A stretch of 64,000 nucleotides of DNA from Lacrimispora xylanisolvens. GTDB lineage: Bacteria; Bacillota; Clostridia; Lachnospirales; Lachnospiraceae. The stretch is taken from NCBI GenBank assembly GCA_017084465.1, contig CP070896.1, positions 744,001 to 808,000 of the forward strand, written 5' to 3'. The stretch's first letter is position 1. Each line of letters starts with the position of its first letter. The position numbers and the translations under genes are program-made. The notes under the pieces are model-generated. The model ran no database searches, was not told where the DNA came from, and worked only from the letters and a program-made list of their open reading frames with translations. Below are positions 1 through 64,000 of this stretch, piece by piece.

Positions 1-881
1 CGGTCTTTCCTCCTATCACTCCAGGGTAATAACGGGAGTCGGAAGAATTGATCATCTTATGACCCATGGTTACCGTTCTGGCTCCTGCTTTCTTCGTGGC
101 CGGAATCTGGTAGCTGACAGTAGAGCACACTTTTCTAACCACTCCATTTTGAAAAGCCGCTTTTGCAATCAGCGCCATATCATGGGGTGTTGTATAATGG
201 TTGGAATTATTAAGACCGTTGGGATTGACAAAATTTGTATTGGTACAGCCAAGTTCTCTGGCTTTGGCATTCATCAGCTGGGCAAAAGAGCCGACGCTGC
301 CGGATACATGCTCAGCAAGACCATTGGCCACCTCATTGGCAGACTTAAGCATAAGACCATAGAGACTCTGCTCTACTGTCAGCTTATCACCTTCTGTCAT
401 ATTTAAGGTAACCGCCCCTGCTTCCAGATTGGTAGTAGCTGCCTTGGAAAAGGTAACAGTATCTGAAAGGTTCGTCCGTTCTGCAACCAGAAGCGCAGTC
501 ATCAGTTTGGTAATGCTGGCCGGATAATACTTCGTCTCACTGTTTTTTAGAATAAAGAAGTGCTCCGGTATCGGCATCCATTAACACAGCTCCCTCAGAA
601 GTGATCTGGGGCACGCTTACTGTGGTGGTGGTGGCTGCTGTGGTAGCTGCTGTAGTGCCCGCTGTGGTAGTTGCTGTGGAATCCGCTGCGGTTTTATTGC
701 TGTCTGGGTTCTGGTCTGCCTGTCCGCTTATAGAAGCACCTGGTCCAGCTGCTGTTCTGGTCTCCTGGGTAGAACCCGGGAAGGGCGAAACCGTAGGGAT
801 ATCTGTTGCATAAGCAACCGTTGATGTCAACATGGAAAAGCCAATGATAAGACTGATTAATCTGCAAGTTTTTTTTGTCAT
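1..881 (-). CDS. D-alanyl-D-alanine carboxypeptidase (PBP5/DacF family), partial and frameshifted
   Basis: Serine peptidase that trims D-Ala from peptidoglycan stem peptides, exported and probably membrane-anchored. The N-terminus is a signal peptide ending near ATA-YA, then a long Ser/Thr/Ala-rich linker, then the peptidase domain. The catalytic SxxK is visible as PASITKL and the SxN motif as KSANEV. The KTG motif falls exactly at the left edge of the window (GGKT at bases 1-10), so the C-terminus is outside. The frame breaks at the T6 run 543-548: with five T the protein reads on from LYSKN into SETKYYPASITKL. I chose the ATG at 881 behind GGAG; a TTG two codons upstream is possible. Family assignment is firm; the spore or vegetative role is not decided. 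Confidence 0.9.
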
Positions 882-974
882 AGCCAATTATCTCCTGTAT
901 TTTTCTACCAGTTTGTTCTTCCATCAGTATATCATAAAATCCAGTAATTACCGCTTAAAATTTTCTTACAAATC

Positions 975-1003
975 AAAAATGCACCACTCATAAAAGTGAT
1001 GCA
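975..1003 (-). terminator. Rho-independent terminator after the Nudix gene
   Basis: On the minus strand a 9-bp stem (TGCATCACT / AGTGGTGCA, one G-T pair) with a 6-nt loop is followed by five T. It lies about 20 bases past the Nudix stop and separates it from the carboxypeptidase. Confidence 0.75.
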
Positions 1004-1021
1004 TCGTCTAAAGCGACTGTA

Positions 1022-1693
1022 TTAATCTTCTTTTTCCAGCTCTTCCAGCCTGTCCATGGCAATATTTAAAATTTCCGCATGGTCAAATGCCAGCTTCTCC
1101 TGGTCAAGCATGTCTATTGCAGGCAGAAGTTCAATGTCAATGTCTCTCTTCCACATCATGCCATCCCGTTCAAAGGTTTCCGTAATCCGATAGCTGATAA
1201 ATATATGTTCTTCCTCATTCTCAATGGTAAGTGCATATGTCGCTCCATTTTCAAGATCTGAAAGCTTCTTTTTCTTTACCTCAAACCAGCACGCTTTGCC
1301 GGCATCATCACCAGCCTCTACGTTTAACTCTTCCTTTGGAACTGCCGCTAAATAAGAAACGGAAATCACTCTTGTTCTGGGATCCCTTTTTACACTTCCC
1401 CAGGTATAAAGCTGTTCCATGTAGATTCCCTTTAATCCGGTTTCTTCAAACAGTTCTCTGGCTGCTGCTTCCTCCAGGGATTCATCCATATTAACAAATC
1501 CTCCCGGAATCGCCCACTGACCGATGCAGGGGTGGTTTTTCCGCTTAATGAGAAGAATATCTGTCTTTGATTCTTCCTGGTCATATGCAAAAATCAGCAT
1601 ATCCACCGTTACCGACGGGCGTTCGTAATCTCCCGGACGGTATTGTAAAAGAAACTCTTTTTCCGTCAGCCCTTCTTCATTCTTTCGTTCCAT
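1022..1693 (-). CDS. Nudix hydrolase family protein
   Basis: Hydrolyses a nucleoside-diphosphate-linked substrate that cannot be named from sequence. The Nudix box is complete at about residues 66-88: GGFVNMDES, then REL, then EETGL, matching GX5EX7REUXEEXGU with the metal-binding glutamates present. At 223 residues it is longer than a minimal Nudix domain; the extra C-terminal part is acidic and helical. ADP-ribose pyrophosphatase-like and NrtR-like proteins have this layout, but I see no clear winged-helix domain, so an enzyme is more likely than a regulator. It is intact, has its own terminator, and lies downstream of the small exporter gene. Confidence 0.88.
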   Translation of the reverse strand: MERKNEEGLTEKEFLLQYRPGDYERPSVTVDMLIFAYDQEESKTDILLIKRKNHPCIGQWAIPGGFVNMDESLEEAAARELFEETGLKGIYMEQLYTWGSVKRDPRTRVISVSYLAAVPKEELNVEAGDDAGKACWFEVKKKKLSDLENGATYALTIENEEEHIFISYRITETFERDGMMWKRDIDIELLPAIDMLDQEKLAFDHAEILNIAMDRLEELEKED

Positions 1694-1717
1694 TCTGCCC
1701 TTCTTCCTACCAGTTTT

Positions 1718-2200
1718 TTAAAATACAATGGACTGAAGCGCTCCAAGAACACCTGCACTGGCAAGTCCCATAATGATTCCTGCCAATAAAACTCCGCCCA
1801 TCACAGCTAAAATACTGGATTTAAAATCAATATCAAGCAGGCTGGCTGCCAATGTGCCAGTCCAGGCACCGGTGCCTGGAAGTGGGATACCAACAAATAT
1901 CAATAGAGCAATGAACAATCCCCTTCCGGCTTTCGCCTGCAGTTTTTCTCCGCCGCGTTTTCCTTTTTCCAGACACCAGGTAAAAAAGCCGCCTAATACC
2001 GGCTTATCTACTCCCCACTCCAAAACTTTTCTGGCAAACAGATAGATAATGGGTACCGGAAGCATGTTTCCGATTATTGCAATTATATAAGACTGAACCA
2101 AAGGCAGTCCCATTACTGCAGAATAGGGAATCGCTCCCCTTAATTCAATAAGCGGAACCATGGAAATAAAAAACACTGTTATATATTTTTGTAACATCAT
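1718..2200 (-). CDS. Small multidrug-export-like membrane protein (COG2426 family)
   Basis: A 160-residue integral membrane protein with about four hydrophobic segments. It contains the family-typical stretches PLIELRGAIP near residue 16 and IPLPGTGAWTG near residue 105, which mark the Sm_multidrug_ex family. The family name comes from weak early evidence and the transported substrate is unknown. It precedes the Nudix gene on the same strand with a gap of 24 bases, so the two are probably cotranscribed. Confidence 0.8.
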   Translation of the reverse strand: MMLQKYITVFFISMVPLIELRGAIPYSAVMGLPLVQSYIIAIIGNMLPVPIIYLFARKVLEWGVDKPVLGGFFTWCLEKGKRGGEKLQAKAGRGLFIALLIFVGIPLPGTGAWTGTLAASLLDIDFKSSILAVMGGVLLAGIIMGLASAGVLGALQSIVF

Positions 2201-2340
2201 TCATTCCTTTCATAATAAAAGTCTGCCTTTATACTATACACAAAGATGGACAGTCTATCAACTATTTTATAAAAAGATTATATTTACATACATGATTCCA
2301 AACCTTTCCTGAATAAAATATTAACATTTCTGAAATACTA

Positions 2341-2369
2341 TTGTACTGACAAAACGAGTGTGATATAAT
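2341..2369 (+). promoter_or_regulatory. Candidate sigma-A promoter for the PAP2 gene
   Basis: TTGTAC at 2341-2346, a 17-base spacer and a perfect TATAAT at 2364-2369, about 55 bases before the PAP2 start codon. Confidence 0.5.
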
Positions 2370-2423
2370 CCTCAAAAGTTGATTATTATAATCCCACGTA
2401 TTAGTTAAGAAGGGTGTCTTTTT

Positions 2424-3137
2424 ATGAATATCAAACAGTTTTTTATCAAGTACAGGCATGCCTGGATCCTCAGCTACGCCTTCATTTATTTACCATGGTT
2501 CATGTACCTTGAAAAAACAGTGACAAGCAACTATCACATCATGCATATAGCCATTGATGACTATATCCCGTTTAATGAATATTTCATTATTCCCTACCTG
2601 ATGTGGTTTGGTTATGTGGCAGTCTCTGTCGCCTATTTTTTCTTTCATGATGTGAAAGAATACTACAGGCTTTGTACCATGCTTTTTACAGGAATGACCA
2701 TAAGCCTGGTGATCTGTACTGTCTTTCCGAACGGAACGGACTTTAGGCCTGTCATTGATGCCAATAAGAATATTTGTGCTTCAATTGTTAATCTTCTTTA
2801 CTCCGCAGATACCTGTACCAATGTATTTCCAAGCATACACGTGTATAACTCCATTTGTGTCCACATTGCCATCTGCCGAAGTGAACGTCTTAAAAATAGC
2901 ACACAGTTAAAAACAGCTTCTCTTATTTTAATGATATTAATCTGTCTGGCTACTGTGTTCTTAAAACAGCACTCTGCTTTTGACGGACTTGGCTCATTGG
3001 CTATGGCATATATCATGTATCAGTTTGTTTATTCTGATTCCCTTGTTCCTAACAGAAAAAAGGTATCCCGAAAAAGCAATCAGTTAAAAAAAGACCTTCC
3101 CTGCCGGGGAGGTCTTTTCACATCCGATTCTAATTAA
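2424..3137 (+). CDS. PAP2 superfamily membrane phosphatase
   Basis: Multi-pass membrane protein (about six hydrophobic segments) of the PAP2 lipid/phosphate phosphatase superfamily. Visible motifs are FPSIHVYNS near residue 134 (the PSxH block) and KQHSAFDGLGS near residue 187 (the His and Asp of the third block). The Lys/Arg-Pro first block is not obvious, so activity is uncertain. The last 15 or so codons run through the terminator hairpin (GGLFTSDSN), and a one-base shift upstream would give a TAA at about 3084-3086. The true C-terminus is therefore probably shorter, with an indel in one of the A runs at 3055-3075. Confidence 0.75.
   Translation: MNIKQFFIKYRHAWILSYAFIYLPWFMYLEKTVTSNYHIMHIAIDDYIPFNEYFIIPYLMWFGYVAVSVAYFFFHDVKEYYRLCTMLFTGMTISLVICTVFPNGTDFRPVIDANKNICASIVNLLYSADTCTNVFPSIHVYNSICVHIAICRSERLKNSTQLKTASLILMILICLATVFLKQHSAFDGLGSLAMAYIMYQFVYSDSLVPNRKKVSRKSNQLKKDLPCRGGLFTSDSN
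3088..3118 (+). terminator. Rho-independent terminator
   Basis: Stem AAGACCTTCCC / GGGGAGGTCTT with loop TGCC, followed by TTTT. It overlaps the predicted end of the PAP2 gene, which argues that the reading frame is artificially extended there. With A residues on the other side it can also serve the convergent glycosyltransferase. Confidence 0.8.
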
Positions 3138-4151
3138 ATCCAAAAAATTTCTGTGTCATCTTATAAATGGCGATGGGGAATTTCATTCCGCTCTTACCAG
3201 GCAGATTGACTCCCTGTCCTAAGAATCCGTAGCGAAGCCTTAAATAAAGCTTTAAATTCAATTTTCTGAGACTCTGCCATAGTTCTTCCTTTTTCTCCAT
3301 ATTTTCCTCTGTACCGGACTTAATAGCCAGTATGGAGGAAATGACCATCATAATCTCTAAATACCGCACCATATAACGCCGAAGCTTGCGCTGCTTAATC
3401 TTCATTACGTCATAATAGGAAAGCATCAGCTTTGTCACCCGGATCTGCTGATCAATCCGTCCGATCATAACCTGTTCATTGACAGACTGATCGTCCCTGC
3501 CTATAAAGTAGCGGTAAAAGTTTACGTTTAAATAATACAGGGTTTTCACATGGGGAAGAGGCTGATAAACAAAAATATTATCCACATAGAAGGTATGCTT
3601 TGGCAATTCCAGTCCGCATTGCTTTAAAAGCTCTGTCCTGTAAATAACAGAATGCATCAGAATGTATTGTCCCAGAATAAAAACCTTCACATCATCCCCC
3701 AGTCAATCAGCTGGTTCTCCGGAAGTGCAGTCCGGTAATTCATTACTTTCTTTCGATTGGAGCCCTGTTTTTCATAAACAAAATTACTTACCAGCATATC
3801 AAGTGTCTTTTCGCCGTAAACGAAACGTCTGAGGGTATTAAGAATCTCCATATAAGCGGATTCATCCACCCAGTCATCACTGTCCACTACCTTAAAATAA
3901 ATCCCGGACGCATTCCTTAATCCTGCATTCACTGCTTCTCCATGCCCGCCATTCTCCTGATGGATCGCCTTGCAGATTCCCGGATAATTCCGTTCATATT
4001 CATCTGCAATTTCGGCTGTACGGTCTTTTGTGGAACCGTCATCTACAATAAGGATCTCAACCTCATCTCCGCCTGGAAGCAGGGATTCGATGCAATGCCT
4101 CATATAGGATTCTGAATTATAACATGGAATTGCTACAGATAAGAGTTTCAC
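3130..4151 (-). CDS. Family 2 glycosyltransferase (frameshifted)
   Basis: Nucleotide-sugar-dependent transferase with a GT-A fold. The N-terminus has SVAIPCYNSESYM and EILIVDDGSTKD, and the DxD-type motif is VVDSDDW. The C-terminal part contains QYILMHSVIYRT and ELPKHTFYVDN. The frame breaks in the G5 run near 3697-3701; one extra G gives a continuous protein through DWGDDVKVF. The start is a GTG at 4151 with AAAGGAGG seven bases upstream, overlapping the last four bases of the CPBP gene (GTGA), so translation is probably coupled. The acceptor is unknown. Confidence 0.85.
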
Positions 4152-4939
4152 ACAATATCCTCCTTTAGGTTGTTTTTCCAATAAATCCGGATAATACATA
4201 TTACAGTTACAACGACTGATAACACTACCACTGCTGCAGTCACTCCTGTATGTTCTCTTTGAAACAGAAGCCCGGACAGTTCTGTGTTTGTTATAAAAAG
4301 CGAAAGTAAATTAGCCGAGATGTGAAGCATAACAGGTGCCGACAGGGCTTTTGTTCTCTCATAAAGCCATGCTGCGGTAAGACCAATGATAAATGCATAA
4401 ACCCCCTGGGGAAGATTTCCATGATAAAGGCCAAACAAGCCGGCTGAAACGACAGCCGATATAACAAAAGAAAACTTGTCCCGGATGGAAGCAAAAATCA
4501 TTCCTCGAAATATCAGTTCCTCCGCTACAGGTATGATAAGTCCGGAGGCCAGAAGCTGAAGCGCAAATGGCGGAGAATACAGTGCCTTGGCCGCTTCCTG
4601 GTAAGTTTTGGATATTCTGGTCAGTCCCATAACTTCCACAGCTGAATTTCCCAGAATGCAAAGAGCCGCGCCAAGCAGCCAGATCGCAATCAGACTGTCT
4701 GCAGGTCTCAGACTCTCTGTCATGGAAGATCCTCTGTTTTTCTGGTCGTAAGAATAAAACCACAGCAAAACCGGAATATTCAGTAATGCAGATACTCCCG
4801 TAGCCAGAAGTGGTTCAAGAGGCACCGCCAAATACAGGAAGGTAGTGGCTAACGTGTAGGTAAACAAAGGAAGAATCAGATGCAGAATCATTACTATCAT
4901 AAGTACCTGTCCTTTCATTTTCTGTATCTTCTTAAACAT
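4148..4939 (-). CDS. CPBP-family intramembrane metalloprotease
   Basis: Membrane protein of the CAAX prenyl protease / bacteriocin-processing (Abi) family. The family motifs are present: EELIFRG in the second half, FGLYHGNLPQG, and HISAN in a following membrane segment, giving the EE-R, H and H-N metal-site residues. About eight hydrophobic segments. I place the start at the ATG at 4939 behind AGGTGG; a GTG 27 bases upstream would add nine residues. Substrate unknown. It overlaps the glycosyltransferase downstream. Confidence 0.85.
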   Translation of the reverse strand: MFKKIQKMKGQVLMIVMILHLILPLFTYTLATTFLYLAVPLEPLLATGVSALLNIPVLLWFYSYDQKNRGSSMTESLRPADSLIAIWLLGAALCILGNSAVEVMGLTRISKTYQEAAKALYSPPFALQLLASGLIIPVAEELIFRGMIFASIRDKFSFVISAVVSAGLFGLYHGNLPQGVYAFIIGLTAAWLYERTKALSAPVMLHISANLLSLFITNTELSGLLFQREHTGVTAAVVVLSVVVTVICIIRIYWKNNLKEDIV

Positions 4940-5036
4940 TATACCACCTGAATTCAGGATATCCACTTAATTTTTTTAAAATTATTTCTAAAAACAAATG
5001 AAATCTTTTCTCATATCCCCTGCTGCCCGAAAGCGG

Positions 5037-5065
5037 TTGCTTTTTTTATCTGCTGATAATATAAT
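5037..5065 (+). promoter_or_regulatory. Candidate promoter of the carbamate kinase gene
   Basis: TTGCTT, 17 bases, TATAAT (5060-5065), about 48 bases before the arcC start. Confidence 0.45.
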
Positions 5066-5113
5066 ATCCTTATATTTTCTGATTAAAACTACATGAAACT
5101 GAGAGGAAATAAT

Positions 5114-6052
5114 ATGGCAAAAAAACGTATTGTGATAGCTTTGGGACACCATGCTTTGGGAACAAACCTTCCGGAACAAAAGACGGCAGTAGCCAGGACT
5201 GCCAAAGTAATTGCAGATTTTATCCAGTCCGGCTGGCAGGTGGCCGTTACTCATAGCAACGCTCCCCAGGTTGGAATGATCCACACCGCAATGAATGAAT
5301 TCGGAAAACAGCATGACGGTTATACCTCAGCTCCCATGTCTGTCTGTTCTGCCATGAGCCAGGGATACATCGGATATGACTTACAAAACGGAATCCGTGC
5401 AGAACTTATGACACGGGGCATATATAAGTCCGTTGCTACGATTTTAACCCAGATGATGGTAAATCCTTATGACGAGGCTTTCTATACCCCCATGAAGCCC
5501 ATCGGCCGTTTCATGACTGCAGAGGAAGCAAAAGAAGAAGAGGATAAGGGAAACTATGTAGAAGAAGTCCCTGGCAAGGGATTTCGAAGAGTCGTCGCTT
5601 CTCCAAAGCCAGTTTCTATTGTTGAGATTGATATCATAAAAGCCGTCATGGATGCAGATCAGATTGTGATCGCCTGCGGAGGCGGCGGTATTCCCGTTAT
5701 GGAACAGGGCTGCTACTTAAAAGGAGCCAGCGCTGTAATTGAGAAGGACAGGGCTGCCGGACTGCTGGCAAAGGAAATCGATGCCGATGTGCTGATGATT
5801 TTAACAAATGTGGATAACGTAACTTTAAACTTTGGAAAGCCGGATGCCAGTCCCATCAGCCTTATGAGCAAAACAGAGGCGGCTTCTTATATTGAGGACA
5901 ATCAGTTCGAATCCTCTTCCATGCTTCCTAAGATTGAAGCATCTCTTGATTTCATTGAACATGGACGGAATCGGAAAGCGATCATTACTTCCCTGGAAAA
6001 GGCAGAAGAAAGCCTTGAAGGAAAAGCAGGCACTATTATAACAGAAGCATAA
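5114..6052 (+). CDS. arcC: Carbamate kinase
   Basis: Catalyses carbamoyl phosphate + ADP to ATP + carbamate, the ATP-yielding last step of arginine deiminase or purine/allantoin fermentation. Length (312 residues) and features match the family: the N-terminal phosphate-binding stretch IVIALGHHALG, HSNAPQVG, the glycine-rich IACGGGGIPV, and LTNVDNV near the C-terminus. In ArcC the N-terminal motif usually reads GGNALL; here it is GHHALG, a variation worth noting. The ATG at 5114 has AGAGGAAAT upstream. No other arc genes are adjacent. Confidence 0.93.
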   Translation: MAKKRIVIALGHHALGTNLPEQKTAVARTAKVIADFIQSGWQVAVTHSNAPQVGMIHTAMNEFGKQHDGYTSAPMSVCSAMSQGYIGYDLQNGIRAELMTRGIYKSVATILTQMMVNPYDEAFYTPMKPIGRFMTAEEAKEEEDKGNYVEEVPGKGFRRVVASPKPVSIVEIDIIKAVMDADQIVIACGGGGIPVMEQGCYLKGASAVIEKDRAAGLLAKEIDADVLMILTNVDNVTLNFGKPDASPISLMSKTEAASYIEDNQFESSSMLPKIEASLDFIEHGRNRKAIITSLEKAEESLEGKAGTIITEA

Positions 6053-6056
6053 CTAT

Positions 6057-6101
6057 AAAAAGGATTTTTGTCCGGTTGTAAAAAGGGCAGAAATCCTTTT
6101 T
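6057..6101 (+). terminator. Rho-independent terminator after arcC
   Basis: Inverted repeat AAAAAGGATTT / AAATCCTTTTT just past the arcC stop; it can act on both strands and also serves the convergent PhzF-like gene. Confidence 0.75.
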
Positions 6102-6104
6102 CTA

Positions 6105-7005
6105 TTATAGAACTAATTCCATTTTGAAAACTGTTACAGCTTCACCGGTAATTTTAACCTTAACCGGTTTTCCGTCTATAATTTTTACTGAAACTAAAAG
6201 CTTTCCCTTACGTCCAATGGCCTCTCCCTGTACCGCTTCAAAAGAAAATTCCTCCTTATCTTTTCCAAACAACCCATAGGTAACGAAGTAAGCGCCTAAT
6301 GGACCGTTGGCATTCCCAGTTACAGGGTCTTCCGCAATTCCAATGGCTGGTGCGAACATCCTTCCATGTACCAGCGTTTTTTCTTCGGGATGAAGCGTAA
6401 ATACATAATATCCGTTACAACCGATGCGACTGCTTAATTCTGACAGCTTTGCAAGGTCCGGCTTTAAGCTGTGGAGCAGGTATTCCTCCGTTATACCAAC
6501 CATTACCTTGGAATGTCCCGTTGATGCTATAGCAATTGGACAGTCCCTTCTGTGTTTCTCTTCTGGAATCCCAAGAGCTGCTAAAATACCGTCCTGAACA
6601 GGTAAAGGCAACGGCTCTCCCACTTTCACTTCTCCCTGAGTCATTGTAATTGTATAATCTCCGTCCTGAGACAAGATTTCAACCGGAAGGATTCCTGCCC
6701 CGGTTTTCTGAATGACCACCCCGGATTCCATATTTTCTTCCAATGCTCTGACATAATGAGCAGCGATTGTGGCATGGCCGCAAATGGGCACCTCGCACAG
6801 CGGTGTAAAACCGGACATGAACGTCATATTCTCCTTCCGATCCGGGAAACAGGAATGCCGTTTCCGAATTATTTAGCTCTCTTGCTATTTTAAGCATCAT
6901 GCTGTCACTTAGTCCCTCCCCATTGGTCACCACTCCTGCCGGATTTCCGGTGAATCGCTCCCTGGTAAATGAATCCACCTGATAGACCCTATATGTTTTT
7001 TTCAT
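6105..7005 (-). CDS. PhzF family isomerase/epimerase (frameshifted)
   Basis: Member of the PhzF / diaminopimelate-epimerase-like fold family; the substrate is unknown. The N-terminus has YQVDSFTRERFTGNPAGVV and NNSETAFL, which contains the catalytic Glu of the family. The middle has VPICGHATIAAHY, and the end GIAEDPVTGNANG. The frame breaks at TTTT (minus strand) near 6813: removing one T converts VRFYTAV to VRFTPLCEVPICGH. The start ATG at 7005 has AGGAGG upstream. It is divergent from an HxlR regulator that may control it. Confidence 0.85.
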
Positions 7006-7056
7006 GGATAATCCTCCTGTTTCTTGTTTTCTATATTTTAATGCCATGAGTTTCTC

Positions 7057-7087
7057 TTGACAAGTAATTACATTTCCGTTATATAAT
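7057..7087 (+). promoter_or_regulatory. Candidate promoter for the HxlR gene
   Basis: TTGACA at 7057-7062 and TATAAT at 7082-7087 in the divergent gap; spacing 19 is long, and TTATAT at 7079 gives 16. Confidence 0.45.
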
Positions 7088-7137
7088 TACACAAAAGATA
7101 CTAACTATCAAAAGAATAACTGTGAGGCAGAAAAACC

Positions 7138-7467
7138 ATGAAAAACAAAGAAATAAAACCAAAAACACTGGAATGCCATGTGGAAAAAATGTTTAACATT
7201 ATCGGTGGAAAATGGTCCTTTCTTATTGTAAAAAATCTTTTTGCCGGTACAAAACGCTTTGGAGAGCTTCGAATGAGCTTACACGGAATCAGCCCCAAGA
7301 CTTTAACCGCCTGCCTGCGTTCTTTAGAATCCCATGGTATTTTAACAAGAGAAGTCATCCCCACCATACCGCCTGAAGTCCGTTATACACTGACAGAGAA
7401 AGGCATGGATTTACAAAACGTGGTCAATCAGATGAAGATATGGGGAGAAAAATGGTCTGAATGTTAA
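7138..7467 (+). CDS. HxlR family winged-helix transcriptional regulator
   Basis: A 109-residue DNA-binding protein with the HxlR signature: a single N-terminal Cys (Cys13), then IIGGKWSFLIVKNLF, RFGELRMSLHGISPKTLTACL as the recognition region and VRYTLTEKG as the wing. Cys13 is in the place used for thiol or aldehyde sensing in this family, so redox control is possible. It is divergent from the PhzF-like gene. RBS GAGG nine bases before the ATG. Confidence 0.9.
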   Translation: MKNKEIKPKTLECHVEKMFNIIGGKWSFLIVKNLFAGTKRFGELRMSLHGISPKTLTACLRSLESHGILTREVIPTIPPEVRYTLTEKGMDLQNVVNQMKIWGEKWSEC

Positions 7468-7533
7468 TCCAACAGCATATATTCCCGAAACCCCGTCATA
7501 TATTGAAACAAACGGACTCGACGGAGTATTACT

Positions 7534-8393
7534 ATGAAATGGTTCAACCGATTAAGACTGGCGGAGAAAATCAGAACATTTTCCATTTCGCCAGAAAATG
7601 GAAAGAAAGGCCTGAAGATATTTCTGTTCCTTTTATGTGCCTTTTTGCCGGGCGTCTGGGAGCTATGCTGATGGAACATCATCGCGCTGTGGAAACTGCT
7701 GCAGAAGGAAACTGGGGATTAAGCTTCCAGCAGGAAGGGCAGCCTCCTGTTGCCAATGCCACAATGGATTATTTAAAGCAGTTTAATGCCTACTATGCAC
7801 AGAAAACTCAGGATAAGGTCTTATATCTCACCTTTGACGCCGGATATGAAAACGGAAATACTGCTGCGATTTTAGATGCACTGAAAAAGCATCATGCACC
7901 TGCAACCTTTTTCGTTGTGGGCAACTACATAGAAACTGCACCAGAACTGGTTAAACGAATGATTGCGGAAGGTCATACAGTAGGTAACCACACCTATCAT
8001 CATCCGGATATGTCAAAGATGAGCTCAAAGGAATCTTTTGAAAAAGAGCTGGGAGATTTGGAAACTTTATTTGAACAGACCACCGGTCAGAAGATGAAAA
8101 AGTATTACCGTCCGCCTCAGGGTAAATACAGTGAATCCAATCTTCAGATGGCAAAGGATATGGGATATAAAACCTTTTTCTGGAGCCTGGCTTACGTGGA
8201 CTGGTATCAGGATAAGCAGCCTTCAAAGGATGAAGCCTTTAAAAAGCTGTTAGGACGGATTCATCCCGGTGCTATCGTTCTTTTGCACAGCACTTCCAGT
8301 ACCAATGCACAGATTCTTGATGAGCTGCTGACTAAATGGGAAGAAATGGGGTATCAGTTTAAGTCTTTAGATGAGCTGTGTTCCCAGCAATAA
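7534..8393 (+). CDS. pdaA: PdaA-type polysaccharide deacetylase (delta-lactam de-N-acetylase), frameshifted
   Basis: Removes the acetyl group from muramic acid during formation of muramic delta-lactam in spore cortex. The NodB domain has LTFDAGYENGNT (the PdaA form of the first motif, with Asp then Ala before Gly-Tyr-Glu), HTYHHPDM (zinc His pair), YYRPPQGKYS, and IVLLHS. The real start is probably the ATG at 7534 behind ACGGAG, giving a membrane/signal segment GLKIFLFLLCAF. The T5 run at 7642-7646 then needs one more T to join AGRLGAMLM and the deacetylase. Upstream in-frame codons from 7461 look like a shadow. Supports a sporulating organism. Confidence 0.87.
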
Positions 8394-8399
8394 AAACAG

Positions 8400-8440
8400 A
8401 GGTAAACCTTACCCTTTCTATTAGAGTATCGTTTACCTCC
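8400..8440. terminator. Bidirectional terminator between pdaA and ssuB
   Basis: Inverted repeat GAGGTAAAC / GTTTACCTC with a long loop lies between two convergent genes. T6 follows on the plus strand at 8447-8452. Confidence 0.6.
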
Positions 8441-8449
8441 ATTCCTTTT

Positions 8450-9202
8450 TTAGATGGAATAATCTTTTGACGTCTCATCTTCGTTCATAATATGGGAGAG
8501 AATGATTTTCTCATAATAACTGCTGTCATTCCCCGTAACTCTTGGACGAGGCAGCTGGATTTTTATATCCTGCCTGACTTTATGTTCATCAATGATTATG
8601 ACACGATCAGCCAGTTTCACTGCTTCTCCAACATCGTGGGTCACAATAATTGCGGTAAATCCAAGTTCTTTCCATAGTTTTTCAATGAGCTGCTGCATAT
8701 CCAGCCTTGTGAGCGCATCCAATGCCCCTAAGGGCTCATCAAGAAGCAGTACCTTCGGCTGACCGGCAAGTGCTCTTGCCAGTGAAACACGCTGCCTCTG
8801 TCCTCCGCTCAGTACATGGGGCCAGCAGTCACTCTTATCCATTAGTCCTACACTGCTTAAAGCCCTTTTCGTTAATTCCTGGTCATGCCCGTAACTTCCG
8901 AGGCGGACGTTATCTGACACTTTCTTCCAGGGAAGAAGCCTTGGTTCCTGAAACACAAACCGAATGTTGCTGTCCACTCCTGTTTTTCTCACTCCATTGA
9001 CTGTAATACTTCCATCAGAAGGAACTTCCAGACCTTCAACAAGCCGTAAAAGCGTACTTTTTCCGCAGCCGCTTTTGCCTACAATTGCGACAAATTCTCC
9101 TGGTTTTATCTCTAAATTAATGTCATTAAGGATCATTAATGGTCCATAGTTTTTTGATAATTTCTCTATTTTAATTCCATATCCATTTTGTTTTTCTTCC
9201 AT
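8450..9202 (-). CDS. ssuB: Sulfonate/taurine/nitrate-type ABC transporter ATP-binding protein
   Basis: Energises uptake by an SsuABC-like importer. Walker A VGKSGCGKST, Q-loop FVFQEPRLLPW, signature LSGGQRQR, Walker B VLLLDEPLGALD and switch His THD are all present; FQEPRLLPW is typical of the SsuB/TauB/NrtD group. It is the last gene of the long leftward operon; four bases separate it from the permease. No SsuD-type oxygen-dependent monooxygenase is present, as expected in an anaerobe. The transported compound is therefore more likely to be handled by reductive chemistry in this operon (inference). Confidence 0.9.
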   Translation of the reverse strand: MEEKQNGYGIKIEKLSKNYGPLMILNDINLEIKPGEFVAIVGKSGCGKSTLLRLVEGLEVPSDGSITVNGVRKTGVDSNIRFVFQEPRLLPWKKVSDNVRLGSYGHDQELTKRALSSVGLMDKSDCWPHVLSGGQRQRVSLARALAGQPKVLLLDEPLGALDALTRLDMQQLIEKLWKELGFTAIIVTHDVGEAVKLADRVIIIDEHKVRQDIKIQLPRPRVTGNDSSYYEKIILSHIMNEDETSKDYSI

Positions 9203-9205
9203 ATT

Positions 9206-9973
9206 TTATACTTCCCTCCAGCGAATGAGTTTCCGGTCCAGGAATCCTGCTGCAGCATCAGACAGTTTTCCCAGTATGGCATACAAAATAATGGAAAGAA
9301 GTATCTTATCCATCTGCATCAGTTCCCGCGCAGACATTGCCATATAACCGATTCCTGCATCAGTGGCAATCTGCTCTGAGGCAATCAGTAAAAGCCACAT
9401 GGTTCCAAGGGATAGCTTAAAGCCGACTAATATGGAAGGAAGCGCTCCGGGGAGTATAATTTCGGTAAATATTTTAACTTTTGAAAAACCGTAAACCCTT
9501 CCCATCTCCATCAGCCCTTTATCAATTGTCTTAATACCATGATAGGTATTGATGTAAATTGGAAAAAACACGCCGAAAGCAACCATATAAACTTTGACTC
9601 TTTCGCCTATTCCAAACCAGATAATCATTAATGATATGGCGGCAAGTACCGGAATGGTCCGAAGCATTTGAATGGTTGTGTTGAGCGTTAAGTCCAATCC
9701 TCGGTTTAATCCTGTCATAAACGCAAGCAAAAGTCCGATTAACCCGCCAAGCAAAAGTCCTTTTCCTGCACGTCCTGCACTGACCGTTATATATTCTAAA
9801 AGCTGTCCGTTTCCAATCATATCCAACGTACGTTTTAAAACTTTATCCGGCGATGGCATCAGTGTATTATTCATGCCTGGCAAAGTTGTCAAATACCACA
9901 AAATAATAATCAGCGCCGGTATCAGCCAAGGGACCAGCGGCTTAAGTAGGTTTCCTGTCTTTTTCCAGTCCAT
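9206..9973 (-). CDS. ssuC: ABC transporter permease, SsuC-like
   Basis: Membrane component of the SsuABC-like importer, with about six hydrophobic segments. The cytoplasmic EAA loop is readable around EMGRVYGFSKVKIFTEIILPGALPS. The ATG at 9973 has GGAGAG five bases upstream; a GTG two codons earlier is possible. Adjacent genes are ssuB downstream and ssuA upstream. Confidence 0.9.
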   Translation of the reverse strand: MDWKKTGNLLKPLVPWLIPALIIILWYLTTLPGMNNTLMPSPDKVLKRTLDMIGNGQLLEYITVSAGRAGKGLLLGGLIGLLLAFMTGLNRGLDLTLNTTIQMLRTIPVLAAISLMIIWFGIGERVKVYMVAFGVFFPIYINTYHGIKTIDKGLMEMGRVYGFSKVKIFTEIILPGALPSILVGFKLSLGTMWLLLIASEQIATDAGIGYMAMSARELMQMDKILLSIILYAILGKLSDAAAGFLDRKLIRWREV

Positions 9974-9987
9974 ATTCACTCTCCGTT

Positions 9988-11015
9988 TTATTTTAAATCC
10001 GCCAGCGCCTTCTTATATTTCTCATAAAATGTTTTTTCGTAGAATGATGACACGTCAACCTTTTGATCCAGTACGTTCAGCTCATAAAAGGAATCTGCAA
10101 CGTTTTGTTCTGAATGCACCACCTGATCGTCAATTCCCACAAAATGATATAAATAACCTCTGTCATCATAGGTTCTCTTTAAAAGATCATAAGCCTCATC
10201 GTACGTATTTCCGGTTGGCTCCGCCTGAATTTTAGCCCACTCTTTCAAGTGACCCTCTGCCCATTCATAACTCTTTTGCACTCTTGCAAAATAGTCTGCA
10301 ATTGCATCCACTTTTGCTTCATCTTTTAACACAGCATCTGATATCTCAAAAGGGAAGTTACCGGACAGAATATTTACTGCAGAGGCAATTGTAACTGCAC
10401 CATTGGCTTTTGAAGCGTTAATAGAGTTTCCATAGCTGGCAAATGCATCAATCTGGCCTCCTGTCAAAGCGGTGACACCATCAGCAGTTGTTATCTCAAC
10501 TGGTTCAATATCCTTCCAGGAAAGCCCTTCTTTTTTAACATTTCATTCAGGAAATAATGAGCCGTTGTATTTTTAATATAGCCCACCTTTTTTCCTTTCA
10601 GATCAGCAATTGACTTTATCCCTGATTTTTCCAGAGCAACTACTTCCTGATTCTGGGGACTGCTGCTGTTAATCAATACAATTTTAAAATTACCGCCGTT
10701 CTGTGCCATGGAGGCAGATATGGGGGGAATTTCACTGGTGCCTGTAAAATCAATCTGATCGGCTGCCAATGCTTCCATGCAGAGATTCCCTCCCTGAAAA
10801 ACAAAATACTCCACATCATATCCTTTAAAATCATCCAGTCCTGCTGCCTTTAATAATGCTTCGTGGTTTTTCCATCCGGTAATTCCATAGCGGAGGTGAA
10901 TTTTTTCCGAAGATGCCGGTACTGATTCAGCAGAAGCAGTTTTGCAGCCAGTTAAACCTACTGCCAGCAGAGCCGTCATAACACCCAATAGTCCATTTCT
11001 AAATCCTTGTTTCAT
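9988..11015 (-). CDS. ssuA: SsuA-like substrate-binding lipoprotein (frameshifted)
   Basis: Extracellular binding protein for the SsuABC-like importer. The N-terminus is a lipoprotein signal with lipobox LTGC at about residue 24. The family stretch continues through IHLRYGITGWKNHE and QIDFTGTSEIPP. The frame is lost in the minus-strand A run copied from the T6 run near 10532-10538. One extra A changes LKKKGFPGR to LKKEGLSWKDIEPVEITTADG, which joins TGGQIDAFASYG. The ligand (sulfonate, taurine, nitrate or another thio compound) cannot be told from sequence. Its start overlaps the end of the aminotransferase gene. Confidence 0.87.
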
Positions 11016-12125
11016 AATCGTTCATCCTCCTGCCAGTCTGACTCTCTGCTATTGTTTTCAGTACTTCGATTACTTTCTCATTCTCTTCATATGTCCCGAC
11101 TGAGACGCGGATCCAGCCATCAAGCCCAAACTCACCGGCATTTCTGACAATAATTCCATTTTGCAAAAACGTGTTGTCTACTGGCTTTTTCCCTGTTTGA
11201 ATGAGTAAAAAATTGCCGTTGGACCGGATATAGGGGAAATCCCAGTTTCTCCAGCTCTGTATAATACAGATTGAGGCCTTTTCTGTTATTATTCAGGACA
11301 GAATTTTTAAACGCCTCATCATCAAGGCTTACCTCAGCCGCCTTCTGCGCGGAAAAGTTCACATTGATGGGGCTTCTTACCCTGTTGATCCGCTCAATTA
11401 TTTCCTTGTCTCCAATTCCGTATCCGATACGAAAGGATGCCAGGCCATACAGCTTTGAAAACGTGCGGAGCAGAATTATATTTTTTATGCTCCTTAATTA
11501 AATCAACGGTATTAAAATAAGGTTCTTCGGTAAAATCGATATAAGCCTCATCAAGGACTATCAGTACATGCTTTGGAACCCTGTTAATAAAATCATTCAG
11601 CTGATCTTCGGCTAAAATAGTACCCGTTGGATTATTGGGATTACAGATCCAGATGATCTTGGTTCTTTCATTAATGATCTCTAAAATACGGTCTGTGTCA
11701 ATGATAAAATCCTTTAAAGGTACCATAACAGGCGTTCCATTCATCTGCAGCGTAACATTACGATACCAGCCAAAGGATGGATCTGGTATCACAGACTCCT
11801 CCCCTTCTCCCAGAAACGCATGTGCTGCCAGTGAAATCAGTTCAAAAGAGCCGTTTCCAAAAATCAGATTCTCAGATGGCACATGATGAAGGGCGCTTAA
11901 CCGTTCTCTTAATATGGTACAGTTTGGGTCCGGATAAAAAGCATACTGGCTGTTCAGCTCATTTAATACTGCTCCCACTCTGGCAGAACAGCCCATACGA
12001 TTTTCATTACCGGCAAGTTTTATAACCTGACTAAGGCCATACTCCCTTTTTATTGATTCCAGCGACTTGGCAGCCTGATATGGAGCTATTTTATCCACTC
12101 CGGACCGTTCTCTAACCATTGGCAT
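10999..12125 (-). CDS. HisC-like PLP-dependent aminotransferase (two frameshifts)
   Basis: Fold-type I aminotransferase resembling histidinol-phosphate aminotransferase. Recognisable are IKLAGNENRMG, the PLP-contact WICNPNNPTGT, VLDEAYIDF, and, after correcting an A run near 11480-11486, TFSKLYGLASFRIGYG with the Schiff-base Lys. A second correction in the CCCC run near 11238 restores GFPYIRSNGNFLLIQTG and an end near ETRI. It overlaps ssuA and the dehydrogenase gene. With no other his genes nearby, a role in processing a sulfur-containing amino compound is more likely than histidine synthesis (inference). Start ATG at 12125 behind GGGAGGGGG. Confidence 0.83.
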
Positions 12126-13223
12126 ATGCCCCCTCCCTTCCATACTTTTTTCACATATCCGTCAGCCTGATAGGCTGCATCAATCAGTGCCCGTTCATCC
12201 TCATAATCTGCCAGTATACGAATACCTCCAAATAACTCATAAATTCTGTCCGATATGGTCTGCAGCTTTTCTTCGGTCTGTTCGTATATGCCGATTTCTT
12301 CCAGGGTGAATGCAACCTTTAATTCCTGGAATCCTGATACAATTTCAGCAATTTGTGCCTCACTCTTTCGTTCCAGTATGGCCTGCATGATAAGCCCAAA
12401 CGCCACCAATTCCCCATGCAGCGTATCTCTGGTCTCTTTAATGATACGGGATGAGTGGTAAAATGGATGGGCAAATCCTGAAAATGCTTTTTCTCCCACA
12501 TAGCTTCCTACATTTCCTGCAAGAAAGATGATTGCATCTACAGTCTTAACGGTGTAATCATCAATGATATTTTCCTCTGCATTTTATTACTACTGTTCCA
12601 TATTCTTTCAAAAACTCAAATGCCAGCCGTGCAGTATTAATGGAATTTATGTAGGAAAAGTCAAGGATTTTGCTGTCATAAGAAACTGTTGTCTCATACC
12701 ATTTTGCAAGGGTATCAACAATGCCAGCCCTTAAATACCGGACGGGGGCACCGGCTAGAATATTCGTATCTGCAATCACTGCTTTGGGGGAATGATTATT
12801 ACGCCAGAACTGATCAAAATTACCTTCGTCTGTATAAAGAACAGATAACGCTGCCCAGGCTGCACAGGTTGCAGCAATTGTGGGGACTGATATGACTGGT
12901 ATATTGGCCAGGTCTCCGGCAGCTTTTGTTACATCCATGACTTTACCGCCGCCTATGGCTATGAATACTGATATATCGTTTTCTTTTGCCAGTTCTGCCA
13001 GCTCACCTGCTTTTTCCAGAGTGGGATAACCTTCGAACAAATACTCTGTGAGGTGAATCGATTGTGACTCCAGGCTTTCCGTCACAGCTTCCTTCGTGAC
13101 CTCTCTGGCAGTTTTCGACCAGATAATGAGTGCCTGCTTTCCATATTCTGAGACATAAGAGCCAAGGAATTCTATGGCGCCGGGTTCACTTATATAAATA
13201 TCAGGGGTTTTAATCTGCAGCAT
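12086..13223 (-). CDS. Glycerol-dehydrogenase-like (GldA/Fe-ADH superfamily) protein, frameshifted
   Basis: NAD(P)-dependent metal alcohol dehydrogenase fold. The nucleotide-binding stretch is IGGGKVMDVTKA, followed by SVPTIAATCAAW. Metal ligands fit GIVDTLAKWYE (Asp), GFAHPFYHSSR (His) and DTLHGELVAFG (His). The frame breaks at ATAAAATGC near 12585-12588; deleting one A gives VVINAEENIIDDYTVKTVDA and joins the C-terminal half. It lies between the cystine-type importer and the aminotransferase, suggesting oxidation or reduction of a hydroxyl/carbonyl intermediate of the imported compound (inference). The exact substrate is unknown. Confidence 0.82.
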
Positions 13224-13261
13224 TTATATCTCCTTTCTTTCGGCAGGTACTTTTCCTGCCA

Positions 13262-14017
13262 CTATATGGAATAAGTGGGTTCCAGTGAGATGATTCTGGA
13301 TAAAAACTGTTTTGTCCTCTCTTCTTTTGGGTTTGTAAAGATTTCCTCTGGAGGTCCTTCTTCTACTACAACACCGCCATCCATAAAGATGACCTTGTCA
13401 GCCACTTCCTGAGCAAACGACATTTCATGAGTCACCACAATCATGGTAATTCCCTTTTCAGCCACTTTCTTAATAATCTCAAGTGTCTCCCCCACAAGTT
13501 CCGGGTCAAGGGCGGATGTGGGCTCGTCAAAGAGAATTACTTCCGGATCCAGGACAAATGCCCTGGCGATTCCAACACGCTGCTGCTGTCCTCCGGAAAG
13601 CTGGGAAGGATAATAATCATATTTATCTGACAGCCCTACCCAGTTTAACGCTTCCTTTGCCCGCTTCTGCGCAATATCCTTTGGAACACGTCTTGCTGTT
13701 ACCAGCCCTTCCATTACATTTTCAATTGCGGTTTTATTTGCAAATAAATTGTAGTTTTGAAAAACAAAGGAAGTTTTTCTTCTTATGGCAAGAATCTCTT
13801 TTTTTGAGGCTTTTTTAAAGTCAACCTGGATATCTCCCACAGTAAGTTCCCCGCTGTCAGCATTCTCAAGAAAATTAATACAGCGCAGCAGTGTGGTTTT
13901 CCCAGAACCACTTGGTCCCAGGATTACTACCACCTCACCATCTTTTACCTCAACAGAAACATCCTTTAGAACTTCCAGTTTGCCAAATACTTTTTTCACA
14001 TGCTTCACTTCAATCAT
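13262..14017 (-). CDS. Cystine-type amino-acid ABC transporter ATP-binding protein (TcyN-like)
   Basis: ATPase of a polar-amino-acid importer. Walker [11 protein letters not shown], signature LSGGQQQR, Walker [13 protein letters not shown] and switch THEMSFA are present. The stretch [26 protein letters not shown] is characteristic of the TcyN/TcyC group that takes up cystine and related sulfur amino acids. It overlaps the permease gene by eight bases. Its place in an operon with cysteine synthase and a Cys-codon leader supports a sulfur-amino-acid substrate. Confidence 0.9.
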
Positions 14018-14720
14018 AAAGATTCCTCCTGAATCTTCCGGTATGCTTTCTCAATATTTTTGCTAAATATTCAATCATGACTGTAAATATCCAGTATATC
14101 AGCGCAGCCGCCACATACCCCTCAAAAAATGAATAGGTTCTTGAGCTTGGAATCGTAGCTCCTGCAACGATTTCAATAATACCGATTGCCATGACTACGG
14201 AAGATGCCTTAATTAACCCAACCACATGATTGGTAAGCATTGGAATTGCAATGGGTATCATCTGGGGAAGGATTATCCGGTAAATCGTCTGTATCTTTGT
14301 CAGACCTACCGAATATCCGGCTTCATCCTGCCCTTTATCGATGGATAGCAGAGCCCCTCTTATGGCTTCTGATACGGAACATATTGCCGACAGACTGAGG
14401 GCGAATATTCCGATCCAGATCTGATCTACATCTGCAATTGTTCCTTTTAGATGCAGGAATGCTGCAAAATCATTATATTTCATCATAAAAATCAGATTGT
14501 ATATCATTAGTGCTACGATAATTGGAACTCCCTGATATACCGTAATCACGAAAGCAATGATTTTACAAAGCACCGGCACTTTATAAACCCGTATCAGGGC
14601 TGCCACCGTTCCAAGTACCAGACCCACACTAAGGGGAATAAACACCAGGCGCAGAGTATTGGGGAAATATTTCATTCCGTAAATAAAGCTTTCCATAAAG
14701 TTATTTATGTTGAAATCCAT
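14010..14720 (-). CDS. Amino-acid ABC transporter permease (TcyM-like)
   Basis: HisM/GlnP-type permease, 236 residues, with about five membrane segments and the EAA loop [23 protein letters not shown]. It overlaps both its neighbours by a few bases, so the four transporter genes form a translationally coupled block. Confidence 0.9.
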
Positions 14721-15439
14721 GGAGTCCCCTCTTTTCCGCCTGTTTTATTTACATTTGTGTAATCCAGCCTTTTGTTTAAGTACCAGAACAAAAGCCGGAC
14801 TGCCAGACTGATTATGATATAAATGATTACATCAAACACATACGCTTCCAAAACATGCTTCGTGGCTGATCCGATTGTTTTAGCCCTTCCCATAATATCT
14901 GTGACACCGATTAAAAAAACCAGTGAAGATCCCTGAAACAATCCCACCAGATCTGAACCAAAGGGCGGCAGGGCAACCCGTATCATCTGAGGCAGTATGA
15001 TTCTTATAAATGTCTGATAATGAGTCAGACCTACACTGAGACCAGCTTCCGTCTGACCATAGGGGATGGACGTCACCGCACTGTAAAAAATTACAGAAAG
15101 AAATGCTCCCTGGTTTAAAATAAACGTCACATAAGCAAACACAACTGCACTCCAGTCCCGGTTGATACTGGTACCCAAAAGGGGATCAATGATAGCGGGC
15201 AGACCGTAGTAAATAAGCATCAGCTGAACCAGCATGGGGGTACCCCGCATAAAAGAAATATAGATCTTACTGATCTGATAAAGCACCCGTATTTTCTTAA
15301 TCTGGATCAGCACAATGAATACCGCCAAAAGGACTCCGAAGATGGTCGCATAAAATACAATGGAAAAGGTCACCGTCAGATATGGAAGTATTTTAGGAAT
15401 ATTTTCAAAAAAGCGGCTCCATTCAAACAGTTTCCCCAT
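14705..15439 (-). CDS. Amino-acid ABC transporter permease (TcyL-like)
   Basis: Second permease of the same importer, 244 residues, with SFMRGTPMLVQLMLIYYGLP (typical of the family) and the EAA loop AGLSVGLTHYQTFIRIILPQM. Overlaps the following permease by 16 bases and lies six bases after the binding-protein stop. Confidence 0.9.
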   Translation of the reverse strand: MGKLFEWSRFFENIPKILPYLTVTFSIVFYATIFGVLLAVFIVLIQIKKIRVLYQISKIYISFMRGTPMLVQLMLIYYGLPAIIDPLLGTSINRDWSAVVFAYVTFILNQGAFLSVIFYSAVTSIPYGQTEAGLSVGLTHYQTFIRIILPQMIRVALPPFGSDLVGLFQGSSLVFLIGVTDIMGRAKTIGSATKHVLEAYVFDVIIYIIISLAVRLLFWYLNKRLDYTNVNKTGGKEGTPWIST

Positions 15440-15444
15440 ATCTC

Positions 15445-16264
15445 TTACTCACTTTCTGTATAATCACCGCCGATTACATCAATGGATAACTGTTTTAGTT
15501 TTCCGTCTTTCTTTAACTGCTTTAATGCCCCGTCAACTGCTCCCTGCAATTCGGTGTCTTTTTTGGAAAAAACAAAATATGTGGAAGAAGTCTGAACCGG
15601 ATCACCTGTTACTTTAAGAGCTGTTTTTCCATAATTTTTATTTAACTTATCTGCATCCCTCTTTGTCATAACTGTAGCATCCCACACTCCGTTTAACAGT
15701 CCGGTTATGGTCTCTTCATCTGTGGAGTTATTGACATATTCAATCTTTATGGGATTATCCTTATGATCTTTGTTATAAGTTTCCAATATGTAGGATGTAT
15801 TGGAACCGGCAGAACTCTTTACCTTCTTTCCCCTGTAAATCATCAAGGGACTTGATATCCGGATGATTCTCAGCCACAGTGATGTATGTGACATAGGTGG
15901 TGTAAGGCTCCTTTCCAAAGAGATACTTCTCATCCCGCTCCTTATTCCACTCATATTGATGGGCTGCAAGATCGATTTTTCCTGCATCAAGAGAGATCAG
16001 CACATTGGCGAAATCTGATGTTTTATATTCAAATTCGTACTGGGGGAGCAGATCATCCACTGCTTTTAATACTTCATATTCATAGCCTGCAAGATTTCCT
16101 TTGTCATCAAGATAGCAATAAGGCTCGTAGGAATTGCCGGTTCCCACCACGATCTTTTTCACTTTGCTCTCAGATGCCGCTTCCTTTTTTCCGCACCCTG
16201 CAAGCGCTGCCACACTTAATATGGTAAGCATCCATACTGCCGCAACATACTTCTTTCTTTTCAT
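15445..16264 (-). CDS. Amino-acid ABC transporter substrate-binding lipoprotein (TcyJ/K-like), frameshifted
   Basis: Binding protein with lipobox LAGC near residue 23 and a family 3 solute-binding fold: VVGTGNSYEPYCYLDDKGNLAGYEYEV, then the LISLDAGKIDLAAHQ hinge region. The frame breaks at GGGG near 15825-15828; removing one G turns LQGKEGKEF into LQGKKVKSSAGSNTSY, which matches the second lobe. The preferred ligand is probably cystine or a related thio amino acid, by analogy with TcyJ/TcyK and from context. Start ATG at 16264. Confidence 0.87.
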
Positions 16265-16289
16265 AATTGTCCTCATCCTTTCTTACTGC

Positions 16290-16706
16290 TTACTGTTTTG
16301 CGATGCCTTTTAAGGTCTGATGATGATCGGATCTGTAAAAATAAAGGGTTATTTTATCCAATACCTCATTTAAGCTTCCTGATATTTCAAATGTACTGAT
16401 GGTCTTTTTTTCAAATTGCTTCTGTATGGGAAACCCTATCTTTTTACATACAATACATCTGCAGTCTGAAAGGAGATCCACTTTCTGACTGACAGCTCCT
16501 GATCCATGACAGCCGCCTCCCCCGCCGCTGCAGCTCTGGCTGCCACAACCAGAAACATCTTCCTGTCCCTCCGGTACGCTTCTTTCTTCCAACAGCGCCA
16601 ATACTCCATCTTCATTTACTTCATAGATCAGAAATTGCTGTGCCGCTCCAAAGTTTAAATTGATCTGTTCCCCATCTTCTGAGGCTGCTGCAATTTTATA
16701 GGACAT
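16290..16706 (-). CDS. NifX/NafY-like cofactor-binding domain protein with Cys/Gly-rich insert
   Basis: Belongs to the dinitrogenase iron-molybdenum cofactor biosynthesis fold (NifX, NafY, NifB C-terminal domain). The start SYKIAAASEDGEQINLNFGAA matches the family opening, in which VAVAS and a HFG-type motif are usual; here the His is replaced (NLNFG). Between the two halves sits GCGSQSCSGGGGGCHGSG at residues 53-70, with three Cys and one His, a plausible metal or cluster site. It lies 18 bases after the NifK-like gene. Likely role: carry or insert a cofactor precursor for the nitrogenase-like enzyme (inference). Confidence 0.8.
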   Translation of the reverse strand: MSYKIAAASEDGEQINLNFGAAQQFLIYEVNEDGVLALLEERSVPEGQEDVSGCGSQSCSGGGGGCHGSGAVSQKVDLLSDCRCIVCKKIGFPIQKQFEKKTISTFEISGSLNEVLDKITLYFYRSDHHQTLKGIAKQ

Positions 16707-16723
16707 ATCATTTCCTCCCCTTC

Positions 16724-18031
16724 TTAAACTAGTTGAATCTTGTTTTTTGCAACGGAATAGATATCCTCAATGAGTTTAAGACCGCCTTCGTATCCTGTGT
16801 AATAGCTGTTCATGATCAGCCGTTCATTCACCGGCCATGATACATTTAAAAAATGAGCATTGGTCTGCTTTGCGACCTCCTTTTCCCAATGACCTCCTAA
16901 AATCAGGGGGTATCCATGATAGTCATGGGCTTTAATTTCATTGTGAATGTTAAATCCATCGGTATCAAAGCTGACTTCTGCCTCTATGTTGTAATTTAAG
17001 TCTTTGAAATAGGAGCGGACGTTTTCCTGATACTCTCTGGGTGTATCATCTACAACAAACTGCTTAGCCGGAAAAAGCCCCAGGTCATTAACCAGAAATT
17101 TTGTTATCCCCAGCGCATACTGGGCATCTGCCACTACGGTAAACTGCTTTGACATGACTCTGGTTTCCAGAAACAGATCTGCATAGCGTTCAATGTAGTA
17201 ATAGTAAGACGACTCTTCCTCTGATATAACCGCTTCCCACTTTTTCTTCCGGCACTCCCGCATATGTTCCGATTTCACGCAAGAATTTACTGGTTTCAAA
17301 TGCACCAATTGGAAGGGTTGGATAATGCAGATATGGAATTCCAAGCTTTTGCTCCATCTTCTTCATATTGGTAAGCCCCACCCATGGAGAGATTAATAAG
17401 TTAAACTCAGCCGCAGGAATCTTTTTAATATTCTCAATTCCCCGATTGTATCCGAATATAATGTTGGGGGTTAATCCCAGCTTTTTCACCAGTCGTTCCA
17501 GTTCCTTATAATTTCCATGCCAGAACTCATCCTGATAAGGGACGTCTGCCCAGATATTAACAAGCCCTTTAATTCTGATCTTAGATGGTTCCAAATACTG
17601 ATCCGTCAGCGCATCAATGACTTGTTCATGGCCTTTGTAGTTATTGCCCTTAAATCCGGCAGTTAAGGCATAAATCACAGGCTTTTCTTCATCCTTGAAT
17701 CCAGATACCACTTCCTCTGTGTTGTCTCCCACAATCTCCGGAATGCATCCGGTTAATACGACATATAAGTCTGCATCAATCACTTCAAGGGAGTGGCGGA
17801 TGGTGGATTCCAGCTTCTTTACTCCGCCAAAGACCACATCCCGCTCATTGATGCTGGTACAGGGATAAATATTGGGAGAGAAATATCCCCGGAGCTTCCG
17901 GTGGAACCGGATAGCTTCTGGGCACAGCCGGGTCCTGAATGAAGAACAGGAATTGCTCTTTCAATTGCCTGAACTGTCTGCATTGCACTCATTGCACATT
18001 TATATCTTTGTTTATCCAGAATTTTTGCCAT
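16724..18031 (-). CDS. NifK-like nitrogenase component 1 beta-type subunit (K1), two frameshifts
   Basis: Partner of the D1 subunit in a nitrogenase-like component 1. The P-cluster Cys equivalents are present: KCAMSAMQTV (Cys70), HSGPGCAQ (Cys95) and VVLTGCIPEIVGDN (Cys153). At about 435 residues it lacks the long N-terminal arm of NifK. Two corrections rebuild it. One G is needed near 17888-17891, restoring SGGYFSPNIYPCTSINERDVVFGG. One G fewer is needed near 17237-17240, restoring EEKVEAVISEEESSYYYY. The ATG at 18031 overlaps the D1 stop (TGATG) and has GAGGAGG upstream, so the pair is coupled. Confidence 0.88.
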
Positions 18032-19497
18032 CAGCTGATCGCCTCCTCTAAAAAATTTTCCAACTTCCTGCTGATACCACCAGTCGGTATAAGGCAGCTT
18101 CACCCTCTTTGCCAGATTCTGTTCAAAGCTTCGGTTGCGAATGGTATCTAAAATTGCATGAGCAAATTCCAGAGTATGTTTATAACCGAAAATCATATAC
18201 TCATCTGCCACATAAACAGCTGGTGTCCCCTGCTTGATTGCCCATACTGTGGAACCCGGATGTCTGGAAAGGTATAGATCCGGCCGGAATTTATTTAAAA
18301 TATTCATAACTTCAAAATTCTGCTGATCTGCCACGCTGGCTTCGAAATTAATATCATTTTCCAGAAGATAGCTCATGGCGGGCGGGATCTCCCCATTTTC
18401 ATACCGTTTGTCATAATGCCATGCCAGTGCCCATACCACTTCTATCCCCAGTTCGTTCAGCACTCTGGTCACTTCAAAGGTATAACCAGGTCCCATTCCA
18501 AGAACTGCCTTTAAGCCCTTTAATTCTTTTTTCACCGCCTCAATCTGAGGGATATAAATGTTTCTCTGCTCCTCAATATAGTGTTCTACCTGAGGCTGTT
18601 TTCCTGCAACTCTTCCGATTTCACGAAGCCAGGTTTCAAATCCGGTAATTCCAAGGGGGTTAATGGTCCTGATATAGGGAACTCCATAAACTTCCTCCAG
18701 ACCATTTCCCAGGTAATTTCCCAGCGTCCCGCAGATACAGGTGGTTGCAACCGCCTCTGATAGATGCTTCAGCTCTTCTACCGTAGCATTTGCATAGAGG
18801 AAAACCGGTTCCAGATCAAAATTCTGAAACATTTCTATGATTTCGTTTCTGGCACTTTCATAGAAATTTTTAAAATTAATGGTGTTTTGCTTTTTTCTGG
18901 GAGGCTCTACAATTCCGCTTAGAACAGCGTGATCGGAAATATCAAAGCCGGTAGCCCATATCCGGGATTTAAAGCCTTCGCAGTGGACTGCAATGACCGG
19001 CACTGGAATTGCTTCTTTCACTTCATCCACCACGCTGTCAATATCTTCTCCAATGATTCCTGTTGCGCAGGAGCTGCTGACAAAAATTGCTTTTGGATGA
19101 TACCGTCTGTTTACTTCAAGAATAATTTCCGTCAACGCATCCGTGGATCCAAAGATGGTATCATTCTCATCCATATCCGTTCCAATGTATACAGAGCTGT
19201 TAACCACGCCTCGTTTTGCCGCGACCTGATTGGTGACAATATATTGGGAACTGGCTGTTGCCGAACAGCCTGCCGGGCCATGATGAATGATCGCCACATC
19301 CCCCGGATTCCTCCAAGCTGGCCCAGTGCGCAGCCGGATAAACAGGTGCTGGACTGGGAAAAGCAGCGGCTGCATCCAGTCAGGGTCCCGCATTTGCTTT
19401 GACTTGCAAGGTCTTCTAAATCTCCCACATACCCGGTTATGGAACCCAACCGGTTCTCTCTGGTTCCAAGATTGGAACCTGATAACTGAAATGCCAT
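18031..19497 (-). CDS. NifD-like nitrogenase component 1 alpha-type subunit (D1), frameshifted
   Basis: Probable catalytic subunit of a nitrogenase-like reductase, about 488 residues. P-cluster Cys equivalents are SGCALGQLGG (Cys62), HHGPAGCSA (Cys88) and SSSCATGIIGEDI (Cys154). The cofactor ligands also align without gaps: Cys275 in CICGTLGNYL and His442 in FGYKHTLEF. By contrast, counting from CEGF, Gln191 is Trp and His195 is Phe, so dinitrogen reduction is unlikely. Five extra or shifted Cys (36, 42, 45, 52, 56) crowd the N-terminus. One G is missing in the run near 19304-19308. One T is extra near 18050-18055, which falsely fuses D1 to K1; with five T it ends GKFLEEAIS and stop. RBS GGAGG. 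Confidence 0.88.
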
Positions 19498-19524
19498 TTT
19501 TAAACCTCCATTTAACCTTATACT

Positions 19525-20508
19525 TTATTCAAACAGTTTGGTTGACAGGTAGCGAAGACCGGTATCAGCCAGAATGACCACAATATTCTTTCCTCTGTTT
19601 TCTTCCCTTTTCCCAATCTGAACCGCCGCATAAATGGCTGCTCCAGAAGAGGTTCCAACTAAAATCCCATCGGTTTTTGCCACGTCTCTGGCTGTTTCAT
19701 ATGCCTGGTACGTTTCCACCTCCACCTTTTCATCGTAGATGGAACGATCCATATTCTTTGGAATCCGTTCCTCCGGTACTCCTTCAAAAGGGTGAACACC
19801 GGTTATGTCGGGAGGAAACGGATCCGACTCATTGGGAAGAGACCCTGGCCCCGGCTGGATTGCAATAATCTTAAGATCCGGATTCTTTTTCTTTAGATAC
19901 TTACCTGCTCCTGACACGGTTCCTCCTGTGCCCACGCAGGCTACCAGTATATCCACCGCTCCATCAGTATCTTCCCATATTTCAGGACCAGTGGTTTGTT
20001 CATGAACGAACGGATTGGCTGGATTCTCAATCTGATTTACGAAGAAAATATTGCTTTCTTTGGACAAAACTTTTTCCTCAAGAACTTTAATCGCCGCCAC
20101 AAAATCGCCGCCTGTTTCATCAAGAACCGCTTTCACTTCTTTTACTTCTGAAAGCTTAATGGTTTCTCCTCCAAACGCTCTGATATTCTTAAACCGCTCC
20201 TCACTTACCTGATCCTGTATGTATACCCTGAACCCATAGCCTTTGCTGGCCGCTATGGCTGCCAGACCAATCCCAGTATTTCCGCTGGTTGTTTCCACAA
20301 TGGTATCACCGGGTTTTAAAAATCCTTTTTCCTCTGCATCCTCGATCATTGCTCTGGCAATTCTGTCCTTCACACTCTGATTGGGATTAAAATACTCCAG
20401 TTTTGCAATAATTTTCGCATTCAGTCCCAGCTTTTTTTCATAATTGACCAGTTCCAGAAGGGGTGTTTTTCCAATGAGTTCCGTAATTGATTGATGTATG
20501 GCAGCCAT
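19525..20508 (-). CDS. cysK: Cysteine synthase (O-acetylserine sulfhydrylase)
   Basis: PLP enzyme joining sulfide (or a thiol) to O-acetylserine to give cysteine (or an S-alkyl cysteine). Features: the start ITELIGKTPLLEL, the PLP Lys in NQSVKDRIA, the substrate loop TTSGNTGIG, phosphate-binding GTGGTVSGAG, and the C-terminal LVGTSSGAA and ADTGLRYLSTKLF. Length 327 is slightly above the usual 305-315. It is intact and sits between the NifH-like and D1 genes inside the operon. This strongly suggests that the product of the nitrogenase-like reaction, or of the importers, is a sulfide or thiol used for cysteine synthesis. The homocysteine-forming variant cannot be excluded. Confidence 0.93.
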   Translation of the reverse strand: MAAIHQSITELIGKTPLLELVNYEKKLGLNAKIIAKLEYFNPNQSVKDRIARAMIEDAEEKGFLKPGDTIVETTSGNTGIGLAAIAASKGYGFRVYIQDQVSEERFKNIRAFGGETIKLSEVKEVKAVLDETGGDFVAAIKVLEEKVLSKESNIFFVNQIENPANPFVHEQTTGPEIWEDTDGAVDILVACVGTGGTVSGAGKYLKKKNPDLKIIAIQPGPGSLPNESDPFPPDITGVHPFEGVPEERIPKNMDRSIYDEKVEVETYQAYETARDVAKTDGILVGTSSGAAIYAAVQIGKREENRGKNIVVILADTGLRYLSTKLFE

Positions 20509-20540
20509 ATAGATTCTCCTTTCAGATCTCGTAAACGTTT

Positions 20541-21414
<874 letters not shown>

Positions 21415-21418
21415 TCAA

Positions 21419-22706
21419 TTATAAATTGTCGTATAAATCTTCTATTAATGTTAAACTTCCCCTGTAACCGGCATAGGCTCTGTTAAAAATCAAACGATCC
21501 TTAATGGGGAATGCTGCAACAATATTCTGAACTTCTTTTAAAGAACTGACCTCCTCTTCATTGCTGCTTCCGATAATCAGAGAAATATCCTCCTGTTTTA
21601 AAAGTTCCTGATTGATCTCATACTGATCCGCACAGAATACAACTCTGGGCGGTTTGGCATATTCCAGTGTCATAAGTTCTGTGACAATTCTCTCTTTGTC
21701 TTCCTGTCTGAAAAGAGGCTCTGAAATAATGACAAGCACCGGCGTAAAACTATAGTCATTGGCTAAGTAGCGGGTAATTCCCACTGCTGTTGATCCGTCG
21801 GCGACTACGGCAAATTTCTTCCAGCTCAATGTTCCAATGGCCTGAGCCAGATACCGGTAAACATAAATCTCCTCTTCTTCCAGAACCTGATTTACCAGCC
21901 GGTCATCCAGCTTTAATGCTTCTGCTACTGCCAAGACAAAACGTCTGGTATCGCTGGCTCCGATTGGAAGTCCTGGATAACGGATATAAGGAACATGAAA
22001 TTTCTCTTCAAATCGTTCTGCAGGGCCTTTTAATATCCAGGGATGGATAATAATATTTAACGATGCTCTTGCACAGGACTTTATGGTTTCCATCCCCTGC
22101 TGTTCTGTAAAAAAAGTATTGACTTTAAGTCCAAGTTTTTTTAAAATGCGGGAAATCTCTTCTAAATTTCCACTCCAGAAAGGATCGTGGTATGGAATAA
22201 TTCCAAACAGATTAACAAGATTTTCTTCCTTTTCTTCCGTCGGCTCAATCACCTGGTCAATCATGGTATTCCATATTACTTCATAACCTAAATTGCTGTC
22301 TCCTGCAAATCCCGGAGTTTCAATGGGAAAAAACAGGGACACCCTTTTCTCTGAATTCAGTAGTTACGCTCATAATATCATCTCCTATAATACCTGCCGT
22401 ACAGCCAGTCAGTACAAAGTAGGCGTCTGCATCGATAATTTCAACCGCCCCCTCAATGGTGGTTTTTAGTTTCTGAATTCCTCCAAATACCACTTCACGC
22501 TCCAGCATATTACTGGACGGAATGGAAACGCTGCTTACAAAACTGGAACTTTTATTCCCGGACTGTCCCGGATCGGAAGCAGTTGTCTGCATACAGCAGC
22601 CCGGTCCTGCATGGTAAATGGGGCATACCCGGTTAAGGGCTCCCAAAACGGAATTGATTCCAGCCAGCACACAGCCCCCTCTGGGATTTTCTATCACCTG
22701 AGACAT
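21419..22706 (-). CDS. NifK/NifN-like subunit (K2), frameshifted
   Basis: Beta-type partner of D2. Conserved P-cluster-type Cys: RGGCVLAGINSV, YHAGPGCCMQ and FVLTGCTAGIIGDDI. The middle repeats the K1 plan (NLFGIIPYHDPFWSGNLEEI against VNIWADVPYQDEFWHGNYKEL), so K1 and K2 are clearly paralogues. The frame is broken at TTTTTT near 22330-22335; with five T, EKGVPVF runs into PIETPGFAGDSNLGYEV. The ATG at 22706 has GGAGG eight bases upstream within the end of D2. Together with D2 it may be a NifEN-like cofactor scaffold (inference). Confidence 0.86.
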
Positions 22707-22707
22707 C

Positions 22708-24153
22708 TCATTCACCTCCGATTATGTATTGAAATGGATCTTTTTCATACCAGCTCTCTTTATATGGAAGCTTTACATGCTGGGAAAGCTTAACGTTAAA
22801 GCCTGGATTTTCAAGCTGGTCTGCTATTTTATTTCCTAAAAACAAAAGCCCGTCATAGCCCATGGTAGGACGTTTCATATCAAGAACATGGGTTGTGGGA
22901 ATCCCAAGCTTTGCTGCCCACTCCGGTACACCGATAAAGACATCAGGTTTTAACCGTTTCACCAGATTCACCTGCTCGAAGGGCTGCATATTGGCAATAT
23001 CAATCACATAGTCCGAATGTATGGTATTTAAATATTCAATATCTGCCTGTGCGTCTTCATCGTAGGTCGGTGTCTCAAGCCCTACCAGCACCATACCAAA
23101 ATCATCAATCAAGGCCGCCGCTGCAAATGACCGGCCTGTTCCGCCGCAGATAAATACCCGTTTTCCCTTTAGCCGGTCTTTTATGGATTCCACTAAAGGA
23201 AGAATTCTTTCATGTTCTCTCTGAATAATTTCTTCTGCTTCTTTTTCTTTTCCAACAATTCCGGCAATTCCCCGAAACCAGATATCCGTGTTTCTTACAC
23301 CAATGGGCATAACCGTGTGGGAATAGGGTATCTTATAATCCTCATAAAGAGTCTTCATAAACTCATCTGCAAAAACCTTACAGATGGAGGTAGATGCCTC
23401 TGCAGCAGGGATTTCCTTTATTTTTTCCAGTGAACTGTAAAATGGAATATAGTTTACTTTAAGCTCCAGAAGGGACAGCATACGTTCCATCTCCTTTTGA
23501 TCGGAATAGCTGATGGATACGGGAGCAAATAAATTAATCAATCCTTTTTTCTTCTCCAGTTTTTCCTTTTTTAATATGTACTGGTTAATGGAAAGAAACG
23601 CTGCATCAAATCCGGAAGCACATATTTTGGATTTAAATCCTTCACAATGAATGGGAATGAGAAGAGCCTGTGTCTCTTCCTGCAATTTTCTTAAAATGGC
23701 ATCAATATCATCTCCGATAATACCGGAAGCACAGGAAGCAAATACAAAAATCAGCTTGGGGTGATAGCGGAGGGTTGCATCGGCAACCGCTTTCTTAAGC
23801 TTATCTTCACCTCCGAAGATTACATTGTTCTGATCCAGATTTGATACGATGATCCGTGGGTTTTTGATGTTTTTTACTCCCCGGTGCGCCTGCCCCACCC
23901 GGTACTGGTCCACGGCCAGAGAGGTACAGCCCACACACCCCTGAGGGGAATGGGCGATAAATACTGAATCCTCCAGTGACATAAGTGCTGCCATGCTGTT
24001 AATCTGCTGACATTGAAGCCCCTGGGCAAAGCTTCGGTCTGCCTTTTTTAAACAGCCGTTTTTAAAATCTTTCTCTGCCTGACTTCCTGTAGAACCCAGA
24101 TCGTTATACCGGTTTGGACGGCTTTCCCGGATTCCTGAATAATTTTCACTCAT
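22708..24153 (-). CDS. NifD/NifE-like subunit (D2), probable cofactor-scaffold alpha subunit
   Basis: Intact 481-residue paralogue of D1. Cys equivalents: LQCQQINSM (Cys62), SPQGCVGC (Cys88), FASCASGIIGDDI (Cys154), and Cys275 in SICKVFADEF. The position matching His442 is Gly (TMGYDGLLF against FGYKHTLEF). Loss of that His while the Cys is kept is the pattern of NifE, the maturation scaffold, compared with NifD. Gln191 and His195 equivalents are Cys and Phe in CEGFKSKICASGF. I infer that D2K2 matures the cofactor and passes it to D1K1. The alternative is a second catalytic enzyme sharing the same NifH. Confidence 0.85.
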   Translation of the reverse strand: MSENYSGIRESRPNRYNDLGSTGSQAEKDFKNGCLKKADRSFAQGLQCQQINSMAALMSLEDSVFIAHSPQGCVGCTSLAVDQYRVGQAHRGVKNIKNPRIIVSNLDQNNVIFGGEDKLKKAVADATLRYHPKLIFVFASCASGIIGDDIDAILRKLQEETQALLIPIHCEGFKSKICASGFDAAFLSINQYILKKEKLEKKKGLINLFAPVSISYSDQKEMERMLSLLELKVNYIPFYSSLEKIKEIPAAEASTSICKVFADEFMKTLYEDYKIPYSHTVMPIGVRNTDIWFRGIAGIVGKEKEAEEIIQREHERILPLVESIKDRLKGKRVFICGGTGRSFAAAALIDDFGMVLVGLETPTYDEDAQADIEYLNTIHSDYVIDIANMQPFEQVNLVKRLKPDVFIGVPEWAAKLGIPTTHVLDMKRPTMGYDGLLFLGNKIADQLENPGFNVKLSQHVKLPYKESWYEKDPFQYIIGGE

Positions 24154-24159
24154 GCTCTT

Positions 24160-24528
24160 TTATCCTTTCTCTTCTTTCTTAAATAAATTCTGGACTTCTA
24201 TATAGGAAAGAAGTCTTTGAACAGAATCCTCTATCAGTCCGGGCAATTCAAAGGCCCATGTTCCATTTTCTGCAAGAGCGGATCTGGCTCCTTCACCAAT
24301 TCTGCTTACCAGAACATAATCACAGTCTCCCAGTAAATCTGCCACTGTTCTTAGTTCCCTGTCATCGTGTTCCTGCTGTTTGCAGACTGGAGCCGTCGTT
24401 CTGGTCTCCTGATACCAAAAGGTTCTGTCAGAACTGTCTGCTTTTATAATGTGAAATTCTTCTGTTCTTCCAAAATGCTGATTGATTACCTTTCCGTCTG
24501 ACGATGCTGCTGCGATTTTGTAAATCAT
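24160..24528 (-). CDS. NifX-like cofactor-binding domain protein
   Basis: A 122-residue single-domain protein of the NifX/NafY fold. It opens MIYKIAAASSDGKVINQHFGRTEEF, with the usual His-Phe-Gly retained, unlike the other NifX-like protein in this operon. It ends in an acidic helix. Sitting directly after the NifB-like gene, it probably binds the cluster made by NifB for transfer to D2K2 (inference from NifX/NafY). Start chosen at the ATG at 24528 because the family start aligns there. Confidence 0.82.
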   Translation of the reverse strand: MIYKIAAASSDGKVINQHFGRTEEFHIIKADSSDRTFWYQETRTTAPVCKQQEHDDRELRTVADLLGDCDYVLVSRIGEGARSALAENGTWAFELPGLIEDSVQRLLSYIEVQNLFKKEEKG

Positions 24529-24551
24529 TGAAATCCAACCCTCTTTCACTA

Positions 24552-25423
24552 TCAGCCATGAGAAAATGTATCACTTCCCACAATCCTTCTTTGATATATT
24601 AAATCTCCATAATCCTTTCCACCCAGAAGCCCTACCGCATCTGCACGGCAATGCTGACAATGGCGGAAGACATCAATATGCTTTCCAGCCAGGGCTCTGG
24701 CCTCCTCAATCTGACTGCATACAGGAGCCTCTTCATTTCTTAAATCTGACTGGGGTATCAGCGGTATCAGATTATAAATATGTGCCCCTCTTTCTTTTAC
24801 AGCCCTGGCAATGTCTTCAATGTGCTCTCCGTTAATGTTTGGAACCAGCACGGTATTTACTTTGACTGTAATTCCCGCAGCCGCAATTTTTTCAATCCCC
24901 TTTAACTGGTTCTCGATTAAGATGGCAGCGGCCTCAACTCCGATGTATACTTTACCGTGGTAGATAATCAGGCGGTTAAGCTTTGCCTCGATTTCAGGAT
25001 CTACCCCATTCACCGTAACTGTTAAAGAATCCACTCCTGCTTCTATTATTTCTTCTGCCCGTTCAGAAAGAAGAAGTCCATTGGTGCTCATACATTTAAT
25101 CAAATCCGGGTACTTCTCTCTGATCAGTCGAAAGGTTTCCAGTGCATAATCCGTAGCCAGTGTATCGCCTGGTCCTGCTATTCCGGCAACGGTGATCTCT
25201 GGGCACAGCTTTAATGCTTTTTCAAGAACCCCCATTGCTTCCTGGGGTGTAAGTACCTGAGACGTTACTCCTGGTCGTTCTTCATGATCATTGATCTTTC
25301 TGTCACAGAATTTACAGGATATATTGCAACCAGGGCTTACGGGAAGATGAATCCTTCCGGTATTGTTTCTGTTTCCTCCAAAGCATGGGTGAAAACTTTT
25401 AGTTTCTGATATGTATCAGCCAT
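24552..25423 (-). CDS. nifB: NifB-like radical SAM cofactor maturase (frameshifted)
   Basis: In nitrogenases NifB uses S-adenosylmethionine to insert carbon and fuse clusters into the 8Fe core of the active-site cofactor. Here the N-terminal HPCFGG motif, the radical SAM motif CNISCKFCDRK (CX3CX2C) and ERPGV are read when one A is added at the A4 run complementary to 25397-25400. The body has VAGIAGPGDTLA, and the C-terminus HCQHCRADAVGLLGG gives the cluster-binding Cys pair typical of NifB. It lacks a fused NifX domain; two separate NifX-like genes are in the operon. First large gene of the operon. RBS GAGGT before the ATG at 25423. Confidence 0.9.
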
Positions 25424-25451
25424 CTTTACCTCACTTTCAAAAAATAATAAC

Positions 25452-25509
25452 AAAAAAGACAACCTTCGTCTGATATGCATGATTTTGCTTATCAGAACCT
25501 CCGGTTGTC
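25452..25509 (-). terminator. Intra-operon terminator between yezD-like gene and nifB
   Basis: On the minus strand GACAACC pairs with GGTTGTC and an inner TCTGATA pairs with TATCAGA, followed by a T6 run. It starts four bases after the small-gene stop and ends about 30 bases before nifB. It should limit transcription into the nitrogenase-like genes, or act as a second attenuator. Confidence 0.75.
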
Positions 25510-25512
25510 CAG

Positions 25513-25677
25513 TCAGTCCTTTAATCTTATTTTTTCATTTTTTTCAATCTGTACGATTTTCCCGTCTTGAATGGTTATGGTTATGGAACCATATTTTACA
25601 TCTCTCGCCATCTCATTGATCAGATGCAGGTAATCTTTATCCGATTTTGATGAATCTGCATAGGGTATAGGAATCAC
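25513..25677 (-). CDS. Small YezD-like (DUF2292) protein
   Basis: A 54-codon ORF ending DVKYGSITITIQDGKIVQIE followed by KNEKIRL. This matches the C-terminal signature of the DUF2292/YezD family, small proteins of unknown function that I recall being often encoded beside sulfur-assimilation genes. The start is uncertain: a GTG at 25677 is directly against a purine-rich RBS, and an ATG-AAA upstream is blocked by an in-frame TGA. A small indel is possible here as elsewhere in the window. It lies between the two terminators of the leader region, so it would be made even when the nif-like genes are off. Confidence 0.7.
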   Translation of the reverse strand: MIPIPYADSSKSDKDYLHLINEMARDVKYGSITITIQDGKIVQIEKNEKIRLKD

Positions 25678-25766
25678 CTTCTCTCATTTCATAATGGTTG
25701 ACTGGTGTTAGCCCCGGGCGGTATGCAAATGTTGTTGATCTGATTTTCTCATTAACATTTTTTTAT

Positions 25767-25796
25767 AAAAAAAACAGGTACAATAGAAGTACCTGC
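25767..25796 (-). terminator. Attenuator terminator downstream of Cys-rich leader peptide 1
   Basis: Minus-strand stem CAGGTAC / GTACCTG with a 7-nt loop, followed by eight T. The 5' arm CAGGTA (25790-25795) is also complementary to TACCTG at 25817-25822, two bases after the leader stop codon, giving a competing antiterminator. Confidence 0.85.
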
Positions 25797-25824
25797 CACC
25801 CCCTCAGTAACGGACTCAGGTATT

Positions 25825-25935
25825 TTAATGCATAGAAAAACAAACTGTATTCTTACACTCGAACTCAGCTTTACAACAACAACTCATCTGATATGTAAAT
25901 TGAAAATTCTTTGTATTAATTACAGAATTCTTCAT
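25825..25935 (-). CDS. Cys-rich leader peptide 1 (putative cysteine attenuator)
   Basis: A 36-codon ORF with a good RBS (GGAGAGG, ten bases before ATG). It contains five Cys, including three consecutive TGT codons at residues 19-21 (MSCCCKAEFEC), and Cys27 and Cys32. It lies between a consensus promoter and a terminator at the head of the nitrogenase-like operon. The expected logic is as follows. With cysteine plentiful, the ribosome reaches the stop codon and covers TACCTG, so the terminator forms. With cysteine scarce, it stalls about 50 bases upstream and the antiterminator can form. This is inference from known leader-peptide attenuators. I do not recognise a protein family. Confidence 0.8.
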   Translation of the reverse strand: MKNSVINTKNFQFTYQMSCCCKAEFECKNTVCFSMH

Positions 25936-25992
25936 ATGCTCGTTACCTCTCCTTTGCATTCCCTATTAAAGTTATATGTTAATATGCTTTGA

Positions 25993-26021
25993 ATTATAAT
26001 CTTATCTGATTAAGTTGTCAA
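25993..26021 (-). promoter_or_regulatory. Sigma-A promoter of the nitrogenase-like sulfur operon
   Basis: Minus-strand TTGACA (26016-26021), 17-base spacer, TATAAT (25993-25998): a perfect consensus promoter. It points toward leader peptide 1, about 55 bases downstream. No further gene lies between it and the SulP terminator at 26088. Confidence 0.85.
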
Positions 26022-26084
26022 TCTTTTTTTTATTTTTTATTTTCTCTCATCGCATCACTGGTTTTCATCCAAAAAGCTGAATAA

Positions 26085-26135
26085 AGAAAAACCAGAGATG
26101 CAAAGACAGAATATTCTGCTTTACTCCTCTGGTTT
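26085..26135 (-). terminator. Terminator after the SulP gene
   Basis: Minus-strand AAACCAGAG ... CTCTGGTTT with an inner GCAGAAT/ATTCTG repeat, followed by TTTCTTT. Confidence 0.65.
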
Positions 26136-26142
26136 ATGATGA

Positions 26143-27777
26143 TCACATGGCTTTTGCCATTAAAAGCGCCTCATCAATACATCCTGCCAGGTTTTCCCTA
26201 CCCACTGACTCCAAAAAAGCCCGCCCGCTCCATCATGGACATGGGCTGGTCATTAACATGGGATAAAATAAGGGTCACATGCTTTCTTTTTAAATTCTGA
26301 TTTAATTTTTCCAGACTTTTTAATGCAGTCGCATCCATAGCCGGAACACTTCTCATTCTAAGAATCAGAACCCGTTTCCCCTCTTCTATAATCAGCTGGG
26401 AAATCTTTTCCGCTGCCCCAAAGAACATGGGACCGCTTACTTCAAAGACTGCAACATGCTTTGGCACAGGTTTTAAGTCTATGGATTCGCTGCTGTTTTC
26501 TTCGTCCTCTAAGTACTTCCAGCTGCTTACTTCTGTCACGTCAGCCATACGTTTCATAAACAGCAGGGAAGCAAATAAAATTCCGACTGCAATGGCCGTC
26601 ACAAGATCAAATGCAACAGTAAATACAAAGGTCACTAGCAGAACGGACCAGTCACTCTTGGGTGCTGTCTTTATGATAGAAAGAAAGACTCTCCACTCAC
26701 TCATGTTATAAGCTACCATAAAGAGAATTGCCGCGATAGCCGGCATGGGAATTAATGCGGCATAAGGCATTAAAAATACTAAAACCAGAAGAAGCATCAC
26801 TGCATGAACCATGCCTGCTACAGGCGTTCTTCCGCCGTTTTATGTTTGCAGCAGTTCTTGCTATGGCTCCAGTGGCTGGAATTCCGCCAAAAAAGAGCGG
26901 AACAGATATTACCAGCGCCCTGGGCAACCAGCTCCATATTGGAATTATGTCTGCTTCCTACCATTCCGTCTGCAACTACGCAGGACAATAAGGATTCTAC
27001 TGCTGCCAGAACCGCTATGGTCACTGCATCCGGCATTACCTTTTGTACCATGGCAAGAGAAAATACAGGTAGATGAAAGGTGGGAAGATCCGATGATATG
27101 GTGTATAAATCCCCGATGGTATTTACCGGAAGATGAAACACTTTTACAAGACCCGCCGTAAAGATGACGGCAATCAGTGACGGCGGTATGGTTTTAAAAA
27201 ATCTGGGCCATACAATTAAAATGAGGAGTGCTGTAAATCCCACTGCAACAGCCATAGGATTTAAGGTACCAATGCTGTGTACCACCTCACTGACTTTTTC
27301 CAGCGTTTCGATCGGGGCATGCCCAAAGGTAAGTCCCATAAAATCCTTGATCTGACCAATGAATATGGTAACAGCGATTCCTGTGGTAAATCCTGTGGTA
27401 ATGGTATATGGAATGAAGCGGATCAGGCTTCCCATCCGCAAAAATCCCATAATAAGCAGAAAGATTCCTGCCAGAATAGTTGCCATAACCAGCCCGTCAA
27501 AGCCGTTTTTCGCTGCAATCCCTGCCACGATAGATGCAAATGCGGCGGTGGGACCTGCAATCTGAACCTTACTTCCTCCCAGAAAAGAGATGACAAAACC
27601 AGCTGTAATGGCGGTGTAAAGCCCCTGCTCCGGTGTAACACCGCTTGCTAATGCCAGGGCTATGGAAAGCGGAAGGGCAATAATAGCTACAATGATTCCG
27701 GAAACGAAGTCTTTTAAAAACTGCTCCTTCGTATAATGCTTCATTGATAAAAAAAACTGAGGTACCAAATCTTTCAT
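26143..27777 (-). CDS. SulP family anion (sulfate) transporter with STAS domain, three frameshifts
   Basis: Inner-membrane transporter, about 540 residues: a sulfate-transporter core with about ten membrane segments, then a cytoplasmic STAS domain (HVAVFEVSGPMFFGAAEKI ... RMRSVPAMDATAL). The core has the SulP motif GGSKVQIAGPTAAFA and TAANI near GGIPATGAIAR. Corrections are needed at T6 near 26888 and the A run near 26839. The T6 run near 26211-26216 needs one T fewer, which extends the end to ESVGRENLAGCIDEALLMAKAM. SulP proteins carry sulfate, bicarbonate or other anions; the sulfur-rich setting favours sulfate (inference). Confidence 0.87.
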
Positions 27778-27795
27778 TTCTTCATCCTTTGTCTA

Positions 27796-27812
27796 TTATA
27801 AAATTTTTATAA
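27796..27812. promoter_or_regulatory. AT-rich palindrome upstream of sulP, candidate regulator site
   Basis: TTATAAA-ATTTTTATAA, an almost perfect inverted repeat directly upstream of the SulP start and just downstream of the Crp/Fnr gene. It could be that regulator's operator; base composition alone could also produce it. Confidence 0.35.
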
Positions 27813-27870
27813 ACTTTTTATAATATAACGTTCCAGATAAAAGAAAGCAAGTTTATTTTTCCATACAAGT

Positions 27871-28540
27871 TCATCTTAAACTATGAGCAGCCAGCACCTC
27901 TAACCCTTTTTCGTCAAGAAGCTCTACGGTCCCTCTTGTAATCTTCACCAGACTCTCTCCCTGAAACAGACGAAGCAGACGGGTTACCACCTCTCTGGCA
28001 GTGCCTAAGTGGCGGGCGATCTGCTCGTGGGTAATGGAAAGCTCCATGGTATCATTGAGCCTGCACTCTTCCAGTAAGAATGCAGCCAGTCTTCCATCCA
28101 TCTTTTTTGTTCATCACCTGATCCATCAGCCACATCACATCGGAGAATCTGGATGCCATCAGTTCATTGGTGAAGTTTGATACTACGGCTGATTCTTCCA
28201 TTAAATCCCGATAGATATCAGCTGGAATCTGGAACACTACCGTATCCTGTTCTGCTTCCACAGTTACATCAAACTGAATATTTTTCACCATACAGGATCC
28301 GGAGAACAGACAGATATCCCGTTCAAACAACCGGTATAAAGTCAGTTCCCTGCCTTCATCCGATATGGTAAACACTCTTAACTGACCTTCCGTTACAAGG
28401 AGAAAACCGCTGCACTCATCGGATTCCCCATGTACCAGCATTCCCTTTTGGAATCTTAATTTTTTGGATTTGGAGGACAGCTTTTCTCTCTGTTTCTCTG
28501 TAAGTTTGTTCCAAAAAGGAAGATAATCTCCCAGTGTCAT
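27871..28540 (-). CDS. Crp/Fnr family transcriptional regulator (frameshifted)
   Basis: N-terminal cyclic-nucleotide-binding-like domain (LVTEGQLRVFTISDEGRELTLYRL, then RDICLFSGSCMV) and a C-terminal helix-turn-helix (ITHEQIARHLGTAREVVTRLLRLF). A single Cys in GSC lies where thiol- or redox-sensing members of this group have one; no Fnr-type four-Cys cluster motif is seen. The frame breaks at AAAAAA near 28104-28109; one A fewer gives NKKMDGRLAAFLLEE. Its ATG overlaps the stop of the FokI-like gene by four bases, so the two are coupled. Likely target: the downstream sulP (inference). Confidence 0.87.
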
Positions 28541-30292
28541 AGTATCAAACCTCCCTGTAATGATAGGTGTGGAAATATAATCTCATCGTTATGATCAAAC
28601 AATTGGAAAAATTCCTCATAGCTCATTGTACCTGATTTTAACTGTTCTGCCATAATAAGCAGATTGGCAGAATTCACTGCTGCCCCTTTGATCCCGGAAC
28701 GCATGGAGATTAGATTTAATCTGTCCTTAAAACCTCCGGTAAATTCTCCTGACAGGAAGGCGAAGCGAAATGTTTTCACACCCTCATCGAAGATGTTCCA
28801 CCAGCAGTTGGGATTCAGCAGCTCACTTCGTTCCTTATTCTCTTCTATATACCGGTACATCTCATCGGCTTGCTTGATGGGAAGGGAATACCCCCTTTCC
28901 ATAAGCCTTGTTGTCGATGATCAGACCGTTGTCTTCGTAGTAAATGCAGACATCCGGCTTTCTGGTGTCTCCAAGTCTTCCTCCGAGAAAAGACAACTCC
29001 GCAGTAAGAAGCTGGGCTGTCTGTATCTCGTAATCCCGGTCGGAGGTGCCGTCAAAGCCTAAATCCAGCAGAATTAAATACTTATGGTCCACATGTGACA
29101 AGTAGGATCGTAAATAATCCTTCAGTATGGATACCTGGGATTTAACTGGAAGGTAAGACTGGGTTTCCGGAAATAAAAGTCCCGTAATCTCATCTGTAAT
29201 CCGGTATGTATCTCTGGTCTTTTGGACCTGCAGCCCAATATTTTCCAGACTCTTGATATCATCAAGTATGGTTTCTGCCTCTTCCTCTATCCCCTTCTGC
29301 CTTAAATACTCCTGAATCTGCAACGGGGTGAGGGGCGATTTTTCCAGACACGATATAATATGAGCCCGCCGGTTTCTTAGGTATTCCCGGTCTGCTGCTT
29401 TGGTGGCCAGCATATCCCACATTACCCGCTTTGGTACTTTTTTGTATCTGGATACACCTGTTATATGATTGCATATGGTTCTTCCCTTTAATGTCAGCTG
29501 ATACGACTGGGGAATTACCTCTGTCTCTTCCTTGCGGCCATAAAGACCTGGTATCTCTTTTGGAGTTTTCCTAACCCAGCCTACAGAAATTAACCAGCTG
29601 CAAATGGTTCTGACGTACTTGTCGCTGGTTCCTTCCGTGTCCTGAAGCAGCTTTGTCTTTTCTTCCTTCTCTTGCGCTGCTGCAAGCCCCTCTAAAATCA
29701 TGGACTGGGGAATGGAGGTAAAACCGGCTTCTCCGATAAAACCAAGCCTGGCACCTATCTCGAATTTGGTCATATGCCCTTCCTTCATCAGGAGAGACAG
29801 CACTCTGCATACCGGAGGATAGGAAAGAAGAGCATCTTTTAATACTTCTTCTTCCTCTTTGCTTCCCGCCTCTGCCTTCGCATACTGTCTTCCCAAATCA
29901 GATATAGAGCATTCATCAGACGTCCTGTCATAGTCCAGAAAACCAATACTGACTGCCCATCTTAAAAAGGAATCAGCCGGCCAGTCAGACTGATATTCTT
30001 TTCTCTGCCCAGGCAAAACTGCCTGTATAATGCCGGAACAGGGAGCGTTGCTTCTGGTATAGCCTTTTGGCGTTCCTTTTCCTTTTAAATGGGTATAGGG
30101 AATGCGGATTTCCTCCTGGTCCAGTTCTTTTATAAACTCATCTCTTTTATCTTCTTCCTGAATGAGTCTTGGAATCTTATCCATTTTCAGCAGCCGGTTT
30201 ATACTGGAATCCGGTACAAATACGGATACCACATTTTTTAAGTTGTCCAGGGTATAGGCCTCCTGTACCCAGCCAAATGTTCTCTCAGCCAC
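28537..30292 (-). CDS. FokI-family type IIS restriction endonuclease (frameshifted)
   Basis: Co-linear with FokI over its whole length (about 585 codons; FokI has 583 residues). The recognition half opens RTFGWVQEAY and contains SNAPCSGIIQA, SFLRWAVSIGF, GARLGFIGEAGFTSIP and KRVMWDMLATK. The cleavage half has RKPDVCIYY, then LIIDNKAYGKG, giving the PD-(D/E)XK residues Asp447, Asp460 and Lys462 (Asn replaces the Thr of FokI's DTK). It continues SLPIKQADEMYRYIEEN and NPNCWWNIF. The frame breaks at GGGGG near 28891-28895; with four G the halves join. No methyltransferase gene is next to it. Recognition specificity may differ from GGATG. Confidence 0.9.
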
Positions 30293-30361
30293 GTTTCATT
30301 CCTCACTGTAGTTTTCTTACAGTATAGCATAGCCATAACAGATAGGCAAAATGTTTTGTCC

Positions 30362-31525
30362 CTATTCTTCTGCCTCTTCTTCGTAAGAATGCTGGGCTGC
30401 GATTGGTCTTACTGTGATTCCATTGATTTCCACATGCTCACTGATTCCGATTACAATACAGGGGCGCCCCTCGATCATCCGGTTTTCTACTAGATAAGTT
30501 TTATCCGGTGCCACCTTAATACTAACATCTGTGGTCTTGATTTCAAAGCTCCTTGCATTGACAATATTGGAAGCAAGGAATCCCGGATTTTTCTCCTGTT
30601 CTTCCTGAGTGAACCGCTGCTCTAATTCTTCAAGCTTTTCCTGGGATGCGCCATTGTTCTCCAGAAGCTTTTTCATCTGGTATTTATCAATGGTAAAGGG
30701 CGCCGGTTCATCTTTCGTCTCTTCCAGCATCTCATTGATGGTATCATGAATGTTCTTTACTGTCTCAAAATCACAGTTATCTCCCAGAGTCTCCTCAATT
30801 ATGGTCTGAAAGGTCTCCTTCTGGCTCTTTGCTGTCATTGGAATCACGCAGCCTAAGAGTTCGTCGATCAGGCGCTCCGGCAGCAGTTCCGGATTCTTGG
30901 AATAATAGACAAGTCCATGAATATCGGTATTGCGGTCTGTAAATGCAGGAAATAAAAATCCGGTCTCCGGAGCTTCCACGATCCAGTCTCTGTTTCTGTT
31001 CTCAATAACATTGGCCTGGGAGTTATAACAAAGGCCTGCCTTTGACAGCTTCACCGGACAGATGGTGCACTGGATAAATTCATAGACAAAATCAGAGGCA
31101 TCGTACATCTCCAGCCCGTCGGAAGATCTTGCCGGTATATCATAGGCACAGTGAATCAGGATTATGTAATAGTTCTCGCCGTAATCATAGCTTGCTATCA
31201 CCTTATCGTAAAATTCTTCAATCAGGTTGTCATCCTTTAACTGGCTGTCCCTTAGTTTTAACAGAAAATTCTGAGTTCCTCCCTCTTCTTCTGTATGGAG
31301 AGGAAATTCCATATTTACCAGATTTTTTCCCAATGTGCCGGAAAGGGCGCTTTTAAAAATAGTAAAATATTTAAATGCCTCCTCTTCTGGAAGAGAGAGA
31401 AAGGCCTCCTTTAGTTCTGTCCTTTTATTCTTTTCTGCATCTACATAGCAGCCGCAGATCCGGCTGATGGCGCAGTTCGCCGGGGTAAAAAGCTTTTTTA
31501 ATTCGCTTGCTTCTTTCTTGTTCAT
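30362..31525 (-). CDS. DUF4317 family protein
   Basis: A 387-residue soluble protein of unknown function, recognised from its start MNKKEASELKKLFTPANCAISRICGCYV and the stretch HCAYDIPARSSDG. The family is common in Lachnospiraceae and related Clostridia. The C-terminal third is charged and likely helical. No catalytic motif is visible. It precedes the FokI-like gene by about 70 bases on the same strand; a functional link to it is not shown. Confidence 0.8.
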   Translation of the reverse strand: MNKKEASELKKLFTPANCAISRICGCYVDAEKNKRTELKEAFLSLPEEEAFKYFTIFKSALSGTLGKNLVNMEFPLHTEEEGGTQNFLLKLRDSQLKDDNLIEEFYDKVIASYDYGENYYIILIHCAYDIPARSSDGLEMYDASDFVYEFIQCTICPVKLSKAGLCYNSQANVIENRNRDWIVEAPETGFLFPAFTDRNTDIHGLVYYSKNPELLPERLIDELLGCVIPMTAKSQKETFQTIIEETLGDNCDFETVKNIHDTINEMLEETKDEPAPFTIDKYQMKKLLENNGASQEKLEELEQRFTQEEQEKNPGFLASNIVNARSFEIKTTDVSIKVAPDKTYLVENRMIEGRPCIVIGISEHVEINGITVRPIAAQHSYEEEAEE

Positions 31526-31572
31526 GAAAGGTACTCTCCTGTCTTAACGCTGTCTGTTTCCTTGGATACGAC

Positions 31573-31610
31573 CAAAAAGCCCACGGACCAAAGGTCTGTG
31601 AGCTTTTTAA
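31573..31610 (-). terminator. Terminator after desulfoferrodoxin
   Basis: Minus-strand AAAAGCTCACAGACC / GGTCCGTGGGCTTTT hairpin with a 3-nt loop and trailing T residues. Confidence 0.8.
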
Positions 31611-31616
31611 TTCTAT

Positions 31617-31991
31617 TTATTTCTCTGCTTTCCACAATCCGTGAAGATTGCAGTACTCATAGGCTGCCACAACCTCGTCGCCTTCACACATCATGAATTT
31701 GGCAACTGGTTTGTCACCAGGATTTAAGATCTTTCTCTGGTTGCCCATCTTTGTCTCTAATACGATCCAGCCAATGAAATGTTCAGGCAGCATAGGATGC
31801 TCTACAGAACCAACCGTAACCGTAACGCTCTGGCCATCAATTTCGATAACCGGTACATGTTTCTCAGTGGCTGCATCTGTGGTGTTGGCTTTCATCTCCT
31901 GCATGTTGTCTCCGCAACAGGTAATTGTACCGCCTTTTTCTTCTACAACCGCTACAATATTTCCGCAATGATTACACTTTAAAAACTTCAT
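31617..31991 (-). CDS. dfx: Desulfoferrodoxin (superoxide reductase)
   Basis: Reduces superoxide to peroxide in anaerobes. The N-terminal desulforedoxin-like site is present (KCNHCG ... TCCGD, four Cys). The catalytic iron site is formed by EKHVP, VEHPM, PEHFIGW and EYCNLHGLW, supplying the His and Cys ligands. About 124 residues, typical. Start ATG at 31991 behind AAGGAGGG. It stands alone with its own terminator. Consistent with a strict anaerobe. Confidence 0.94.
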   Translation of the reverse strand: MKFLKCNHCGNIVAVVEEKGGTITCCGDNMQEMKANTTDAATEKHVPVIEIDGQSVTVTVGSVEHPMLPEHFIGWIVLETKMGNQRKILNPGDKPVAKFMMCEGDEVVAAYEYCNLHGLWKAEK

Positions 31992-32078
31992 GTGAATACC
32001 CTCCTTTTTCTTATGACTGCTGTGATTTTGCATGGTAATTATACCATAAATCCCACAATCTTACAACACAATCCTCCT

Positions 32079-33833
32079 CTATCCGATTGACCAGTTCTGG
32101 CTCTGATTCTGTAAGTCCGTCATATGACGGTAGATTCCATTCTTCCTGTATAGAACCTCAGGACTTCCCTCTTCTGCCACTTTGCCGTCTTTTAATACCA
32201 CTATTTTATCTGCCTGGGCAACCGTTCTCATCCGGTGGGCGATGATCAGAACAGTCTTGTTACGAATCAGATTTGATATGGCGCTCTGTATGAGAGATTC
32301 GTTCTCCACGTCGAGAGAAGCTGTGGCTTCATCGAGTATAATAACTGGTGCATCTTTTAATAACGCTCGTGCTATGGACAGACGCTGTCTTTCTCCACCA
32401 GAAAGTGATGACCCGTTTTCACCGATTCTGGTCTGAAAACCTTCCGGCAGCCGCTGGATAAAATCCATGCACTGAGCCGCTTTCGCTGCTTCCATGACTT
32501 CTTTGTCAGTTGCATCCTTTCTGCCGATCCGGATATTTTCCATAACTGTATTGTTAAAAAGCATCACATCCTGAAATACCACAGAGATATGCTTTAAGAG
32601 ATATTCCGGGTCAATTCCCTTTACATCCATTCCCCCAATGGTAACGCTTCCTTTTTCCACGTCCCAGAAACGGGCTGCCAGTCTTGCGGCTGTACTTTTT
32701 CCGCCGCCGGAAGGACCAACCAGTGCAGTAACCTGCCCCTGTCTGGCGCAGAAGGAGATATCCTCCAACACAGTATCATTCTGATGATAGGAAAATCCCA
32801 CATGATCATACACAATATCATATCCACTCAGTTTTCTGATTTCTTCCCCTTCCTGTACCGGTTCCTCTTCAATGGCTCTCATACGTTCCACCTGCAGCAG
32901 GGTGGAATAGACCGCTGATAAATTATTTAAGCAGCCGGTGAGGGGACCGTAGATACGGGTAGCTGCAACCATGAACATAAGAAATACCATGAGATCCAGA
33001 TTCCTCTCTGTCATTAGAAATGCACCTGTAAGAACGGTTGTTGCCATTCCAAGGCGTAATACCATCTGGGAAGCCGTTACAAAGCTGCCGTTTAATACCT
33101 CCATTCGGACAGTCCCTTTCTCCACCGCAACAATTTTTAAGTCCAGACCCTTTAAATAAGTCTCCCGCTGGTTATTGGCTTTTATATCCTGAATATTTTC
33201 AATACATTCCTGAATTCCATCGGAAGCTGCCAGTTTCTTCTTTTTTTCCTTTCGCTCCATCCGGTCAATGAGAGGTCTGGTACCTGCTGAAAGCATAAAT
33301 GCTGCAGGAATTACCCAAAGAAGTGCCAGTGCCATTTTCACATCCAGGAAAAACATACCCAGTCCCACTAAAGCGGTGGAAAGCAGCGCACCCATAAGTT
33401 CTGGTATAAAGTGGGAAAATGCAGTCTCCATCCAGGCGCAGTCCCCCATTATGGTAGTGGTTAAATCAGACAGATCTCTTTTTCCAAAGAAGGATAAAGG
33501 AATCTTTCTTAATTTTTCCGCCAGCCTAACACGCAAATTAGCGCTTTCCTGGTACGAAGCAAGAAAGGTTTTATTATACTGTATATATTGCAGTATAAAA
33601 ATAAGAATCAGAAAGAGCAGGCTAAGCCCCATAAATCCAAAAAGTCCTATTTGTACTCCCTTTCCTCCTGTTACAGGTACCAGAAGTTTCTCTAGAAAAA
33701 GAATTAATAGTCCCATTGGAAAAATAAGTCCCAAATTTGCAGCAGCACAGGCAAATACTGCCTTAGTCAGATCTTTACCGCCCTGTTCACTAAGAGCAAA
33801 CCGTCTCTGTAAATACTTACTCATGATTTTCAC
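32079..33833 (-). CDS. ABC exporter, fused permease/ATPase, subunit 2
   Basis: A 584-residue type I exporter half: six membrane segments then an ATPase with Walker A LVGPSGGGKST, signature SLSGGERQR, Walker B VIILDEATASLD and switch AHR. It overlaps the upstream exporter gene by 17 bases, so the two form a heterodimeric transporter. Controlled with its partner by the upstream TetR gene; likely exports a toxic compound, peptide or siderophore-like molecule (inference). Intact. Confidence 0.9.
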   Translation of the reverse strand: MKIMSKYLQRRFALSEQGGKDLTKAVFACAAANLGLIFPMGLLILFLEKLLVPVTGGKGVQIGLFGFMGLSLLFLILIFILQYIQYNKTFLASYQESANLRVRLAEKLRKIPLSFFGKRDLSDLTTTIMGDCAWMETAFSHFIPELMGALLSTALVGLGMFFLDVKMALALLWVIPAAFMLSAGTRPLIDRMERKEKKKKLAASDGIQECIENIQDIKANNQRETYLKGLDLKIVAVEKGTVRMEVLNGSFVTASQMVLRLGMATTVLTGAFLMTERNLDLMVFLMFMVAATRIYGPLTGCLNNLSAVYSTLLQVERMRAIEEEPVQEGEEIRKLSGYDIVYDHVGFSYHQNDTVLEDISFCARQGQVTALVGPSGGGKSTAARLAARFWDVEKGSVTIGGMDVKGIDPEYLLKHISVVFQDVMLFNNTVMENIRIGRKDATDKEVMEAAKAAQCMDFIQRLPEGFQTRIGENGSSLSGGERQRLSIARALLKDAPVIILDEATASLDVENESLIQSAISNLIRNKTVLIIAHRMRTVAQADKIVVLKDGKVAEEGSPEVLYRKNGIYRHMTDLQNQSQNWSIG

Positions 33834-35636
33834 CTACTTTCCATGAAACTGAGGTCTGATAGTCCTTCCACATAGCGGCGTAAAGCCCCTGTTTTTGTAT
33901 CAGTTCCTCATGACTTCCTTCCTCCTCGATCCGTCCCTGATTCATCACTAAAATCCGGTCTGCTCCGCGGACAGTAGAAAGGCGGTGGGCAATCATTAAA
34001 ACTGTCTTACCTTTAACCAGAGTTTCAAATGCTTTCTGGATCTGATATTCATTGTCAGGATCAGCAAATGCCGTGGCTTCATCGAGAAGAACAATGGGGG
34101 CATTTTTTAACACAGCTCTAGCTATGGCGATTCTCTGGCATTCTCCGCCTGATAAATAAACGCCTCTGGTACCCACCACAGTCTCATACCCATCGGGGAA
34201 TTTGTCAATGATGTCCTGGCATCTGGCTGCTTTTACCGCCTGTTCCACTTCTTTTTTTGTTGCATTTGGCCTTGCAGCCCGGATATTATTAAGGATGGTA
34301 TCTTTAAAAAGATGGCTGTCCTGGAAAACAAAGCTGATCTTCTCCATGAGTTTTTCTGTATTCATTTCCCTGATATCGACTCCACCCACACAGATACTTC
34401 CGCTGTCAACGTCATAAAAACGGGGAATAAGACTGGCTGCTGTGGTCTTTCCTCCACCCGAAGGTCCCACAATTGCCACAGTGGAGCCCTGAGGTATTTT
34501 AAAAGATACATTTTGCAAAGCAGCTTCCTTTCCTTTTTCATAAGAAAAGGTAACATTCTTAAATTCCACAGAGGAATCTTTGGGAATTCTCCCATGTTCC
34601 GGTTCATTTAAAGGCGGTTCTTCTATTATAAGCATCACCCTGTTTAAGGCATCCTTTGCTTTTAACGTATTCTCACTGGTCCACATGATTTTATCCATCA
34701 TGGTAACGCAGACCGGTGTAAACAGAACATAAAACAGAATGTCCAGAACCACTTTAAGATAAGAGACTCCATAGCTTAAATCTGCTGTCAGAATCAGTCC
34801 TGCCGGAATGAGAAAAGCAAAAATACCATTGATGCTTACGGTATAGGCACACATGGGAACCCGCAAAGAAACGGTATAGTTAACTGCCCAGTTTTTTATA
34901 ACGGAGTATGGAATCATGAAAATTTTTTAAAGGAAAAAAAATACTCTGTTGAAATGTTTTTTACAACCGGAATTCCTCTCACATATTCCACAGCCTCATT
35001 GTTCATATCCTCCAGTGCATTCTGGTACTGTGCCATGGAATTTTCCATATCTCCCATCAGCACTCTGGTTAAAACAAAAGCCCGACTGCCATAGGCAAAA
35101 GACTGATTAGTCCAAATCTCCAGTCAAAAAAACAGCAGGAGAAATAAAACAGCCACTGGTGTCACCATTGCACCCGCCAGATCGGGAAGCTGGTGAGCCA
35201 GATAGGTCTCGGTCTGCCCGGCTCCGTCATCAATGATCCGGCGCAGTTTTCCACTGCCCATACGTTTCACATAACCCACAGGCAGCTTTGTTAAATGATG
35301 GAGTGCAACTGTCTTCATATTTCTGGCTGTACGGAATGCGGACAAATGGGTGCATAAAAGTGCACCGAAATAAATCAGCATACTGCCAAGTGCTGCCCCA
35401 ACAGCGTACCAGCCATAAGTAATCATCTCGCCTGCTGCCCGGACATCCGGCCAGGCGGTCACCGCAGCTTTTACCGCCTTCCACATAAATACATAGGGAA
35501 ACAGCCCGATTACGGCACTGATTCCGGACAGAAGACACCCCAGCCACGTTAAATATTTGTAATTCCCTGCAAATGTAAGGAGCGTGACCTTCCCGGTAAC
35601 CGGAAGTTCTGTCATCAGATTCTTTTTTTCTTCCAC
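33817..35636 (-). CDS. ABC exporter, fused permease/ATPase, subunit 1 (multiple frameshifts)
   Basis: Partner half-transporter, about 600 residues. The first membrane segments (KYLTWLGCLLSGISAVIGLFPYVF) and the ATPase (VGPSGGGKTT, YLSGGECQR, LLDEATAFADPDN, AHRLSTVRG) are clear. Between 34917 and 35124 the reading frame changes several times in A and T runs. Corrections restore MENSMAQYQNALEDMNNEAVEYVRG and KTFQQSIFSFKKFH. The Walker B region reads DEATAFADPDN, as in some heterodimeric exporters. Start GTG at 35636 behind GAGGAGG. Confidence 0.85.
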
Positions 35637-35713
35637 CTTTTTTCCTCCTCTGGCTGAATTTATTCAACCATTAGTTAGTTTAAGCTAATTTCAATTCAAA
35701 ATAATATGGAGCA

Positions 35714-36337
35714 TTAAAGCCCCATAATTTTTTTCCAGCCCGCATGCTGGAAGGTTCCAAGTACCAGCCCATATGACAGAGCCTTCTCTCTGGGAACATC
35801 ATGAGCTACAAACTCCCAGAGCTGTTGGAAAAACGACCGTGCTAAAATATGAATGATGGTGCTGTCAATCTCCATGACATCATGCCCAAGTTTCTTCATT
35901 GCCTCTACAAACTCCCAGGTTGAGGCTTCTTCAATCTCCGTCAGCTCACCTAAATAACTGTCACAGTATTCTTTGCTGCTTTTACAGAAGATCAGTTTAA
36001 ACAGATCAAAGCGGTCATAAACATAATTCACCATCCATGGAACATTATCATCGGAGATCACATCAAGGGCTTCCGCCTGTTTCTCCGGGGGCAGTGCGGC
36101 AAACTCTTCATGCATCGCTCTGTATTTTTCCATCAGTCCCTCTGCTGCATCTCCGGTCAGTTCCTCGAAAAGCGCCTCCTTGCCTGGAAAATACCCATAA
36201 ATCGCTCCTGTTGTCACACAGGCCTCTTTTGCAATCCGTCTTAAGGAAGCACCTTCATAACCATATTTTAAAAATTCCTGTTTGCCCGCTTCCAGGATAG
36301 CGAGGCGTGTATCATTTCCATTTCCCTGAGTACCCAT
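35714..36337 (-). CDS. TetR family transcriptional regulator
   Basis: A 207-residue repressor: N-terminal helix-turn-helix ASLRRIAKEACVTTGAIYGYF, followed by a helical ligand-binding domain. It is directly upstream of the two exporter genes on the same strand and is preceded by a 26-bp near-perfect palindrome, so it probably represses itself and the exporter (inference). Inducer unknown. Confidence 0.9.
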   Translation of the reverse strand: MGTQGNGNDTRLAILEAGKQEFLKYGYEGASLRRIAKEACVTTGAIYGYFPGKEALFEELTGDAAEGLMEKYRAMHEEFAALPPEKQAEALDVISDDNVPWMVNYVYDRFDLFKLIFCKSSKEYCDSYLGELTEIEEASTWEFVEAMKKLGHDVMEIDSTIIHILARSFFQQLWEFVAHDVPREKALSYGLVLGTFQHAGWKKIMGL

Positions 36338-36349
36338 TTATTCTCCTTT

Positions 36350-36375
36350 ATAACACTGTTATATAACGATGTTAT
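36350..36375. promoter_or_regulatory. TetR operator palindrome
   Basis: ATAACA-N3-TTATATAA-N3-TGTTAT, a 26-bp inverted repeat with mismatches only in the two N3 blocks, 13 bases upstream of the TetR start codon. Confidence 0.7.
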
Positions 36376-36383
36376 TATCATAC

Positions 36384-36412
36384 AAAAAATGCAGGGCGTC
36401 AATACGCCCTGC
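36384..36412 (-). terminator. Terminator of the CjaA-like importer operon
   Basis: Minus-strand GCAGGGCG / CGCCCTGC with a 6-nt loop, then A and six T. Confidence 0.85.
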
Positions 36413-36444
36413 CGGTTATTTTTTCTCAATAATAATATTCAGAT

Positions 36445-37323
36445 CTAAACCTGACCGCCTTCCACTACCAGATTCTCCGGATCAATTTCATCTCCGTATA
36501 CAGGTTCTAAGGTTTCTTTATAATCCTGATGGAAGAACTGCTCTCCTGCTAAAGATTTAATTTCCCCATTCAGCCACTCTAAAAGTTCCGTATTGCCTTT
36601 CTGCACGGCGGGAGCGATGGTGTCAAGATTTCCAATGGATTCAATTCCTACTGTAAATCCCTTGTTTTGAATCGCCCATGCAAGAACTTCCGTATTATCT
36701 GTGGAGAATGCATCCCCTCTTCCGTCGGCAAGAGCATCATATGCCTCCTGGTACTCATCAAACTTTAACAGCTTCACTTCCGGGTGATTCTGAGAGAAAT
36801 AAGTCTCTGCAGTCGTGCCTTTTACTACAATTAAGGTTTTATCTTTTAACTGGGAAACATCAGAAATCAGAGCCTTATCTGGTGATACTACGCCCAGTGC
36901 AACCTTCATGTAAGGAAGTGCAAAATCAACCTGTTCTTTTCTTTCATCAGTCACTGTAAAATTAGCGAGTATGACATCAACCTTGGCAGATTTTAAGTAT
37001 TCCACACGGCTTGCAGCTTCTACATAGACAAATTCCACTTTATCCTCACTGCCAAACAAATCTTTTGCAATTCTTTTTCCAAAGTAAACATCATATCCCT
37101 GGATTTTACCATTGGAATCCACATATCCAAATGGATTTTTATCACTGAACACACCGATGCGGATGGTACCGGCTTTCTTAATCTCATCAAGAGATCTGGC
37201 TTTTGCTGAAGGAGAAGCTTCCTGTGCCGGTGCTCCTGCCGGTGCCTTTGCCTGACTGCAGCCTGCTAAAATCCCCGCTGCCATGGTAATTCCAAGTAAT
37301 GCGCTTAATAATCCCTTTTTCAT
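36445..37323 (-). CDS. CjaA-like cysteine/amino-acid-binding lipoprotein
   Basis: Family 3 solute-binding protein with lipobox LAGC at residues 19-22. The sequence follows the cysteine-binding protein CjaA of Campylobacter closely: IRIGVFSDKNPFGYVDSNGK, IQGYDVYFGKRIAKDLFG, VDVILANFTVTDERKEQVDF, PYMKVALGVVSPD, GTTAETYFSQNHP, IGNLDTIAPAVQKG and an ending VVEGGQV. Cysteine is therefore the best-supported ligand, agreeing with the Cys-rich leader peptide at the head of this operon. It is the last gene, after two permeases and an ATPase. Intact. Confidence 0.88.
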   Translation of the reverse strand: MKKGLLSALLGITMAAGILAGCSQAKAPAGAPAQEASPSAKARSLDEIKKAGTIRIGVFSDKNPFGYVDSNGKIQGYDVYFGKRIAKDLFGSEDKVEFVYVEAASRVEYLKSAKVDVILANFTVTDERKEQVDFALPYMKVALGVVSPDKALISDVSQLKDKTLIVVKGTTAETYFSQNHPEVKLLKFDEYQEAYDALADGRGDAFSTDNTEVLAWAIQNKGFTVGIESIGNLDTIAPAVQKGNTELLEWLNGEIKSLAGEQFFHQDYKETLEPVYGDEIDPENLVVEGGQV

Positions 37324-37341
37324 AAATAATATCCTCCTTTT

Positions 37342-38094
37342 CTATCGAGCTTCATAATGAAACATATTTAAAAATTGCTTTGCTCTCTCTGTTTGGGGTG
37401 AGTTAAAAAACTCCTCCGGACTTCCCTCTTCAACCACTACGCCCTGATCCATAAACAAAACCCGGTCTGCAACTGCTTTTGCAAATTCCATCTCATGGGT
37501 TACAATCACCATTGTCATTCCCTCTCTGGCAAGCTCTAACACTACCTGCAGAACTTCCCGGACCATCTCCGGATCCAAAGCAGCTGTTATCTCATCAAGA
37601 AGAAGGATCTCCGGATGCATCATTAGCGCCCGCACAATGGCAACTCTCTGTTTCTGCCCGCCTGACAGCTGTCTGGGATAGACATTTGTTTTATCCGACA
37701 GACCCACCCGTTTTAAAAGTTCCTCTGCTTCTTTTGCCACTTCTGATCTTTCCCTCTTTTGAACCTTAATGGGAGCCAGAAGTATATTATCCAGAATGGT
37801 CAGATGAGGAAATAAATCATAGCTTTGAAATACCATTCCAATTTTTTGTCTCAACTCATAAACATCTTTATTCGCCCTGTCAATGACACGGTCTTTAAAA
37901 CGAATGGTGCCGGAATCCACTGGCTCCAACATGTTTAAACATCGTAAAAAGGTGCTTTTTCCACAGCCGGAAGGGCCAATTATTACAACCACTTCTCCCT
38001 TTTTTAAAGAAAATGTAATGTCGTTTAAAACCTTTAATCCATTTTCATAGGATTTATTCAGCTGCTCCGTTTTTAAAATTTCTTCCACATTCAT
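37342..38094 (-). CDS. Amino-acid (cysteine) ABC transporter ATP-binding protein
   Basis: GlnQ-type ATPase: Walker [12 protein letters not shown]-loop [11 protein letters not shown], signature LSGGQKQR, Walker [13 protein letters not shown] (Ile in place of the usual Pro) and switch THEMEFA. Start ATG at 38094, two bases after the permease stop. Energises the CjaA-like importer. Confidence 0.9.
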
Positions 38095-38096
38095 AA

Positions 38097-38774
38097 TCAA
38101 TCCCTCAATTTCTTATCTAACAGAGCCGCTGCCCTGGAAAATGGGTAACAGACTGCAAAATACATAATAAAGATAACGCCGTATACCCAAAGAGCTGCAT
38201 CCGGAAATGTAAAGCGGGAGGCGTCAATAATCTGCTTTCCCACCTTAACCACTTCAATTACGCCGATCAGAACCACTAACGATGTGGTTTTTACCATTCT
38301 TGTCAGAAGATTCATCATGGACGGTAAAAGCCGGCGAATGGTCTGGGGTATGATGATATGGCGATAAACACCTATTTTACCAAAGCCAAGTGCATAACCG
38401 CTTTGATACTGATGAACAGGGATAGACTGCAGTGCACTCCGCACCAGATCCCCCATCTCCGCAGTTCCCCAGAAGGTGAATACCAGCACTGCGGCAGTTC
38501 CTCCTGAAAAATTTACATTTAAATGCTTTGCCGCCCCAAAATAAACCAGAAATAATAGTACCAGCTGGGGCATGATCCGTACTGTCTCAAGATACAGGCG
38601 GCAGAGAAACCGTACAAACTTATTTGTACTGGTCATTACCATGCCAAACAGCATACCAAGGCAGATGGAAAAAAACATTGATATAACCGCAAGCTTTAAT
38701 GATACCCACAAACCTTCCCATAGCCTTAAAAAGTTATTTCCCTGAAACAGGATCTGAATTCCCAAATTCTGCAT
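38097..38774 (-). CDS. Amino-acid (cysteine) ABC transporter permease 2
   Basis: A 225-residue HisM-type permease with membrane segments and the EAA loop [23 protein letters not shown]. Overlaps permease 1 by 41 bases, showing tight coupling. Confidence 0.9.
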
Positions 38775-39414
38775 ACCGCACCCTCCTTTCCAATAAGGTA
38801 CAAAAAGCGGATACTGGCAGAAGAATCAGTAAATACGAGATGACCAGCATGAAAAGCGCCTCGTCTGTCTTATAGTAAATACCAATCAGATCCTTTGCCA
38901 CAAACATAAGATCTGCAAGAGCAACTGCACTGAATACAGAGGTTTCCTTAATCAGGAAAATGATATTGGCACAGAACACCGGAACGGAAGTTGCGATTGC
39001 CTGGGGAAGCAGAATGAAACGGAATATCTGAAGCCCCGTCATTCCCAGGCTTAAACCGGAATCTGTCTGGATCTTTGGAATCTGTTCAATTCCCGTACGG
39101 AATGCCTCCGACATATAACTTCCTCCCAGGAATGCCAGTCCTGTAATGGCACAAGTCTCCGAACTTAATACAATTCCAATCTTAGGCAGACCGAAATACA
39201 GGAAAAACAGCTGGATTAATAACGGAGTATTTCTTGATATCTCTATGTACCCGTTCACAATGGCTGTTAATACCGGTATTTTAAAAATCTTTACCAGACT
39301 GCACAGCAGACCAATCACAACTGACAGCAAAATTCCAAAAAATGCTATGGTCAGTGTTAAGCCTGCGGCACTGGCGTAAAGCGGCGCATACGCACGTATA
39401 AATTCAAAGTCCAT
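38734..39414 (-). CDS. Amino-acid (cysteine) ABC transporter permease 1
   Basis: A 226-residue HisM-type permease. It has EISRNTPLLIQLFFLYFGLP, typical of the family, and the EAA loop SGLSLGMTGLQIFRFILLPQAI. First gene of the importer operon, 25 bases after the attenuator terminator. Confidence 0.9.
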   Translation of the reverse strand: MDFEFIRAYAPLYASAAGLTLTIAFFGILLSVVIGLLCSLVKIFKIPVLTAIVNGYIEISRNTPLLIQLFFLYFGLPKIGIVLSSETCAITGLAFLGGSYMSEAFRTGIEQIPKIQTDSGLSLGMTGLQIFRFILLPQAIATSVPVFCANIIFLIKETSVFSAVALADLMFVAKDLIGIYYKTDEALFMLVISYLLILLPVSAFCTLLERRVRYAEFGNSDPVSGK

Positions 39415-39438
39415 ATTGGTATCTCCTTTGATTTCATG

Positions 39439-39472
39439 AAAAAAGGAGGCAGATGTACGCCCATCTGCCCCC
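39439..39472 (-). terminator. Attenuator terminator downstream of Cys-rich leader peptide 2
   Basis: Minus-strand 11-bp stem GGGGGCAGATG / CATCTGCCTCC (one G-T pair) with a 6-nt loop and six T, 25 bases before the first permease. The 5' arm CAGATG is also complementary to TATCTG in leader codons 35-36 (39514-39519), a possible antiterminator. Confidence 0.88.
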
Positions 39473-39492
39473 TTTTTTCCTTGTCTGGTCTG

Positions 39493-39621
39493 TCACAGGA
39501 ATTTGCAGGAAATCAGATATTTATACGCGCACTGGAAAACCGTATCTCTTCTTGCGAAGCATCTACAGCAAAAGCAACAAAGCCTCATATTTTCCCGTAC
39601 AACCATAAATAAATGATTCAT
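39493..39621 (-). CDS. Cys-rich leader peptide 2 (putative cysteine attenuator)
   Basis: A 42-codon ORF with RBS GGGAG before the ATG. It has seven Cys, five of them in MRLCCFCCRC (residues 12-21), with Cys31 and Cys39 near the end. It lies between a consensus promoter and a strong terminator at the head of the CjaA-like importer operon, the same architecture as leader peptide 1. The two peptides share no obvious sequence beyond the Cys clusters, which fits selection for Cys codons and not for a folded protein. Role inferred as ribosome-stalling sensor of charged tRNA-Cys. Confidence 0.8.
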   Translation of the reverse strand: MNHLFMVVRENMRLCCFCCRCFARRDTVFQCAYKYLISCKFL

Positions 39622-39657
39622 TTTCATTCTCCCTATAAACATACTATTTATATATGT

Positions 39658-39686
39658 ATAATACTATGATAAAAACTATTTGTCAA
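39658..39686 (-). promoter_or_regulatory. Sigma-A promoter of the CjaA-like importer operon
   Basis: Minus-strand TTGACA (39681-39686), 17-base spacer, TATTAT (39658-39663), about 35 bases before leader peptide 2. Confidence 0.8.
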
Positions 39687-39714
39687 TTATTTTTTATCAG
39701 AAAATGGCTGGCAC

Positions 39715-39757
39715 AAAAAAATACCCTGATAAGCAGCTATCAGTCGCTTATCAGGGC
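39715..39757 (-). terminator. Terminator after chemoreceptor 1
   Basis: Minus-strand CCCTGATAAGC / GCTTATCAGGG hairpin followed by TATTTTTTT. Confidence 0.85.
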
Positions 39758-39781
39758 ACCTCTTATTCATTCAGAAAGAAT

Positions 39782-41739
39782 CTAAAGCTGGTCACTTGTA
39801 TCAGAAAGCTGGAATTGCATAATCAGTTCTTTTAACATCTGCATCTGGCTTAACAATTCTTCGCTGGTAGCAGCGCTTTCTTCTGCTGTCGCTGAGTTAG
39901 ACTGGGTAACCATGGAAATCTTTAACATACCTTCCTCTAACTGAGCCACACTGTCCGCCTGGCTTTTTAATGACTGGGATACCTTGGAAACAAGGGTATC
40001 GATTGTATTGGTCTGTTCCACAATCTTTTTAAATACTTCAGCTGTGGACTCTGTGTTTCGTTTTCCCTGTGCAACGGATTCCATGGTGCTGTGAATTAAA
40101 TCGGTTGTCTGCTTTGCAGCATCCGCACTTTTTCCAGCCAGCTCTCTCACCTCATCTGCAACAACGGAAAATCCTTTTCCTGCTTCCCCTGCACGGGCTG
40201 CCTCTATGGCTGCATTCAATGCCAGGATATTGGTCTGGAATGCAATATCATCAATAATATGTATGATCTCCTGAATTTTCTTGGAAGAGGAATCAATGGT
40301 TGCCATGGATTCCTGAAGCTTTTTCATCTCTTCATCTCCCTGTCTGGTCTCCAGAATTGCGGATTCTGTCATATCCTTTATGGTAAGGGAATACTGGGCA
40401 TTATCCTTTATGTGGCCGGAGACCACCTCCAGGGATGAAATTAAGCTCTCTGTAGTTGCTGCCTGCTCCGTGGAATTGGCGGCCAGATTCTGTCCTCCCA
40501 AAGCGACCTGGGCGGAGCTTGCACCTACCTGATCTGCAGAACAGGCGATGTTTTTTTAATGTGATGTTAAGGGAAGATAGAATCTTTAAAAGTGCAGTCT
40601 GAATGGGAACAAAATCCCCCATGTACTCCACAGAACTTGTAACAGTCAGATCATTATTGGCCACAGCATCCAGTACATGGGAAATGTCCAAAATATAAGA
40701 CCGAAGTTCTCTGATGGTATTATGAAGCGCAAGAATCAGACGGGCGCTTTCATCTTTTCCTTTGGTAATCTCAATATCATCCTGCAAATCGCCATGAGCC
40801 AGACGCTCAATGCGCTGAGTTGCCTCAAGAATGGGCCTGGTTATCCGCTGTGCAAAGACTCTTACAATTAAAATAGAGCCCAAAAGTAGAAACAGACCAG
40901 TAATCACACTCATCAGCAGGGTATTGCGGACATTTCCTTCAATCTGCGTCAGTGGAGTCGTCACTGCCACAGACCAGCCCTCGGGACCGCTAAGAGGAAT
41001 ATATCCCACCAGACGGCGGACCCCTTTGTAATAACTGAATCCTGTTCCTGTCTTTCCTTCCATCATGGCCTTAAAAATCTTAGCGGTTGGCACATAGGAT
41101 GAATCCTGCTTTGCCAGTTCCATGTAATCCTTGGGATTACTTACGTTGCCGGCATCTGGATGAATCACGGTTTTCCCTTCTTTATTTACCACAAATGCAT
41201 ATCCGCTTTCCTCCAATTTTGATCTTTGTCAGTTCATCGCTGAACGCTTTATAAGGGAGAAGACCGTAAAGCACTTTCCCAGTGCTGCCAATGGGAGCTC
41301 CGATATAAAACACTAAATCATTATCTCCCTTGACAAACGGACTGGAAATATAAGCAACTCCGTTAACCGCCTGCTTAAAGAATTCCTGGTCCCCAATCTG
41401 GTCTCCCTTATCATTGGTCCCCTTGGAATCGGCGATTGTAATATAAGCAAAACCAGAGGCTTGAGCTTCTTCTTCCAGAAGACGCTTCTGTTCTGCTGCA
41501 GAAGTCTTTCCGTCTGTGAGAAAACTCTTTGATGCTGTAATCTTAATCTGGTTCCGGTAGATGTCTAGTACAGAATCAATTCCCTGCTGATAAGATGCTG
41601 CCAGATAGGATGAATTTAACTTTGCCTCTGTAAGAGAACTCTGATAATAAAAAATAGAAGTGATGGCAGTTAGAAATCCAACTGTTAAAACTAATAACAA
41701 TGAAACAAAAACTATAAGCTTGCTTTTTAAGTATTTCAT
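39782..41739 (-). CDS. Methyl-accepting chemotaxis protein 1 (two frameshifts)
   Basis: About 650-residue chemoreceptor: N-terminal membrane segment, extracellular Cache-like sensor ([24 protein letters not shown]), second membrane segment [23 protein letters not shown] ([18 protein letters not shown]) and a signalling domain with the hairpin tip [25 protein letters not shown]. The A run near 41217-41220 needs one A fewer ([12 protein letters not shown]). The A7 run near 40551-40557 also needs one fewer, restoring [25 protein letters not shown]. Sensor ligand unknown; dCACHE domains often bind amino acids. Confidence 0.88.
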
Positions 41740-41941
41740 AAATACTTACGCCTCCTCCGTTAAATAATCCGGAGAGTAAACATCCTGGTGCTTTAATCTC
41801 CGGAGCAAAAAAGAGGGAGATCACTCCCCCTTCTTTTTTACATCCAGTATATTCCTTTTTTTCAAATGTGTCAAAATGGTTTTACAATTTTCGACAAAAT
41901 TATTGATAAGATCTATCAACAGAGGAGAGCAAACATCTTGT

Positions 41942-43697
41942 TTAATACTTGTCGCTGCTATAATCAATCTTTGCAGAGGTCACAAAAGCAGGACTCTCAT
42001 ACCGGTTTATTACAGGTTCACCGTCACTAAGGCTGAATTTTCCAACTTCCTGATTGAGCATTTCTGCCTGTGCTGCCATCTCTTCACTGGAAGCAGAGCT
42101 TTCTTCGGCAGTTGCGGCGTTGGTCTGAACCACTGAGGACACCTGGGTAAGACCCTGATTAATCTCTTCAATGGCCAGAACCTGACTGGATGAGGCCTCT
42201 GAAATCTCATGAATGGCAGAAACCGCCAAAGATGCTTTTTCGGATACTACTTTCAAAATCACTGCTGTTTCCGATGCATATTTTTCTCCATCTGTAATTC
42301 TGTTAACAGACTGTTCAATCAGTTCTGCCGTCTGTCTCGCAGCCTCGGAAGATTTGGTCGCAAGATTGCGGACTTCATCCGCCACCACTGCAAACCCCTT
42401 TCCTGCACTTCCCGCTCTGGCAGATTCAACTGCCGCATTGAGAGCAAGTATGTTGGTCTGAAACGCAATATCTTCAATTACCTTGGTAATGCTGGAAATC
42501 TTGTGAGAAGAAGCTCCGATCTCTTTCATAGTATCATTGAGTTTCTGCATATGTATATTTCCTTCATTAACACCATCCCCTGCTTCCCGGACGTAAACAG
42601 TGGCTTTTTCCACATTTTCAGCATTCTGTTCTGCCTGTCTTGCCACACCTGTCACAGACGCGTTTAATTCTTCTATGGTAGCAGCCTGTTCGGTAGCACC
42701 GGAAGCAAGCGCCTGGGCACCGGAAGATACCTGTTCGGCTCCTGTGTGAACCTGCTGGGCTGCTGTGCGGATGGTAAGCAGTGTCTGGTTTAAATCATTT
42801 CTTATCCGTTCCAGTGCAAGTCCCAGGACATCACCCTCTGATCTTACGGGAACTTCCTGTGTAAAATCACCCCGGCTGATGTTCTCTGCTGCAACGGTCT
42901 GACTGCGGATGCTCTCTAACATGCGCTTAAAAGATTCTGCCAGTTTTCCTGTCTCATCCTCTGAATCGATATGACCCAGGTTCACATCTGTATAACCCAG
43001 TGAGATTCTGTCTGCTGCTTCCACCACATGACCAATAGGTTCACTGATCATTTTGGAAATCCTCATTCCAAGATATATGGCTGCTGCGGCTCCCATGATT
43101 ACGAAAGCGATCAGAACAAAAGAGGCAAATGCGGCAGTACGGTCGTTGTTTTCACTGGTAGAGCGGATTCCGTCCATACGGTTGCTGATCAGGGTATTAA
43201 AATTATCATAAATGGTCTGGATCTGATCAGAACTCTCTGTAAGTGCGGCAGATGACGTTTTCTGATTTCCTCCCTTAGCAGCTTCCAGACACTTTAAGAC
43301 TGCCGGATCGTAAATATCTGTAAACAGCTTCACACCCTCATCTATAATTCCATGAGATTCTGAATCCGCCGGATCAATGGATTTTGTATGCTGCAGCATG
43401 ATTTAAAAATTCTTCTTTTTGTGTCTTATAGTTTTTCTCCAGTTCACTAAGTTTCTGGCTGTCTCCTGTCTGGATTACCATATCTCTGGAATCAGATTTT
43501 ATCTGGTATAAGTTTTCGATAGCGAGTATTAAATCATTCATGGGAGCAGTTTTTACCTGATACATGTAGGTGTCCATTGCATCAATGCGCGCCATACCAA
43601 GGAGACCCACTGCACCAACTAAAAGCATGATTAAAGTAACGGTCAGGAACCCTGTAATGAGTTTTTTTGAAATACTGTAGTTTTTAAATTTTTTCAT
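41942..43697 (-). CDS. Methyl-accepting chemotaxis protein 2 (frameshifted)
   Basis: About 584-residue chemoreceptor: N-terminal membrane segment [20 protein letters not shown], a four-helix-bundle-type sensor domain (about 150 residues), a second membrane segment, HAMP and signalling domain with [25 protein letters not shown]. The start ATG at 43697 has GAGGATAC upstream. Removing one A near 43394-43397 restores [16 protein letters not shown]. No terminator is evident between it and chemoreceptor 1, 200 bases further on. Confidence 0.88.
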
Positions 43698-43722
43698 ATG
43701 TATCCTCTCATTAGTAATATTC

Positions 43723-43845
43723 TCAGCTAAGTTTAAATCTTCCCACTTCATCCCGAAGTGTCTGTGCCTGAGCTGCCAGTTCCTCACTGGAAGCAGAGCT
43801 TTCCTCTGCAGTAGCAGCATTGGATTGTACCACTGATGATACCTG
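43723..43845 (-). pseudogene. C-terminal remnant of a third chemoreceptor
   Basis: About 40 codons read [20 protein letters not shown], continuing EELAAQAQTL and RDEVGRFKLS, then stop. This is almost identical in plan to the C-terminus of chemoreceptor 2 ([20 protein letters not shown]). The rest of the gene is missing. It has no start codon of its own, so a deletion, probably by recombination between tandem receptor genes, has removed the front part. Confidence 0.8.
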
Positions 43846-43857
43846 AAAAAAAGTATC

Positions 43858-43938
43858 TTAGTCAGCAGGATTTTTAAACCATATTTGTGAAACTTTTTGA
43901 AACTTTTTTCCGTTTTTTTCAGAAGTATGCTCCGACAT
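43858..43938 (-). pseudogene. Short ORF, possible 5' stub of the deleted chemoreceptor
   Basis: A 26-codon ORF starting MSEHTSEKNGKKFQ with a strong RBS (AAAGGAG) ends 13 bases before the chemoreceptor remnant. It has no recognisable domain. The strong RBS followed at once by a receptor tail suggests these are the two ends of one gene whose middle was deleted. It could also be an independent small peptide. Confidence 0.4.
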
Positions 43939-43959
43939 AGTTTTCTCCTTTTTTTCAAC

Positions 43960-44490
43960 TTATTTCTGGGCGCGCAGCATTTTTTCTCCTTCAGCCTTTT
44001 AGCAATTTATTGTAAAACTGCATTTGGAGTCACTGTATAAAATGCACGTCTGATGCATTCGCAGTATACTTGATACTGCGTAATATTCGATAAACCCTTT
44101 TAATGACAACACATTTTTTATAACAGACGCCGGAAACGACGGAGTATAAATTAATATCTTTGTATGGATATTAACCTCTTATCATGTTTACAACGCAGCC
44201 TGCTTCACAGACTACAGATTAAACTGACGCAGGATTTGACGGCTTAACAATATGTTATTAGGAAAATAGCTCAGTTTAGGTTAGAGAACGTTGTATTATT
44301 TTTAATAATATGCATAATTCTACATAATATACTATTATTTGACAAATAATTTGGTGTGATGTATAATAAAAACATATCATATTTTCACAAATTTTTATCG
44401 CGCAGTATCAAGTATACTGCGCCATTTTTATACATTTTAGCCAATAAAACTATCAAAAAATGTGCAATAAGGGCTTTGCACTTTTAGACG
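43960..44490. other. Gene-free AT-rich region
   Basis: About 530 bases without a convincing ORF on either strand. Apart from the inverted repeat pair listed separately, I see no promoter clearly assigned to a gene other than weak AT-rich boxes upstream of the chemoreceptor stub. Confidence 0.6.
44081..44421. repeat. 20-bp inverted repeat pair (each arm itself a hairpin)
   Basis: GCAGTATACTTGATACTGCG at 44081-44100 recurs as its exact reverse complement at 44402-44421 (core of CGCGCAGTATC ... ATACTGCGCC). Each copy is an imperfect palindrome with arms GCAGTAT/ATACTGC around a 5-6 base centre. The 300 bases between encode nothing visible. The second copy is followed by ATTTTTATA and could also terminate plus-strand transcription. 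Confidence 0.7.
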
Positions 44491-44492
44491 CT

Positions 44493-44537
44493 AAAACAGC
44501 CTGCAAACTGTTAATTCTAAGTTTGCAGGCTGTTAAT
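44493..44537 (-). terminator. Terminator after the pirin gene
   Basis: 15-bp stem AACAGCCTGCAAACT / AGTTTGCAGGCTGTT directly after the pirin stop, followed by TTTAG on the minus strand. Confidence 0.85.
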
Positions 44538-44539
44538 TA

Positions 44540-45373
44540 TTATTTGGTTTTAACAAAAGTTCCCTTACGGAGTTCTTCAAATGCAAGTGAAAGTTCTTCC
44601 TGAGTATTCATTACAATTGGACCACCCCAGGCAACGGGTTCACGAAGGGGTTTCCCGGAAAAGAAAACAAAATTCAAATCGGAATCATCGGTCGCACTAA
44701 CCGTTATGGAATCACCTTCTCCGAACAAAACTGCTGACTTGGAGGCTATGGTCTTCCCATCAACGATTCCGTCTCCTTCCAGCAAAAAGATGAAAACTGT
44801 TTCATCCTCTTTCACAGGCAGAGAAATCTCACCGCCTTTTTTTAGTTCAATGTCGTAGATGCTTACAGGAATATGTCTTGGCTTCACTCCTGTTTCACCC
44901 TCATAGCTACCAGATAAAACTCTTATTTTTGCATTACCATTTGTAATTCCTGGTATCATATCCTTTGTAATCGGAAGATATGCAGGCTCCGCCATCTTTT
45001 CTGAGGCAGGAAGGTTAATCCACAGCTGAAGCCCTAGCATTCTGCCGGATTCCTTTGGCATCTCTTCATGAAGAATTCCGCTTCCGGCTGTCATCCACTG
45101 GCATTCGCCGGAAAGAATACTCCCACTATTACCAAGACTGTCTTTGTGATCAATACGACCGGAAACCAGATACGTAACTGTCTCAATCCCTCTGTGAGGA
45201 TGCATGGGAAAACCCGCCACATAATCGGATGGATTAATTGAATCAAAGGAATCCATCATCAAAAAAGGATCAAATTCTTTGACATCGTTGTATCCAATGA
45301 CACGGACAAGACTAACTCCGGCTCCGTCAACGGCTCTCTGGCCCTGGATCTGCTTTATCACTTTTCTTTTCAT
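44540..45373 (-). CDS. Pirin family protein
   Basis: Bicupin of 277 residues. The metal ligands are visible in MHPHRGIETVTYL (two His) and GILHEE (His and Glu). Family members include quercetin 2,3-dioxygenases and redox-linked proteins; the function here is unknown. It stands alone with a strong terminator and lies downstream of the sulfate-assimilation operon on the same strand. Confidence 0.9.
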   Translation of the reverse strand: MKRKVIKQIQGQRAVDGAGVSLVRVIGYNDVKEFDPFLMMDSFDSINPSDYVAGFPMHPHRGIETVTYLVSGRIDHKDSLGNSGSILSGECQWMTAGSGILHEEMPKESGRMLGLQLWINLPASEKMAEPAYLPITKDMIPGITNGNAKIRVLSGSYEGETGVKPRHIPVSIYDIELKKGGEISLPVKEDETVFIFLLEGDGIVDGKTIASKSAVLFGEGDSITVSATDDSDLNFVFFSGKPLREPVAWGGPIVMNTQEELSLAFEELRKGTFVKTK

Positions 45374-45479
45374 TTTGCCTCCTTGCGGATTTTATTGGTG
45401 ATATTATTATAAAGAACCGGTTTAAGAGCTGTCAAGTATCCTGTTTGATCCTGTCTCTTTACTCTCTGCAATTCGCAGC

Positions 45480-47166
45480 TTAAATAATCCAGAAATTTTC
45501 GTTACATACAATCCGTCTGTACGTTTCGAATTTAGACCATTTATTATGAAAAGCTATTTTTTCATCATCTCCCAGATCATTAAATTCACCAAGACAGTTT
45601 GACAGATCTTCTTTAGAACTGATTTAAAGCAAAGCCTCTTTCATCGAGAATTGGTAATCCTGAATAACTATAATCATCAAGGCTTATGATATCCTGGATT
45701 GTCTGGTTTCGCACAAGAACTGCCACGGAGTCATCCAAAGATATTACATCAAAAAAGTCAGGATAATGGAAGCTGTCTCCCGAAACAGAAACGACGTCAC
45801 CCTGACGATAGGTGGTTTCTTTTGTCTTCTGTCTGGAGAGGAACGCATTTTCCAGGTTAAAATAGAATTCTTCAAAAATATATCCGCCAGCCCGTAATCC
45901 GCCTTTTTCAAAGTATGGTTTTTCGTCCCCGTTCTCCACCTGCTCCACCACTCCGCAGGCTGATGTCATATGGCTGACCCGGTCTATTAAAATCAGCTCT
46001 CCAAGGGTTTTATTTCTTTTAAATTCATCAACCGGAATCCGTTGGGAAAATTCAAGGAGACAGGACGCAATTTCATTTTTACCAATCTCATGGGCAGGCA
46101 AATGCTCTCCTGTATTAATATCCACCTGGTACTCAATGCGCTTGACCACTGCTGGAAGCATTCTTGTTCCCAGTTTCAGCAGATAATCGTTTCCTTCCTT
46201 AAGAGGTGCTTCATCCATCCATAGAATAGAAGCCTTCACTTCTTTGCTTACAGGCAGCTGTTCCTGATCCGTCAGAACGTTTCCGCGGCTCACATCTACT
46301 TCTCTGTCAAGCTGTATGGTAACTGCCTGGCCAACGAACGCCTGGTCAGCGGACCGGTCTCCCACCAGGATGCTTTTTTACTTTTGCAGTTTCATTTCCC
46401 GGAAGTACCGTAAGGCTTTGTCCGACCGTGACGGTTCCTGATTCCACCTGACCCTGAAAACCACGAAATTCATGGTCAGGCCGGCATACTCTCTGGACTG
46501 GCATATAAAAACCGCTTCCAGCATCCTCGGTAACCTCTGTCTGTTCCAGACAGGAAAGGAGGGTTTCTCCCTGATACCAAGGCATGTGATCTGATTTTAC
46601 AGTTACATTATCACCTTCCGTAGCACTGACAGGAATAATAGTTACATGTTTTAAAGACAAATCCTCAGTAAGAGCCCTGATGCTCCGGCTGATCTCTTCA
46701 AAACGCTCCTGGCTGTAATCTGCTAAATCCATCTTATTCACTGCAAAGATGAAATGACGGATTCCCATAAGGGAACAGATTCTTAAGTGGCGCCTGGTCT
46801 GTACCAGAACTCCCTGCTTTGCATCCACCAGAATGATTGCCAGCTGGGCGAAAGAAGCTCCAACCGCCATGTTTCTTGTATATTCTTCGTGTCCCGGTGT
46901 GTCCGCAACAATGAAGCTTCGCTTCTCCGTTGTAAAATACCGGTATGCCACATCAATGGTAATTCCCTGCTCACGCTCTGCCATCAGACCGTCTAAAAGA
47001 AGGGAATAATCAATCTCACCGCCTCTGGAACCCACCTTACTGTCAAGCAGCAGCGCTTTTCCTGATCTGCATACAGCAGCTTGGAATCATAGAGTATATG
47101 ACCGATCAAAGTGGATTTTCCATCGTCCACACTTCCACAGGTAATAAATTTCAGCAATCCGTTCAT
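45480..47166 (-). CDS. cysN: Sulfate adenylyltransferase subunit 1, GTPase (CysN), frameshifted
   Basis: GTP-hydrolysing subunit that drives ATP sulfurylase. The G1 motif [17 protein letters not shown]3 [13 protein letters not shown] and G4 [10 protein letters not shown] are clear, followed by EF-Tu-like domains. A missing A near 47055-47058 restores [16 protein letters not shown]. One A fewer near 46376-46381 restores [17 protein letters not shown] stop at 45613 follows ALNQF, but a neighbouring frame continues [19 protein letters not shown] and ends [15 protein letters not shown] at 45480, which looks like the true C-terminus. The ATG overlaps the cysD stop by one base (TGATG). Confidence 0.85.
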
Positions 47167-48069
47167 CAGAAATAGCCCTCCCTTTTTCTCTTTTCCATAC
47201 TGGCGGCGCCACCGTCTTTATCAATCACCCGGCTGGTCCGTTCTGATTCTACGGAGCTTAATGTTTCATCGATGATCTGATCTATGGTAACCGCTTCTGA
47301 AAGAACGCCTCCAGAAAGGGGATAACAGCCCAGCGTCCGGAAACGAACCTTTTTAAGCTGGGGAACCTCTCCGGGATATAGGCGCATACGGTCATCGTCC
47401 ACCATAATAATATCATCATCCCGATAAACCACTGGCCTTTCCGCTGCAAAATACAATGGAACAATGGGAATATTCTCCTGTTTTATGTACTGCCAGATAT
47501 CCTTTTCCGTCCAGTTGGAAATAGGGAATACCCGGATGCTCTCTCCTTTATAAATCTCTGTGTTGTAAAGCTTCCACATCTCCGGCCTCTGATTTTTAGG
47601 ATCCCAGGCGTGGGCAGCATTCCGAAAGGAGAAGATCCGTTCCTTTGCCCTGCTTTTTTCCTCATCCCGTCTGCCTCCCCCAAAGGCTGCCGTAAATCCA
47701 TACTTATTTAATGCCTGCTTTAATGCCTGTGTTTTCATGATATCAGTATAGGATGAACCGTGGTCAAATGGATTGATTCCCCGTGCAACGCCGTCTTCAT
47801 TAATATATTCCAGCAGCTCAATTCCCAGTTCCTCCGCTGTTCTGTCCCCGGAATTCAATCATCTCTTTAAACTTCCAGGTGGTGTTCACATGGAGAAATG
47901 GGAAAGGCGGTTTTTCCGGATAAAAAGCCTTTAACGCCAGATGAAGCATGACGGAACTGTCCTTTCCAATGGAATAGAGCATAACCGGCTTCTCACACTG
48001 GGCGGCTACCTCTCTGATAATATATATTGCCTCTGCTTCCAATTCATCCAGATGGGTTAATCTGCTCAT
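47166..48069 (-). CDS. cysD: Sulfate adenylyltransferase subunit 2 (CysD), frameshifted
   Basis: Forms adenosine 5'-phosphosulfate from sulfate and ATP. The PP-loop is [19 protein letters not shown], followed by [33 protein letters not shown] and the C-terminal [18 protein letters not shown]. One G fewer near 47850-47853 restores [14 protein letters not shown]. Start ATG at 48069 behind GAGGAGAG. Coupled with cysN. Confidence 0.92.
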
Positions 48070-48082
48070 AATCATCTCTCCT

Positions 48083-48394
48083 CTAATACTTATTCGAATT
48101 CTTACCGTTGACCTCAATTATGCGTACGGTACCATCGGGTCTTGTGACTTTCCAAAGAAGGAGATCACCATGTTCTGATACGTTCATCACAGTACCATTT
48201 CCTCCCATATCAGCTCCTAAGTAAAAATCAATGGCTCCAAACCCACACTCCTTTACACAGGAAGCGCATCCCCAGCAGTCTCTGGAATATTTTATAAATG
48301 CTTTCCCGCCTTTTTCCTTTATCAGACTCCCCGGACACACTTTTGTGCATGCCAGACAACCCACACATGCTTCTTTAGATATCCGTATGCTCAT
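48083..48394 (-). CDS. aprB: Adenylylsulfate reductase-like ferredoxin subunit (AprB-like)
   Basis: A 103-residue protein with two [4Fe-4S] motifs, [14 protein letters not shown] and [13 protein letters not shown], followed by a beta-rich tail ([15 protein letters not shown]) like that of AprB. Transfers electrons to the flavin subunit for APS reduction to sulfite and AMP. Its start overlaps the AprA-like gene by 20 bases. Confidence 0.87.
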
Positions 48395-50061
48395 AACCGG
48401 TCTCCTTTCCTATGTCACGGAGTCTTAAAACCAGTGCTCCGTCTTTCATCGTGGAGTTAACAAATTTATGGTAAGCCTCATCTGACCTGGGAAAATCCAG
48501 ATTTTCCTGGAAGGAGTGCCACCTGGTCTCCTTTCTGAAACCTAAATGGGCAATCACTGACCGGCATACAACCAGGCGTTCCAGCAGCTCATAGACAAAC
48601 ATCAGCTCATGCATGTCGGAGGCATTTATATATCTGGTCAGCTTGGTGATTTCCAGTATTTTTTCTTCCCCAAGCTTCAGCTGCTTTTCATTATACTGAT
48701 AATTGACCGAAATCCCTCCTGCATACTCATCCATCACCTTCTGCATGGCTTCTTCCAGTTCCTCTGCTGTGAAAACAGCCTCTGTGCCATTTAAAATGCG
48801 TTCATACTCCTGGAACGTTTCCTCAGCAAAGGATAAAACTTCATAGGAAGGATCCATTCTCCGGCCTTTTTTAATAATATCAAGTGCTGCGATTTCCCCT
48901 TCTGCCAGGGCGCCGGTTACATACTTCTGGGGACATCCGCCTGCCACGTCACCTGCTGCATACAGACCGGTTACAGTGGTTTCCCTGTTGGTATTAATCC
49001 AGTAACCGCTTGCAGTGTGCCCTCCAACGATATAAGGCTCGGTTCCGGCTATTTCCACATCTTCTTTTCCAGGGGTCCTGTCGCTTTGCAGCCACCGAAG
49101 CGTCTGGCTGGGAGCCATATTTAAGTACGCTTTTAATAAATCTTCCTCTGTATCTTTGTCAATTCCCTCTGTGTGAAGATAGCAGGGACCATTGCCAAGC
49201 TGATTCTCCCTTACGGTTCCATAGACCCGTTCACTGGTAGTGATCCCGTATTTTTCTTCGTAAATCTCACCTTTTGAATTGATCTGTTTTGCTCTGACTC
49301 CCTGAGCAATGGTTCCGGTAGGTGCTATGGTATCCTTGCAGCGAAGTGCAATAAACCGCATTTCAAAGGAAGTCATTTCAGCACCTGCCTTAATTCCCAT
49401 GGCATAACCTGCACCTGTATTAAATGGAGGGTACCACATCTTATGGCGGGAAAAACCCGGGTTGTTTGGTTTATAAAGACCAGCCGCACCTCCGGTAGTC
49501 ACAATAACTGCTGCTGCCCGGATCTCATAAGCAGTCGTTTCTTCTATGTGAAAACCCACAGCTCCTCTTACTTCATTGTCAGTCACAAGAAGATCCGTTA
49601 TATTTACGTGCTCTAAGACTGTGACATGGTGCCTGCAATACGGCATCAGCAAGAATGGGCTTTATATTCTCTCCGTTAATTTTAATATTGCGTTTTCCTC
49701 TGGTCACATAATTGCCGGTTTCATCCTTTAGGATTACAAGCCCCAGCCGTTCTAAATCAGCCGTCACTTTGTTAAATCTCCTGGCTGCCGTTAACAGAAG
49801 ATCTTGTCTGGCAATGCCAGCCGCATCTTTCATTGCATAGTCCACATAGTCCTCAGGGGTCTGCCCGTCAGTAATATAGGCATTAATGGCATTTACCCCT
49901 GCTGCCAGACAGCCGCTCCGCCTGATCCCTGCTTTTTCGGCAACGATTACCTTTAAATCCGAATGATTTGAAAGAGTCAGCGCCGCATAACAGCCAGCCG
50001 TCCCTCCCCCTATAATCAGGACATCTGCCGTCATAACTTCCCGTTTTAACCTTATACTCAT
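48375..50061 (-). CDS. aprA: Adenylylsulfate reductase-like flavoprotein subunit (AprA-like), frameshifted
   Basis: FAD enzyme of the fumarate reductase / AprA group, about 561 residues: dinucleotide-binding VLIIGGGTAGCYAALTL, then RRSGCLAAGVNAINAY, VTTGGAAGLYKPN, GAGYAMGIKAGAEM and the C-terminal FAD contact GLYAAGDVAGG. With AprB-like, CysD and CysN it forms an assimilatory APS pathway. The frame breaks near 49631-49640 and one base is needed. A plain fumarate-reductase-like activity is possible, but the operon makes APS reduction the best reading. Confidence 0.86.
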
Positions 50062-50095
50062 TTTTGACTCCTCTGTAAGATCTCTTTTTTCTATG

Positions 50096-51159
50096 TCAGA
50101 ATGTGACGATATTGGCTCCGTTTAACAGTGAATTTTCCAGCAGATAGGCTTTCTTGTCATCGTAAGCATAAATCCGGTAAACAATCACATGCATCTTTTC
50201 TCCAACGGAAACAGGACGCCTTTCTAAAGATCTGCGGGTTGTGAGTAAAACTCCGTTTACATTCAAACGAACCTCCAGATAATTACCGCGGAATGAAATA
50301 TCTTCAATGATTCCCTCTTCGGAACATCTCATGACATCCTGAAATTTCAGATTGTCACTTTTAAATGCTTCCACAAATTCCGGCCGTATAATTGCCCCTG
50401 TAAAATCACCCTTTTCAAATCCTTTCAGCTTATGATATCCTTCCATTCTGGCGGACTGCCCGATAAACTCTGCGACGAAGGGAGTTGCGGGATTTTTATA
50501 GATCTCAAACGGATTTGCAATCTGTTCGATTCTCCCCTGATTGGTGACAATAATTTCATCTGCTACCTCTACCGCTTCATCCTGATCGTGTGTGACAAAG
50601 ATGCTGGTAATTCCCACCTTATGAATCATCTCCTTTAACCAGCTGCGAAGTTCCTGCCGCACCTTTGCATCGATTGCTGCAAATGGCTCATCAAGGAGCA
50701 ATAGTCCCGGACTTGGTGCCAGTGCTCTGGCAAATGCAACCCTCTGTCGCTGTCCGCCGGAGAGCTGATTGGGATAGCGTTTTTCTAACCCTTCCAGGCC
50801 GGTTAATGAAAGCAGTTCCATGACACGCTCTTTTATCAGCTTTTATTAATCTTTTTCACTTCCAGACCAAAAGCAATATTTTCATAGACCGTCATATACC
50901 GAAACAGTGCATAATTCTGAAATACAAAACCAATTCCTCTGTCTGCAGCAGGCAGATCATTGACTCGTTTCTCATCGATCATAATATCACCGGTATCCGG
51001 TGTTTCAAAACCGGCAATCATACGCAGGATTGTTGTTTTCCCGCTTCCGCTAGGTCCAAGAAGGGCTGCCAGTGTTCCTTTTTCCAGTCCAAAATTCACC
51101 TCTTTGGAAGCCTTAAAATTTCCGTATGATTTCTCAATATTTCTCATTTCTATGTACAT
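50096..51159 (-). CDS. cysA: Sulfate ABC transporter ATP-binding protein (CysA), frameshifted
   Basis: Walker [12 protein letters not shown]-loop FVFQNYALFRYMTVYENIAFGL, signature LSGGQRQR, Walker B LLLLDEPFAAID and THDQDEAVEVAD are present, followed by a C-terminal regulatory (TOBE-like) domain. Two A runs near 50832-50846 each appear to carry one A too many; correcting them gives NKADKERVMELLSL. It lies between the permeases and the APS reductase genes. Confidence 0.88.
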
Positions 51160-51183
51160 AAGAACCTCCCTCCTGACTTCACA

Positions 51184-52021
51184 TTAATGGTTTTCCTCAT
51201 TCTTTTTTGCCTGATGCTCTGCTATATTTCGTATGATCAGCACTGCTACTGCCATAAGAACCAGAATGGATGAAACAGCAAATGCCGAAGTAATGGACTC
51301 CGATGAATTGGAAAGATAGAGGGCATCGATTTCCAGAGGAAGGGTAAATGTCTCCCCTCTGGTTTTTTGACAAAGCATGGACAGCGCCAAACTCTCCAAG
51401 TGCTCTTGCGGTGCAGAGAATTATTCCATAAAGAAGGGCCCAGCGGATATGAGGAAAGGTTATTTTCCGGAATATAGTAAAACCATCTGCCCCCATCAGT
51501 GCCGCCGCCTCTTCCTCTTCTTTTCCTACAGACAGAAGTACGGGTATAATTTCCCTTGATACAAATGGAAATGTGACAAATACAGTGGCAAGCACCACTC
51601 CCGGAACGGCAAATACGATCTGGATATTGGTTCCAAGAGCCTCATTCAGTCTTGCGATCAGACCGCCTGCCCAGCCCATTCTTCCAAATGTCATTAAAAA
51701 AGCAAGCCCTGCAATGACTGGAGAAATAGAAAATGGAATGTCAATGACTGCTGATAGAATCTGTTTTCCTTTAAAAGAAAATCTGGTTATCAGCCACGCT
51801 GCTGCAATCCCGAAGATGGTATTAACGACGACTGCAATCACAGCTGCCAGCACAGTAACTCCAAACGCTGATTTTACAGTAGGGGTAGCCAGTGATTGAA
51901 AGTAAAAGCCTATTCCCTCTTTCAGAGAATTAGTAATTACTGAGATCAGAGGGAGAACCAGCATGAAAAAAAGAAACACCCCACTGATTCCTATGAGAAT
52001 CCACTTACTTTTAATTTTCAT
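51184..52021 (-). CDS. cysW: Sulfate ABC transporter permease (CysW), frameshifted
   Basis: Permease with about six membrane segments and the EAA loop ALMGADGFTIFRKITFPHIR. The frame breaks near 51365-51375; correcting it joins ARALGEFGAVHALSK to TRGETFTLPLEIDALY and a C-terminal membrane helix ending HQAKKNEENH. Forms the sulfate channel with CysT. Confidence 0.87.
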
Positions 52022-52033
52022 ACATGTTCCCTC

Positions 52034-52883
52034 CTATAAACTACTGGTACGCTTCGCCTGATGTACCTGAACCATATTTACTAACAGTAAAACCAGAAAG
52101 GATAAAAAAAGCATCACAAGGGCAATCGCCGTTGCTCCGGGATAATCCACATAATTGAGTTTCTGCATGATCACATAGGAAACCACCTGTGTCTGGTTTC
52201 TGGCATTGTTGCCTGATATGTAGATCACGCTGCCGTATTCCCCCACCCCTCTTGCAAAGGCAAGACCAAAGCCAGTTAAAAGCGCAGGTCCAAGCTCAGG
52301 CAGAATTACCTTTCGAAAGGTATGGAACTTACCGGCCCCAAGTATTGCCGCTGCCTCTTCATACCGTGGATCAAGCGTCTCCAGAACCGGCTGAATGGAC
52401 CGGACCACAAATGGGATTCCGATAAATCAGGGCAATGGTAAGACCCACCTTTGTATATGCCGCTTTTATCCCCAACAGTCCAAGGAAACCGCCCATAACC
52501 CCGGTATCGGAATACAGTTTAGACAGTGTGATTCCGGCTACTGCAGTAGGAAGGGCAAAGGGGAGTTCGATGATTCCGTCCATAATCCGTTTGCCGGGAA
52601 ACTCATACCGGACAAGAACCCAGGCGAGGATCAGGCCAAACACACTATTGACAAATGCGGCAAAAAGGGAACATAGCAAGCTGGTCTTGAACGCATTCAC
52701 CACATTGGTCTTTGTAATCAGTTCTAAGAATTCCCGGGGTGATAACTGGAAGGAGTATACCAGGACTGATGCAAGGGGAATAAGTATAATGGTTGAAAGC
52801 ATGAAAAGAGTGATCCCCATACTCAGTCCGAATCCTGGAATCACACGCTGGATTTTTCCTGCCCGATCTAACTGTTTCGTCAT
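52034..52883 (-). CDS. cysT: Sulfate ABC transporter permease (CysT), frameshifted
   Basis: Second permease: ELPFALPTAVAGITLS and the EAA loop AAAILGAGKFHTFRKVILPELG. Changing the T3 run near 52423-52426 restores IALI(I)GIPFVVRSIQPVLETLD. RARGVGEYGSVIYISGN-type sequence (ARGVGEYGSVIYIS) is typical of CysT. Twelve bases upstream of cysW. Confidence 0.88.
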
Positions 52884-52898
52884 GTGTGGTTCCTCCCT

Positions 52899-53931
52899 CT
52901 AATTGGTGTAAATCTCATCGAAGATTCCTCCGTCTGCAAAAAAGGTCTCATAAGCAGCATCCCAGCCACCAAAATCGTCAATGGTGCAAAGATTTACATT
53001 AAGATCAAATTTTCCAGAGAATTCAGATAGAATCTTTTTATTTGAGGGTCTGTATCCATATTCTCCGATCAGCCTCTGGGCCTTATCGGAATAAAGGTAT
53101 TTTAAGTATTCCTCTGAGGCTTTCTCTGCTCCGTCTTTGCGGGCGTTTTCATCCACTACCGCCACGCTGGGTTCTGCAAGAATACTGATACTGGGAGTGA
53201 TGATTTCATACTGATCCGGATACTCTTTCACCGTATTGATGGCCTCATTTTCCCAGGCAATCAGCAGATCTCCCTGGCCATTTTCCACAAATGTGGTGGT
53301 GGCTCCTCTGGCACCTGAATCCATGACAGAAACATTTTTATAAAGATCTGCCACAAAGGCTTTCATTTTCTCCTCATCTCCCTGATCAGTGATCTTTGCA
53401 TACTGCCATGCAGCCAGGAAATTCCAGCAGGCACCGCCGCTGCTCTTTGGATCCGGGAGTAATTACCTCAACACCTGGTTTGATTAAATCAGACCAGTCT
53501 TTTATGTTTTTTTCATTTCCTTTCCTCACCAGAAATACGATTGCAGAGGTATAAGGTGATGAATTACCCTCAAATTCCTTAATCCACCCGGAATCGATCA
53601 GACCGGACTTTTCAATCATGGTAATATCATGAGCCAGAGCCAGAGTCACTACATCCGCTTTTGCTCCTTCTATGACGGAACGTGCCTGACCCCCTGACCC
53701 TCCGTGAGACTGGACCACCGTTATTCCGGTTTTATAGGTGTCCCTGTAATAGTCTTCAAAGATTTTGTTGTACTCCTGATAAAACTCTCTGGTGGGATCA
53801 TAAGAAACATTGGTAATTGTAATTGTTCCGTCTTTTCCGGAATCCGTCTGCTTTGCACATCCTGCCAGTATTCCTGCTGCCACTATCATCAGCACAAGGG
53901 CTGCTGCCCGCTTTTTTCCTCGTTTTCTCAT
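52899..53931 (-). CDS. Sulfate-binding lipoprotein (Sbp/CysP family), frameshifted
   Basis: Solute-binding protein with lipobox LAGC at about residue 25, then ITNVSYDPTREFYQEYN, VVQSHGGSGGQARSVIEG, SGLIDSGW and, after frame correction near 53440-53455, PKSSGGACWNFLAAWQYA, all diagnostic of the sulfate-binding family. First gene of the leftward sulfate-assimilation operon, divergent from a LysR gene. Confidence 0.9.
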
Positions 53932-54121
53932 TTATGAACCTCCGCATGCTCCGTGTGTTATCTGGAAGTTTAATCCCCATTTACATATTTGTAAAGTATG
54001 TTATTGTTTTTTCTTTATCTATATGGTAGAATTTCCTTATCTATTCCCCTAAAACCATATTTTTTTACTTATATATCATATATTACCGGTATGTAAATAT
54101 GATATCAGTCAGGAGGAAGTC

Positions 54122-55009
54122 ATGTCCATTAAAACCTTGATGATCTTTGTCACCGTCTATAAGGAAGAAAGCATTACTGCTGCTGCCAATAAGCTGAATA
54201 TCAGCCAGCCTGCCGTTAGCCTTGCAATCCGGGAACTGGAAAATGAGTATTCCATCCAGTTATTTGAGCGGGTTGGAAGGGGCATTCAAAAAACCAGTGC
54301 AGCCCGTCATCTGTACGAATTCGCGTCTCACATTACCTCTCTTTATATGGAAATGGATCTGGAATTTAAAAAGCAGAATCAAACCACTCCGCTGCGCATC
54401 GGATTTTCAAGCACCATCGGAGCCTGCCTGATGCCTGAGCTCATTCATTGTTTCACGAAAGACAATCAGATTCCCATGCCTTACTTAAAGGTTGACACCT
54501 CAGACAAAATAGAAACTGCCATTCTGGAAAACCAGCTGGATCTGGCTCTCACCGAAGGAGTCAGCAGCTCGGATAAAATTCTGACGGAACCGTTTGCCAA
54601 AGAACAGTTAGTGCTGGTGTGCAGCCCTTCTCACCCTTTTGCCCAAAAGGAGAGTCTTACGCTGGCAGATTTAAGGGAAGAACGTTTTCTTTTGAGAGAA
54701 AACGGAAGCCAGACAAGAAAGCTGACTGAAGCTGCCTTTCACCTCCATGATTTCATTCTCCGTCCTGCCCTTGAGAGCACCAGCAACGAAGCAATTATAT
54801 GGGGAGTTCATACCAATCTTGGAATTGCCATACTGCCAGAACGCCAGGTGGCTGAATACTTAGAAAAGGGGACACTTCTTGCCCTGCCCCTTAAGGGAAT
54901 TGAACTGAAGCGGGAATACCAGATAATCTACCATCAAAATAAATATTTAAACCCGGAAATGCTGCGTTTTATGGAACTGGTGAAAAGTAAATTTCAATCC
55001 GCAAATTAA
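54122..55009 (+). CDS. LysR family regulator, probable control of sulfate assimilation
   Basis: A 295-residue LysR protein: N-terminal winged helix ITAAANKLNISQPAVSLAIRELE and a co-inducer domain beginning LRIGFSSTIGACL. It is divergent from the sulfate-binding gene, the classic arrangement for a LysR activator of the neighbouring operon (CysL/CysB-like role, inferred). The 190-base gap would hold both promoters; I did not find a convincing T-N11-A palindrome by eye. Confidence 0.9.
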   Translation: MSIKTLMIFVTVYKEESITAAANKLNISQPAVSLAIRELENEYSIQLFERVGRGIQKTSAARHLYEFASHITSLYMEMDLEFKKQNQTTPLRIGFSSTIGACLMPELIHCFTKDNQIPMPYLKVDTSDKIETAILENQLDLALTEGVSSSDKILTEPFAKEQLVLVCSPSHPFAQKESLTLADLREERFLLRENGSQTRKLTEAAFHLHDFILRPALESTSNEAIIWGVHTNLGIAILPERQVAEYLEKGTLLALPLKGIELKREYQIIYHQNKYLNPEMLRFMELVKSKFQSAN

Positions 55010-55050
55010 AAAAACTCCCCGCCAAACCAAAAGTCTGGTGGAGAGCCTAA
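55003..55050 (-). terminator. Terminator between lysR and the CAP-domain gene
   Basis: Imperfect 13-bp stem (CTCTCCACCAGAC / GTTTGGCGGGGAG) followed by seven T on the minus strand. Confidence 0.65.
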
Positions 55051-55079
55051 TGTATGGAGTCCGGTGAGGACTTATTTTA

Positions 55080-55862
55080 TTAATATGTAAACAACTGTAC
55101 CCAGTACTGTGTACCTGCACTGTTTTGTAAATTACCAACACCGATATGTGTAAAGTTCTTATTTAAGATGTTAGCGCGATGTCCGGCACTGTTCATCCAG
55201 GCATTCATAACTTCTTCTGGTGTTTTCTGTCCCCAGGCAATGTTCTCACCTGCGCCCTGGAAGTTAACGCTCTGCTCTTTTAATGCAGTGTAGAAGGAGC
55301 TGCCGTTAGGACGTACATGCTCGAAAGAAGACTGAATTTCATTTGCTCTAACATTCGCTGCTTTTTCTACGTTAGCATCAATGGTAAGAGGTGCAAGTCC
55401 AGCTTTTGCTCTTTCTGCATTTACCAGATCAACAACCTGCTGAGTGTAGGTCTTGTTGGAAGTGGAACCGTTGTTTGTGTTGCCATTGTTTGTGTTACCG
55501 TTGTTGGTGTTACCGTTGTTGGTATTACCATTGTTGGTATTGCCGTTGTTGGTATTGCCGTTATTGGTGTTACCATTGTTTGTATTTCCATTATTGGTAT
55601 TGCTTCCGTTACCATTATTGCAATTAGCATTATTATTACCATTGCCGTTGACTAAACTTGACCAGTCAAAATTGTTTGAGTTGATCCCAAGCTGCTGAAG
55701 CTTCGCCTTTAAATCACTGGCATTACCGGAGCCATAAATTGCAGTCACGTTTCTTCCGCCATAGCACTGTTTGTATGAGTTATTCACCGCTGCGTTTGCT
55801 GTTAATGGAAGCATGCTTGTTAAGGTTAACGTAATCAATCCAATTGCCTTTAGTTTCTTCAA
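55080..55862 (-). CDS. Secreted CAP/SCP-domain protein with NTNNG repeats
   Basis: Exported protein: signal peptide ending TANA-A, a short domain with one Cys pair, a low-complexity linker of eight NTNNG pentapeptides, and a C-terminal CAP domain (VVDLVNAERAKAGLAPL, FEHVRPNGSSFYTAL, GENIAWGQKTPEEVMNAWMNSAGHRANIL). In Bacillus the related YkwD and SafA/CotE-associated proteins are extracellular; function is otherwise unknown. The repeats are encoded by 15-bp units that may vary in copy number. Confidence 0.9.
   Translation of the reverse strand: MKKLKAIGLITLTLTSMLPLTANAAVNNSYKQCYGGRNVTAIYGSGNASDLKAKLQQLGINSNNFDWSSLVNGNGNNNANCNNGNGSNTNNGNTNNGNTNNGNTNNGNTNNGNTNNGNTNNGNTNNGNTNNGSTSNKTYTQQVVDLVNAERAKAGLAPLTIDANVEKAANVRANEIQSSFEHVRPNGSSFYTALKEQSVNFQGAGENIAWGQKTPEEVMNAWMNSAGHRANILNKNFTHIGVGNLQNSAGTQYWVQLFTY
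55475..55600. repeat. 15-bp tandem repeat (8 units) encoding NTNNG
   Basis: Eight diverged 15-base units of the form ACCRTTRTTKGTRTT inside the CAP-domain gene. A likely length-variable minisatellite; not a CRISPR, since the units are contiguous without spacers. Confidence 0.85.
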
Positions 55863-56009
55863 TGTTATTTCCTCCTTTTGGGTTTGTTACAAATTTATTA
55901 CATTTGTGTTACAAGAATATGATAGCACTCTCACTTCCATTTTTCCAGTGGTAATACATGGTAACTATTTTCCCAGATTACCAGAACCGGAAAAAGGTAT
56001 TTTCCAAAC

Positions 56010-56885
56010 TCATTCCAATTCTCTGTATGCATCTGTCAAAAAGTCCAGAAAATGCCTGCTTGCAGCAGGTAGAATCCTCTGATCCTTAAATACGGCTCCA
56101 ATGGTTCTGCTAAGCGGTGGTTCCATATTTCTTACAGCATTTTTATAATCCACCCTGTTTAAAATTAATTGGGAAAGAATGCCCACACCCAGTCCTTTCT
56201 CAATCATCGCCATAATTGTATAATCATCATGAACAATATATTGAATGTTGGGCTTGATTCCATGCTGCTGGAAATATTCCATAGGCTCATTCATACTTCC
56301 CTCTTCCAGCAATATAAATGGCTCCTGCGCCAATTCCTCAATAGGAATATTATCTTTTGCCGCAAGGGGATGGTTGATAGGAAGAACTGCAAGCATGGGA
56401 TCTTTTTTTAAGGGAATGGTTTTCAATTCCTGATCGGTTACTGCCTGGGGATTAATGAAACCAAAGTCCACGCTTCCTTCCTTCACCAGATCCTCAATTG
56501 CCGTGTAGTCCCCCTGATAAAGCTGAAAGCTGACAGAGGGATATTTTTCTTTGAATCCTTTCATCAGTCCCGGAAGCCAGTGACAGGATACGCTGGCAAA
56601 TGTTCCAATACGGATGGATGCATTCTGAATTCCTTCTATCTCACTTCGTTTTTCCATCAATTCCCTGTATGCATGGCAGATATTTTTTATGTAAGGCATA
56701 AGTTCTGCACCGTCCGGAGTCAGTGTTACACCTTTTTTTGACCGTACAAAAAGGACCGTATCAAGTTCCTCTTCCAGAGACTGAACCATCTGGCTGACAG
56801 CTGACTGTGTATAACCCAGCTCTCTGGCCGCCTTTGTAAATCCCCCACATTCTGCAATTTTAACCACTGCCCGGTACCGGTTCAT
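56010..56885 (-). CDS. LysR family regulator, divergent from azlCD
   Basis: A 291-residue LysR protein with helix-turn-helix FTKAARELGYTQSAVSQMVQSLEEE and co-inducer domain IRIGTFASVSCHWLPGLM. Divergent from azlC with about 130 bases between, so it probably controls the branched-chain amino-acid exporter (inference). Confidence 0.9.
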   Translation of the reverse strand: MNRYRAVVKIAECGGFTKAARELGYTQSAVSQMVQSLEEELDTVLFVRSKKGVTLTPDGAELMPYIKNICHAYRELMEKRSEIEGIQNASIRIGTFASVSCHWLPGLMKGFKEKYPSVSFQLYQGDYTAIEDLVKEGSVDFGFINPQAVTDQELKTIPLKKDPMLAVLPINHPLAAKDNIPIEELAQEPFILLEEGSMNEPMEYFQQHGIKPNIQYIVHDDYTIMAMIEKGLGVGILSQLILNRVDYKNAVRNMEPPLSRTIGAVFKDQRILPAASRHFLDFLTDAYRELE

Positions 56886-57015
56886 TCATCCGCCCCCTTA
56901 TCCATCAGTTTTCCTAATGTTTCCATTATAAACATTTGTTTTACTGATGTAAAGAACCGTGGTATATTTTTCTTAGTTTACCAAAGGGCTACTGGCCATT
57001 TTACGGAGGATTTTT

Positions 57016-57738
57016 ATGAATCAGCGCAGCTTACAATATACTACCGGAATAAAGGACGGGATTCCAATTGGGCTTGGGTATTTTGCAGTATCCTTTACCT
57101 TTGGCATCATGGCGGCTAACACGGGTCTTACACCATGGCAGGCCATCGTGATGTCACTTACCAACTTAACCTCAGCAGGACAATTTGCAGGACTTGGTAT
57201 TATTAAAGCAGGGGCATCCCTTGGAGAACTGGCTCTCGCTCAGTTTGTAATCAATCTAAGGTACAGCTTAATGTCCTGTTCCTTGTCCCAGAAATTTAAA
57301 GAAGATACTCCCTTTTACCACCGTCTTCTTATTGGATATGGCGTAACAGATGAAGTCTTTGGTGTTTCAGTCTGCAAATCCGGTAAATTAGATCCGCTCT
57401 ACTGTTATGGTCTCCTGTCTGCAGCTGTACCTGGCTGGACACTTGGAACTGCTTTCGGTGCGGTGTCAGGAAGCCTGCTTCCAGACCGGATTATTAGTGC
57501 ATTAAGCGTGGGGTTATACGGCATGTTTGTGGCGATTATTGTACCCCCGGCAAGGGATAACCGGACTTTGGCGTGGGTGGTAGCTGCTTCCATGATTCTT
57601 AGTTTCCTGTTTTCCTGGCTTCCATGGCTGCGTATGATTTCTTCTGGTATGAGGCTCATTCTTTTAACAGTCGTAATTGCAGAAGCAGCTGCATTTTTAT
57701 TTCCATTTCCAACCAAAGAGGAGGATTGTTATGAATGA
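57016..57738 (+). CDS. azlC: Branched-chain amino-acid permease large subunit (AzlC)
   Basis: A 240-residue membrane protein: GIPIGLGYFAVSFTFGIMA, LTNLTSAGQFAGL and NLRYSLMSCSLSQKF are AzlC family stretches. With AzlD it exports branched-chain amino acids or analogues. RBS GGAGG before the ATG. Overlaps azlD by eight bases. Confidence 0.92.
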   Translation: MNQRSLQYTTGIKDGIPIGLGYFAVSFTFGIMAANTGLTPWQAIVMSLTNLTSAGQFAGLGIIKAGASLGELALAQFVINLRYSLMSCSLSQKFKEDTPFYHRLLIGYGVTDEVFGVSVCKSGKLDPLYCYGLLSAAVPGWTLGTAFGAVSGSLLPDRIISALSVGLYGMFVAIIVPPARDNRTLAWVVAASMILSFLFSWLPWLRMISSGMRLILLTVVIAEAAAFLFPFPTKEEDCYE

Positions 57739-58042
57739 CCGTATCTATGTATACATTTTGGTAATGGCAATTGTTACTTACGCCATCCGCGTACTTCCTC
57801 TGACTCTCATCCGGCGGGAAATAAAAAATACATGGGTACGGTCATTTCTCTTCTACGTTCCTTATGTAACCTTGTCCGTGATGACGTTTCCGGCAATTTT
57901 GTCAGCTACCAGGAGTATCTGGTCTGCGGCGGCGGCATTGGCGGCGGCTGTGGTTATGGCTTATAGGGGGAAGTCGTTAATTTTCGTTTCCCTGACGGCT
58001 TGCGGGGTTGTTTTTTTGATGGAGTTAGTGCCATGGCTATAA
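57731..58042 (+). CDS. azlD: Branched-chain amino-acid transport protein (AzlD)
   Basis: A 103-residue small membrane partner of AzlC with the family stretch TYAIRVLPLTLIRREI and three or four membrane segments. ATG at 57731 with GAGGAGG upstream. Confidence 0.9.
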   Translation: MNDRIYVYILVMAIVTYAIRVLPLTLIRREIKNTWVRSFLFYVPYVTLSVMTFPAILSATRSIWSAAAALAAAVVMAYRGKSLIFVSLTACGVVFLMELVPWL

Positions 58043-58083
58043 TTTCAACTCCAAATGTTGATTGCAGGTGGTACTGGTGGTAC

Positions 58084-58605
58084 TTAATCTTCTAATCGAT
58101 TAGCTACAGCCTTTTGTCTTAATTCTGCAATAGGATAAACAACCAGTCTAATTACAATAACTTCTATTGGTATCATAACTACATTTTGGAATACCCTGGT
58201 TGGAAGTACAGCAAGGTATCCTTGTCCCGTTAACATATATAACCAAAATGAATTTAAAAATATACTAACAGCAATATTAGCGATCGCTACTACCCCCAAC
58301 ACACGCCATGTCTTTTTGGGTTTCTGATACAAAAACAAACCATATAAAGCGCCTTTTAGCAATGCAGATATTGTAAATCCCGGAAAATATCCAAACGGAT
58401 TAAGCATGGCTATTATAATATCTCCTAAAGCTGCATTAATTGACGCATAGAAAGGACCATACAAAATTGCGGTTAACGCAAGAGGAACAAATCCAAATCC
58501 AATCTTCATATATAACGTAGAAATAGTTAAAAACCTGCCCGCAATTATCTGTAATGCTAACAAAACACCTAAAACAGCTATTTTCTGACCAAACTTTTCT
58601 TTCAT
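58084..58605 (-). CDS. ECF transporter S component (folate/FolT-like family)
   Basis: A 173-residue membrane protein with about six segments. The stretch KIGFGFVPLALTAILYGPFYASINAALGDII is the signature of the FolT-like S-component group. It is the last gene of the ECF cluster and overlaps the beta-propeller gene by four bases. It shares a family with the other S component here (63025-63537), with which it could compete for the single EcfA1A2T module. Substrate not predictable. Confidence 0.85.
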   Translation of the reverse strand: MKEKFGQKIAVLGVLLALQIIAGRFLTISTLYMKIGFGFVPLALTAILYGPFYASINAALGDIIIAMLNPFGYFPGFTISALLKGALYGLFLYQKPKKTWRVLGVVAIANIAVSIFLNSFWLYMLTGQGYLAVLPTRVFQNVVMIPIEVIVIRLVVYPIAELRQKAVANRLED

Positions 58606-60458
58606 CTCATTTTGCCTCCTTTAACTTGTAGTTTTTCTTCTATCATGTTATCTAAAGTACCTGAATCTAACATTTCCGGCAGTACACTTCCAGATGCGAT
58701 AAAATCTCCCCAAAACAGAATCTGGGGAAACCTGTTCCACCCCGTTCTTTTAACTACCGCTTTTCTCATTCCATCATTATTAGAAAGATCAATTTTAATA
58801 TATGGAAGATTATATCGCTCCAATAGCATACTGTCTCTTTCAACATAATATTGGGTACATTCTTTGCTGTCATCTATAAATAGAATAACATTTTCCTTAA
58901 AAAAATTATTTTCCATTATACTCTCTGGCTCACTTATTAGTGACAGCATATTCTGTTCTTCTATAACCACTGGATATCGTTTCATCTCTCCCTTTTCATT
59001 TCCTATAAATAATAAATCATTCGTCAAAAGGCAGGTAGTTACCAATTCATTGACAGATATGGAAGTAAAGCTATTTCGAATTAACTCATCACATATTCCA
59101 ATCTTCATACTCGTAGAAATGTAGGCCAGTCTGCCGTTATCTGAACAATAAGATACTTTCCAAATACGTCCATCTGTTACTTTCCTATAACAAATTTCAT
59201 AATCCCTTTTGATATTCACGATCAGGATGGTACCTTCAAATGTGGAAATATAGATATAATCTCTTAAACAATTATAAGCCATGGAAGTAAAATGATAACC
59301 ATCGCATTTTATAATCTTCTCGATCAGGTTTTGCTGCCGATCCCAGATTATAAGTTCTCCTTCGACACTGAGAATGGCTATTTTTTGCTGTGATTCCAAA
59401 GAACAAATATCAATTAACTGATTGCAGCTGATCTTAAATGTTTCTATTTTTCTGGTATTCAGTTCATATAATAAAAATATACCTTCTGCCGACACAGCAT
59501 ATACGGTTGCATTTATTATGCATAAATTATTTAGCCAAAGTTTTACTCTTTCCAGCAGTTCAGTATTTAATAATTTATTATCTATTTTAATAATTTCGCC
59601 TCTGCTGGTAACTGCAATTAAATTATCCTGGGAAACGGCTGCAATGGCATTAAGCCACCCCACTGAACATTTCAGGTAATCTGATACGTTTTCGGTCATA
59701 TTATATCCCACAATTTCACCATTCTCGGATACAGAATATAACATATTCTGATGTACATAGAGATTCCATATTGCCCCGCCGTTTATTTGAATCTTTTCAA
59801 TGTCATTGTACGGAACTGAGTAAAGCTCACCATACTCTGTACCAACATAGAAATTATCTTTTATAAAAGTAATTGACAATATCCAGCCTTTTTTCACTGG
59901 ATATGCACCTGAATAAATACCTGATTTCAGATTCCACTTTCTGATATATCCATCATAACCTGATGTGAATAAACTATCTCCTACTATACAGGCATCTGTC
60001 ACCCAATTCGTGTGGTTCCCTGTAAACGCTTTCTCCTCTTTTCCTTCCTTCTTCACATAAATGTCAAATGAATTCCCATAATAAACTCTCATATATGTAT
60101 TCTCTGATATATATATCTGCTTCCTGATTTTCGTTCCACAGTTTGCATCATCATTTTTTAAAATTTCATTTTGTGGTATAGTTGTTTTCCCTATATTTTG
60201 TTCTATTTTCAAACAATTATTTTCATATAAAAAATTAATAGTATAATGTTTAAAAATCAGAACTAATTTTTGTTTTTCTTTCCGGATCCCATAAAAGCTA
60301 CGGGAGTCAAAGAATCCCAAATATTCTCTATCAAAAAATCGAGAGTTATATACCTCTAATCTATTATCTGAAAATCCAAGTACTAAGAAATCAATGAAAT
60401 TTTCCATGAAAATAATGGGCCGGTCTTCAGAAAAAAGTGAAATGACTTTTTTTGTCAT
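58602..60458 (-). CDS. WD40-like beta-propeller fused to a monothiol-glutaredoxin-like domain
   Basis: A 618-residue intracellular protein without signal peptide. Residues of about 30-510 form a beta-propeller of seven or so blades. The clearest WD40 blade is FTGNHTNWVTDACIVGDSL, continuing TSGYDGYIRKWNL; GELIIWDR and FEGTILIVNI are further blade ends. The last 100 residues resemble monothiol glutaredoxins: ENVILFIDDSKECTQ (Cys534 where CGFS has its Cys), a TGWNRFPQILFWGDFI stretch with the cis-Pro and glutathione-site motif, and PEMLDSGTLDNMIEE. I know of no described protein with this fusion. It is embedded between ecfT and an S component, and is intact. Confidence 0.75.
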   Translation of the reverse strand: MTKKVISLFSEDRPIIFMENFIDFLVLGFSDNRLEVYNSRFFDREYLGFFDSRSFYGIRKEKQKLVLIFKHYTINFLYENNCLKIEQNIGKTTIPQNEILKNDDANCGTKIRKQIYISENTYMRVYYGNSFDIYVKKEGKEEKAFTGNHTNWVTDACIVGDSLFTSGYDGYIRKWNLKSGIYSGAYPVKKGWILSITFIKDNFYVGTEYGELYSVPYNDIEKIQINGGAIWNLYVHQNMLYSVSENGEIVGYNMTENVSDYLKCSVGWLNAIAAVSQDNLIAVTSRGEIIKIDNKLLNTELLERVKLWLNNLCIINATVYAVSAEGIFLLYELNTRKIETFKISCNQLIDICSLESQQKIAILSVEGELIIWDRQQNLIEKIIKCDGYHFTSMAYNCLRDYIYISTFEGTILIVNIKRDYEICYRKVTDGRIWKVSYCSDNGRLAYISTSMKIGICDELIRNSFTSISVNELVTTCLLTNDLLFIGNEKGEMKRYPVVIEEQNMLSLISEPESIMENNFFKENVILFIDDSKECTQYYVERDSMLLERYNLPYIKIDLSNNDGMRKAVVKRTGWNRFPQILFWGDFIASGSVLPEMLDSGTLDNMIEEKLQVKGGKMR

Positions 60459-60482
60459 ATCTGTTACCTCCTCGTATACGAA

Positions 60483-61298
60483 TCAATAAAAAACTTTAGG
60501 TATTATTGTGTTTATATAGATAACCAAAGCTCCTGTTACCCCTGTACAGATAAAAAGGAAAAGATCATATTTTTTATATTTAAGTTTTTCTAAATAAGTA
60601 CGTGTGTTTCCGCCGTCATAGCAACGGCAGCTCATGGCTAATGTAAATTCATCAGCACGTTGAAAGGATGCCATAAATAAGGGGATTAATATTGGAATGC
60701 GGCTCTTTACCCGCTTTATTATACTACCCGAATCCATATCAGCCCCTCTCGCTTTCTGCGCGGAGATAATTTTGTCCGCTTCTTCTACCAAAGTAGGTAT
60801 GAATCGTAAAGCTATGGTCATAGTCATAGCTATCTCCTGGACAGGAAAATTTAATTTATTCAGGGGATTTAAAAGCTGCTCTAACCCATGTGTTATCTGC
60901 ATTATAGATGTTGTATAAGTAAAGATATAGGTACCGATAACAAGACAGACAAGTCTGATACACATAAAAAGAGCCGCCCAAATACCTCTGTCAGTAATTT
61001 TTAAAATTCCGATTTTCCACAAAACATTGCCATCTGTTAAAAAAATATTAAAAATAAGTGAGATGCCTAATAATGGAATCATAGGGTCTATACTTTTTTT
61101 TAATAATTTTAAAGATACTCCTGATAATATAACAGCGCCAACAATAAAAACCACGCCTGATAATAGCGAAAGAAAATTTGACGCTGCAAATAAAATAAAG
61201 ATGTATATAAGGCCAACTAAAATCTTAGCTCTCGGATCCATTTTATGAACTATCGAATTACCAGGAAAGTATTGACCAATCGTAATATCTCTTAACAT
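60483..61298 (-). CDS. ecfT: ECF transporter transmembrane component
   Basis: A 271-residue EcfT: GNSIVHKMDPRAKILVGLIYI at the start and the two coupling-helix motifs with Ala-Arg-Gly: SAQKARGADMDSG and related. Connects the ATPases to an S component. It overlaps ecfA2 by seven bases. Confidence 0.92.
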   Translation of the reverse strand: MLRDITIGQYFPGNSIVHKMDPRAKILVGLIYIFILFAASNFLSLLSGVVFIVGAVILSGVSLKLLKKSIDPMIPLLGISLIFNIFLTDGNVLWKIGILKITDRGIWAALFMCIRLVCLVIGTYIFTYTTSIMQITHGLEQLLNPLNKLNFPVQEIAMTMTIALRFIPTLVEEADKIISAQKARGADMDSGSIIKRVKSRIPILIPLFMASFQRADEFTLAMSCRCYDGGNTRTYLEKLKYKKYDLFLFICTGVTGALVIYINTIIPKVFY

Positions 61299-62167
61299 TC
61301 TTGTCCGTCCTTTTCTTTGAGTCTGAATAGATCAATTATCTGATGCACAGCATCTTCAACTGAGGTTGTTGTTGGATCGATAGGAATTCCTCTTTCATTT
61401 AAACCCAGGCAGATCTCCATAATCTGAGGGATAGATAATCCTATCTCTTTGAGCCTTTTTGAATGGCAATATACATCTGAAGCACTTCCGCTTAATACTA
61501 TTTTTGTATCATTCATAACCAATATTCTATCCGCATAATTTGCAACATCTTCCATATTATGTGAAACTAATATAATTGAAACATTATTTTTCCGATGATA
61601 TTCGTTTATTTCACTTAATATCCTGTCTCTTCCCAACGGATCCAATCCTGCAGTTGGTTCATCCAGAATAAGTACTTTGGGATTCATTGCAACAACGCCA
61701 GCAATCGCTGCTCTTCTTTTTTCTCCCCCAGATAAATCAAAAGGTGATTTAGATAAGATTGTTTTATCCAGTCCAACAAAGGAAATAGATTTCATCACTC
61801 GTTCATTAATCTCTGACTCCGGTAAACCAATATTCATCGGGCCATAGGCGATATCTTTATACACAGTTTCTTCAAACAGCTGGTATTCGGGATATTGAAA
61901 TACCATTCCTACCATAAATCTATATTTTCTAAGATTCTTTGGATCTGACCAAATATCTTGTCCGTCTATAAAGACTTTACCAGATGTAGGTTTTAAAAGC
62001 CCATTTAAATGTTTCATTAAAGTTGACTTTCCTGAACCAGTATGCCCAATTAATGCAACAAATTCCCCCTGTTCAATCTCTATGTTAATATCTGAAATTG
62101 CAGTCTTATGAAAAACACTTCCTGAGGAATATTCATAATTCAAATGTTCCGTCTTGATGATGGGCAT
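61292..62167 (-). CDS. ecfA2: ECF transporter ATPase
   Basis: A 291-residue ATPase: Walker A IGHTGSGKST, Q-loop VFQYPEYQLFEETVYKDIAYGP, signature LSGGEKRR, Walker B VLILDEPTAGLDP. Start ATG at 62167 with GAGGTG, directly after the ecfA1 stop. Confidence 0.92.
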   Translation of the reverse strand: MPIIKTEHLNYEYSSGSVFHKTAISDINIEIEQGEFVALIGHTGSGKSTLMKHLNGLLKPTSGKVFIDGQDIWSDPKNLRKYRFMVGMVFQYPEYQLFEETVYKDIAYGPMNIGLPESEINERVMKSISFVGLDKTILSKSPFDLSGGEKRRAAIAGVVAMNPKVLILDEPTAGLDPLGRDRILSEINEYHRKNNVSIILVSHNMEDVANYADRILVMNDTKIVLSGSASDVYCHSKRLKEIGLSIPQIMEICLGLNERGIPIDPTTTSVEDAVHQIIDLFRLKEKDGQEC

Positions 62168-62171
62168 ATTA

Positions 62172-63032
62172 TCACACCTCCAAAAGCTTGTATATTTCAT
62201 CAATGCATTGCGCTTCTGTAAGACAATCAAAAGAAATATCAATTCCTTCCTCTCTCAATAATTGCATTAATTCGATTGACTGAGGAATTTTTAAACCTGC
62301 ATTTTTAAGTTCCTTGTCCCTGTTAAAAACCTTTGCAGGGACATCATCCATTAATACCCTTCCATATTTCATTACTATTACCCTGTCACACTCCACTGCC
62401 TCTTCCATAAAATGTGTAATTAAAATAACAGTTATGCCATATTTTTTACGTAATTGCTGTATAACATCCATTACTTCTTTTCTGCCTTGCGGGTCCAGCA
62501 TAGAGGTTGGCTCATCTAATACAATACATTCCGGTTTCATAGCCAATATACCCGCTATTGCAATTCGCTGCTTTTGTCCGCCTGATAATTTATGGGTGTC
62601 CCAGTTTATATATTCTTTCATAGAAACTGCTTCAAGTGCCTCATCAATGCGAATGCGTATTTCTTCTGATGCCAAACCCAAATTTTGCAGGCCAAACGCT
62701 ACATCTTCCTGAACTGTTGACGCTACTATCTGATTATCCGGATTTTGAAACACCATACCTATATGCTTTTTTATCTCTATACGCATATCTCTGATTCTTG
62801 AATCCCTAAAATATAACTCCCCGGTTTTTGATACCAGGACTCCATTAAAATGCTTGGCCAGCGTAGACTTACCAGATCCATTATGTCCTAAAATGGCAAT
62901 TATGCTTCCAGGGGGTATTTCCAAATCGATATTATTTAAAATATTTTCCTTTTGCTCTGAATTTTTATAATAAAACGAGACATCATCACATATCAAAAAA
63001 TTTTCTTTTACATTACTCACAATTTTACTCAT
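62172..63032 (-). CDS. ecfA1: ECF transporter ATPase
   Basis: A 286-residue ATPase: Walker A LGHNGSGKST, Q-loop VFQNPDNQIVASTVQEDVAFGL (typical EcfA1), signature LSGGQKQR, Walker B CIVLDEPTSMLDP. Overlaps the S-component gene by eight bases. Confidence 0.92.
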   Translation of the reverse strand: MSKIVSNVKENFLICDDVSFYYKNSEQKENILNNIDLEIPPGSIIAILGHNGSGKSTLAKHFNGVLVSKTGELYFRDSRIRDMRIEIKKHIGMVFQNPDNQIVASTVQEDVAFGLQNLGLASEEIRIRIDEALEAVSMKEYINWDTHKLSGGQKQRIAIAGILAMKPECIVLDEPTSMLDPQGRKEVMDVIQQLRKKYGITVILITHFMEEAVECDRVIVMKYGRVLMDDVPAKVFNRDKELKNAGLKIPQSIELMQLLREEGIDISFDCLTEAQCIDEIYKLLEV

Positions 63033-63537
63033 CTCCGCTAATTATCTTTTTGCTATATCTTAATGCAATAATTTTATATCCAAGTACCCATATCATAAGA
63101 ATCATAATAGGTGCCATAAGAATATTCTGAACAACTCTTATCGGAAGAAGAGCGCGTACTGCCTGTCCTGTCATTTGATAAACCCATATGGTACTTAAGC
63201 CGCAGCTGATTATAAAATTGTTAATGAATACTGCACACACGATTCTCCATAATTGCCTTGTTTTGTTATGTAATAAGACTCCGTAAACGATTCCTGACAG
63301 AACTGCTGACAGAGTAAGCCCTGGATGAAATCCCGCGACAGGATACAGCAAAAGCCCAATTACATCGCCTACACCTCCAGCTATGCCTGCCCACATCGGA
63401 CCATACAATATCCCTGTCAAAGCCAATGGGAAAAAGGCAAAGCTGATCCTCATGATAGGAGTTGTAATTGCCAGATAACTCTTTAATACTATCAGCAAGG
63501 CTGTCAGCATTGCTGTTACCACTATTTTGTTACGCAT
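63025..63537 (-). CDS. ECF transporter S component (second, FolT-like family)
   Basis: A 170-residue membrane protein; RISFAFFPLALTGILYGPMWAGIAGGVGDVIG aligns with the other S component of the cluster. ATG at 63537 behind a GAGAGAGGGAGAG stretch. It lies between ggt and ecfA1. Being next to a gamma-glutamyltransferase suggests a substrate released from or related to gamma-glutamyl compounds (inference). Confidence 0.86.
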   Translation of the reverse strand: MRNKIVVTAMLTALLIVLKSYLAITTPIMRISFAFFPLALTGILYGPMWAGIAGGVGDVIGLLLYPVAGFHPGLTLSAVLSGIVYGVLLHNKTRQLWRIVCAVFINNFIISCGLSTIWVYQMTGQAVRALLPIRVVQNILMAPIMILMIWVLGYKIIALRYSKKIISGDE

Positions 63538-63553
63538 TTCTCTCCCTCTCTTT

Positions 63554-64000
63554 CTAAGCCGCTGGACGCAGTTCCTTATTTTCAGAATTTTCTTCCGTCT
63601 CTTCTTCGTATGAAATAGATTTATAATTCCTTCTCGGATCAGCACCCCCATAGTATTTTTGTGTATCTGTATCATAATATACGGCTGCAATCCCCCCTAA
63701 GGCGGAACTATATCTGCTTACATCATTAAACTCATATCCCAAACTTAATAATTCATTTTTTACGTCTGAATCGAAATAACTTCCTTCTATTGTTAATATT
63801 GGATTATATAAATCCAGAACAAATGCGCGAGGCAAATCAACAGCCTGCTGAATATTCATATTAAAAATCAATACATTATTTAAAACTGCTAATATTGCAG
63901 GTGGAATTGAACTGTTGCCCGGTGAGCCAATTGCCATAACTGGTTCACGATCTTTTAAAACAATTGCCGGTGTAATAGTACTTCTGACCCGTTTCCCTGG
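63554..64000 (-). CDS. ggt: Gamma-glutamyltransferase, C-terminal part (gene runs off the window)
   Basis: Small-subunit end of a gamma-glutamyltranspeptidase/acylase: PGKRVRSTITPAIVLKD, the oxyanion/glycine motif AIGSPGNSSIPPAILAVLNN, IQQAVDLPRAF, and the end YYGGADPRRN. The catalytic Thr lies outside the window to the right. The enzyme cleaves glutathione or other gamma-glutamyl compounds or hydrolyses an acyl bond. As first visible gene of the ECF and propeller-glutaredoxin cluster it suggests a thiol/glutathione theme. Confidence 0.88.
   Translation of the reverse strand, partial: PGKRVRSTITPAIVLKDREPVMAIGSPGNSSIPPAILAVLNNVLIFNMNIQQAVDLPRAFVLDLYNPILTIEGSYFDSDVKNELLSLGYEFNDVSRYSSALGGIAAVYYDTDTQKYYGGADPRRNYKSISYEEETEENSENKELRPAA

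What the first reader, a model, noticed from the sequence alone, without database searches (positions are those of the whole stretch)
16290..25423. Complete nitrogenase-like system (NifB, NifX x2, two DK pairs, one NifH) built around a cysteine synthase gene
Seen: NifB-like (CNISCKFCDR, CRADAVGLLG), NifH-like with both cluster Cys, D1K1, D2K2 and two NifX-like proteins, with cysK in the middle and sulfur-amino-acid and SsuABC-type importers downstream. Known: NifB and NifEN are needed only for complex 8Fe cofactors, and methylthio-alkane reductase (MarBHDK) is a nitrogenase-like enzyme releasing thiols from thioethers. Inferred: this is a cofactor-dependent reductase that cleaves C-S (or S-O/N) bonds of imported compounds so that sulfide or thiol can go to CysK. 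Two DK pairs and two NifX genes go beyond the described mar operon.
Basis: partly seen in the sequence, partly recalled or inferred. Interest (0 to 1): 0.95.

Follow-up and report, generated by a model that had tools for sequence, protein, structure and literature searches.

The report
Cysteine-gated nitrogenase-like sulfur-scavenging operon
This bacterium carries a cluster of nitrogenase-like genes built around a cysteine-synthase gene and preceded by a short cysteine-rich reading frame that is predicted to switch the cluster on when cysteine runs short; it likely makes an enzyme that would cut carbon-sulfur bonds to supply sulfur rather than fix nitrogen, so relatives of its nifH-type gene are likely miscounted as nitrogen fixers in gut surveys.

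Summary
The cluster is real: NifB, NifX, D2K2, H, CysK, D1K1, NifX and a cystine-type importer, all on one strand; six genes are frameshifted here but open in a congener. D1 and K1 match methylthio-alkane reductase (Mar) far better than nitrogenase, keep its P-cluster cysteines, Cys270 and Arg428-His429, and form a clade beside Mar, not inside it. The Fe protein is NifH-type. D2K2 is a more distant pair, missing from 4 of 11 congener operons; CysK is missing from 5 of 11. New here: a consensus promoter, a Cys-codon leader and a terminator-like hairpin precede the operon; the leader recurs in 10 of 10 congeners examined. CysK lies in 41 of 46 long D1 loci (Firmicutes, Spirochaetota, Bacteroidota) and in 0 of 7 canonical nif loci. 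In 18 of 24 D1 genomes no canonical nifDKEN was found and the only strong NifH is this type. Best reading: a sulfur-starvation operon whose D1K1-H reductively cleaves C-S bonds, feeding CysK; substrate unknown. Published gut Cluster III nifH ascribed to Butyrivibrio and Lachnospira is likely, at least in part, this gene. New variant of a known kind.

The parts
25993..26021 (-). promoter-like site TTGACA-17-TATAAT, 12 of 12 consensus bases
   Evidence: 4 promoter-like sites found in the region, 2.8 expected in shuffles; this is the only one with 12 of 12
25825..25935 (-). leader ORF, 36 aa with five Cys codons (SCCC...C...C), Shine-Dalgarno-like AGGAGAGG upstream
   Evidence: same kind of leader in 10 of 10 congeners examined
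25773..25797 (-). terminator-like hairpin followed by a T run, 28 nt after the leader stop
   Evidence: 1 found, 0.4 expected in shuffles of the window region; recurs 17-34 nt after the stop in 16 of 19 leaders
25513..25677 (-). DUF2292 small protein (OscA-like at low score)
   Evidence: PF10055 62.8 bits (cut-off 22); OscA NF033785 37.4 bits (below cut-off 85)
24552..25423 (-). NifB-like radical SAM protein without NifX domain; frameshifted near 25340
   Evidence: intact relative L034 matches NifB 7bi7 at 297 bits
24160..24549 (-). NifX1-type protein (PF02579)
22708..24153 (-). D2, second alpha-type subunit; lacks Arg428-His429
21419..22715 (-). K2, second beta-type subunit; frameshifted
   Evidence: intact L034 copy
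20541..21390 (-). H, NifH-type Fe protein; frameshifted
   Evidence: (intact L034 copy)
19525..20508 (-). CysK-family PLP enzyme, below the CysK cut-offs (a divergent, possibly dedicated paralog)
   Evidence: TIGR01139 313.9 bits, cut-off 350.95; linkage
18034..19497 (-). D1, alpha-type subunit, Mar-like; frameshifted, 3' end by comparison with L034 (approximate)
16724..18034 (-). K1, beta-type subunit, Mar-like; frameshifted, 5' end approximate
16290..16706 (-). NifX2-type protein (PF02579)
13262..16276 (-). cystine-type ABC importer: binding protein (frameshifted), two permeases, ATPase
   Evidence: present in 11 of 11 congener loci

Best explanation
This is a nitrogenase-like gene cluster, predicted to be induced by cysteine shortage, whose D1K1-H enzyme likely cleaves carbon-sulfur bonds of organic sulfur compounds so that the released sulfide or thiol would be captured by the CysK encoded in the middle. 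Shown by sequence: the gene content, the Mar-type P-cluster and cluster-ligand residues of D1K1, the NifH-type Fe protein, the Cys-codon leader with a terminator-like hairpin, and the recurrent linkage to sulfur genes. Inferred: NifB (with the NifX proteins as carriers) builds an [Fe8S9C]-type cluster; H passes electrons with ATP through the P-cluster to that cluster, held by the Cys270 and His429 equivalents; ribosomes stalled at Cys codons prevent termination; D2K2 is an optional second reductase sharing H and NifB. Untested: the substrate; S-substituted cysteines or methionine-derived thiols are candidates.
Against: CysK is absent from 5 of 11 congener operons. The leader was found in only 21 of 80 named loci, 15 of them upstream of the operon, though many loci are cut or start elsewhere. 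Antiterminator pairing is statistically weak. Cystine-type importer genes were seen in only 13 of 45 named loci with room. The linkage queries other than CysK were taken from the D1 loci themselves, which favours those loci. DUF2292/OscA and CymR matches are below NCBIfam cut-offs. Two rows of the D1 clade lack His429. No expression or activity data.
Confidence: 0.6

Rival explanations
1. D1K1-H is a genuine N2-fixing group IV nitrogenase like that reported for Endomicrobium proavitum (Nfa), with a minimal NifB-NifX assembly line.
For: NifB, H and all P-cluster and cluster cysteines are present. PMC11257099 and PMC9147875 (passages) cite 15N2 fixation by E. proavitum with only group IV genes. 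PMC4995403 (passages) reports 15N2 uptake by human faecal samples and says that other Clostridiales in that nifH clade keep the NifD histidine.
Against: D1 has Trp and Phe at the positions of NifD Gln191 and His195 and no His442 in loop II. It lies beside Mar in the tree. Neighbours are sulfur genes, which are absent from 7 canonical nif loci. The leader codes for Cys. The window genome has a separate canonical nif set.
Confidence: 0.1
2. D1K1 is a methylthio-alkane reductase in the strict sense, releasing methanethiol from methylthio-ethers for methionine synthesis.
For: Same ligands and fold as MarD; a MetQ-type binding protein in 8 of 46 long D1 loci.
Against: MarD orthologs (74-82% identical) exist separately in G213 and G090, and G090 also has a D1-clade pair. 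MarD His194 is Ile or Val in the D1 clade. The commonest linked acceptor is CysK; O-acetylhomoserine-sulfhydrylase-type genes lie near four Mar-side loci, and only 7 of 37 members of the related cluster in D1 loci have that length. The Fe protein is not MarH-type.
Confidence: 0.15
3. The enzyme reduces another kind of sulfur compound (sulfonate, sulfoxide, polysulfide or an S-N/S-O bond), like the isethionate reductase Isr in role but not in cofactor.
For: SsuA/SaoX- and TauC/SaoP-like importer genes near some D1 loci and an NMT1-type importer downstream in the window. Isr shows that group IV enzymes can act on sulfonates (PMC11423573).
Against: IsrD lacks two P-cluster Cys and the cluster ligands that D1 keeps (PMC11423573 section 12). 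The importer nearest to D1K1 is cystine-type in 11 of 11 congener loci.
Confidence: 0.12
4. D2K2 is a NifEN-like scaffold that finishes the cofactor for D1K1.
For: The best NCBIfam model for D2 is nifE (165.6 bits, below the cut-off 505). D2 lacks the Arg-His pair and has Cys at Trp195.
Against: 4 of 11 congener operons and 33 of 45 named loci with room have D1K1 without a D2 ortholog nearby. D2 and K2 match MarD and MarK better than NifE. MarDK needs only the unmodified [Fe8S9C] cluster (PMC12552129).
Confidence: 0.1

Closest known systems
Methylthio-alkane reductase MarBHDK of Rhodospirillum rubrum (PMC12552129; PDB 9fmg, 9d9u)
   Same: P-cluster Cys set, cluster Cys270, Arg428-His429, Trp195 and fold in D1K1; NifB homolog; sulfur role
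   Different: Sister clade (about 35% identity), NifH-type Fe protein, CysK inside the operon, Cys-codon leader, NifX genes and an optional second DK pair
Heliophilum fasciatum NflDK3 (PMC9147875, function unknown)
   Same: D1-clade pair, 49% identical, in a locus with several DK pairs and sulfur genes (assignment of G090 and of the numbers is my inference)
   Different: In another order of genes, without the D1K1-NifX-importer arrangement
Isethionate reductase IsrBHDK of Rhodobacter capsulatus (PMC11423573)
   Same: Group IV enzyme for sulfur assimilation with ABC importers nearby
   Different: Isr lacks most P-cluster and all cluster ligands, and its IsrB is not NifB-like
NfaHDK of Endomicrobium proavitum (cited in PMC11257099, PMC9147875)
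   Same: Group IV DK with a NifB-type assembly and no NifEN
   Different: Reported as a nitrogenase; no sequence was available here for comparison
Polycysteine leader attenuators of mycobacteria (recalled; listings only)
   Same: Run of Cys codons in a short ORF ahead of sulfur genes
   Different: Here with a Shine-Dalgarno-like site and a terminator-like hairpin, in front of a nitrogenase-like operon

Membership tests
Methylthio-alkane reductase (Mar) | P-cluster Cys set, Cys270 and Arg428-His429 of MarDK | tested here: met
   for D1; alignment for K1 (C32, C56, C121)
Methylthio-alkane reductase (Mar) | D subunit inside the MarD ortholog clade | tested here: not met
   sister clade; MarD orthologs at 74-82% exist separately
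Methylthio-alkane reductase (Mar) | MarH-type reductase | tested here: not met
   NifH 1cp2 458 bits vs MarH 289
Methylthio-alkane reductase (Mar) | Release of methanethiol and hydrocarbon from methylthio-alkanes | not testable with these tools
   biochemistry needed
N2-fixing nitrogenase (Nif/Vnf/Anf) | Gln191, His195 and His442 of NifD | tested here: not met
   Trp, Phe and no loop II His in D1
N2-fixing nitrogenase (Nif/Vnf/Anf) | NifEN in the same set | tested here: not met
   none in the cluster; canonical-scoring PF00148 genes are elsewhere in the genome
Isethionate reductase (Isr) | D subunit with one of three P-cluster Cys and no Cys275 equivalent | tested here: not met
   definition from PMC11423573 section 12
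Nfa (group IV-A, Endomicrobium proavitum) | Clade with E. proavitum NfaDK | tested here: inconclusive
   no E. proavitum sequence; Heliophilum NflD1, described as its clade-mate, falls on the Mar side (L066/L166 type), not in the D1 clade
NifEN-type scaffold (for D2K2) | Required wherever D1K1 is made | tested here: not met
   D1K1 often without a D2 ortholog nearby
Leader-peptide transcription attenuator | Conserved short ORF rich in regulatory codons before the operon | tested here: met
Leader-peptide transcription attenuator | Intrinsic terminator shortly after the leader | tested here: met
   16 of 19 leaders (as a predicted hairpin; not tested in vivo)
Leader-peptide transcription attenuator | Competing antiterminator | tested here: inconclusive
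   in 7 of 15 leaders a CCTG-ending motif just after the stop can pair with the hairpin's 5' arm, but z over the 15 is only +1.2 to -2.1

The most novel reading that the evidence does not exclude
A large clade of gut and rumen bacteria run a nitrogenase-cofactor desulfurase that strips sulfide from organic thiols and thioethers for CysK under cysteine starvation, giving off hydrocarbon gas (for instance methane if the substrate is methanethiol); its NifH is the Cluster III nifH read as evidence of nitrogen fixation in the mammalian gut.
Probability: 0.3. Interest if true: 0.95.

Novelty: new variant of a known kind. Interest (0 to 1): 0.82.

Why it matters
If right, nitrogenase metal clusters serve routine cysteine supply in common gut and rumen anaerobes, possibly with a hydrocarbon by-product where methane budgets matter. 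It also gives a concrete reason to recheck nifH-based claims of gut nitrogen fixation: in 61 genomes of the genus of Butyrivibrio hungatei (G440), 33 carry a strong nifH-type gene and none a PF00148 gene scoring like canonical nif. The Cys-codon leader makes the sulfur hypothesis directly testable with a reporter.

Tried and rejected
Rejected: N2 fixation as the main role (residues, tree, neighbours, separate nif set); D2K2 as an obligatory scaffold (often absent); D1-K1 as a natural fusion (separate overlapping ORFs in L034). Rfam gave one weak hit over the leader region (snoR15, E 0.11, below its gathering score), taken as chance. NCBIfam has no model for three leader peptides tested and Pfam none for the one tested. 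A search of the own genome for the Cys-run pattern gave 4 hits against 4 for the reversed-pattern control; one is this leader, two lie inside other genes and the fourth, in a 147-codon open frame, was not followed, so no wider regulon is claimed. I could not obtain Endomicrobium proavitum NfaD. A genus search centred on the Lachnospira MAG by locus id was not accepted, so Lachnospira multipara was not examined.

Rows dropped before counts. One search counts only loci with enough contig on the relevant side (68, 65, 55, 58, 76, 70, 56 or 45 of 80). Its 'two or more CysK' counts tblastn hits, which can be pieces of one gene. One search uses the 46 of 80 named loci of at least 19 kb; its control is 7 canonical nif loci (own genome plus the 6 of 24 genomes with canonical nif), and its queries other than CysK come from D1 loci. 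In one search, L043 (a second DK region of G009) and the distant L046-L048 were left out. The 91 loci include three genomes fetched twice (L036/L081, L040/L079, L045/L080). In one search, L044 was left out because its upstream end is cut. The 80 named loci are the best 80 of 488 confirmed, so they lean to close relatives. Completeness is not reported for the genomes, and several are MAGs, so absence of canonical nif there is not proof.
Full report
What is there. The minus strand of 13262-26021 reads, 5' to 3': a TTGACA-17-TATAAT site (26021-25993), a 36-codon leader with five Cys codons (25935-25825), a terminator-like hairpin (25797-25773), a DUF2292 gene, NifB, NifX1, D2, K2, H, CysK, D1, K1, NifX2 and a four-gene cystine-type importer. 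Six of these genes are frameshifted in the window and open in the congener L034.

Relation to known group IV sets. G090 has a contig of 145157 bases, where the Heliophilum fasciatum figure range in PMC9147875 (passages seen) ends at 145,155, and its Mar pair lies near an end of another contig, as described there; I therefore take it to be that organism. By gene order, its NflDK3 is the D1-clade pair (49% to D1), NflDK5 is Mar (82% to MarD), and NflDK1, which that paper proposes as its nitrogenase, is of the Mar-side L066/L166 type and lies between an O-acetylhomoserine-sulfhydrylase-like gene (480 bits, cut-off 495) and CysK (487 bits, cut-off 351). D1 is thus neither a Mar ortholog nor in the clade of the proposed Heliophilum nitrogenase. 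Isr is excluded by its missing cysteines (PMC11423573, section 12 part 1 and passages seen).

Fe protein. H is closest to C. pasteurianum NifH (458 bits) and much farther from MarH (289). In a 30-row quick tree, 18 operon-type H proteins group together (90) apart from six canonical NifH (99); five further H proteins of Nfl or D1 loci lie outside both.

Regulation. A leader with clustered Cys codons precedes NifB in the window and 10 of 10 congeners examined, and in neither of two distant loci. Over 91 loci such ORFs outside long genes occur on the sense strand in 31 and on the antisense strand in 3; for the 80 named loci alone the numbers are 21 and 3, and 15 of the 21 lie 1.7-5.7 kb upstream of D1. 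So most named loci gave none; many are cut or begin with other genes. A terminator-like hairpin follows 17-34 nt after the stop in 16 of 19 leaders examined, with differing stem sequences (no shuffle control; for the window alone 1 found, 0.4 expected). Antiterminator pairing is possible but weak. The DUF2292 gene resembles OscA only below cut-off.

Sulfur linkage with a control. In the 46 named loci of at least 19 kb, tblastn finds CysK in 41, a cystathionine-gamma-lyase-type gene in 26, a PatB-type C-S lyase in 24, a CymR-type regulator in 15, a NifS-type gene in 9, a MetQ-type protein in 8 and a cystine-type permease in 14; in 7 canonical nif loci all are 0. Names come: PatB is over its cut-off (446 of 340); CymR (138 of 195), NifS (527 of 531) and the others are below. 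A LysR regulator in 23 of 80 loci has no sulfur assignment. CysK lies within 1.5 kb 5' of D1 in 53 of 68 loci with room. Against this, CysK is absent from 5 of 11 congener operons (L036, L037, L039, L040, L045). The operon CysK scores below the CysK cut-offs, while CysK of two other Nfl loci scores above, which suggests a dedicated paralog.

Distribution and the nifH issue. D1 was found in 12 of 25 genomes of the window's genus, own included. The 80 named loci (best of 488) are in Lacrimispora, Butyrivibrio, Ruminococcus and other Lachnospiraceae, Treponema, Bacteroidales, Propionispira and Megamonas, many from rumen or gut. Of 24 of these genomes searched whole, 6 have sets of PF00148 matches at 342-428 bits, as in canonical NifDKEN; the other 18 have none above 281.2 bits and exactly one NifH above 400 bits, 85-95% identical to the operon H. 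In 61 genomes of the genus of G440 (Butyrivibrio hungatei), 33 have a NifH-type match at E 1e-60 or better and none a PF00148 match above 302.3 bits; 13 of the 61 have a D1 at 78-79% identity, the rest of the DK genes being other Nfl types. PMC4995403 (passages seen) ascribes human-gut Cluster III nifH to Clostridiales including Lachnospira and Butyrivibrio, with metagenomic sequences 94-98% identical to theirs. That these are operon-type H genes is my inference; I did not have the OTU sequences. That study also reports 15N2 uptake, has Klebsiella as another source, and states that some Clostridiales of the clade keep the NifD histidine, so true diazotrophs may be among them.

Literature. Searches for nitrogenase-like with cysteine synthase, Clostrid and methionine (5 papers, 3 listed), nitrogenase-like with rumen, sulfur and Butyrivibrio (0), NflDK/NflHDK/MarDK/marBHDK (23 papers, 20 listed), nifH with rumen, Butyrivibrio and cluster III (1) and methylthio-alkane reductase (12 papers, 9 listed) showed, in their listings, no description of this operon or its leader. 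The library holds open-licence papers only.

Verdict. A real, conserved, sulfur-linked variant of the group IV nitrogenase-like enzymes with likely C-S reductase activity, an unknown substrate and a clear regulatory prediction.

Noticed in passing
L049:7424-13521 (G000, contig C1 from 2706000): A third nitrogenase-like set in the window's genome: an H-type gene and two short PF00148 genes, one with the usual Cys and one seemingly without, beside FecCD-type permease and ABC ATPase genes (read by eye).
   Followed up: no
L159:8372-14618 (G090, taken to be Heliophilum fasciatum): The DK pair proposed there as a nitrogenase (NflDK1) sits between an O-acetylhomoserine-sulfhydrylase-like gene and CysK, with H and NifB following; this context argues for a sulfur role.
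   Followed up: partly
   Followed up: no
L170:9052-10527 and L048:6151-7620: Two D1-clade proteins have Arg-Ala or Arg-Gly in place of Arg428-His429, so the cluster ligand may differ there.
   Followed up: no
L141, L142, L143, L154 (Bacteroidales): D1K1 with CysK and, in some, MetQ/MetI importers but no H or NifB within the operon; the single strong H lies roughly 14-17 kb from D1.
   Followed up: partly
window 8450-13223: Downstream on the same strand: an NMT1-type ABC importer, an aminotransferase-like gene and a glycerol-dehydrogenase-like gene. By reading, similar dehydrogenase and aminotransferase ORFs lie next to a D1-clade D gene in G406 (L164:10299-12872).
   Followed up: no
window 26198-27777: A SulP/DauA-type transporter gene, split by a frameshift, lies just upstream on the same strand.
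   Followed up: no
G437-G460 and genus of G440: Many D1-bearing gut and rumen genomes have a nifH-type gene but no PF00148 genes at canonical-nif scores, which matters for nifH surveys.
   Followed up: yes
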